Of a stretch of DNA of 29,398 nucleotides, positions 1 through 29,398 are shown one piece after another (the first letter of the stretch is position 1; each line of letters opens with the position of its first letter). The notes under the pieces are model-generated. The model worked only from the letters and a program-made list of their open reading frames with translations. It was not told the origin of the DNA and ran no database searches. The translations under genes were made by a program, and so were the position numbers. This stretch comes from a virus, in IMG/VR virus record IMGVR_UViG_3300025671_000354, positions 1 through 29,398 of that record; one strand, given 5' to 3'.

Positions 1-182
1 ACTTTCTTTTTTTCTGCTCAAATTTTAGGCGATTTTTGGTCGAAACTTTTTTGTTTTATGTTATGCAGTATCTAAAGTATGTTAAACAATATTGATCTAT
101 TGTTGTTTTATGTAAAGGTGTACCCCAACAGTACTAAAACGGTATAATTAAAATACAATAAACAAGTGGTAAGGTTATTACG
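1..182. other. Left-end noncoding region upstream of terS
   Basis: No gene is visible here. The first 60 bases are T-rich. Two 7-base arms (AACAATA at 85-91 and TATTGTT at 98-104) form a perfect inverted repeat around TTGATC, a possible protein-binding site. A perfect -10 hexamer lies at 143-148. If the genome circularises or has cos ends, this stretch joins the noncoding right end and would hold the packaging recognition site next to the small terminase gene; that is inference from gene order. Confidence 0.5.
143..148 (+). promoter_or_regulatory. Putative -10 box of the late (packaging/head) promoter
   Basis: TATAAT lies 34 bases before the terS start, followed by an AT-rich leader. No recognisable TTGACA-like -35 is seen 16-18 bases upstream, so it may depend on an activator or a host factor with other needs. 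It is the only consensus -10 before the long head operon. Confidence 0.45.
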
Positions 183-704
183 ATGAGTAAACGAGGAAGA
201 ATACCTAAACAAGCAGAATTAAAGACGGGTCATAGAGATAATAATATCCAAGTGCTACACGGTGGAGCAGAATTTACAAAACCTAAGCCTAAAGCACAAT
301 GGTTAACTAATACCCGGCGCTATTGGGCTAACTATTGGAATAGTGAGTTAGCTAGTACCGCTCAACAAGTAGATTTACCGGCTTTCTATAGATTATTTCA
401 ATACTACGACCAAGTAGAGAGAGCTAATAGAATTATTTTAAAAAATGGTAATAAAGGTTTACTATCCGTTGGATCGCAGGGGCAACCTAAGATAAACCCG
501 TTAATAGATCTAACTACAAAACTCGAAACGAGCATATTAAAGCTAGAGCAAGAATTAGGATTAACACCACTTAGCCGCCAACGCCTAGGTATAGCTTTTG
601 GAGAAAACGCTATGGGTATAAAACAACTTCAAGATTTCTTAACAGACGACGAGATCGAGGGAGTTGACCCACGATTACTTCTAGATAGTTTAGAGGAAGA
701 ATAA
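183..704 (+). CDS. terS: Terminase small subunit, P27 family
   Basis: Likely small terminase, the DNA-recognition partner of the large terminase that starts packaging of concatemeric phage DNA. At 173 aa it has the usual length for the P27 family. The C-terminal half carries the family pattern: a GS.GQPK.NPL stretch at about 97-107, a helix rich in Leu/Glu, then GLTPLSRQRLG at about 126-136. The acidic C-terminus is typical. The basic N-terminus starts MSKRGR, and the start follows a weak purine-rich GGTAAGG leader. It is the first gene of the rightward head operon and lies 5 bases before a small zinc-ribbon ORF and then TerL. An HNH gene at the other end of the window would be its neighbour in a circular map, a pairing common in HK97-like phages. 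Confidence 0.88.
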   Translation: MSKRGRIPKQAELKTGHRDNNIQVLHGGAEFTKPKPKAQWLTNTRRYWANYWNSELASTAQQVDLPAFYRLFQYYDQVERANRIILKNGNKGLLSVGSQGQPKINPLIDLTTKLETSILKLEQELGLTPLSRQRLGIAFGENAMGIKQLQDFLTDDEIEGVDPRLLLDSLEEE

Positions 705-709
705 TAACA

Positions 710-880
710 ATGTCTAAGATTAAAAATAGTGATGAGTACGATAAGAAATTTAACTTATCTAATAAAAGAGGTAAAGATCTAATTAAGTGTAAAAAATGTT
801 ATGAATATATATATCCTATTGGTACAAAAGTAACTTTATGCTTTTGGTGTAACTATGCAAACACAAGCGAAGAAGAATAA
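710..880 (+). CDS. Small zinc-ribbon protein between terS and terL
   Basis: A 56-aa ORF fills the terS-terL gap and overlaps the start of terL by 26 bases in another frame. It has two Cys pairs, CKKC at 27-30 and CFWC at 44-47, spaced as in a small zinc ribbon, and an acidic C-terminus. No function is recognisable; nucleic-acid or protein binding is the usual role of such knuckles. The tight packing and lack of other coding potential support translation. It resembles in layout, not in clear sequence, the small CxxC proteins at 8969 and 23054. Confidence 0.6.
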   Translation: MSKIKNSDEYDKKFNLSNKRGKDLIKCKKCYEYIYPIGTKVTLCFWCNYANTSEEE

Positions 881-2315
881 CCTACCTCCTACTAAGGGAG
901 CTAGAGTAGTTAAATTTATAGAAAAATTCTGCGTACACGGAGAGGGAGATTTCTTCGGCGAGCCTTTTAAATTAGACGATTGGCAAAAAGCGATAATCTA
1001 CGAATTGTACGAACAGAATAGCGACGGATCTAGAAGATATAGAGAGGCCTTAGTGGGACTTCCAAAAGGCAACGGCAAGACCGCCCTAGCCGCTTGTATT
1101 GGCTTATACGAGCTACTCGGTAGTGGTGTTACTTCGCCTCTAGTTGCAGTAGCGGCCGCAAGTTACGAGCAAGCTAACTTAGTATTTGGAACTATGAAGA
1201 CTATGTGCGATGAAAGTAAATTTTTAAGTGAAATGGTAGATACTTTTGAAAATGAAATACAAGTAAAGAACGCTCCGGGACGAGCTTACCGAGTAGCAGC
1301 TAAAGCGGGTACAGCGGACGGTGGTAGAAATAGTTGTTTAATTGCCGATGAGATCCACGAGTGGGCAAACATAAACCAAGAGAGAGTACATTATGTTTTA
1401 TCTAACAACACCGCTAAACGTAAAGACGGATTAGTACTAAATATTACTACCGCCGGTTACAACTTAGATAGCTTAGCCGGGAGATTATATCAACGAGGTT
1501 TAAAAAAGGAAACCGGAGAGAGCGAAGATCCGGAGTTTTATTTTAAATGGATCGGTGCTAAAGAGGGAGAAGACCACGAAGATAAAGAAGTATGGAGGAA
1601 AGTAAACCCGGCTATAGATAATGATTGGTGGCCTTTAGAAAACCTTAATAGAAGATTTAAGAGCTTACCGCTTAACGAGTTTCAACGATACCACTTAAAC
1701 CAATGGACTAGAACGGAGGAGGAGAGTTGGTTGCCTCCTACTGCGTGGGATAATTGTAACGGAGAAGTAATCTTCGATCCGGACGCCGAAACTTATTTAG
1801 GTGTAGATATGGCGTTACACCACGATAGCGTAGCAATAGTACACGGGCAAAAGAATAAAGAAAATAAGATTATTTTAGACGCTAAGATATGGCACCCGGA
1901 CGATTACGACGTTATAGATATTCAAGAAGTAGAGGCCTACATCTTAGAGTTATGTAAACAATTTAATGTAAAAGAAGTAGCATACGATCCCGCCTTTTTT
2001 GAACGTAGCGCCCAAGTGTTATTAGATAACGGCGTACCTATGGTTAACTTTCCGCAAAGTCATAGTCGTATGGTACCGGCGTGCGGTAATGCTTACGATC
2101 TAATTGTAAATAAAAAGGTTATACATAAAGCAACTGCTACGTTTACGGATCAAGTTTTAAGCGCTGCACAAAAGACTACGGATAGCGGTTGGCGTTTATC
2201 AAAAGGTAGATCTAAAAGAAAAATCGACGGAGCTATCGCTATGGTAATTATGTTAGATAGAATAACCGCACCAATCATAGACGAAGAGCCACCGGTAGCT
2301 ATAATAAACTTATGA
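855..2315 (+). CDS. terL: Terminase large subunit (ATPase-nuclease)
   Basis: This 486-aa protein is the packaging motor and endonuclease that cuts and pumps DNA into the prohead. The N-terminal ATPase shows a Walker A motif GLPKGNGKT at 68-76, a Walker B CLIADE at 161-166 and an ITTAG coupling motif at 197-201. The C-terminal RNase H-like nuclease shows the expected acidic positions: D318 in YLGVDMA, D378 in VAYDPAFF and D458 in KRKIDGA. Length and motif order match the Terminase_1 (HK97/P27-partner) group. The ATG at 855 lies inside the end of the preceding small ORF, so translation is probably coupled. It ends in an ATGA overlap with a small membrane protein. Confidence 0.95.
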   Translation: MQTQAKKNNLPPTKGARVVKFIEKFCVHGEGDFFGEPFKLDDWQKAIIYELYEQNSDGSRRYREALVGLPKGNGKTALAACIGLYELLGSGVTSPLVAVAAASYEQANLVFGTMKTMCDESKFLSEMVDTFENEIQVKNAPGRAYRVAAKAGTADGGRNSCLIADEIHEWANINQERVHYVLSNNTAKRKDGLVLNITTAGYNLDSLAGRLYQRGLKKETGESEDPEFYFKWIGAKEGEDHEDKEVWRKVNPAIDNDWWPLENLNRRFKSLPLNEFQRYHLNQWTRTEEESWLPPTAWDNCNGEVIFDPDAETYLGVDMALHHDSVAIVHGQKNKENKIILDAKIWHPDDYDVIDIQEVEAYILELCKQFNVKEVAYDPAFFERSAQVLLDNGVPMVNFPQSHSRMVPACGNAYDLIVNKKVIHKATATFTDQVLSAAQKTTDSGWRLSKGRSKRKIDGAIAMVIMLDRITAPIIDEEPPVAIINL

Positions 2316-2458
2316 ATTACAAAAACATTATGACAACACTTACCGAAGTTATAGGCGCTAGCTTTATAATTTACGGTGTATATACGTTTAGTATCGGCTT
2401 ATCTTTTGTAGTTGCCGGTATGTTTTTAATAGTAGGAAGTTATTTAACGAGTAGATGA
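2312..2458 (+). CDS. Small two-helix membrane protein between terL and portal
   Basis: A 48-aa ORF is linked by ATGA overlaps to both terL (2312-2315) and the portal gene (2455-2458), which strongly suggests it is translated by coupling. Residues 12-45 are almost entirely hydrophobic with a central Gly/Ser turn, giving one long or two short membrane helices, and a short basic tail (TSR) follows. No family is recognised. Its place inside the packaging genes is unusual for a membrane protein; it could tether early assembly at the membrane or act in superinfection control, but nothing in the sequence proves either. Confidence 0.65.
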   Translation: MNYKNIMTTLTEVIGASFIIYGVYTFSIGLSFVVAGMFLIVGSYLTSR

Positions 2459-3672
2459 GTTTTTTTAATCGAGAAAATAGGGACGCAGCTTTAGGAAATC
2501 TTAGCGATCTCTTATCACTTCGGGAGGGTGGACTGTACAACTTTACCGGAGAAAAAGTAAACGAAAAAAGCGCCCTAGGAATTAGCGCAGTATTAAGCGC
2601 AATATCATTAATTGCAGATAGCATAAGTATTTTACCGATTAAAACAATAAGATACGACGCAGGAAAGAAGATCTATACAGAGAAACCTAAAATATTTGAT
2701 AAACCTAACGTTAATCAAACTATATTCGAGGTAATACACCAAACTATTACAAGTTTATTAATGCACGGTAACGCTTTTATCCTCGTAGATCGTGACAGGC
2801 AGGGGCGACCAATAGCAATTACACCTATACATAGTGATAGAGTAACCGTAGAAATGCACGGAGGAGTTAAAACCTACATACTCGGCACTAAGAACGCTAA
2901 GAGATCTTTAACCGATGAAAATATGTTACATTTTAAATGGATTTCTTACCCGGGTAATCTACTTGGTATAAGCCCTCTAAGAGTAAACGGCAATATGTAC
3001 GGATTAGCTATCGCTATGGAAAGGCACATCGCACAATTTTACGGGCAGGGTGGTACTCCAAGTAGCATACTTGAAACCGATAGAGATTTAACAAGCGAGC
3101 AAGCTAAATACTTACAAGAAAATTGGGTACTTAATCACAATAGAAATAGAAAACCGGCCGTATTAACCGGTGGTTTGAAGTGGAAGTCTATTAGTGCAGG
3201 AGCCGGCAACGAATTAATAGAGGCTAGAGAGCAAATTGTTAATGAAGTTGCAAGAATATTTAGAGTACCGGCTCACTTGATCCTAAGTAAAGACGGATCT
3301 AACGTTTACTCCAACATCGAGAGCAACGGATTAGCTTTTATTAGACATACATTATTACCGTACATAAGAAGAATAGAAGACGGACTTACAACTCTTTTAC
3401 CGGGTAAACAACAAGTTAGATTAGATACAGAAGAGTACGCTAGAGGAGATCTATTTAGTAGAGTAAGAACGTATCAAGTAGCTATATCTAGTGGACTTAT
3501 GACACCTAACGAGGCTAGATCAAGATTAGATCTAGAGCCTTACGAGGGTGGAGATAACTTCTACCTAGGATTACAGGGAGCCGCAGTAGATCCAAGCATA
3601 ACACCACTCGGTAACGATCAACACGACCCTAAAGTAATATTGAACGATCCAAATAATTTAGAAAATGATTAG
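2455..3672 (+). CDS. Portal protein, HK97 family
   Basis: The 405-aa product matches the HK97-type portal: the dodecameric ring at the capsid vertex through which DNA enters and leaves. Recognisable features are the N-terminal ALGISAVLSAISLIADSIS helix region, the LLMHGNAFILVDRD strand-helix, the ERHIAQFYGQGGTPSSIL segment, EAREQIVNEVARIFRVP and the C-terminal GLMTPNEARSRLDLEPYEGGD motif that is nearly diagnostic of the family. Length is typical (380-430 aa). It is preceded by TerL and followed by the protease and capsid genes, the standard HK97 order. It overlaps the next gene by 8 bases. Confidence 0.93.
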   Translation: MSFFNRENRDAALGNLSDLLSLREGGLYNFTGEKVNEKSALGISAVLSAISLIADSISILPIKTIRYDAGKKIYTEKPKIFDKPNVNQTIFEVIHQTITSLLMHGNAFILVDRDRQGRPIAITPIHSDRVTVEMHGGVKTYILGTKNAKRSLTDENMLHFKWISYPGNLLGISPLRVNGNMYGLAIAMERHIAQFYGQGGTPSSILETDRDLTSEQAKYLQENWVLNHNRNRKPAVLTGGLKWKSISAGAGNELIEAREQIVNEVARIFRVPAHLILSKDGSNVYSNIESNGLAFIRHTLLPYIRRIEDGLTTLLPGKQQVRLDTEEYARGDLFSRVRTYQVAISSGLMTPNEARSRLDLEPYEGGDNFYLGLQGAAVDPSITPLGNDQHDPKVILNDPNNLEND

Positions 3673-3919
3673 CGAAAGTTTTACTATTGCACCCGATACC
3701 GCTACTAAAATATTAGATAGTCAAAACTTCGAGCAACATATTTATATTCATAATAACCACTCCAATAAAATGTATGTAGGCGGAAGTAACGTAACGGCTA
3801 GTAACGGTTTACACTTAGATAATGGCGAAATGTTAGAAATAAGAATACCGCAAGATAACGAATTATACGCTATTAGTGAAAGCACTTCGGGCGGTATTTC
3901 CGTCGTTAGACCGAGATAA
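3665..3919 (+). CDS. Small beta-rich virion-type protein
   Basis: An 84-aa protein with alternating hydrophobic residues and no long helix, so probably a small beta-sandwich. The pattern IYIHNNHSNKMYVGGSNV followed by NGEMLEI and NELYAIS resembles small structural proteins found near portal genes in other phages, but I cannot name a family with confidence. It overlaps the portal gene by 8 bases and the protease gene by 1 base, so all three are co-translated. A head decoration or connector role is a guess from position. Confidence 0.6.
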   Translation: MISESFTIAPDTATKILDSQNFEQHIYIHNNHSNKMYVGGSNVTASNGLHLDNGEMLEIRIPQDNELYAISESTSGGISVVRPR

Positions 3920-5208
3920 TGCCTTATTATATTTCTATGGATCACCCGGATTGTAAAGACGGACACGCAGTAGTAAAAGAAGAAAACGACGAGCTTATTA
4001 CTTGCCATAAGACCCACGAAGAGGCGGAAGAACACTTAACCGCACTTAATATAGCTATGGCAGAAGAAGAGAAGTCTATAGATCAAGATGTAGAAGTAAG
4101 AGAAGTAGATTTATCCGCTCCTAAATTTATGATTGTAAATTTAAAAAGAGGATTAGATAATCTTAATAGAGCGGGCGACGGACTAACTCCTAAAACAATT
4201 AGGGACGCTAGATCTATTGTTAGTAGTGGTAAAGTAAGCCCGGCTAAAGTTTCCTTAATGGGAGCGTGGCACGCTAGGCACCTTAGCGATCTAGATAGAG
4301 AGCCAAGCAACCCTAACGATCCCGATACTTGGAGAGCTAGCGATGTAGCTTTCTTATTGTGGGGATCTAACCCGTGGACTAACCCGGATCAAGCGGGCGA
4401 GTGGGCTAGAAGAAAATTAAAACAATTACAAGATGAAGAGGGTAGAGTATCTAATTTTTATGACATAGATACTAAATCTATGACAACTACGATTAATATA
4501 TTAAATAATAAGGTTAGGATTAATAACGTGAATAAAGAAAAAGAAAGCCGATCTTTTGGCTTAGCTAATGTAGAAATAAGAGAAAATAAAGACGGGGAAT
4601 TATCTTATAACTTTAGTGGTTACGCAAGTGTGTTTAATAAACCGTATGGTGTAAGAGATAGTAAAGGAGCTTACACCGAAACCATTAAACCCGGAGCTTT
4701 TAAAAAGACTTTACAAGAGCAAGACGATGTTAGATTTTTAGTAAACCACGACGGAATACCTTTAGCTAGATCTAGTAGCGGTACTTTAAGACTAGAAGAA
4801 GACGACTACGGATTATTTGTAGAGGCTAGTTTAGATCCTAATAACCCAACCGTTGCAGAAGTAGCCTCCGCTATGAAGAGAGGCGATCTAAACGAAATGT
4901 CTTTCGCTTTCGCAGCAGTTAGGGACGACTTCGACGGAGAAAAAAGGGACGTACAAGAAGTAAGATTATTCGATGTAAGCGTAGTTACATACCCGGCTAA
5001 TAGTTGGGCGGGCGCTACATTAAGAGGTTTAGATATAAGCGAGTACCAAAAAGAATTAGTAGAGGCTCGTAGTGGCGATAAAGCCGTAGAAGTTTTAGAG
5101 CAAATAATCAATAAGTTACAAGAAAGTAGCGAAGAAGATAAGCGCTCTAAAAGTAACCCCGACGTAGAAATCTTAAAAATTAAGATGAAAAAAGACGGGT
5201 TACTCTAA
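3919..5208 (+). CDS. Prohead protease (S78-type) with two N-terminal modules
   Basis: This 429-aa protein is a capsid maturation protease fused to extra modules. Residues about 1-50 hold a DHPDC...GHAVVKE...CHKTHEEAEEHLTALN module; residues about 68-176 hold a second module with NLKRGLDNLNRAGDGLTPKTI, AWHARHLSDLD and VAFLLWGSNP; residues about 208-372 are the HK97 protease domain. The catalytic His is H277 (FLVNHDG) and the Ser is S328 (NEMSFAF), with the family's VTYPAN motif at 356-361. Plain S78 proteases are 180-230 aa, so this is about twice the usual length. It would cut the scaffold domain of the capsid protein encoded 69 bases downstream. An internal Met at 188 has no good ribosome-binding site. 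Confidence 0.9.
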   Translation: MPYYISMDHPDCKDGHAVVKEENDELITCHKTHEEAEEHLTALNIAMAEEEKSIDQDVEVREVDLSAPKFMIVNLKRGLDNLNRAGDGLTPKTIRDARSIVSSGKVSPAKVSLMGAWHARHLSDLDREPSNPNDPDTWRASDVAFLLWGSNPWTNPDQAGEWARRKLKQLQDEEGRVSNFYDIDTKSMTTTINILNNKVRINNVNKEKESRSFGLANVEIRENKDGELSYNFSGYASVFNKPYGVRDSKGAYTETIKPGAFKKTLQEQDDVRFLVNHDGIPLARSSSGTLRLEEDDYGLFVEASLDPNNPTVAEVASAMKRGDLNEMSFAFAAVRDDFDGEKRDVQEVRLFDVSVVTYPANSWAGATLRGLDISEYQKELVEARSGDKAVEVLEQIINKLQESSEEDKRSKSNPDVEILKIKMKKDGLL

Positions 5209-5277
5209 GACGTTACGCCGGATTACCTATCCACCTAACGCACAAGTATAAGTAATAGCAACTTTAAGGATATTAAA

Positions 5278-6606
5278 TTGAAAAAATTAATAGAAGAAAG
5301 GGACGCTAAATCAGCAGAACTAAACGAACTTGTTGAGGATATGGACGCTATGGAAAAAGGCGAAGAGTTAGACGCTAAAATTGAAAGATCTAACGAGCTT
5401 TTAGTAGAGATCAAAGACTTAAACGAGAAAATCGAAAAAGACGCAGATTTAAGAAAGACCCTAAAAGAAGTTGAAGAAAGCAGAAAATCTTTAGACATTG
5501 AAGATGAAGATATTACAGAAACCCGAATGGAAGTAAAAGAGCCGGATATGTACCGTAAAGGTGGCCAAAATTCTTTCTTCGCAGATATGTACAATGCTAA
5601 ATTCAACAACGATTACTCCGCTAACAAAAGATTAGCGGAACACCAAGAAGTTTCTAAAAGAGATGTCGGTACCGGAGCTTTTACCGGTATGGTCGTACCT
5701 CAATACTTGCTCGATGATTACGCACCACTCGCAAGAGCGGGCGCTAATTTCTATCAAGCAGTACCAAAAAGAGAGTTACCGGCTTTCGGCAACAAAGTAG
5801 AAATTTCAAGAATAACAACAGGATCAAGCGCAGCAGAACAAGCTAGCGAAAACGCCGCAGTTAGCGAAACAGATATGGACGATACACTATTAACCGTGAA
5901 CGTCAATACTATCGCAGGACAACAAGACGTATCTAAGCAAGCCTTAGACCGTGGCGGACAACCGGGCTTTAATCTAGAAGATATTATCTTCCAAGATCTA
6001 GCAAGCGCTTACTATACAAAATTAGATAACTTGATGTTAAACGGCTCCGGATCTTCCGGACAACCTTTAGGTATAACTACAGTTAGCGGCACTAATAGCG
6101 TTGCATATACAGACGCTAGCCCTACAGTAGCCGAACTTATGCCAAAGATTGCAGACGCAATACAGAAAGTAAACTCTAATCGTTTCGCTCCGGCGACCGC
6201 TATGATTATGCACCCTAGACGTTGGGGCTTTTTAACTGCGGGAGTTGATAGCTCAAATAGACCATTAATATTACCTAACGGTAATGCACCTCAAAACGCT
6301 TATGGCGTTGGAGATACAAACTCTTACGGAGTTGTTGGTCAATTAATGGGTATTCCGGTTATTACCGACGCTAATGTCGCTACTAACTTCGGAGCAGGTA
6401 CAAACCAAGACGAGATTTACATAGTAAGAGCAGAAGATCACATACTCTTCGAGCAAGATATGTTTACTGCTAAGTTTGAAGAAACTAACGCAGGATCTTT
6501 AACAACTAAGTTAGTTGTTTATGGTTATGTTGCTTTCGCAAGCGGTAGATACCCGTTGGGTATTTCCGTGATTGGCGGAACAGGATTGGTAACACCAACC
6601 TTTTAA
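5278..6606 (+). CDS. Major capsid protein, HK97 fold, with N-terminal scaffold domain
   Basis: The 442-aa product begins with a highly charged coiled-coil region (residues about 1-90, runs of Glu/Lys/Leu), the delta-domain that acts as built-in scaffold and is removed by the protease. The rest fits HK97-type capsid subunits: a Phe-rich N-arm, QYLLDDYAPLARAGANFYQAVP, VEISRITTGSSAAEQASENAAV, LENLMLNGSG-like and the C-terminal FASGRYPLGISVI. The start is TTG at 5278, set 7 bases after an AAGGA Shine-Dalgarno; no ATG fits as well. It is followed by a long perfect hairpin that may stabilise or limit the transcript. Confidence 0.93.
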   Translation: MKKLIEERDAKSAELNELVEDMDAMEKGEELDAKIERSNELLVEIKDLNEKIEKDADLRKTLKEVEESRKSLDIEDEDITETRMEVKEPDMYRKGGQNSFFADMYNAKFNNDYSANKRLAEHQEVSKRDVGTGAFTGMVVPQYLLDDYAPLARAGANFYQAVPKRELPAFGNKVEISRITTGSSAAEQASENAAVSETDMDDTLLTVNVNTIAGQQDVSKQALDRGGQPGFNLEDIIFQDLASAYYTKLDNLMLNGSGSSGQPLGITTVSGTNSVAYTDASPTVAELMPKIADAIQKVNSNRFAPATAMIMHPRRWGFLTAGVDSSNRPLILPNGNAPQNAYGVGDTNSYGVVGQLMGIPVITDANVATNFGAGTNQDEIYIVRAEDHILFEQDMFTAKFEETNAGSLTTKLVVYGYVAFASGRYPLGISVIGGTGLVTPTF

Positions 6607-6614
6607 TTAAAATT

Positions 6615-6648
6615 GTTTTAGTGTATCGGGCAACCGATACACTAAAAC
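6615..6648 (+). terminator. 15-bp perfect hairpin with GCAA loop after the capsid gene
   Basis: Arms GTTTTAGTGTATCGG (6615-6629) and CCGATACACTAAAAC (6634-6648) are perfectly complementary and close on GCAA, a GNRA tetraloop, giving a very stable RNA hairpin. Only TT follows it, not a U run, so it is a poor intrinsic terminator. It could be a partial terminator, an RNase roadblock that raises capsid mRNA, or a processing site. It starts 9 bases after the capsid stop codon. Confidence 0.6.
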
Positions 6649-6666
6649 TTATAGGAAATAAGATTT

Positions 6667-6843
6667 ATGGATATTAAAAATAAACAAATGATAGAGGCTT
6701 TAAAAGAAGAATTAAAACACTACGAGATTTATAAAAAAGCAGATAGAGCCGAGCAAGTTAAAAAAGAAATTAAAGCACTTGGCGGAAAAATCGAAAATAA
6801 ATCAGCAAAACCAAAAGCCGAAAAAAAAGTCGTTAAGAAGTAG
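6667..6843 (+). CDS. Small Lys/Glu-rich helical protein
   Basis: A 58-aa ORF with a GGAAATAAG leader before its ATG. The first 40 residues form a charged helix (MIEALKEELKHYEIYKKADRA), followed by GG and a disordered basic tail rich in Lys, Ala and Pro (SAKPKAEKKVVKK). It contains no Cys, no membrane helix and no motif I can name. It lies between the capsid hairpin and a 21-codon Gly/Lys peptide, just before the connector. Similar short basic proteins sit beside capsid genes in other phages, where DNA binding in the head or a connector role has been suggested; here function is unknown. Confidence 0.6.
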   Translation: MDIKNKQMIEALKEELKHYEIYKKADRAEQVKKEIKALGGKIENKSAKPKAEKKVVKK

Positions 6844-6845
6844 TA

Positions 6846-6911
6846 ATGCCTAAACACTATAAAGGTGGTAAACCTAAAGGTGGTAAGGGTAAAGGCCGAG
6901 GAGGTAAGTAA
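6846..6911 (+). CDS. 21-aa Gly/Lys-rich micropeptide
   Basis: ATG at 6846 opens a 21-codon frame rich in Gly and Lys, with repeating KGGK and KGK units and no acidic residue. Its last codons contain AGGAGG (6899-6904), which is also the Shine-Dalgarno of the next gene, so the repeat may partly reflect that signal. It begins 2 bases after the stop of the upstream gene. Whether the peptide is functional, perhaps as a DNA-binding virion peptide, or only a translational bridge cannot be told. Confidence 0.4.
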   Translation: MPKHYKGGKPKGGKGKGRGGK

Positions 6912-6914
6912 CCT

Positions 6915-7547
6915 ATGGCAATTATTAACGGTTATATTACCCAAGCGGATCTAAAAGCTTTTGTAGGGATCCCGGATAGTGATACCGCAGACGACGACTT
7001 ATTAGATAATGCTATTAATGGCGCTAGCCGTCAAATAGACGCTTTTTGTGGTAGAAAATTTTACGCCGACGGATCTACAAGCGCTAGAGAATACTTTACA
7101 AAAGATTTTTTTAAACTTTACGTAGATGATATATCTACTGCAACCGGGTTGGTTGTAAAATATGACGATGACGACGACGGTACTTATGAAGTAACCGTAC
7201 CAAGCGATGAATATAAATTACTACCTATTAATGGTGTAGTAGGGGGTATTGAGGGTAGCCCTTATTACATTATTCAATTAAATAGCGACGGATCTTACGA
7301 GTGGCCTTTATCTAACACTTCTAATAGACCCTACGCACAAATAACCGCTAATTGGGGTTATGCAACTACACCGGAGCCTATTAAATATGCGTGCAAGATG
7401 TTAGCAAGCGAGTTATTCGCTATGCGTAATGCACCTTTAGGCGTAGCGGGTGTAGGAGATTTCGGCGTAGTTAATGTACAACAAAACAGAGAGGTAACTA
7501 GATTACTACTACCGTTTCGTAAAGCTAGCGTACTAGGAATAGCTTAA
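6915..7547 (+). CDS. Head-tail connector (gp6-like adaptor)
   Basis: A 210-aa protein placed right after the capsid genes. The N-terminus, QADLKAFVGIPDSDTADDDLLDNAINGASRQIDAFCGRKFY, is the helical signature of the HK97 gp6-like connector that forms a ring under the portal. A beta-rich central part follows, then a helical WGYATTPEPIKYACKMLASELF segment near 155-175, also typical. The family is often 100-200 aa, so this is at the long end. A strong AGGAGG lies 10 bases before ATG. It overlaps the next gene by 1 base (TAATG). Confidence 0.82.
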   Translation: MAIINGYITQADLKAFVGIPDSDTADDDLLDNAINGASRQIDAFCGRKFYADGSTSAREYFTKDFFKLYVDDISTATGLVVKYDDDDDGTYEVTVPSDEYKLLPINGVVGGIEGSPYYIIQLNSDGSYEWPLSNTSNRPYAQITANWGYATTPEPIKYACKMLASELFAMRNAPLGVAGVGDFGVVNVQQNREVTRLLLPFRKASVLGIA

Positions 7548-7972
7548 TGGCTAGCTTACAAGAGGTAAGGGACGGGATTAAAACAACCCTAAGCGATAAT
7601 ATTAGCGGTTTACGAGTGTACGATGTTGTACCGGATTACTCTATTAACTTTCCGGTAGCAATAGTCTTACCAACTTCAATACAATTTAATATAGCTATGC
7701 AACGTGGCACGGATCTATACAACTTCGATATTTTAGTAGCAGTACAACGAGCAGAGAGCAGAACGGCACAAGATCAATTAGACCAATATATAACAGGAGC
7801 CGGGAGTAGCTCTATAAGACAGACTATATTTAATAATAAGACGCTAGGTTTAGATAATACCGACGCAACTATTACAAGTGTAAGCAATTACGCCGCAGAC
7901 GTTAACCTTAACGGAATAGACGCAATAGGAGCTAACATAAGCCTAGAAGTGTATACAAAAGGAACTAGCTAA
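7547..7972 (+). CDS. Tail terminator / tail completion protein (probable)
   Basis: This 141-aa protein starts with a helix (LQEVRDGIKTTLSDNI) and then strands around VYDVVPDYSINFPVAIVLP, a layout shared by tail terminator and neck proteins of the gpU type that cap the tail tube at the head-proximal end. Position between connector and tail tube supports this. No catalytic or metal motif is seen. It begins at the TAATG of the connector stop and is followed directly (0-base gap) by the next small gene. The exact neck role, terminator versus stopper, is inferred from gene order. Confidence 0.65.
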   Translation: MASLQEVRDGIKTTLSDNISGLRVYDVVPDYSINFPVAIVLPTSIQFNIAMQRGTDLYNFDILVAVQRAESRTAQDQLDQYITGAGSSSIRQTIFNNKTLGLDNTDATITSVSNYAADVNLNGIDAIGANISLEVYTKGTS

Positions 7973-8170
7973 ATGCCAAAATTTAAAATAATAGGATCTA
8001 AGAAGATAGACGGTAAAGAGCCGGGTAACACTATAACTTTAGAAGATCTAGATAAAATAATCACACTTACAAAAGCCGGTCATATAACCGCTATAAGTAA
8101 AAAAGAAAATTTAAAGAAAGTAAAAAAAGTCGTAGAAGAAATCAAAGATAAAGAGGTAGATAATGGCTAA
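7973..8170 (+). CDS. Small basic protein preceding the tail tube gene
   Basis: A 65-aa protein beginning FKIIGSKKIDGKEPGNTITLEDLDKIITLTKAGHIT, followed by a Lys/Val/Glu-rich helical tail. The IDGK.PG and AGHI pattern resembles short proteins found between neck and tail genes of other phages, but I cannot assign a function. It overlaps the tail tube gene by 8 bases and follows the preceding gene with no gap, so it is surely in the same operon. A structural or assembly accessory role is likely by position only. Confidence 0.6.
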   Translation: MPKFKIIGSKKIDGKEPGNTITLEDLDKIITLTKAGHITAISKKENLKKVKKVVEEIKDKEVDNG

Positions 8171-8888
8171 GTATGTATTTACGGACGGTAAATTATTTAT
8201 CGGTGGATATGATCTAAGCACACATACCAACGCAATTACCTTAGACGTTACCGCAGACGAGTTAGATGTTACAACTATAAATAGTGGTGGATTTAGAGAA
8301 AGATTGGGAGGACTTAAAGATAGTAGCCTTAGTATCGACGGATTTTTCGAGGCCGGTAGTGAAAAACCGGACGCTCTATTAGGAGCTAATATTGGTAACG
8401 AGTTGATCGTTACAGTTGTACCCGACGCCGGAGTAGGCAATATAGCTTACTTCTTAAAATCAAAACTATTTAGTTATCAAATACTAGGAAGTGTAGGAGA
8501 GATCGCACCTTTTAATATTTCTAAGTCAAATAGCACCGATAAAGTTGTGAGGGGTACTATTGATATAGATAGCGCAATAACCGCTAGCGGAAATAGTACC
8601 GGAGTACAATTAGGCGCCGTAGCCTCCACCGAAAACATCTACGCCGCCGTACATTGTACCGGAGTTAGCGGAACAAGTACCCCTACTATTACGATAACAC
8701 TAGAGAGCGATGATAACGCTAGTTTTACTAGCCCTACAACAATAGCGACGTTTACAGATATAACCGCTATTAGTAGCGAGATTAAGAAAGTATCGGGAGC
8801 AATAACAGACGATTACTTCCGTTTCGCTTATACAGTTTCCGGGACTACTCCAAGTTTTGATATACACGCTACTTTCGGTATCGAGTAA
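8163..8888 (+). CDS. Tail tube (major tail) protein 1, long form
   Basis: A 241-aa protein starting MAKYVFTDGKLFIGGYDLSTHTN, followed by LDVTADELDVTTIN and RERLGGLKDSSLSIDG, the strand-rich pattern of siphovirus tail tube proteins. The first ~140 residues are clearly paralogous to the 135-aa product at 9315. The extra C-terminal ~100 residues (GNSTGVQLGAVASTENIYAAV to HATFGIE) look like an added beta-sandwich domain that could project from the tail surface. It is followed by an independent promoter and zinc-ribbon gene, which separate the two paralogs. Which paralog builds the tube is not decidable from sequence. Confidence 0.8.
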   Translation: MAKYVFTDGKLFIGGYDLSTHTNAITLDVTADELDVTTINSGGFRERLGGLKDSSLSIDGFFEAGSEKPDALLGANIGNELIVTVVPDAGVGNIAYFLKSKLFSYQILGSVGEIAPFNISKSNSTDKVVRGTIDIDSAITASGNSTGVQLGAVASTENIYAAVHCTGVSGTSTPTITITLESDDNASFTSPTTIATFTDITAISSEIKKVSGAITDDYFRFAYTVSGTTPSFDIHATFGIE

Positions 8889-8929
8889 AAAATCTTAAAA
8901 AAATACACCTAAATTTGTGATTATGTGCT

Positions 8930-8968
8930 TATAATGGGTACATAAGATAAATACTTGGGAGGTATTAA
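8930..8968 (+). promoter_or_regulatory. Promoter plus conserved leader, copy A
   Basis: TATAAT at 8930-8935 is followed 15 bases later by the 13-base motif ATACTTGGGAGGT (8951-8963), whose GGGAGGT is the ribosome-binding site for the ATG at 8969. The same 13 bases occur exactly at 23037 and 27438. No TTGACA-like -35 is visible, but AAATACAC occurs at 8901, about as far upstream as in copy B. The predicted 5' leader is only about 25-30 bases. Confidence 0.6.
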
Positions 8969-9166
8969 ATGAATAAAAATTATTGTGAAATTATAGATTA
9001 TAGAAATTGTAATAAGTGTAATTCTATTTATGCACAACGAACAAAAAGCGATTTTAAAAATGGTATTAAAAATTGCTCTACTTGTTACCAAAACCGTATG
9101 GAAGATTTTTTAACTTATAACGAAATTGAAGTAAATAATAATTTATCAGTTGTAGGAGGTAAATAA
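8969..9166 (+). CDS. Small zinc-ribbon protein in a promoter-gene-terminator cassette
   Basis: A 65-aa protein with CNKC at about 15-18 and CSTC at about 36-39, spaced as a zinc ribbon, plus a further Cys at 6. The C-terminal 25 residues are acidic and polar. It has its own -10 box and strong ribosome-binding site upstream and an intrinsic terminator downstream, and it sits between two paralogous tail-tube genes. That layout is the definition of a moron: an accessory gene expressed apart from its neighbours. Related Cys spacing is seen in the product at 23054, which uses the same leader. Possible roles are transcription control or host takeover; none is proven. Confidence 0.7.
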   Translation: MNKNYCEIIDYRNCNKCNSIYAQRTKSDFKNGIKNCSTCYQNRMEDFLTYNEIEVNNNLSVVGGK

Positions 9167-9217
9167 TGAAAGAATTGAAAAATCGTAATTAATACTCTCA
9201 AGTATATTACGTACGTT

Positions 9218-9246
9218 AAAAGCCGGGTTTAATCGCCCGGCTTTTT
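9218..9246 (+). terminator. Intrinsic terminator after the zinc-ribbon cassette
   Basis: AAAAGCCGGG (9218-9227) pairs perfectly with CCCGGCTTTT (9236-9245) around an 8-base loop, and the right arm runs into T5. This is a standard strong intrinsic terminator on the + strand. It lies inside the structural operon, so head transcripts that reach it would be cut before the tail genes unless they read through or are antiterminated. Confidence 0.85.
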
Positions 9247-9314
9247 CTATGTCATACTACGACTAAGGAAATTATCAATACTTAAAATTAGCTTAGTTAA
9301 AAAAGGAGTAAAAA

Positions 9315-9722
9315 TTGGCTAAGTTTGTTTTAACAGACGCTAGCGTAACAATTAATAGCGTGGATCTAAGCGACCACGTTGCTAGTGTTACTCTAGATAT
9401 TACCGCCGACGAAATAGAGGAAACCGCTTTCGGTCAAACCTTTAAGAGTAGATTAGGCGGCCTAAAGGACGGATCTTTAAGCGTAGATTTCCACCAAGAC
9501 TTCGCAGCTAGCGAAGTGGACGCTACACTATGGCCTCTTCTAGGTACCGTAACTACTTTTGAGATCAAACCTACAAGCGACGCAGTATCTTCAACTAACC
9601 CGAAATATAGCGGATCCGTATTGGTTAACCAACACCAACCGGTAGCTAACGGAGTAGGAGAATTGGCGAGCTTTAGCGTTAGTTTCCCAACAAGCGGAAC
9701 TATTACAAGAAGTACAAGCTAA
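9315..9722 (+). CDS. Tail tube (major tail) protein 2, short form
   Basis: A 135-aa protein beginning MAKFVLTDASVTINSVDLSDHV, then LDITADEIEETAFGQ and SRLGGLKDGSLSVD, matching residue by residue the order of conserved positions in the 241-aa product at 8163. It lacks the C-terminal extra domain. The start is TTG at 9315 behind a good AAGGAG (9303-9308); there is no competing ATG. It lies directly before the tail assembly chaperones, the usual place for the true major tail protein, so this may be the tube subunit and the longer paralog a decorated or terminal form. It overlaps the next gene by 1 base. Confidence 0.8.
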   Translation: MAKFVLTDASVTINSVDLSDHVASVTLDITADEIEETAFGQTFKSRLGGLKDGSLSVDFHQDFAASEVDATLWPLLGTVTTFEIKPTSDAVSSTNPKYSGSVLVNQHQPVANGVGELASFSVSFPTSGTITRSTS

Positions 9723-9988
9723 TGTCTTTAGTACAGGGATTACACCAACTCACTCTCGTACTAGAAGACGGTACAAAAAAAGAAGTAACGTTAAGACCCG
9801 TCGACTTCGTAGCTTTAGAAAGAAAATTCGGTCAAAGACCGGCTAGCGAGCTAGAAAAATTATCTTTTGAGGAGTTAATGTATTTATGTTGGAGCGCTAG
9901 TAAGCGTACCGGCGTTACGGACGATTTCGATAAGTGGTTAAATACCGTTGCAACTATAGACGGTTTAGGGGGCGAAGACCCGGAGTAA
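9722..9988 (+). CDS. Tail assembly chaperone (gpG-like, unshifted product)
   Basis: This 88-aa protein sits between tail tube and tape measure, where siphoviruses encode the G and GT chaperones that coat the tape measure during tail building. The fold cues are an N-terminal strand pair (HQLTLVLEDGTKKEVTLRPVDFVALERKFG) and a helical second half ending GLGGEDPE. Unshifted translation stops at TAA 9986-9988. An open frame continues in -1 past a run of five G at 9968-9972, giving the longer GT-type product. Confidence 0.78.
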   Translation: MSLVQGLHQLTLVLEDGTKKEVTLRPVDFVALERKFGQRPASELEKLSFEELMYLCWSASKRTGVTDDFDKWLNTVATIDGLGGEDPE

Positions 9989-10140
9989 CCGGCGGTTATT
10001 ATATCGATTTAATAGCCGAAGTTAGTTTAGCCGCCGGACTAAACCCTATGGAAGTAGCGGAGTTACCGTTACCGATTTTTTTGGCACTTCAAAACGCTTT
10101 ACAAAAAAGAGCCGAGCAGGAAAAAAAGAAATATGGCTAA
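9722..10140 (+). CDS. Tail assembly chaperone fusion (gpGT-like, by -1 frameshift)
   Basis: A -1 shift in the A_GGG_GGC context at 9967-9973 would join the first 84 residues to 55 residues encoded in the overlapping frame (RRPGVTGG, then YYIDLIAEVSLAAGLNPMEVAELPLPIFLALQNAL and a Lys-rich end), a 139-aa product. The downstream frame has no plausible ribosome-binding site of its own; its first ATG (9934) would only re-read the upstream gene out of frame. G/GT frameshifting at this locus is widespread in siphoviruses. The heptamer is not an ideal X_XXY_YYZ, so the exact slip point is uncertain. The fusion overlaps the next gene by 8 bases. Confidence 0.72.
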
Positions 10141-10732
10141 AACCTTTCAATACAATACCGCAAAAGACGGCGGACTAGCCGTCGAGGGTCTTAATGATGT
10201 TATAAAGGGACTTAACGAGTTATCGCAGGGTAAAGAAGTTAAGAAAGAGCTAAGAGGCTTTCATAAAGAGATCTCTAAAGAGGTACAAAGTGCTACTAGA
10301 TCACAAGCATTAAAGCAGAGTGTAAACGGTAGGCCGGTACCAAAAAGAACGCAGGGAGCCAAAGGTTATGTAGGTGGTGGTACGGATCGTATCGCTTACC
10401 TCGATATAAGACGTACTAATAAGTTTGTACGTAACTTAGAGTTTGGTAGAAAATATCAATTTTTAAATTTTTATAATAGCTCACAAGCTAAAGGAAGATC
10501 CGTAAGCTCTAACGCTACCGGTATATTTTTTCCGGCTAGCGAACTTAAAAGAAGAGTGTATAAAAAATGGTTTGGGGATCTATGGAAATCTAGCGATGAT
10601 TTCCCGGAGGGTAACAAATACGTAGGTTATGTAGCCGAGCCAACAATAGCTAAAGCAGTACCTAAGATTACAGAAAATTATAGCGAAGAGATGATGAATT
10701 TAATTAAGAGATCTATAAAGGAAAATAAATAA
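10133..10732 (+). CDS. HK97 gp10-like tail/neck protein (probable)
   Basis: A 199-aa basic protein with an N-terminal helical stretch GLNDVIKGLNELSQGKEVKKELRGFHKEISKEVQ, as in HK97 gp10-like tail completion proteins. The later part has RTNKFVRNLEFGRKYQF and a long aromatic-rich region without known motif. Gp10-like genes usually lie before the tail tube; here it sits between the chaperones and the tape measure, which is unusual and leaves open a different minor tail role. The ATG overlaps the end of the GT frame by 8 bases, and its stop overlaps the tape measure start by 1 base. Confidence 0.6.
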   Translation: MAKTFQYNTAKDGGLAVEGLNDVIKGLNELSQGKEVKKELRGFHKEISKEVQSATRSQALKQSVNGRPVPKRTQGAKGYVGGGTDRIAYLDIRRTNKFVRNLEFGRKYQFLNFYNSSQAKGRSVSSNATGIFFPASELKRRVYKKWFGDLWKSSDDFPEGNKYVGYVAEPTIAKAVPKITENYSEEMMNLIKRSIKENK

Positions 10733-12939
10733 TGGCAGCTAATAGCGAGAAAACATTAAGGTTTACGTTTTTAGCAGATACTAAAAAGTTTTTAGGTAAC
10801 GTAGGTAAAGTCGGTAAGAAATTTAGCGATGTAGGCGCCGAAATGAAGAAAACCGGAGATACGGTTAATAAGATTTTCGCCGGTATTGGTGTAGCTGCGG
10901 GAGCGGCCGCTACTAAGTCTATTACTGCTTTTAGAGATTTCGAAACCGGTATGAACGAAGTTTTTACGTTGTTACCGGGTACAAGTAAAGAAACTTTTGA
11001 CCAAATAAATAAAGATGTTTTAAAACTTTCTAAAGAGATCGGTAAATTACCCGAAGATGTTATACCGGCTCTATACGATAGCCTTTCTGCCGGTGTACCG
11101 CCGGATAATGTATTTACTTTCCTAGAAGTAGCTAATAAATTAGCCGTAGGTGGAGCTACCGATTTAGGAGTAGCGGTAGACGGTTTAACTACCGTAGTAA
11201 ACGCTTTTGGTAGCGATGTTATTAGCGTAGGCGAGGCAAGCGATATTATATTTACTGCGGTAAAAGGTGGTAAAACAACAGTAGAAGAACTATCTAACGC
11301 TATGTTTAATGTTGCTCCTATTGCTGCGTCTATGGGTATAGAGTTTGGTAATGTTACGGCCGCAGTTGCTACACTTACCGCCTCGGGTACTCCTACAAGC
11401 GTAGCTATGACTATGATTAGACAAGCATTAAGCGAATTAGCTAAACCAACTTCTAAGCTATCACAATTATTTTTCGAATTGACCGGAAAGTCTTTTGAAG
11501 AGTTTATAGCAAGTGGTGGAAATCTTAAAGAGGGTTTCGATATTATTAAAAAAGGAGCCGAGGCTAACGGTAAACCTTTAGCCGAATATGTAGGATCCGT
11601 AGAGGCTTTAGGCGCTATCCAAACACTTACCGGTAAAGGCGCCGATAAATTCGCAAGTGAAATAGAGAACGCCGCTAATGCAGTTGGAGCAACCGACGCC
11701 GCTTTCGAGCAGGGGTCGCAGGGTATAGGATTAGTTTTAGAAAAATTAAAAGCAGGGTTTCAAGTTTTACAAATAGAAATCGGGCAGAAATTAGCTCCAC
11801 TACTTTTAGAGGCAATAGATAACATACAAAAGAAATTTAAAGAGATCCAACCGGGGTTAAAGGCTTTCATAGATAATGTTAGATCTTTCTTTACAAGCGA
11901 TGAAGTACAAAACACTATAAAAAGACTTACTAAGGCTTTCCAAGATCTAGGAGATAGACTAAGGCCGGTATTTGATCGTATACAAAAGTTTTTCCAAGCT
12001 AACCCTAAAGTATTATTTACAGGTTTAGCAGTAGTTATAGGTGGAATACTTTTAGCTAGTGTTATATCTTTAGCTAGTGCTTTCGCTGCACTATTTAGCC
12101 CGGTTACGATCATAATAGCCGCTATTGCTGCTTTAGCCGGTGGCTTTAGATATGCTTATGATAACTTCGAGGGTTTTAGGAACTTCGTAGATAATAGTAT
12201 TAGTTTCCTTAAAAATTTATTTAGTAACTTTATATCTTTCTTTCAAAGCGACGGGTTTGTAGGAGCTTTTAATAAAGGTTTAGATTTCGTTAAAACTCAA
12301 TTTAGTTTATTAAAAGATATATTTAAAGGTGTAGTAGATTTTATAAAAGCTCTTTTTAGTGGAGATGTTAGCGGAGCAGTAGAGGCACTAAAAGGAATAT
12401 TTAAGAATTTATTAACTTTCTTTAAGAATAATTGGAATTTATTAGGTACTTTAAAAGATGTATTTATAGGAGCTTTAACAAAAGCTAAGGATTTTATTTG
12501 GCCTAGATTAAAAGAGTTTGGTAAAGGCTTTATAGAAACTATTACTACGGTACTTAAAACTAGTGGTAGCGTAGTGCTAGAGGGTGTTAAGTTTGTATTT
12601 AATAAAGTCATAGATAAGATCAACGGTTTTATTAACGATCTAAATAGTGGATTAGCTTTTAGTTTTTTTGGTATCGATATAGACCCGCCCGATATACCGA
12701 ATATACCGAGGTTGGCTAAAGGTGGTATCGTAACTAAGCCCACTATCGCACAAATTGGCGAAGAGGGGGCGGAGGCTATTATACCTTTACCGTCGGGAGT
12801 TGGCGGCGGACTTGGCCTAGGTGGTAATAACTACAATATAACCGTAAACGCCGGTATTGGTACAGACGGAGCAGACGTAGGCCGATTAATAGTCGAGCAG
12901 ATAGAAAAATATAATAGACGTAATCTAAGGATTGTTTAA
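10732..12939 (+). CDS. Tail tape measure protein
   Basis: The 735-aa product sets tail length and is ejected ahead of DNA. Residues about 50-330 match the TP901-type core (AFRDFETGMNEVFTLLPG..., ALYDSLSAGVP, ANKLAVGGATDLGVAVDGLTTVVNAF, SMGIEFGNVTAAVATLTASGTP). A hydrophobic stretch at about 424-470 can insert in membrane. Long amphipathic helices follow, and near 660-690 comes the common LAKGGIVTKPTIAQIGEEGAEAIIPL ending. Using the usual 0.15 nm per residue, the tail would be near 110 nm. It is preceded by the chaperone genes and followed without gap by the baseplate gene. Confidence 0.92.
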   Translation: MAANSEKTLRFTFLADTKKFLGNVGKVGKKFSDVGAEMKKTGDTVNKIFAGIGVAAGAAATKSITAFRDFETGMNEVFTLLPGTSKETFDQINKDVLKLSKEIGKLPEDVIPALYDSLSAGVPPDNVFTFLEVANKLAVGGATDLGVAVDGLTTVVNAFGSDVISVGEASDIIFTAVKGGKTTVEELSNAMFNVAPIAASMGIEFGNVTAAVATLTASGTPTSVAMTMIRQALSELAKPTSKLSQLFFELTGKSFEEFIASGGNLKEGFDIIKKGAEANGKPLAEYVGSVEALGAIQTLTGKGADKFASEIENAANAVGATDAAFEQGSQGIGLVLEKLKAGFQVLQIEIGQKLAPLLLEAIDNIQKKFKEIQPGLKAFIDNVRSFFTSDEVQNTIKRLTKAFQDLGDRLRPVFDRIQKFFQANPKVLFTGLAVVIGGILLASVISLASAFAALFSPVTIIIAAIAALAGGFRYAYDNFEGFRNFVDNSISFLKNLFSNFISFFQSDGFVGAFNKGLDFVKTQFSLLKDIFKGVVDFIKALFSGDVSGAVEALKGIFKNLLTFFKNNWNLLGTLKDVFIGALTKAKDFIWPRLKEFGKGFIETITTVLKTSGSVVLEGVKFVFNKVIDKINGFINDLNSGLAFSFFGIDIDPPDIPNIPRLAKGGIVTKPTIAQIGEEGAEAIIPLPSGVGGGLGLGGNNYNITVNAGIGTDGADVGRLIVEQIEKYNRRNLRIV

Positions 12940-14172
12940 ATGGCACAACCTACGGTTAGAGTTAGATTAGGTTTTACTCCCGATACCTTTACGCTAGACG
13001 ATCTAGTTAGAGGTGTATTAGATACCGGGCAACTTGGAGGAGCCGTAACCTTAACCGATGTAACCGCAGACGTACAAAACATCGCTATAAGTCGTGGTAG
13101 ATCTAAGGATTTAGATAGCTTTTTTACGGGTAGTTGTGCAATTAAATTATTAAATAACTCTAGAAAATACGAAAATACTAATACTAGTAGCCCTTATTAT
13201 CCGGGTATCGAGCCTTTTATCGTTATGCACGTCGACGCTACTACGGACGGAGGATCTACATACGAAGATCTATTCGTAGGTTTTGTAGCGGATATACAAC
13301 TAACATACCCGGATAGTAATAACTCTTTCGCTACTTTTACCGGTTTTGATAGTTTTATGAAAATTAATAATACGGAATTAGTTAACGCTAGTTTTAGTAG
13401 TACCGATAGCGGAACTATGATCGATAATATTTTAAGTAGTAGTACAGTAAAATTTAGTACCGGAAATAGAGATATTGAAACCGGAGTAAGCACTATGCAA
13501 GCTCTTAGCGGTGTAACAGATAATACGCTTAGTTTATTACAAACTATAGAACGTAGCGAAAACGGATTATTATTTATGTCTAAAAGCGGTAAATTGACGT
13601 TTAGAAATAGGCATACCACTTATCCAAGTACAGTAACTAAAACTTTTAGCGATGACGGTAGCGATATACCGTACGTAAAAGTAGATTATATAAACGACGA
13701 TAACGAGATCTACAATATTATTAACTTAACTCGTGAGGGTGGATCTACACAAACACAAGAAGATATAGGATCACAATTAAAATATTTGATCCGTACATTA
13801 ACTAGATCCGGACTTTTAAACGATAATGATACAGAAGTTAACGACGCTGCTTTATTTTTATTAGGTAAATATAAAGACGCTTTATTACGTTTTGATAATT
13901 TAGAAGTTAACGTAGTAGATCTAAATACATCTAATCAAAACTTGATCCTAGAAAGTGAAGTGGGAGATATTGTAAATATTGAGTTAACACCACCGGGTAG
14001 TGGTAGCCCAAGTCAAATAGTTAGCTTAGAAGTATTAGACGCTATAAGTTATAGTATTACACCCGATACCTTTAAAGTATCATATAAATTAAGTAGCGCT
14101 AACCAACAAGCCTTTTTAAGACTAGATAACGCTTTATTTGGAATATTAGATACAGATAAGTTAGGTTATTAA
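12940..14172 (+). CDS. Minor tail / baseplate protein downstream of tape measure
   Basis: A 410-aa beta-rich protein in the place where siphoviruses encode the distal tail and tail-hub proteins. The N-terminal ~130 residues (VRVRLGFTPDTFTLDDLVRGVLDTGQLGG, DVTADVQNIAISRGRSKDLDSFFTGSCAIKLLNNSRKY) look like the ring-forming part; the middle contains NTLSLLQTIERSENGLLFMSKSGKLTFRNR, a pattern common in hub-type proteins. The motif F.LDD...GVLDT is repeated at the C-terminus as LDNALFGILDTDKLGY, a short internal echo. It follows the tape measure with no gap. Distal tail versus hub is not resolved. Confidence 0.72.
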   Translation: MAQPTVRVRLGFTPDTFTLDDLVRGVLDTGQLGGAVTLTDVTADVQNIAISRGRSKDLDSFFTGSCAIKLLNNSRKYENTNTSSPYYPGIEPFIVMHVDATTDGGSTYEDLFVGFVADIQLTYPDSNNSFATFTGFDSFMKINNTELVNASFSSTDSGTMIDNILSSSTVKFSTGNRDIETGVSTMQALSGVTDNTLSLLQTIERSENGLLFMSKSGKLTFRNRHTTYPSTVTKTFSDDGSDIPYVKVDYINDDNEIYNIINLTREGGSTQTQEDIGSQLKYLIRTLTRSGLLNDNDTEVNDAALFLLGKYKDALLRFDNLEVNVVDLNTSNQNLILESEVGDIVNIELTPPGSGSPSQIVSLEVLDAISYSITPDTFKVSYKLSSANQQAFLRLDNALFGILDTDKLGY

Positions 14173-14217
14173 TGTCATATAGCTATAGAAAACAACAAGA
14201 AAGGATAAACTAAAACT

Positions 14218-14664
14218 ATGCCTAGTGGATTTAAAGTATTCGCTACCGGAGAAGTATTAACGGCTAGCGATGTAAACAATTATTTAATGGAGCAAAGTAT
14301 CTGCGTTTTCGCAGACGCTACCGCTCGGGACGCCGCAATTACAAGCCCGGAAAACGGACAATTTGTATTTTTAACCGGATCTACAACACTTCAATTTTAT
14401 AACTCCGGTTGGTCGAATTTTATTGGAGAGGGCGATATTACCGGGGTAACGGCAGGTGCCGGTTTAAGCGGTGGTGGTACTAGCGGAGCAGTAACATTAG
14501 CTTTAGATATAAACGGACAATCAAGCGTTACAGCTGCCGTAGGCGATGAATTTTTAATAGCAGATGTAGATGACAGTAATAATATTAAAAAAACTACCGT
14601 GCAAGATATTGTAGACCTTATACCCGCCGGTGTTTCATTAGGTTTAGTATTAGCTTTATCATAA
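14218..14664 (+). CDS. Tail fibre-like protein, N-terminal attachment type
   Basis: A 148-aa protein beginning MPSGFKVFATGEVLTASDVNNYLMEQSICVF, a start shared by many phage fibre or baseplate-attached proteins, followed by ARDAAITSPENGQFVFLTGSTTLQFYNSGW and the Gly/Ser-rich GDITGVTAGAGLSGGGTSGAVTLAL typical of trimeric fibre shafts. The last part (VGDEFLIADVDDSNNIKKTTVQDIVDLI) is another frequent fibre module. Probably a short fibre or adaptor onto which other fibres attach. A GAAAGGA sequence lies upstream in the 45-base gap. It retains the CpG-rich composition of the tail genes. Confidence 0.7.
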   Translation: MPSGFKVFATGEVLTASDVNNYLMEQSICVFADATARDAAITSPENGQFVFLTGSTTLQFYNSGWSNFIGEGDITGVTAGAGLSGGGTSGAVTLALDINGQSSVTAAVGDEFLIADVDDSNNIKKTTVQDIVDLIPAGVSLGLVLALS

Positions 14665-14679
14665 GAAAGGAATAAAATT

Positions 14680-15006
14680 ATGGCAGATACATTACACTCG
14701 GTACAGGGAGTATTAGGAACTAGCGCCGGAGATATTATAGACGCAGTACCAAGCTCTACTACCGAAACGGTTATAGGTATTTTAGTTTCCAACGTAAGCT
14801 CTAGTAATGCAGACGTAACTATAGATTTAAGCGTAACTAAAAGCGGTGGTACTTTAAGACACATATTAAATGATGTTTCACTACCTTTTGGAACTACTAT
14901 AGAAATTACTACTAAAATTACCTTAGAAACCGGGGACGTATTACAGGGTTTATGCTCCGCCGCGTCAAGCGCAGAATACAACGTATCATTTCTTAGACAA
15001 ACCTAG
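14680..15006 (+). CDS. Small beta-rich tail-associated protein
   Basis: A 108-aa protein made mostly of predicted strands (ETVIGILVSNVSSSNADVTIDLSVTKSGG, TTIEITTKITLETGDVLQGLCS). The pattern is that of a small beta-sandwich often found among fibre-region proteins of marine phages. It has a GAAAGGA ribosome-binding site about 8 bases before its ATG. No catalytic motif is seen. It is the last gene with native CpG content before the adhesin array. A role in fibre attachment or tail-tip decoration is inferred only from place and fold. Confidence 0.58.
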   Translation: MADTLHSVQGVLGTSAGDIIDAVPSSTTETVIGILVSNVSSSNADVTIDLSVTKSGGTLRHILNDVSLPFGTTIEITTKITLETGDVLQGLCSAASSAEYNVSFLRQT

Positions 15007-15017
15007 AGGGGCTAATT

Positions 15018-15617
15018 ATGGCTTACTTAGGTCAACAACCAAATAATGTAAAACAAAATATTGGTTTATATACCCCTAGCGATATTTTACAATTAAAAAA
15101 AGACGGTATTTGGGGTGGCTCATTAGAACTTATTGCTGAACAAACTGTTAGTTCAGTTAGTACAGTAGATTTTACTTCTATTCAAGAGAGTAAATTTGAT
15201 GTACACCTTTTGCAGTTTTTTTTAACAGAGTTAACAGGTGCTTTAAGAATTCAAATATCAAATAATGGTGGAAGTTCTTTTATTACTAGTGGCTATCAAT
15301 TTGCAAATCAATATGGTACTGTTACAGGAACTTTTGGAGAAGATAGGTCAACATCAACAACAAGTATTGGACCTTTTGGTAGTGGTGGAACTAACCTACA
15401 AAAAAATGGTTATGTATATTTTTACAATTTAGATAATAGTTCAAAATATAGTTTCACAACATTTCAAGGGTTTAACAATCATCCTTCATTAGGTTTTTAT
15501 ACCAATTTTGGTGGTGGTGTTTATCCAACTGCTGAAACACATAATGCAATAAGATTAGATGCTTTCACAGGTACTGCTACAGGTAATGCAAAACTCTATG
15601 GAGTAAAACAGATATGA
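15018..15617 (+). CDS. Adhesin/fibre-like protein A1 (anchor-bearing)
   Basis: First of six related genes. The 199-aa product has an N-terminal ~35-residue leader (QPNNVKQNIGLYTPSDILQL) that is also present in A2 at 16645 and is probably the virion anchor. The rest is a beta-rich receptor-binding-type domain with SLELIAEQTVSSVSTVDFT, a YVYFYNLDNSSKYSF core and a KLYGVKQ ending. These signatures recur in fibre proteins of marine phages that I recognise by pattern only. The last native CpG is at 15104; after that the gene is CpG-free, so the anchor part and the binding part may differ in origin. It overlaps B1 by 4 bases. Confidence 0.68.
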   Translation: MAYLGQQPNNVKQNIGLYTPSDILQLKKDGIWGGSLELIAEQTVSSVSTVDFTSIQESKFDVHLLQFFLTELTGALRIQISNNGGSSFITSGYQFANQYGTVTGTFGEDRSTSTTSIGPFGSGGTNLQKNGYVYFYNLDNSSKYSFTTFQGFNNHPSLGFYTNFGGGVYPTAETHNAIRLDAFTGTATGNAKLYGVKQI

Positions 15618-16132
15618 GTAATCTAAGATTAATTAATGAAACTACTGTAACAAGTGCAGTAAGGTCAGTTAATATAACAGATGTTTTTTCAGCAGATTTT
15701 GATATATATAAAATTGTAGGAAATACAAATTTCACAGGAGAAGAATATATAGATTTTAGATTAATTAACTCTAGTGGAAGTGTTGTTAGTGCAAGTAATT
15801 ATGATAATGCAGGACTTCTTATGCAAAGTAGTACAAGTTTTAGTGAAAATAAAAATACTAATGTAACTAAATCACAATACTTATCTTATGCAGGAGATGT
15901 TGAAGCAGAAGCTGGAAGTTTTACAACTTATGTTTTTAATCCCTTTAACAGTTCTAGTTATACATTTTTAATTTCACAGGGTGGTGCTAAAAGAAGTGCA
16001 AATACATTAATTACAAAAAGTATTTCTGTTTTAAAACAAACATCATCAATAACAGGATTTCAATTATTGCCAAATACATCAGATGTTGATAATGCAAGTA
16101 TAAGAACTTATGGATTGAGAGTAGATAGCTAA
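15614..16132 (+). CDS. Adhesin/fibre-like protein B1
   Basis: The 172-aa product pairs best with the one at 17269: both have TDVFSADFDIYKI / TDCFSADYDVYEI, a SxxYD segment (ASNYDNAGLLMQSSTSF), a NPFNSSSYTF core and SVLKQTSSITGF near the end. It lacks the N-terminal leader of the A proteins, so it may associate with A1 rather than attach on its own. No CpG occurs in the whole gene. The ATG overlaps the end of A1 (ATGA-type overlap) and the stop overlaps the start of C1 (TAATG), so A1-B1-C1 are co-translated. Confidence 0.65.
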   Translation: MSNLRLINETTVTSAVRSVNITDVFSADFDIYKIVGNTNFTGEEYIDFRLINSSGSVVSASNYDNAGLLMQSSTSFSENKNTNVTKSQYLSYAGDVEAEAGSFTTYVFNPFNSSSYTFLISQGGAKRSANTLITKSISVLKQTSSITGFQLLPNTSDVDNASIRTYGLRVDS

Positions 16133-16644
16133 TGGCAGGACAATTAGTACAAGTAGCAACAAATACAGTAAGTAGTCCTGTGTCATCAGTTACCTTAACA
16201 GGAATAGATAGTGATGATCTTTATATGGTTGCAGTAAGTGGGGCAACAGTTAGTAATCCTGTTGCAGAAATTAGAGCTAGATTTACAGTAAGTGGGACTG
16301 CACAAACAACTTCTAATTATGATTGGGCAGATAAGTTTTTAAGAGCAAGTGCAAGTTTTATAAATGATTATGCTACAAACCAAACAAAAACAAGAGCTTT
16401 AAACAACACAGGAGATAGTGGTGGAGAGGGCAGTAATGGTATTTTTTATTTATATAATTTTAATAATGCAAGTGAATATAGTTTTATGACAATAGAAAAT
16501 GTTACTGAAAATGGAACTGAAGCAAGAGGATATGAAGGTGGAACAGTTTATACAGTTGCAGAGGCACATAATGGAATACAATTTTTAAATGATACAACAG
16601 GCAACATAACAAGTGGAACTTTTACAATGTACAGGGTGGTTTAA
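16132..16644 (+). CDS. Adhesin/fibre-like protein C1
   Basis: The 170-aa product starts MAGQLVQVATNTVSSPVSSVTLTGIDSDDLYMVAVSG and pairs with C2 at 17784, which starts MAGSLIKIDEEIVTSAVASITLGG. Shared parts are TSNYDWADK, the ATNQT segment, IFYLYNFNNASEYSF and a GNITSGTFTMYRV ending. This is the most canonical version of the fold shared by all six. It has no leader and no CpG. Its stop is followed directly by the A2 start, so the second set follows the first with no gap. Confidence 0.65.
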   Translation: MAGQLVQVATNTVSSPVSSVTLTGIDSDDLYMVAVSGATVSNPVAEIRARFTVSGTAQTTSNYDWADKFLRASASFINDYATNQTKTRALNNTGDSGGEGSNGIFYLYNFNNASEYSFMTIENVTENGTEARGYEGGTVYTVAEAHNGIQFLNDTTGNITSGTFTMYRVV

Positions 16645-17265
16645 ATGAGTGAATATGGATACATACCAGAAGCACCAGAACAAAGTTTTGGAAATAATAA
16701 AGGGATCTTTACACCTAAAGATATTTATGATCTAACAAGAGCAGATAAATACACTAACTATGGACAATTAGAATTAATTGAAACTCAAACTGTTAGTGGT
16801 GTTAGTGCAGTAGATTTTACAAATTTAGGAAATTATAATGTTCACTTTTTAACAGGAAATAATTTAGAAAGTGCAAGTAATAATATTAGATATGGAGTTA
16901 GATTTTATGAGAGTGGTGTTTTAGAAACTGCAACTGTTTATCAATGGGCTTATCAACAACAATTGTCCAGTGGTAGTGGTTCAGAATTTAAAGCTACTTC
17001 TCATTCAAGTATTCCAATACAAATTGAACAACCAACAGGATTTAATGGTGGTGGATATACTTATTTATATAATTTAATAGACAGTTCAAAATATTCATTC
17101 ACTAGTAATCAGCACAATAGAGTTTCTAACTCAATGATTGCAGAATTTGGGAGTGGTGTAATGCCACAAGCAAGTGAAGTAACAGGATTTCAAATAAGTG
17201 GTTATGATAGTTCTACTCCTAATTTTTCAGCTACATTTTCTCTATATGGAATTGCAGAGAGTTAG
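16645..17265 (+). CDS. Adhesin/fibre-like protein A2 (anchor-bearing)
   Basis: A 206-aa paralog of A1. The N-terminal leader NKGIFTPKDIYDLTRADKY corresponds to A1's NIGLYTPSDILQLKKDG. Then GQLELIETQTVSGVSAVDFTNL matches A1's SLELIAEQTVSSVSTVDFTSI, and YTYLYNLIDSSKYSF, FGSGVMPQA and FSLYGIA match the core and end. The middle third differs strongly in sequence, as expected of receptor-facing surfaces. No CpG is present, even in the leader, unlike A1. A 3-base gap separates it from B2. Confidence 0.65.
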   Translation: MSEYGYIPEAPEQSFGNNKGIFTPKDIYDLTRADKYTNYGQLELIETQTVSGVSAVDFTNLGNYNVHFLTGNNLESASNNIRYGVRFYESGVLETATVYQWAYQQQLSSGSGSEFKATSHSSIPIQIEQPTGFNGGGYTYLYNLIDSSKYSFTSNQHNRVSNSMIAEFGSGVMPQASEVTGFQISGYDSSTPNFSATFSLYGIAES

Positions 17266-17268
17266 ATT

Positions 17269-17784
17269 ATGGCAGGAAATTTAGAATTTATAACATCTGC
17301 TAGTGGAAGTTCTGTTAGTTCATTATCTGTAACAGATTGTTTCAGTGCTGATTATGATGTGTATGAAATTTATGTTACTAGCTATGAACAATCAGCAGTA
17401 GCAGATAGTAGATTTTCATTATTAGATAGTGGTGGAAGTGAAATAACAAGTGCTAATTATGATAGTTGTTATTTAGCTTTATCATCTTCTTCTGCTTTTA
17501 CAGAGGGTAGGCAAACTGCACAAACTCATTTTAGAGATTTTAGTTTTAGTGTTACCAATTATGCATACACTATTGGTGTAAAAATAGTAATGTATAATCC
17601 TTATGACAGTTCTAGTTACACATCTTGTCAATGGCAATCAGCTTATTATCAAACAGGTAGTGCAAGTCAAGGTAAAAAAGGAATAGGTGTTTTGAAATCA
17701 GCACAAACTTGTACAGGAATAAAATTTTTTGGTAGTACAGGAAATCTTAATGATGTTCAAGTTTCAATTTTTGGAGTTAAATAA
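17269..17784 (+). CDS. Adhesin/fibre-like protein B2
   Basis: A 171-aa paralog of B1, in the same relative position. Shared features are the VSSLSVTDCFSADYDVYEIYV start, ITSANYDSCYLALSSSSAF, MYNPYDSSSYTS and GIGVLKSAQTCTGIKF before a VSIFGVK ending. It carries five Cys scattered through the domain, while B1 has none, so any disulphide or metal use would be specific to this copy. The stop overlaps the C2 start by 1 base. No CpG occurs. Confidence 0.64.
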   Translation: MAGNLEFITSASGSSVSSLSVTDCFSADYDVYEIYVTSYEQSAVADSRFSLLDSGGSEITSANYDSCYLALSSSSAFTEGRQTAQTHFRDFSFSVTNYAYTIGVKIVMYNPYDSSSYTSCQWQSAYYQTGSASQGKKGIGVLKSAQTCTGIKFFGSTGNLNDVQVSIFGVK

Positions 17785-18305
17785 TGGCAGGTAGCTTAAT
17801 AAAAATAGATGAAGAAATAGTTACATCAGCAGTAGCAAGTATAACTTTAGGTGGTGCTAATTGGGATAGTTCTTATGATGTGTATGTTGTAAAAGTAAAT
17901 AATTGTATTCCTGTAAATGATGGTGTATCTCATTATATGAGGATAACTAAATCTGGAACACCCGATACAACTTCTAATTTAGATTATGCTTATAAAGATT
18001 TAAGAACATACTCAGCATTTGCAAATGATTCTGCTACAAATCAAAGTCTATTAAATTTTGGTTTTGCAGGAACAGGTGGTAGTGAGGGTTTAAATACTAC
18101 TATGTATTTATTTAACTTTAATTCAAGTTCTGAATATAGTTTTGGAACAGTAGAAACTACAACTTTAAATTCAGCACAACAACTTAGAGGGCTACAGGGT
18201 GGATTTGTCCATAAAGTTGCTAGTGCAAGTGATGGAGTACACTTTTTTTTCAGTAGTGGAGACATAGCAAGTGGAACATTCACTTTATATGCTTTAAAGA
18301 AGTAA
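17784..18305 (+). CDS. Adhesin/fibre-like protein C2
   Basis: A 173-aa paralog of C1 ending the array. It shows ANWDSSYDVYVVKVNNCIP, TTSNLDYAYKDLR, DSATNQS, MYLFNFNSSSEYSFGT, a LRGLQGGFVHKVASASDGVHF stretch and the DIASGTFTLYALKK ending. The only CpG in the 3.3-kb array lies here (17963-17964). It is followed by a 31-base gap with a TAGGAGA ribosome-binding site for the next gene. Confidence 0.66.
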   Translation: MAGSLIKIDEEIVTSAVASITLGGANWDSSYDVYVVKVNNCIPVNDGVSHYMRITKSGTPDTTSNLDYAYKDLRTYSAFANDSATNQSLLNFGFAGTGGSEGLNTTMYLFNFNSSSEYSFGTVETTTLNSAQQLRGLQGGFVHKVASASDGVHFFFSSGDIASGTFTLYALKK

Positions 18306-18336
18306 GTATAAGAAATATATAGTAAGATAGGAGAAT

Positions 18337-18639
18337 ATGGCAACATTAGAAGAACTAACAGTTATAGCAACTCAAGAAATTGAGGACGCTAAACCAATGT
18401 ATAAGCAAGTTAATAATGAAAGACTTGAATTTACAGATAGTGATTATGCACAAGCTGTAACAGACTTGGCTAATAGCAAATGGGATACTCAACAGTTTGG
18501 TTATGTACAAGCTAGACAAGAGGCTTATGGTTCTATTGCTGACCAGTTAGATATGCAATACTGGGATAATGTTAATGGTACTACTGTTTGGGCGGATCAT
18601 ATAGCAGAAGTTAAAGCTAACAACCCTAAACCGGCCTAG
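18337..18639 (+). CDS. Small fibre-associated protein
   Basis: A 100-aa protein with the C-terminal pattern ARQEAYGSIADQLDMQYWDNVNGTTVWADHIAEVKANNPKP. I recognise this as a module commonly found beside or at the end of tail fibre genes in marine phages, where it may aid fibre assembly; its function is not established. Ribosome-binding site TAGGAGA precedes the ATG. Composition changes within the gene: CpG is nearly absent at first and returns in the last 50 bases, so the right boundary of the CpG-free block runs through it. Confidence 0.6.
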   Translation: MATLEELTVIATQEIEDAKPMYKQVNNERLEFTDSDYAQAVTDLANSKWDTQQFGYVQARQEAYGSIADQLDMQYWDNVNGTTVWADHIAEVKANNPKPA

Positions 18640-18915
18640 TTGACCGAACTTCAAAAAATGCGGGCTATAGCTTTAGAGCGAGCCGGTAATAAATGCGAGT
18701 GGCCGGAGTGTATTAATTACGATCAATGGTTAGAAATGGCGCATATACACGGTATAGGTATGGGCGGTAACCCTAAACGTAAATATGATATAGATAACGT
18801 AGCGATGTTATGTAAATTACACCACGATATTTACGACGGTCGCACTATATCACTATCAAAAAAGGAGTGGCGCATACTGCTAAAATCGTATTTAGATTAT
18901 GAGCGACAACAATAA
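18640..18915 (+). CDS. HNH endonuclease-like protein
   Basis: A 91-aa protein with an HNH fold: CEWPEC (19-24), LEMAHIHGIGMGG (31-43), IDNVAMLCKLHHDIYDG (52-68). The Cys pairs would hold structural zinc and the His residues the catalytic metal. The TTG start at 18640 follows the stop of the upstream gene directly, and no ATG gives the full domain. It could be a free-standing homing-type nuclease carried at the edge of the adhesin block, or a phage DNA-processing enzyme. A second, different HNH gene lies at 28969 in the terminase-linked position. CpG content is native here. It overlaps the next gene by 17 bases. Confidence 0.78.
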   Translation: MTELQKMRAIALERAGNKCEWPECINYDQWLEMAHIHGIGMGGNPKRKYDIDNVAMLCKLHHDIYDGRTISLSKKEWRILLKSYLDYERQQ

Positions 18916-19084
18916 CTACACTCAAAAGGAAATGACGGCTAAAATTATGCTAGATATTGAAAAGATTTTTAATAAATTAGACGAATTACAAAAAGATATT
19001 AACACGAGGCCAACTAGAGCCGAAATATACGGGTGGATCATCGCCGGGATTTCAATAGCTACACTTGTAAACGTTTTATTGTAA
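18899..19084 (+). CDS. Small tail-anchored coiled-coil protein
   Basis: A 61-aa protein with a charged helical N-terminal part (MTAKIMLDIEKIFNKLDELQKDI) and a single C-terminal membrane helix (IYGWIIAGISIATLVNVLL). The start ATG lies inside the end of the HNH gene, and the stop overlaps the next start (TAATG). First of a run of small membrane proteins that probably act in lysis or membrane modification. It resembles holin or antiholin partners in size only. Confidence 0.6.
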   Translation: MSDNNNYTQKEMTAKIMLDIEKIFNKLDELQKDINTRPTRAEIYGWIIAGISIATLVNVLL

Positions 19085-19296
19085 TGAAACCCCAAGTTAA
19101 TCTATCACAAATACTTCAAGGCGGTTTAGCAGCCTTAGTAGGTTGGTTATTTAAAACCGTAAACGATTTACAACAATTAGTCGCCGTATCGGAAATACAA
19201 ATACAAAAACTAGAGGAAAATATAGTAGCTTTAGCATTAAGAGAACGTGAATTAAATTCTGCTATAACTGAAATCTTGATTAAGCTAGGTGGATAA
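19084..19296 (+). CDS. Small membrane protein with coiled coil
   Basis: A 70-aa protein with one membrane segment at about 10-26 (ILQGGLAALVGWLFKTV) followed by a coiled coil (LVAVSEIQIQKLEENIVALALRERELN) and the tail NSAITEILIKLGG. I chose ATG 19084 because it overlaps the previous stop as TAATG; the open frame reaches upstream but without a suitable start. The last 13 residues are echoed by a 14-residue frame at 19771. Overlaps the next gene by 1 base. Role unknown; lysis-region membership is inferred. Confidence 0.58.
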   Translation: MKPQVNLSQILQGGLAALVGWLFKTVNDLQQLVAVSEIQIQKLEENIVALALRERELNSAITEILIKLGG

Positions 19297-19769
19297 TGTT
19301 TGTTAAAATTAAAGAGAATATAGGTTTAATAGCTACGGCTATTGCTTTAATGGGTACTATAGGTACCGGGCTTAGTACCGCTGCAAATATTGTTAATACC
19401 TTACAAGGTATAGATGACCGTATGAATAATATCGAATACGAATTTAATACATTAAAAGAAAGTACATACGTTCAAAACGATATAGCGGTGCTTTATGAAA
19501 AAATACAAGATTTAGAAATGGCTGCTAGTAACTTAGGTAGGGCTAACGAAACTATAGCTTACTTACAAAGTGAAATTGCTAATCTAAGGCAAGCCGTAGA
19601 TAATAGCGGGTGGGACTTAGACCAAAAATACATCCCGGAAAAATGGGAGTGGCAAGATATAAACGACAAAACTATACGTATGGAAACACAAATACAAAAC
19701 TTACAGCAAAAATTATGGGAAATAGACGTATTAGATGACCGTATTACTTGGCTAGAGAGTAACCGATAA
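19296..19769 (+). CDS. Membrane-anchored coiled-coil protein
   Basis: A 157-aa protein with an N-terminal hydrophobic helix (IGLIATAIALMGTIGTGLSTAANIV, about 9-33) and a long heptad-rich remainder (IDDRMNNIEYEFNTLKES, VLYEKIQDLEMAASNL, IAYLQSEIANLRQAV, METQIQNLQQKLWEIDVLDDRITWLES). It could form a rod reaching across the cell wall space from the membrane. Such shape recalls spanins, but without an outer membrane in most actinobacteria that role would not apply directly. Co-translated with the gene before it. Confidence 0.6.
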   Translation: MFVKIKENIGLIATAIALMGTIGTGLSTAANIVNTLQGIDDRMNNIEYEFNTLKESTYVQNDIAVLYEKIQDLEMAASNLGRANETIAYLQSEIANLRQAVDNSGWDLDQKYIPEKWEWQDINDKTIRMETQIQNLQQKLWEIDVLDDRITWLESNR

Positions 19770-19770
19770 A

Positions 19771-19815
19771 TTGGATAGCGCAATTACCGATATACTAATT
19801 AAATTAGGTGGATAG
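19771..19815 (+). pseudogene. Vestigial duplicate of the 19084 gene's 3' end
   Basis: TTG at 19771 opens a 14-codon frame reading MDSAITDILIKLGG, nearly the same as the last residues (NSAITEILIKLGG) of the protein ending at 19296, with the same GGTGGATA run into the next start. It looks like the remnant of a tandem duplication and deletion. It may now serve only to couple translation into the gene at 19815. Confidence 0.4.
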
Positions 19816-19988
19816 TGAAAAATATTCTACAAGATCATATAGAAGATTGGTCTAAACCTTTTGTAGCGTGTTTGTTAGGTATGACTTCCGGGATAGATCT
19901 AAGTTTAGGACACGTCTTTATAGCAAGTAAAACCGCAACTATTGCTCTAGTGCTAGGTATAATTATTAAAAAGATTAAAAAGGCTTAA
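19815..19988 (+). CDS. Small two-helix membrane protein (holin-like)
   Basis: A 57-aa protein with GTG start overlapping the preceding TAG. The charged N-terminus (DHIEDWSKP) precedes two hydrophobic segments, about 16-36 and 40-51 (TATIALVLGIII), and ends KKIKKA. Size, double membrane span and basic tail are holin-like. A clearer holin lies next to the endolysin at 22606, so this could be a second pore protein or antiholin. No direct evidence decides. Confidence 0.52.
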   Translation: MKNILQDHIEDWSKPFVACLLGMTSGIDLSLGHVFIASKTATIALVLGIIIKKIKKA

Positions 19989-19989
19989 T

Positions 19990-20070
19990 ATGGACGTTTT
20001 ATTAATAATAGTTACAGTAATAGGAGTTAACTATCTAGCGTGGTGGTTAATAAAGAAAGGTAAGATATAA
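19990..20070 (+). CDS. 26-aa single-span membrane micropeptide
   Basis: ATG at 19990 opens a 26-codon frame made of one membrane helix (LLIIVTVIGVNYLAWWLI) and a basic end KKGKI. It lies 1 base after the preceding stop and 2 bases before the next start, in a string of tiny genes that leaves no unused space. The ribosome-binding site is weak, so translation would rest on coupling. Translation is plausible but unproven. Confidence 0.38.
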   Translation: MDVLLIIVTVIGVNYLAWWLIKKGKI

Positions 20071-20072
20071 CT

Positions 20073-20162
20073 ATGTGCAAAGTATATAAAAAAGACGACG
20101 GATCTTTCGTACAAGTATGTAACTGCAAGCACGGGAGCGAGAATTGCGAGAATAATAAATAA
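20073..20162 (+). CDS. 29-aa Cys-rich micropeptide
   Basis: ATG at 20073 gives 29 residues with Cys at 2, 16, 18 and 25 and His at 20 (VCNCKHGSENC). The cluster could bind a metal or form disulphides. An AAAGG sequence upstream could act as a ribosome-binding site. Its stop overlaps the next start (TAATG), which supports translation. No family recognised. Confidence 0.4.
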   Translation: MCKVYKKDDGSFVQVCNCKHGSENCENNK

Positions 20163-20311
20163 TGGATTATATTTTAGGATTTTTATTAGGATTTTTTTTA
20201 AAAGATATTGGTAACTTTATTAAAAGAGTAAGCCAAGAAGATTGGTCTAACCGAAATTACTACGATAGATCTTACAAGTGGTTAGATCTAGACGAAGACG
20301 ATTTATCTTAA
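20162..20311 (+). CDS. Small membrane protein with acidic tail
   Basis: A 49-aa protein with an N-terminal hydrophobic helix (YILGFLLGFFLKDIGNFI) and a polar part ending in an acidic stretch (WLDLDEDDLS). Start overlaps the stop of the Cys-rich peptide. It is the last of the membrane cluster at 18899-20311 and is followed by a promoter-like region. Function unknown. Confidence 0.48.
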   Translation: MDYILGFLLGFFLKDIGNFIKRVSQEDWSNRNYYDRSYKWLDLDEDDLS

Positions 20312-20344
20312 AACGTTTAAAATGTCGTAAAAGACGTTTATAAT
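20311..20344 (+). promoter_or_regulatory. Promoter with two AAACGTTT-like sites
   Basis: TATAAT at 20339-20344 lies 34 bases before the ATG at 20378. The palindrome AAACGTTT (20311-20318) is echoed by AGACGTTT (20332-20339), 21 bases away, two turns of helix, so both would face the same side of DNA. The second touches the -10 box. This is the layout of an operator, although no regulator in the window can be tied to it. Confidence 0.42.
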
Positions 20345-20377
20345 AGCTTATAAGTTATACAGAAACGGGGCTATTAA

Positions 20378-20647
20378 ATGACAAATATAGATCTAGATAC
20401 TTTCGTAAAAGGTAAAATAAAAGCACACCCTAGAAAATTCGAGGTTAGATACCCGAACGAAACCGAAACTATCATAAACTTACTCAAACAAGCAATAGAA
20501 AAAGCTAAAGACCCTTTAGCTTATCGATACAACTACTTAACGATAGCCGAATATTGCCAAGAGGTATTAGGTTACAATATGGTTAGCGAAGACGGATTAC
20601 GCAAGATTATTGCACGTATCGCTAAGGCAAATGGTTGCGAGTTATGA
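20378..20647 (+). CDS. HTH-like DNA-binding protein (probable)
   Basis: An 89-aa protein whose second half, LTIAEYCQEVLGYNMVSEDGLRKIIARIAKANG (about 54-86), reads as helix-turn-helix: a helix with an AEYCQEV core, a turn with a Ser, and a recognition-type helix. The first half is a helical INLLKQAIEKAKD region. It ends in ATGA overlap with the metallophosphoesterase, so the two form a translation unit and perhaps a complex that brings the enzyme to DNA. A weak GGGG precedes the start. Confidence 0.5.
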   Translation: MTNIDLDTFVKGKIKAHPRKFEVRYPNETETIINLLKQAIEKAKDPLAYRYNYLTIAEYCQEVLGYNMVSEDGLRKIIARIAKANGCEL

Positions 20648-21855
20648 ATTTAGACGAGTTTGTAGAAAGTAGGAAAGACGTACCGACTACTAACGGTAAA
20701 AAAATAAAACCTAGTGGCGATTGGATCCCCGGTATTGAAATGAACGGATCTAAAGGCACTATAACAACTAAAGCAATACCAAAAGGTAACCCTAATTGGG
20801 ACGAGTGGATAGATTATTGGCTAGGGGACGGATCTAGTAAAGACTTTTACGTAAGAGAAGATGAGCCGGTTAACTTTCGTACGTGGCAAGGTTGGGGCAA
20901 AGACGGAATACAAAACTTTTATTATTTTAAAGCTAACATCTATGCAAGAAAAAATAACAAGTATGACGATAAAGAGCTTAAACGTTTAATTAGCAACGCT
21001 AAGAAGAAAAAGCCTAAAAACAAAACTAAAACTAAAAATAAAAAAGCTTTTGTAATATGTATGAGCGATTGGCAAGTCGGTAAAGAGGGTAGCGAAAATA
21101 TGTTAAAACGCTACTACGAGAGCCTCGACGCTATAGATAAACAAATAAAATATTTAAAAAAGAAATATGACGATCTAGATAAGTTAATAATCGTAGGATT
21201 AGGCGATCTCGTCGAGGGGTGCAGCGGGTTTTATCCTATGCAACAATTTACAACCGTCTTAGATGAACGCCAACAGAAAACACTAGCTCGACGTATGCTC
21301 TTAGACGCTTTTAATAAATTTAGTAACGAATTTAACGAGGTACTAGGCCTATGTTGTGCCGGTAACCACGGAGAAAAAAGAATAGGTACAAAAGCCTATA
21401 CAACTTTTGGGGATAATAAAGATTTAGAATTATTCGACGAAGTAGCACAAGTCTTAAAAGCAGATCCAACAAAACAACACGTTAAATTTACGATCCCGGA
21501 TAATAGTTTGGCGTATAGTGTAGAAGTCTTACCCGATGTAGTGTTAACCGTAGCACACGGCCACCAAGCTAAACGAGGAACGACACCGGCCGCTAGGGTA
21601 GAGAATTGGTTTAATAAAATGGCTAGTAAGCCGTCTAAAGGTGGATTTTATGCTACTAACGTATTGTTAGTAGGTCATTACCACCACTTTTGGAGTAAAG
21701 AAAGCGAGAGGCTTTTACTAGGTACAACGACCCTAGACGACGGCTCACAATGGTTTGAAGAAAGCGGAGGAGAAAAAAGCGTACCGGGTATAACAACCCT
21801 AGTTTTACAAAGTAGAAAAAATTTACGAAAATGGAGTGATATAGAGATATTATGA
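20644..21855 (+). CDS. Calcineurin-like metallophosphoesterase
   Basis: A 403-aa protein with the ordered two-metal phosphoesterase motifs: MSDWQVGK (D-type site, about 138-145), GLGDLVEG, CAGNHGE, VAHGHQ and LVGHYHH. The first ~130 residues form a separate region ending in a Lys-rich linker (KKKKPKNKTKTKNKK). Enzymes of this group in phages are usually thought to be nucleases or nucleotide phosphatases, in the manner of SbcD/Mre11; substrate cannot be read from sequence. I chose ATG 20644 (ATGA overlap with the previous stop) over the in-frame TTG three codons earlier. The end overlaps the endolysin start. Confidence 0.85.
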   Translation: MNLDEFVESRKDVPTTNGKKIKPSGDWIPGIEMNGSKGTITTKAIPKGNPNWDEWIDYWLGDGSSKDFYVREDEPVNFRTWQGWGKDGIQNFYYFKANIYARKNNKYDDKELKRLISNAKKKKPKNKTKTKNKKAFVICMSDWQVGKEGSENMLKRYYESLDAIDKQIKYLKKKYDDLDKLIIVGLGDLVEGCSGFYPMQQFTTVLDERQQKTLARRMLLDAFNKFSNEFNEVLGLCCAGNHGEKRIGTKAYTTFGDNKDLELFDEVAQVLKADPTKQHVKFTIPDNSLAYSVEVLPDVVLTVAHGHQAKRGTTPAARVENWFNKMASKPSKGGFYATNVLLVGHYHHFWSKESERLLLGTTTLDDGSQWFEESGGEKSVPGITTLVLQSRKNLRKWSDIEIL

Positions 21856-22628
21856 GTACGAGAAGAGGTAGTAGTAATTGGTATTTAGAGAATTGGGCTA
21901 ACGCCTTAGGTAATACCGAGGATCTAATAATTATAAATTTTAACGGTAGGGGTAGAGCAAGAATTAATAAAGCAGTATTGCCGGCCTTTACATTATTAAA
22001 TATGTGCTTAGTAGAAGATGAGTACATAACGCATAGGAAAACAACCGGAGGCTATAACTTTAGAAAGATAGCTAATAGTAATAGGTATAGTTGCCACGCT
22101 TACGGTTTAGCAGTAGATATAAATTGGGATCTTAACCCGGTAACGAGGGACGGATCTACTAAAACAAATTTTAAAGACAATACGATCAAAAAGATACTAG
22201 ATATTAAAACACAAGACGGTTTACAAGTATTTAGGTGGGGAGGAGATTATAGAAGTTATAAAGATCCTATGCACTTCGAGATATTTGTAACCCCGGAAGA
22301 ATTAAATAAAGGGATCATACGTAAAAATTTTGATCAAAGAGAATATATTAAGTTAGGTTTATCGGTTAAACCATTAAGGAAAGGCGATAAAGGGGACGGA
22401 GTTAAATATATTCAAGAGCTTTTAAATAGCGTTTTAAATCGAACTTTAATTACCGACGGAGATTTCGGTAGCCTAACCCAAGCCTCCGTATTGGTTTTCC
22501 AAAAGAAAGCCGGGCTAATTGAAGACGGTATCGTAGGATCTAATACCTACTCTAAATTAATGGAGTTTAGAAATGCTAAAATGACAGAGGAAAGGAATAA
22601 GATTAATGGCAAATACAGGATCGAATAA
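21852..22628 (+). CDS. Endolysin: M15-type peptidase plus peptidoglycan-binding domain
   Basis: The 258-aa protein cuts cell-wall peptides for host lysis. The N-terminal domain has the M15/VanY zinc site: H82 and D89 in SCHAYGLAVDINW and H141 in DPMHFEI, with D138 at the place of the catalytic acid. Residues about 172-238 match the peptidoglycan-binding type 1 repeat (LRKGDKGDGVKYIQELLN, ITDGDFGSLTQASVLVFQKKAGL, DGIVGSNTYSKL). No signal peptide is seen, so release depends on a holin. The holin gene overlaps its end. The start ATGA overlaps the phosphoesterase stop. Confidence 0.9.
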   Translation: MSTRRGSSNWYLENWANALGNTEDLIIINFNGRGRARINKAVLPAFTLLNMCLVEDEYITHRKTTGGYNFRKIANSNRYSCHAYGLAVDINWDLNPVTRDGSTKTNFKDNTIKKILDIKTQDGLQVFRWGGDYRSYKDPMHFEIFVTPEELNKGIIRKNFDQREYIKLGLSVKPLRKGDKGDGVKYIQELLNSVLNRTLITDGDFGSLTQASVLVFQKKAGLIEDGIVGSNTYSKLMEFRNAKMTEERNKINGKYRIE

Positions 22629-22836
22629 AAAAGATTGGAAAAAGTATTGGTCTTTTATGCTTTCAAAAGCGTTTAGAACAGGCCTACAGAGTGCTATTTC
22701 TTTATACTTGGCTAACTCTAGTGGAATAATTGACGCCGATTTAATACAACTTTTAGGCGTTTCATTTTTAAGCGGTTTTATTACAGTTATCCAACACGCA
22801 CTAGAACAATACAAGCCAAAACAAACTTATAATTAA
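22606..22836 (+). CDS. Holin
   Basis: A 76-aa protein directly linked to the endolysin (23-base overlap), with a good GGAAAGGA upstream. It has a charged N-terminus (NKKDWKKYWSF), two membrane segments (about 25-42, TGLQSAISLYLANSSGII, and 47-66, LIQLLGVSFLSGFITVIQHAL) and a polar EQYKPKQTYN tail. The pattern with VIQHALEQYKP near the end is like small holins of actinophages. It would form the pores that let the endolysin reach the wall. Last gene before a strong terminator. Confidence 0.8.
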   Translation: MANTGSNKKDWKKYWSFMLSKAFRTGLQSAISLYLANSSGIIDADLIQLLGVSFLSGFITVIQHALEQYKPKQTYN

Positions 22837-22938
22837 AATAGAGTTAAAAATATAAATAGACTATATTAATTAAAAGTGATTTAAAGAATTGCAACGCAAT
22901 ACAGACGTGAAAATACCCCCAAGTATAATCACGACCCT

Positions 22939-22982
22939 AAAATAGCCGGGATCCGCAAAACGCCCGGCTATTTTCTTTTTTT
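22939..22982 (+). terminator. Strong intrinsic terminator after the lysis genes
   Basis: AAAATAGCCGGG (22939-22950) pairs perfectly with CCCGGCTATTTT (22963-22974) around a 12-base loop; the right arm is followed by C and then a T9-10 run. It should end the late transcript. The core AGCCGGG...CCCGGCT is shared with the terminator at 9218. Confidence 0.92.
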
Positions 22983-23015
22983 TTAATAAATACACGCTTT
23001 TTTAAATTTATACCC

Positions 23016-23053
23016 TATAATGGTTTTATAAGAAAGATACTTGGGAGGTAAAA
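23016..23053 (+). promoter_or_regulatory. Promoter plus conserved leader, copy B
   Basis: TATAAT at 23016-23021, then 15 bases, then ATACTTGGGAGGT (23037-23049) whose GGGAGGT serves the GTG start at 23054. AAATACAC lies at 22988-22995, at nearly the same distance as in copy A. The unit lies just after the strong terminator, so it starts a new transcript, probably the early operon. Confidence 0.68.
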
Positions 23054-23239
23054 GTGAATTATACTTATCAACTAAAACATAAAAGGGTAGTTAATTGTAG
23101 ATTTTGTAAAAGTAGCAAGATCGTTAACACCGTAGATTATCTAAATGAGATCCAACAAGTTAGTTGCTTAGATTGTAGATCTAAATATCGTCAACACGGT
23201 AGAAATTTAGAGATTGTAAGAGAGGGGGTATTAAATTGA
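23054..23239 (+). CDS. Small zinc-ribbon protein, first gene of early operon
   Basis: A 61-aa protein with CRFC at 15-18 and CLDC at 38-41, a zinc-ribbon arrangement, and a basic profile. GTG start at 23054 follows the conserved leader. Being first in the operon next to a strong promoter suggests a role soon after entry, such as acting on host transcription; this is inference. Its Cys spacing and its leader match the cassette gene at 8969. The stop overlaps the TTG of the next gene. Confidence 0.7.
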   Translation: MNYTYQLKHKRVVNCRFCKSSKIVNTVDYLNEIQQVSCLDCRSKYRQHGRNLEIVREGVLN

Positions 23240-23685
23240 GTTATCAAATAGAGCTAGATAAAGAAAGAACTATTATAAGAAAATATACTTACAATAGTTA
23301 CGGAGGTGGAGTTGCTATCGGCACTACACCAACAATAGCGTATAGGATCATACTTAATTATTTTAAAGAGTATGGAGATCAAACCTTTACAGATTATTTA
23401 GTAACGGATCCTAATTTAGATTTTATAGAAATCTTTACGCAAAGTTACGACGAAGATAACAACGAGTTTAGTTATTTTTCTAGTCAAGTAATTAAGAAAG
23501 GCGATCCGGTAATTTTTAATAGTTACCGAGAGGAGCAGTACGGACTATTACAAGATTTTAATAATGGTGTTGTATGGATAAAAGATAATAATAATATTAT
23601 AGAAATATCTTTATATCGTTTCGCCGTTTTAAATTCTAATTACAACAAAGTAAAAATATTAGATAAGTGGGGAGCCTCATTATGA
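23236..23685 (+). CDS. Protein of unknown function, early region
   Basis: A 149-aa acidic protein rich in Tyr, Asn and Asp. TTG start at 23236 overlaps the previous TGA and has GAGGGGG just upstream. Strand-like segments (AYRIILNYFKEYG, DFIEIFTQSYDEDNNEFSYFS, VWIKDNNNIIEISLYRFAVL) suggest an alpha-beta domain. I do not recognise the family. ATGA overlap with the next gene indicates co-translation. It could be a host-interaction protein from its place. Confidence 0.65.
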   Translation: MSYQIELDKERTIIRKYTYNSYGGGVAIGTTPTIAYRIILNYFKEYGDQTFTDYLVTDPNLDFIEIFTQSYDEDNNEFSYFSSQVIKKGDPVIFNSYREEQYGLLQDFNNGVVWIKDNNNIIEISLYRFAVLNSNYNKVKILDKWGASL

Positions 23686-23819
23686 AAGTAAAACATTTTA
23701 AAACTTTAATTAATGTTGTAGATCAATTAGTTATATCCGGGGATATTAATAAATATTCGTCTTATAACGAGATTATTAAATATAGTGGTGTTAAAATACT
23801 TGGAAGAAAGGGGGTATAA
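23682..23819 (+). CDS. Small protein of unknown function
   Basis: A 45-aa ORF that starts in an ATGA overlap with the upstream gene and ends 2 bases before the next start. Basic, with an amphipathic helix (FKTLINVVDQLVI) and a NKYSSYNEIIKYSGVKILGRK end; no motif. The 3' end supplies AAGGGGG as ribosome-binding site of the next gene. Coupling and lack of spare space support it as a real gene. Confidence 0.5.
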   Translation: MKVKHFKTLINVVDQLVISGDINKYSSYNEIIKYSGVKILGRKGV

Positions 23820-23821
23820 AT

Positions 23822-23986
23822 ATGGATCCATTATCAACTATGTCTATGTTAGGTAAATGGTCTTTATTAATTAGCTTAGGTTTATGTATATTTGGATTAA
23901 TTTATTTAAGCGATGAAGAAGAAAAAGAAGAGCTAGATATACCGGATTTTGTAAAAGGAGATGATAAAGATTTTTACGGCAATTAA
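23822..23986 (+). CDS. Small membrane protein with acidic tail
   Basis: A 54-aa protein with one membrane helix (WSLLISLGLCIFGLIYL, about 13-29) followed by an acidic cytoplasmic or external tail (SDEEEKEELDIPDF). A good GGGGG ribosome-binding site lies 6-10 bases before ATG. No known family. Location among the first early genes is compatible with superinfection exclusion or membrane takeover, but this is not shown by sequence. Confidence 0.6.
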   Translation: MDPLSTMSMLGKWSLLISLGLCIFGLIYLSDEEEKEELDIPDFVKGDDKDFYGN

Positions 23987-24134
23987 AAAAAGTATATGGA
24001 TAGGTTGTTATAACTTTTTATCGTACCTTAAAAGTATTATTAATAAACTTATGTATTACTTTTTAGTAAAGCTAAATAGTAATTATAAAAGGGTAGAAGT
24101 AAAACAAACTAAATGGAAAAAGAGAAAGAGGTAA
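23961..24134 (+). CDS. Small basic protein, overlapping frame (tentative)
   Basis: A 57-aa ORF overlaps the end of the preceding gene by 26 bases and ends 2 bases before the next start. It is very basic (KLNSNYKRVEVKQTKWKKRKR at the C-terminus) with a hydrophobic, aromatic N-terminal half. A GGAG touches the ATG directly, too close to act well, so its translation is doubtful. It does fill an otherwise empty 150 bases. Confidence 0.4.
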   Translation: MIKIFTAIKKSIWIGCYNFLSYLKSIINKLMYYFLVKLNSNYKRVEVKQTKWKKRKR

Positions 24135-24136
24135 AA

Positions 24137-24595
24137 ATGGATAGTAGAGAAAAATTGATCCTTAAACAAGTTAGTTTAAAAGCTGCTGCAAGTGTTGGAG
24201 GCACAAAAGACGAAGTAGTAGCTAACGCAACTTACTTTAATAATTGGTTATTAGGGGGATTAGATCTAAATAAAGTATCAAGCTCCCCAACAGGGACAAC
24301 TAGCGGAGGGTTTGTACCAACTTGCCCTAGTTGTAATAGTGAAGTATGGGATAATAGACAAACTGCAAAAAATAACCAACCGGTTTGGAAATGTAAGAAT
24401 AGCGATTGTACCGGTGGTACTTTTTCTAAGAAATATAATCAATTAATGCCGTGGGCGAGTTGGGAGGATAACGAATTTTTTAACGCCGAGCAAGATTATA
24501 AAAAAAACGCTAACACGGTAAAAGAAGAGGCTATAGTAGGCGAAATCATAGATAACCCTATGACCGACGATACGGAAGATATAGTACCGTTTTAA
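24137..24595 (+). CDS. Zinc-ribbon protein with SSB-type acidic C-terminal tip
   Basis: A 152-aa protein. The helical N-terminus (REKLILKQVSLKAAASVGGTKDEVVANATYFNNWLL) resembles a lead-in seen in phage DNA-metabolism proteins. The middle holds a zinc ribbon, CPSC at about 63-66 with CKNSDC about 20 residues later. The C-terminus ends TDDTEDIVPF, the acidic-then-IPF-like tip by which SSB proteins recruit partner enzymes. No OB fold is evident. Start at ATG 24137 is preferred because AGAGG precedes it; an in-frame ATG at 24113 lacks such a site. Next to the replication initiator, so probably part of replication. Confidence 0.66.
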   Translation: MDSREKLILKQVSLKAAASVGGTKDEVVANATYFNNWLLGGLDLNKVSSSPTGTTSGGFVPTCPSCNSEVWDNRQTAKNNQPVWKCKNSDCTGGTFSKKYNQLMPWASWEDNEFFNAEQDYKKNANTVKEEAIVGEIIDNPMTDDTEDIVPF

Positions 24596-24942
24596 TGGAT
24601 CGCCTAGATTTCGCTAAATGTTTTGGGTGGGCTAGCCTCCGTTGGCCTACTTTAAATACATCTAACGAAATGCTAGATAGCCTATACGAGGATTATAAGG
24701 GTTTTAGTAATCGCAGCTTAGCTAAAGCCCTTAGCCTCTTATACGAGAACGGAGATCAATATTTAGAGTTGCCTAAGTTATATAAATTAACAAAAGATCT
24801 ATATAACCAAGAAATATTAGATAACCAAAACGCTCTACCTAAACCAAAAGTAGAAAACGGTTTAAGAGAATATTTAGAGCAAAACAATTTTAAAAATATA
24901 AAAGACGCAATAAGAAATACCGGGAGTTTGAGTAATGAGTGA
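24595..24942 (+). CDS. Small replication-region protein
   Basis: A 115-aa helical protein in an overlap chain (TAATG before it, 8-base overlap after it) between the SSB-tip protein and the replication initiator. It contains WASLRWPTLNTSNEMLDSLYEDYKGFS, LAKALSLLYENGDQYLELPKLYKLTKDLY. The layout, a small helical protein beside the initiator, recalls helicase-loader partners, but no Walker motif is present and the family is not recognised. Role in replication is inference. Confidence 0.58.
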   Translation: MDRLDFAKCFGWASLRWPTLNTSNEMLDSLYEDYKGFSNRSLAKALSLLYENGDQYLELPKLYKLTKDLYNQEILDNQNALPKPKVENGLREYLEQNNFKNIKDAIRNTGSLSNE

Positions 24943-25675
24943 AGAAGTAGAAATAAAATACGATATACCGCCTTTTGTGATCGTACCTAATTGGATCGCA
25001 GAAATGTTAAAACCAACAGAATTAGCCACCTATGTAGCACTTGGTAAATATGCAGATAATAAAACGAAAGAGTGTTGGCCTAGTTTAAATACTATTGCTA
25101 AGGATCTAGGAAAGTCTAAAACAAGTGTTATTACTGCTATTAAGGCCTTAGAGAAAAAAGGAGCTATTAAAGTCGATAAAAGAAAAAATGATAGAGGAGA
25201 TTGGGCTAGAAATCACTATACCTTAATGGTTTACGGGGGTAGTAAAGAAAATTTAACCACCCCTAGTAAAGAAAACACTACTACGGGTAGTAAAGAAAAT
25301 TTAACTAGGGGTAGTAAAGAAAACTTAACCCTAACTATACCCAATACAACTAAACTCAATAAACTATATACGAGAGATATACAAAACTCTTATAAAGATG
25401 AGATAGTTAGAGTTTTAGGATTAAATAAGATTAGTAGCAATATGTGGAAACAAATAGAAACTACTGCTAAACAACTATTCGAGGCAGAAGTAGGAGTAGA
25501 TCAAATAGAGCAATTAGCTAGAAATATTCTTATTAGTTACGGAGAGAGTGCTTTACGCCATACAAGTTTACCTAACCACTTAGACGTTTTAGAAAGACCA
25601 AAAGTTAAAAAATCAAGTGATTATAAAAAAGTAGGAGAGTTACAAAACTTAGAAAGGTGGGTAAATGAGCAATAG
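24935..25675 (+). CDS. Winged-helix replication initiator (replisome organizer)
   Basis: A 246-aa protein with an N-terminal winged helix at about 15-100: LKPTELATYVALGKYADNKTKECWPSLNTIAKDLGKSKTSVITAIKALEKKGAIKVDKR, the form seen in phage replication initiators. Residues about 102-133 consist of four 8-residue repeats of SKENLTT type, encoded by four repeats of 24 bp. The C-terminal half (140-246) is helical and would contact helicase or loader. This order, DNA-binding domain, iterons in the gene, partner domain, is that of lambda O. No DNA polymerase or helicase is seen, so it would load the host replisome. Confidence 0.8.
   Translation: MSEEVEIKYDIPPFVIVPNWIAEMLKPTELATYVALGKYADNKTKECWPSLNTIAKDLGKSKTSVITAIKALEKKGAIKVDKRKNDRGDWARNHYTLMVYGGSKENLTTPSKENTTTGSKENLTRGSKENLTLTIPNTTKLNKLYTRDIQNSYKDEIVRVLGLNKISSNMWKQIETTAKQLFEAEVGVDQIEQLARNILISYGESALRHTSLPNHLDVLERPKVKKSSDYKKVGELQNLERWVNEQ
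25238..25333 (+). repeat. Four 24-bp iterons inside the initiator gene (candidate origin)
   Basis: Units at 25238-25261, 25262-25285, 25286-25309 and 25310-25333 each share AGTAAAGAAAA at the same offset (25241, 25265, 25289, 25313), exactly 24 bp apart. Units 1 and 3 are nearly identical. A strongly AT-rich stretch follows (about 25334-25400), suited for strand opening. Exact spacing keeps reading frame and also fits repeated binding on DNA. Confidence 0.78.
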
Positions 25676-26054
25676 AGCGGAGATTAACAAGGGAGCATTA
25701 GCGTTAACTCAATTAATAGATGAAGTTGAGGGGTTTAGTTCTTTATTAAAAGAAAAAAAAGCGATCTTACCGGAAAGCGATTGGGGAGGTTTACAATTTA
25801 GCGTTAGTAATGGTAAAACTCGCATAGATTATAAAATTATTTTAAACTTTAATGATTTTTACGATATTTACATTAACGGAGAGCAAATAGCTAATAGTGG
25901 TGTTGGCGATGTAATTAATTTATTTAAGTGGTTAACGGATCGTTTTACTTCTACGTTTTGTATGGTATGTAATAATAAAATGACTAACGAAGATTTAAAA
26001 GATGATCATAAAATATGCGGTAAGTGTTGGGATAGTTTAGGCGAGGAGGAGTAA
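25665..26054 (+). CDS. Protein with C-terminal zinc finger, early region
   Basis: A 129-aa protein. The first ~95 residues form an alpha-beta domain (LTQLIDEVEGFSSLLKEKK, FSVSNGKTRIDYKIILNFNDFYDIYINGEQI). The C-terminus carries CMVC and CGKC pairs 20 residues apart, a treble-clef-like zinc site. The start overlaps the initiator gene by 11 bases. The family is not recognised. A role near replication or transcription control is suggested only by context. Confidence 0.62.
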   Translation: MSNRAEINKGALALTQLIDEVEGFSSLLKEKKAILPESDWGGLQFSVSNGKTRIDYKIILNFNDFYDIYINGEQIANSGVGDVINLFKWLTDRFTSTFCMVCNNKMTNEDLKDDHKICGKCWDSLGEEE

Positions 26055-26132
26055 TTGAAAGTTTATAAAGTTATCGTTACTAGATTATTTAGTATTTCTT
26101 TAAAAGAGGATCTAGCGTACAGTGGCCGATAA
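26055..26132 (+). CDS. 25-aa peptide with strong ribosome-binding site
   Basis: TTG at 26055 follows GGAGGAG within 3-9 bases, an unusually strong site, and opens a 25-codon frame (MKVYKVIVTRLFSIS then LKEDLAYSGR). It ends inside the start of the next gene (10-base overlap), so it may be a coupling leader or a short amphipathic peptide. The strong signal is the only reason to list it. Confidence 0.4.
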   Translation: MKVYKVIVTRLFSISLKEDLAYSGR

Positions 26133-26352
26133 AGTAACTCAACTACATAAGTATAAAAGAGCAGTTGTAACTATAGACGTAGAGTTATGGCTCGAAAGCG
26201 AAAAAATTAACGTAGATTATGTTAAAGAGTGCGCCGAGTTTTTAATTAATGCGGGTAAACAACGTAGAGAAGACTTTAAACAACAAGACGGTAAAACCGT
26301 ACTACAAAAAATAGAGTACGGACAAGTAAAAACCTACAAGTATGATAACTAA
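26122..26352 (+). CDS. Small protein of unknown function
   Basis: A 76-aa protein with GTG start at 26122; AGAGGAT lies about 12 bases upstream and the preceding short frame overlaps it. Mixed alpha-beta (RAVVTIDVELWLES, VDYVKECAEFLINAGKQRREDF) with a basic end. No motif recognised. It overlaps the following gene by 11 bases, so it is in the early operon. Confidence 0.55.
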   Translation: MADKVTQLHKYKRAVVTIDVELWLESEKINVDYVKECAEFLINAGKQRREDFKQQDGKTVLQKIEYGQVKTYKYDN

Positions 26353-26893
26353 TTGTATTATTACGTACTTAGCTATGGTAGGTGGATTTACTACCGGATT
26401 AACTCCCGGAGCGGATCAAGTACAAATATTAAACATCTGCACTCAATACGTACCTACCGAGGCTTACAAATATGCGGATTTATATTACGAGTTTTATGAT
26501 CAAGAAAATATCGAAACCGCTATAAAAATTACTTATTGCGAAAGTAGATTTAAAAAAGACGCTTATAGATCCCAAGACGATGATAGCGGCTTAAAACAAT
26601 TTATACCTAGTACGTGGAATTGGATTGCAGAAGAAAACAATTTACCTAAATTCGACGAATATGTAATATTACGGCACGGAAGACCCTATACAAAACAAGA
26701 AGTAAGTAAAAGTAGTTATGGTTTTGAGCAGATAAAGGCACAATATAGCCCGTACTATAATTTATTGTTTGGATCTATATTGGCGGAAGATACTTACTCT
26801 AAAGTTACTTGGAGAGATTGGAATAGCTCTAAGTGGTGTTGGGGAGATAGCAATATCTTTTACGAGATCTATAGAAATGAAAATGGCTTATAA
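26342..26893 (+). CDS. Secreted lysozyme-like (SLT/transglycosylase-type) protein
   Basis: A 183-aa protein with a hydrophobic N-terminus (CIITYLAMVGGFTTGLTPG) that can act as a signal peptide or anchor. The body shows lysozyme-fold marks: IKITYCESRF with candidate catalytic E67, then DDDSGLKQFIPSTWNWIAEE (81-98) and a W-rich end (WRDWNSSKWCW). This matches the ESxF / GLxQFxPxTW logic of transglycosylases. It lies in the early region and not with the lysis genes, so it may remodel the wall of an infected cell or act in exclusion. Four Cys (5, 33, 66 and 165) might form disulphides after export. Confidence 0.72.
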   Translation: MITNCIITYLAMVGGFTTGLTPGADQVQILNICTQYVPTEAYKYADLYYEFYDQENIETAIKITYCESRFKKDAYRSQDDDSGLKQFIPSTWNWIAEENNLPKFDEYVILRHGRPYTKQEVSKSSYGFEQIKAQYSPYYNLLFGSILAEDTYSKVTWRDWNSSKWCWGDSNIFYEIYRNENGL

Positions 26894-27290
26894 CGAAAAA
26901 GACATAATTAACATATTAAACAACATACCTTTTAGAAATGGTAACTTTTTTAAGAGTGAAGATCCATACGAACATTATGACGCAGAAAATTTAGAAGATA
27001 TTGTAGAAATAAAAATTAGATCTAAGAAATACGATAAGCAGATAATCGAGCGCTATAAATATCTTAGAAATAAAGAAGAAAGCGCTAAAAGTGATCGTAA
27101 TTTCTTTTACGTTACTAATTACCAAGATAAATTATCAATATGGGATATTAATTATTTAGATAGCATAGGTTATAAATATTTTTGGCACGTTAAAGATTTA
27201 GTAAGATCTACAGAGTTTCAAGATAGAGAGCCAATACCTAAAGTAGTAGGATATTTAGAGCCTCAATTAGGTTTACATCTAAATATTTAA
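26877..27290 (+). CDS. Possible PD-(D/E)XK nuclease-like protein
   Basis: A 137-aa protein. The stretch NLEDIVEIKIRSKKYDKQIIERYKYLRNK contains an E44-I-K46 strand followed by a helix, then RNFFYVTNYQDKLSIWDINYL, a strand pair that follows the active site in some small PD-(D/E)XK nucleases. An acidic residue upstream (D29 or D35) could complete the site. The match is by pattern only. I chose ATG 26877 because it overlaps the end of the previous gene by 17 bases; the frame stays open further upstream within that gene. Confidence 0.45.
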   Translation: MKMAYNEKDIINILNNIPFRNGNFFKSEDPYEHYDAENLEDIVEIKIRSKKYDKQIIERYKYLRNKEESAKSDRNFFYVTNYQDKLSIWDINYLDSIGYKYFWHVKDLVRSTEFQDREPIPKVVGYLEPQLGLHLNI

Positions 27291-27398
27291 AAATTAGTAA
27301 AAAAAAAATTAAATTTTTTTTTACAGGCCTAAAAGCCTATAAACATTAAGGATAATTCTAAAAAAGCCGGTTTTATTGGCTAATTTGAAAATCTCGAT
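27291..27398. other. AT-rich intergenic region before copy C promoter
   Basis: No gene is visible. There is an A-run/T-run palindrome at 27299-27322, a small GGCC-type hairpin (AGGC/GCCT around 27325) and a weak AGCC/GGCT stem at 27365-27381 that looks like a degraded form of the AGCCGGG terminators. It may end the early transcript inefficiently. Confidence 0.4.
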
Positions 27399-27456
27399 TT
27401 GACAAACTTTTTTATCCTACTACAATTAATTATATAAATACTTGGGAGGTATAAAA
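27399..27456 (+). promoter_or_regulatory. Promoter plus conserved leader, copy C
   Basis: This is the best sigma-70-type promoter in the window: TTGACA (27399-27404), 16 bases, TACAAT (27421-27426). Eleven bases later comes ATACTTGGGAGGT (27438-27450), the third exact copy of the leader motif, followed by TTG at 27457. Confidence 0.8.
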
Positions 27457-27846
27457 TTGAATAACTTAAACAACACTTTAACCGTAAAAGGTAGCGCTAT
27501 TGATCTTACAGGATCCGGCGAAGAATACGCTATATCTTTAATCGCACAACAAGAAAACAAATACTATACAGATATACAAAAAGAATTTTACTCCATAGAT
27601 CAAACTTACAAAAGAGTAGGTAAAGGTTATACCATAACTTACAATATAACAACTATAAGAGATTGCGAATTACTAGAGGCTTTCCTTAGTGGTAACTTAG
27701 GTTGGCAAGAAAGCCAAAATATGTTCGGCGAAGAGAGAGCTAATCGTAAAATGGAAGAATACCTAAGCGATAAACTATCCGAGCTTAGAATAATCGAAAC
27801 AAGTTTAAAAGAGGATAATAGTTGGTACATAGATACCGAGGCCTAA
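27457..27846 (+). CDS. Protein of unknown function, own promoter
   Basis: A 129-aa protein from TTG 27457, chosen because it sits 7 bases after GGGAGGT; the in-frame TTG at 27442 is part of the ribosome-binding site itself. The first half is polar with short strands (TLTVKGSAIDLTGSGEEYAIS, YTITYNITTIRDCELLEAFL) and the last third is an acidic helix (MFGEERANRKMEEYLSDKLSELRIIE). No family recognised. The strong promoter and the leader suggest high early expression, as for anti-host proteins. Confidence 0.68.
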   Translation: MNNLNNTLTVKGSAIDLTGSGEEYAISLIAQQENKYYTDIQKEFYSIDQTYKRVGKGYTITYNITTIRDCELLEAFLSGNLGWQESQNMFGEERANRKMEEYLSDKLSELRIIETSLKEDNSWYIDTEA

Positions 27847-27899
27847 AAAATTTTACTTCAGAGAAATCACAAAAATAAAATTAATCAATAATCATAAGC

Positions 27900-27905
27900 T
27901 ATAAT
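27900..27905 (+). promoter_or_regulatory. -10 box of a probable leaderless promoter
   Basis: TATAAT ends 6 bases before the ATG at 27912. Transcription normally starts about 7 bases after the hexamer, which puts +1 on or next to the A of ATG, so the mRNA would have no 5' leader. No ribosome-binding site lies before the gene, consistent with this. Confidence 0.6.
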
Positions 27906-27911
27906 CTACTT

Positions 27912-28319
27912 ATGAACGGTATTGGATTTAACAAGATACGAAACCTAATAGAAGATGTCAACGGCTTAGAGGGTTATATATGCGAAGTAGAGCCGGTAGA
28001 GAGTTTAACAAATACATACGGCCATAACGGCGGTATAAACTTTAGTGTATTACTTCCAAACAATACTTTTAGTAAATTCGTAATTAGATATAGATTAGTA
28101 GATGAAACTTACACCGTAGAAGTATCTAAGTACAATAGCTTTAATTACAATTATGAAAGTGCAGTAGTTACAGAAGAGGCGCTAGTTACCATATTTAAAA
28201 ATGTTTATGAAGAGATCTCGCTAATTAATAATCTCTTATTAGATAAATTAAATTTTAATTTAAGTAAAGACGCCAAAAAAGATTTTTTAAAGTTAAAGGA
28301 ACTAGATAAATTCAACTAA
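27912..28319 (+). CDS. Protein of unknown function, probably leaderless mRNA
   Basis: A 135-aa protein of alpha-beta type: a helix (FNKIRNLIEDVNGLEGYI), strands (INFSVLLPNN, KFVIRYRLVDETYTVEVSKYN) and a long C-terminal helix pair (EEALVTIFKNVYEEISLINNLLLDKL). It has a -10 box just upstream of ATG and no Shine-Dalgarno, so translation is likely from a leaderless mRNA, a mode common in actinobacteria. No family recognised. It lies 9 bases before the WhiB-like gene, which probably shares its transcript. Confidence 0.66.
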   Translation: MNGIGFNKIRNLIEDVNGLEGYICEVEPVESLTNTYGHNGGINFSVLLPNNTFSKFVIRYRLVDETYTVEVSKYNSFNYNYESAVVTEEALVTIFKNVYEEISLINNLLLDKLNFNLSKDAKKDFLKLKELDKFN

Positions 28320-28328
28320 ACTAAACCT

Positions 28329-28976
28329 ATGCAATGGCAAGACGGGGCTAACTGCTTAGGATTAGATACAAACTTGTTTATTAACCCTAGTAGACATAAT
28401 TATACCGATAAAGAGGTGTGGAATACTTTTAATATATGCAGAAGTTGCCCGGTTAATTTAGATTGCCTAACCTATGCACTTAATAGCGATCTAGAGTATG
28501 GATTATATGCACTCCCGGAAAGAGTAAGGCGCCGTATAAGAAATAAAGATAACCTAAAAAAGTATATGGAAGATATGTATAAGACCTTAGACGTATTAGA
28601 CGCTACTTTCGATAATAAAGGAAAGTTAATAAAGAAACGTTGCTTACGTTGCCATAGATACGTTAAAGGCTTTAGTAAAGACAATACTAATTGGGGTGGC
28701 TTTAATCATATTTGTATAAGTTGTTACATAAGTACAAAAGATAAAAAGAGAGTAGATAAGTTATTAGATCGTGATAAAGCGTCGCAAAGTATGCCGGTGT
28801 TTAGTAAGCACGGGATCCTAGAGAGTAAGAATTGTACCAAGTGCGGTAAGAGGCAAGAGGCTAATAACTTTAGTAATAGACCCGCCGGGATAGGTGGTAA
28901 AACCTCGTGGTGTAAGAATTGTACAAGAAATAATCTAAAGAAATGGTTAGAGAAAAAGAAAAAAGAAAATGAATAG
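28329..28976 (+). CDS. WhiB-like regulator fused to two zinc-ribbon modules
   Basis: The 215-aa protein starts with a WhiB domain: C9, then C37-x2-C40-x5-C46 (CRSCPVNLDC), the canonical four Cys that hold a 4Fe-4S cluster, followed by YALNSDLEYGLYALPERVRRR in place of the usual GVWGG turn and basic helix. WhiB proteins bind the host sigma factor. After a linker come two similar zinc modules, CLRC...CISC (105-132) and CTKC...CKNC (169-198), each with G-rich spacing as in endonuclease VII-type ribbons. Cell WhiB proteins are about 80-140 aa, so this is a fusion. It overlaps the HNH gene by 8 bases. It marks the host as actinobacterial. Confidence 0.82.
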   Translation: MQWQDGANCLGLDTNLFINPSRHNYTDKEVWNTFNICRSCPVNLDCLTYALNSDLEYGLYALPERVRRRIRNKDNLKKYMEDMYKTLDVLDATFDNKGKLIKKRCLRCHRYVKGFSKDNTNWGGFNHICISCYISTKDKKRVDKLLDRDKASQSMPVFSKHGILESKNCTKCGKRQEANNFSNRPAGIGGKTSWCKNCTRNNLKKWLEKKKKENE

Positions 28977-29313
28977 ACCGAGTAGGCCGTGCTTAAAGTG
29001 TAGAGCTTTATTTATACCAACTAAAGATAGCCCTAGTTACTGCGCAGTACATAAGCCAATAAGAAAACAAGATCGTAAGGTAAAGGCTCACTACAACGAT
29101 CCGGAATATAGAAAGAATAGAAAATACTTAATAGATACGTACGGATATTGTTTTAGATGTAAAAGTAGGGGTGGGGTATCTAATAAATTAGAGATAGACC
29201 ATATAGTACCGGTACATCGTGGCGGATCTAACGACATAAGTAATTTACGTATATTGTGCCAAAAGTGCCATAGATTACGTCATAAACAAGATAATATCGA
29301 TAACTTCAGATAA
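28969..29313 (+). CDS. HNH endonuclease (terminase-linked position)
   Basis: A 114-aa protein. N-terminal Cys pairs CLKC (8-11) and a later CAVH precede the HNH core: CFRC (about 51-54), LEIDHIVPVHRGGSNDISNLRILCQKCHRLRH (about 64-95), with the His, Asn and His of the metal site. In HK97-like phages such an HNH gene lies just before terS and aids terminase cutting at cos. Here it is last in the window, so it would precede terS if ends join. Native composition; overlaps the WhiB-like gene by 8 bases. Confidence 0.88.
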   Translation: MNRPSRPCLKCRALFIPTKDSPSYCAVHKPIRKQDRKVKAHYNDPEYRKNRKYLIDTYGYCFRCKSRGGVSNKLEIDHIVPVHRGGSNDISNLRILCQKCHRLRHKQDNIDNFR

Positions 29314-29398
29314 ACCGGTATTTGTTTAAAACCCTTATTTTATAGGCTCCTAGGGGGTACCCGGGGGTGTTTTTTTCTAAGGGGTATATACTGCACAC
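29314..29398. other. Right-end noncoding region, candidate cos site
   Basis: 85 bases without a gene. It contains a G/C-rich island at 29350-29368 (TAGGGGGTACCCGGGGGTG) with the palindrome GGGTACCC (29355-29362), striking in AT-rich DNA, then a T7 run and AAGGGG. The related string GGTGTACCCC occurs at the left end (near 117-125). Position between HNH and terS suggests a packaging site; no terminal repeat was found. Confidence 0.42.

Follow-up and report, generated by a model that had tools for sequence, protein, structure and literature searches.

Avoidance of restriction sites has been described in phages, whose lineages differ in the short palindromes (CATG, GATC and GGCC, for example) that they have lost almost or entirely (Rusinov et al. 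2018, PMC6286503). In broad-host-range plasmids, restriction targets are avoided more strongly (Shaw et al. 2023, PMC10359461). That study dealt with whole plasmids and targets of 6 bp, and the correlation with host range was absent for 4-bp palindromes. Receptor-binding module exchange is represented by the swapping of tail spikes in the Ackermannviridae (PMC8432352).

The locus considered here lies in a viral record 29,398 bases long, all of which was analysed (the window). It encodes a terminase, portal, protease, capsid protein, head–tail connector, major tail protein and tape-measure protein in siphophage order, with an array of six related genes following the tail genes. The main features are:

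12940..14172, plus strand: tail protein, used as the backbone marker; a 72% relative is found in a Ca. Actinomarina single-cell genome (L161)
14218..14664, plus strand: tail-fibre-like gene with CpG as in the backbone
14680..15006, plus strand: tail-region gene of 108 aa preceding the array, 91–95% identical in amino acid sequence in other lineages
15018..15617, plus strand: array gene A1, 199 aa; the first 87 bases have backbone-like CpG, the remainder is CpG-free
15614..16132, plus strand: array gene B1, 172 aa, 0 CpG
16132..16644, plus strand: array gene C1, 170 aa, 0 CpG
16645..17265, plus strand: array gene A2, 206 aa, 0 CpG; top relative (60%) in the CpG-free phage L090
17269..17784, plus strand: array gene B2, 171 aa, 0 CpG
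17784..18305, plus strand: array gene C2, 173 aa, 1 CpG (17963); predicted β-sandwich (pLDDT 93.9)
18337..18639, plus strand: conserved gene D, 100 aa, following the array; the right CpG transition lies inside it, with CpG at 18387, 18593 and 18632
18640..18915, plus strand: small HNH-endonuclease-like gene directly 3' of D, with a weak HNH_2 match and an HNH motif visible in the sequence
28329..28976, plus strand: WhiB-domain gene (WhiB domain E 3.5e-10)

The WhiB-domain gene points to an actinobacterial host, and a contig from a single cell, Ca. Actinomarina AG-919-G14 (L161), carries the related tail protein as well as the same six-gene array plus gene D. The host of the window lineage is thus probably Ca. 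Actinomarina. The AG-919-G14 phage of Ca. Actinomarinales has itself been described, and the relevant part of its published account reports a WhiB fusion (PMC7771536). It shares the tail protein family, the six-gene array and the D gene with the window, in which WhiB occurs as a gene of its own. Unlike the near-zero block of the window, the array of the AG-919-G14 phage has a CpG observed/expected ratio (O/E) of 0.43.

The six array genes form a single superfamily in the order A1 B1 C1 A2 B2 C2. The C2 protein is modelled with confidence as an all-β sandwich, the nearest solved neighbours of which are galectins and the C-terminal domains of fructanases, with middling scores (VIA Z up to 8.4). 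Foldseek gave no match to the PDB at E 0.001 or better, while the model matches many phage proteins, some of them named tail fibre. A Pfam search of the array proteins gave nothing above the cut-off, PHROGs gave one weak match, and no relatives of the array were present among 50,697 deposited phages. The position after the tail genes and the lectin-like fold of the model are suggestive rather than conclusive, and the array proteins are likely to act as adhesins or lectins. The 108-aa protein preceding the array, 91–95% conserved among its relatives, is encoded with CpG O/E from 0.10 to 1.63 and constitutes a natural recoding series.

The array was originally predicted to be almost devoid of CpG, and this is borne out. 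Positions 15106–18386 hold one CpG (17963) against 75.9 expected from the C and G content of the block itself (O/E 0.013; Poisson P for at most one CpG about 1e-31), compared with an O/E of 1.39 in the remainder of the contig. The shift had also been described as gene-aligned, which is not exactly so: the nearest CpGs outside the block are at 15104 and 18387, and both edges fall within genes, the left one 87 bases into A1 and the right one 50 bases into gene D, with CpG remaining sparse up to 18593. The edges thus look recombination-like. A preference for GAT, AGT, GCA and AGA codons, likewise predicted, does exist but is mostly a by-product of the loss of CpG. When only codons not followed by G are counted, the C-ending fraction is 0.17 in the array and 0.23 in the backbone, and about 0.15 in CpG-rich arrays elsewhere under the same control. 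Codon usage as an independent sign of foreign origin was therefore discarded.

The backbone of the window is unusual as well, with a CpG rho of 1.37, a CpA/TpG rho of 0.60, and no CATG. With CpG over-represented and CA/TG low, it is the opposite extreme to its array, in which the CA/TG rho is 1.29, and the gap in CG is conspicuous in the window because the rest of the genome uses CG freely. Outside the block (1–15105 and 18387–29398), observed and expected counts are 0/23.8 for GANTC, 0/7.2 for GGNCC and 2/97 for CGCG.

The original prediction further held that the module had been imported recently, and comparison with related loci establishes the import of the array. In a near sister, L004, the tail gene of which is 95.4% identical in nucleotide sequence, the array is unrelated to that of the window (array CpG O/E 1.19, against 0.04 in the window). 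An array is held in common by none of 258 pairs of phages with 75–95% tail identity and by 9 of 24 pairs with 95–100%, and even identical tail genes can bear different arrays, as in L045, L046 and L047. Conversely, the arrays of L026 and L047 are 99.9% identical over 2.3 kb, while their tail genes are only 72.5% identical. Shorter stretches of shared array occur between L045 and L015, which has a CpG-rich backbone (713 bp at 93%), between L059 and the CpG-free L108 (659 bp at 96%), and between L046 and L087 (511 bp at 93.7%), the last two pairs linking CpG-bearing with CpG-free phages. Between these two groups, such shared stretches are 94–96% identical over 0.3–0.7 kb. On the tree of the last array gene, in which half of the inner branches are weakly supported, backbone class changes 42 times, against a mean of 44.4 after shuffling, so that the array tree ignores backbone class. 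Left junctions lie anywhere between 413 bases ahead of the first array gene and 86 bases within it. Arrays are thus replaced much faster than backbones diverge, and replacement between close backbones with incongruent trees marks this as exchange of a receptor-binding module.

From its single CpG, the residence of the window array is estimated at about 0.3% divergence, with an upper bound of about 1.6%, and has thus been short. No donor exceeding 90% identity across the full block was found. CpG-free genes on deep branches of the same backbone would have spoken for a long-standing feature; many backbones do carry CpG-free arrays, but these differ from one another and turn over more quickly than the backbones diverge. 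A reverse case is L058, with an array CpG O/E of 1.52 and a backbone O/E of 0.83. In 24 loci, an HNH-like gene directly follows D, including 8 of 9 loci of the CpG-rich class to which the window belongs and 0 of 16 CpG-free ones. This gene may be a homing driver of array exchange.

A source that avoids CpG was also proposed, and such phages do exist. Among loci related to the array or to the terminase of L105, we found a clade of marine siphophages nearly without CpG: 86 loci, some of the contigs being counted twice, have 23 CpG in 792,609 bases against 20,831 expected. The near-absence holds for all ten NCGN contexts. L105, L238, L210, L202 and about 80 further loci have zero to two CpG per contig. 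The lone CpGs are mostly shared coding sites in a TTCGGT context, and no regulatory site was seen at them. Relatives whose terminases are about 88–98% identical can have a CpG O/E of 0.05–0.37, so the CpG-free state changes on short evolutionary scales. The CA rho of CpG-free genomes is 1.11–1.22, with CpG at or near 0, compared with a CA rho of 1.29 in the window block. Several CpG-free phages encode adenine and cytosine methyltransferases; a C5-methyltransferase was considered as the cause of CpG tolerance and rejected, as such genes are also present in CpG-free phages. The CpG-free terminase, compared with 395 genomes of the host's class, gave only two matches, at 35%, and pointed to no host. 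L220 (7160–9067) and L216 (1–1398), relatives with a CpG O/E of about 0.3, encode a Glu/Ile-rich acidic repeat protein near the terminase; no match to it was found in the twelve CpG-free loci compared.

CG is not the only word to disappear. The window clade uses CpG freely and has no CATG, where 326 would be expected on the two strands together. GGCC too is missing from the CpG-free clade, and other lineages lack GATC, ACGT, GCGC or TCGA. Such lineage-specific missing words are the signature of restriction-site avoidance (cf. PMC6286503). In the arrays, the words were counted against Markov expectations and against synonymous shuffles, in which protein and codon usage are held fixed; the main claim rests on the latter, and for CATG the Markov expectation exceeds the synonymous one. 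By synonymous shuffle, the arrays of CpG-free phages have observed/expected counts of 2/70.5 for GANTC, 1/11.8 for CATG and 16/47.6 for GATC, whereas the corresponding backbone counts are 309/335, 144/181 and 322/300. Among 35 gene families in these phages, the array is a clear outlier (24/157), followed by a family at 3/7.5, the rest lying at 0.61–1.14; in CpG-bearing phages, the array family is again the outlier, for CpG. The result is reproduced in a second set of loci, fetched afterwards, in which arrays in word-tolerant backbones have 5/28.4 GATC, 2/22.9 GANTC and 1/4.5 CATG. The avoidance of CG, CATG, GATC and GANTC by CpG-poor arrays is thus independent of how the present backbone treats these words.

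Of the 4-letter palindromes and GANTC, arrays avoid those words that at least one backbone also avoids: CATG is avoided by 46 of 87 testable backbones, GATC by 20 of 97 and GANTC by 17 of 54. The loci were collected on the basis of similarity, are not independent of one another, and were divided into CpG-free, low, medium and rich groups by cuts of our own. Words avoided by no backbone (GTAC, CTAG, TGCA and TTAA among them) are near 1 in the arrays by the Markov estimate, although GTAC and CTAG are mildly low (0.65–0.83) by the synonymous test. GGCC, under-represented like the other four words by both Markov and synonymous estimates, is avoided by the arrays and, taken collectively, by the CpG-free genomes, but was not scored by the per-backbone threshold. 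A minority of arrays, located in backbones tolerant of CATG and GATC, have regained both words as well as CpG: arrays with a CpG O/E of at least 0.2 have 19/50 CATG and 42/69 GATC, compared with 1/151 and 26/145 in the others. By the strict test, the window array, with 0/1.4 CATG and 3/4.6 GATC, is too short to show avoidance of these words; alone, it is significant only for CpG and GANTC, and the window backbone also avoids GANTC. Its lack of CATG was considered as proof of a purge following the arrival of the block, and was set aside as not significant alone.

Together, these data strongly suggest a pool of cassettes with summed avoidance lists. The explanation that we favour, and which is probably correct, is that receptor-binding cassettes exchanged rapidly among marine siphophage lineages retain the restriction-site avoidance of all their carriers. 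A cassette of six β-sandwich adhesin paralogues would have been swapped into the window phage from a pool common to several of these lineages. Selection in each lineage would remove the words recognized by the restriction systems of its own hosts, the lists being CATG in the window lineage, CG with GGCC in the CpG-free one, and GATC or ACGT in others. A hopping cassette would have to pass the filter of every carrier, and would thereby come to avoid the sum of all the lists, provided that cassettes hop faster than new recognition words accumulate. That restriction is the cause we infer from the identity of the words. Actinomarinales genomes encode relatives of RE_NgoPII and RE_Bsp6I. NgoPII cuts GGCC and Bsp6I cuts GCNGC. 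No enzyme for CG, CATG, GATC or GANTC was identified in these genomes.

A simpler reading is that the array came from a single donor, a phage that avoids CpG throughout its genome, and that arrays are in no way special. CpG-free phages with this array family do exist, and arrays from different CpG classes reach 96% identity along part of their length. Even so, a single CpG-avoiding donor is too simple and appears unlikely: the arrays of CpG-free phages also avoid CATG, GATC and GANTC, which other gene families there do not do, or only weakly, and none of the backbones sampled was found to avoid CG, CATG, GATC and GANTC together, although an unsampled lineage that did so could be the sole source. 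If, on the other hand, the array itself were under selection in every phage, for instance because its DNA enters first and is exposed to nucleases, or for a reason of expression, it should stand out as a gene family in CpG-free and CpG-bearing phages alike, as it does. However, sister phages in the same backbone clade bear arrays with a CpG O/E of 1.08–1.64, and in some backbones tolerant of CATG and GATC, both words have returned to the array with CpG. The early-entry version also fits poorly with an array located among tail genes and not beside the terminase genes. Selection on the module alone, the alternative offered in the original prediction, is thus a poor fit, and we give it little credence.

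A mutational cause in the donor, either methylation of cytosine followed by deamination or a CpG-directed deaminase, would agree with the raised CA/TG of the block relative to the backbone. Mutation alone would hardly bring CpG near zero across some 0.8 Mb whatever the NCGN context, and CATG, GATC and GANTC are avoided as well, which makes this cause very improbable. Since the record is a metagenomic contig, the block might also be an assembly chimera of two unrelated contigs. This is hardly credible: a separate record, L003, crosses the left junction at 99.6% identity over 566 bp, and the same gene order is found in L013, L047, L111 and the single-cell contig L161.

On a broader reading, host-recognition cassettes constitute a gene pool whose distinctive lexicon combines the restriction words of all the lineages through which it has passed, and exist alongside a marine clade that has eliminated CpG, implying a host defence that reads a two-base word. 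On balance, we lean towards this reading. The CpG-free genomes suggest such a defence in bacterial hosts, and the arrays suggest selection for transferability acting on a gene cassette of phages and readable directly from the sequence; we found no description in the open-access literature of such selection, nor of CpG-free phage genomes or a defence with a two-base target. If the reading is true, horizontal circulation is itself something to which genes can adapt. The lexicon could then list the defences that a gene has recently met, and the restriction barriers that it has crossed could be reconstructed.

The nearest published parallel is the avoidance of targets by plasmids (PMC10359461). 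As in that system, the wider the range of defences encountered in the course of spread, the stronger the avoidance, but the unit here is a gene cassette within phage genomes, and the words are 4-bp palindromes, GANTC and CG. The loss of short palindromes lineage by lineage resembles that previously found in phages (PMC6286503). However, the two-base word CG is here eliminated genome-wide in one clade, and an exchanged cassette avoids more words than the genome that holds it. As in the Ackermannviridae (PMC8432352), host-recognition genes are replaced as a block, with the difference that the block consists of six tandem paralogues that have their own sequence lexicon.
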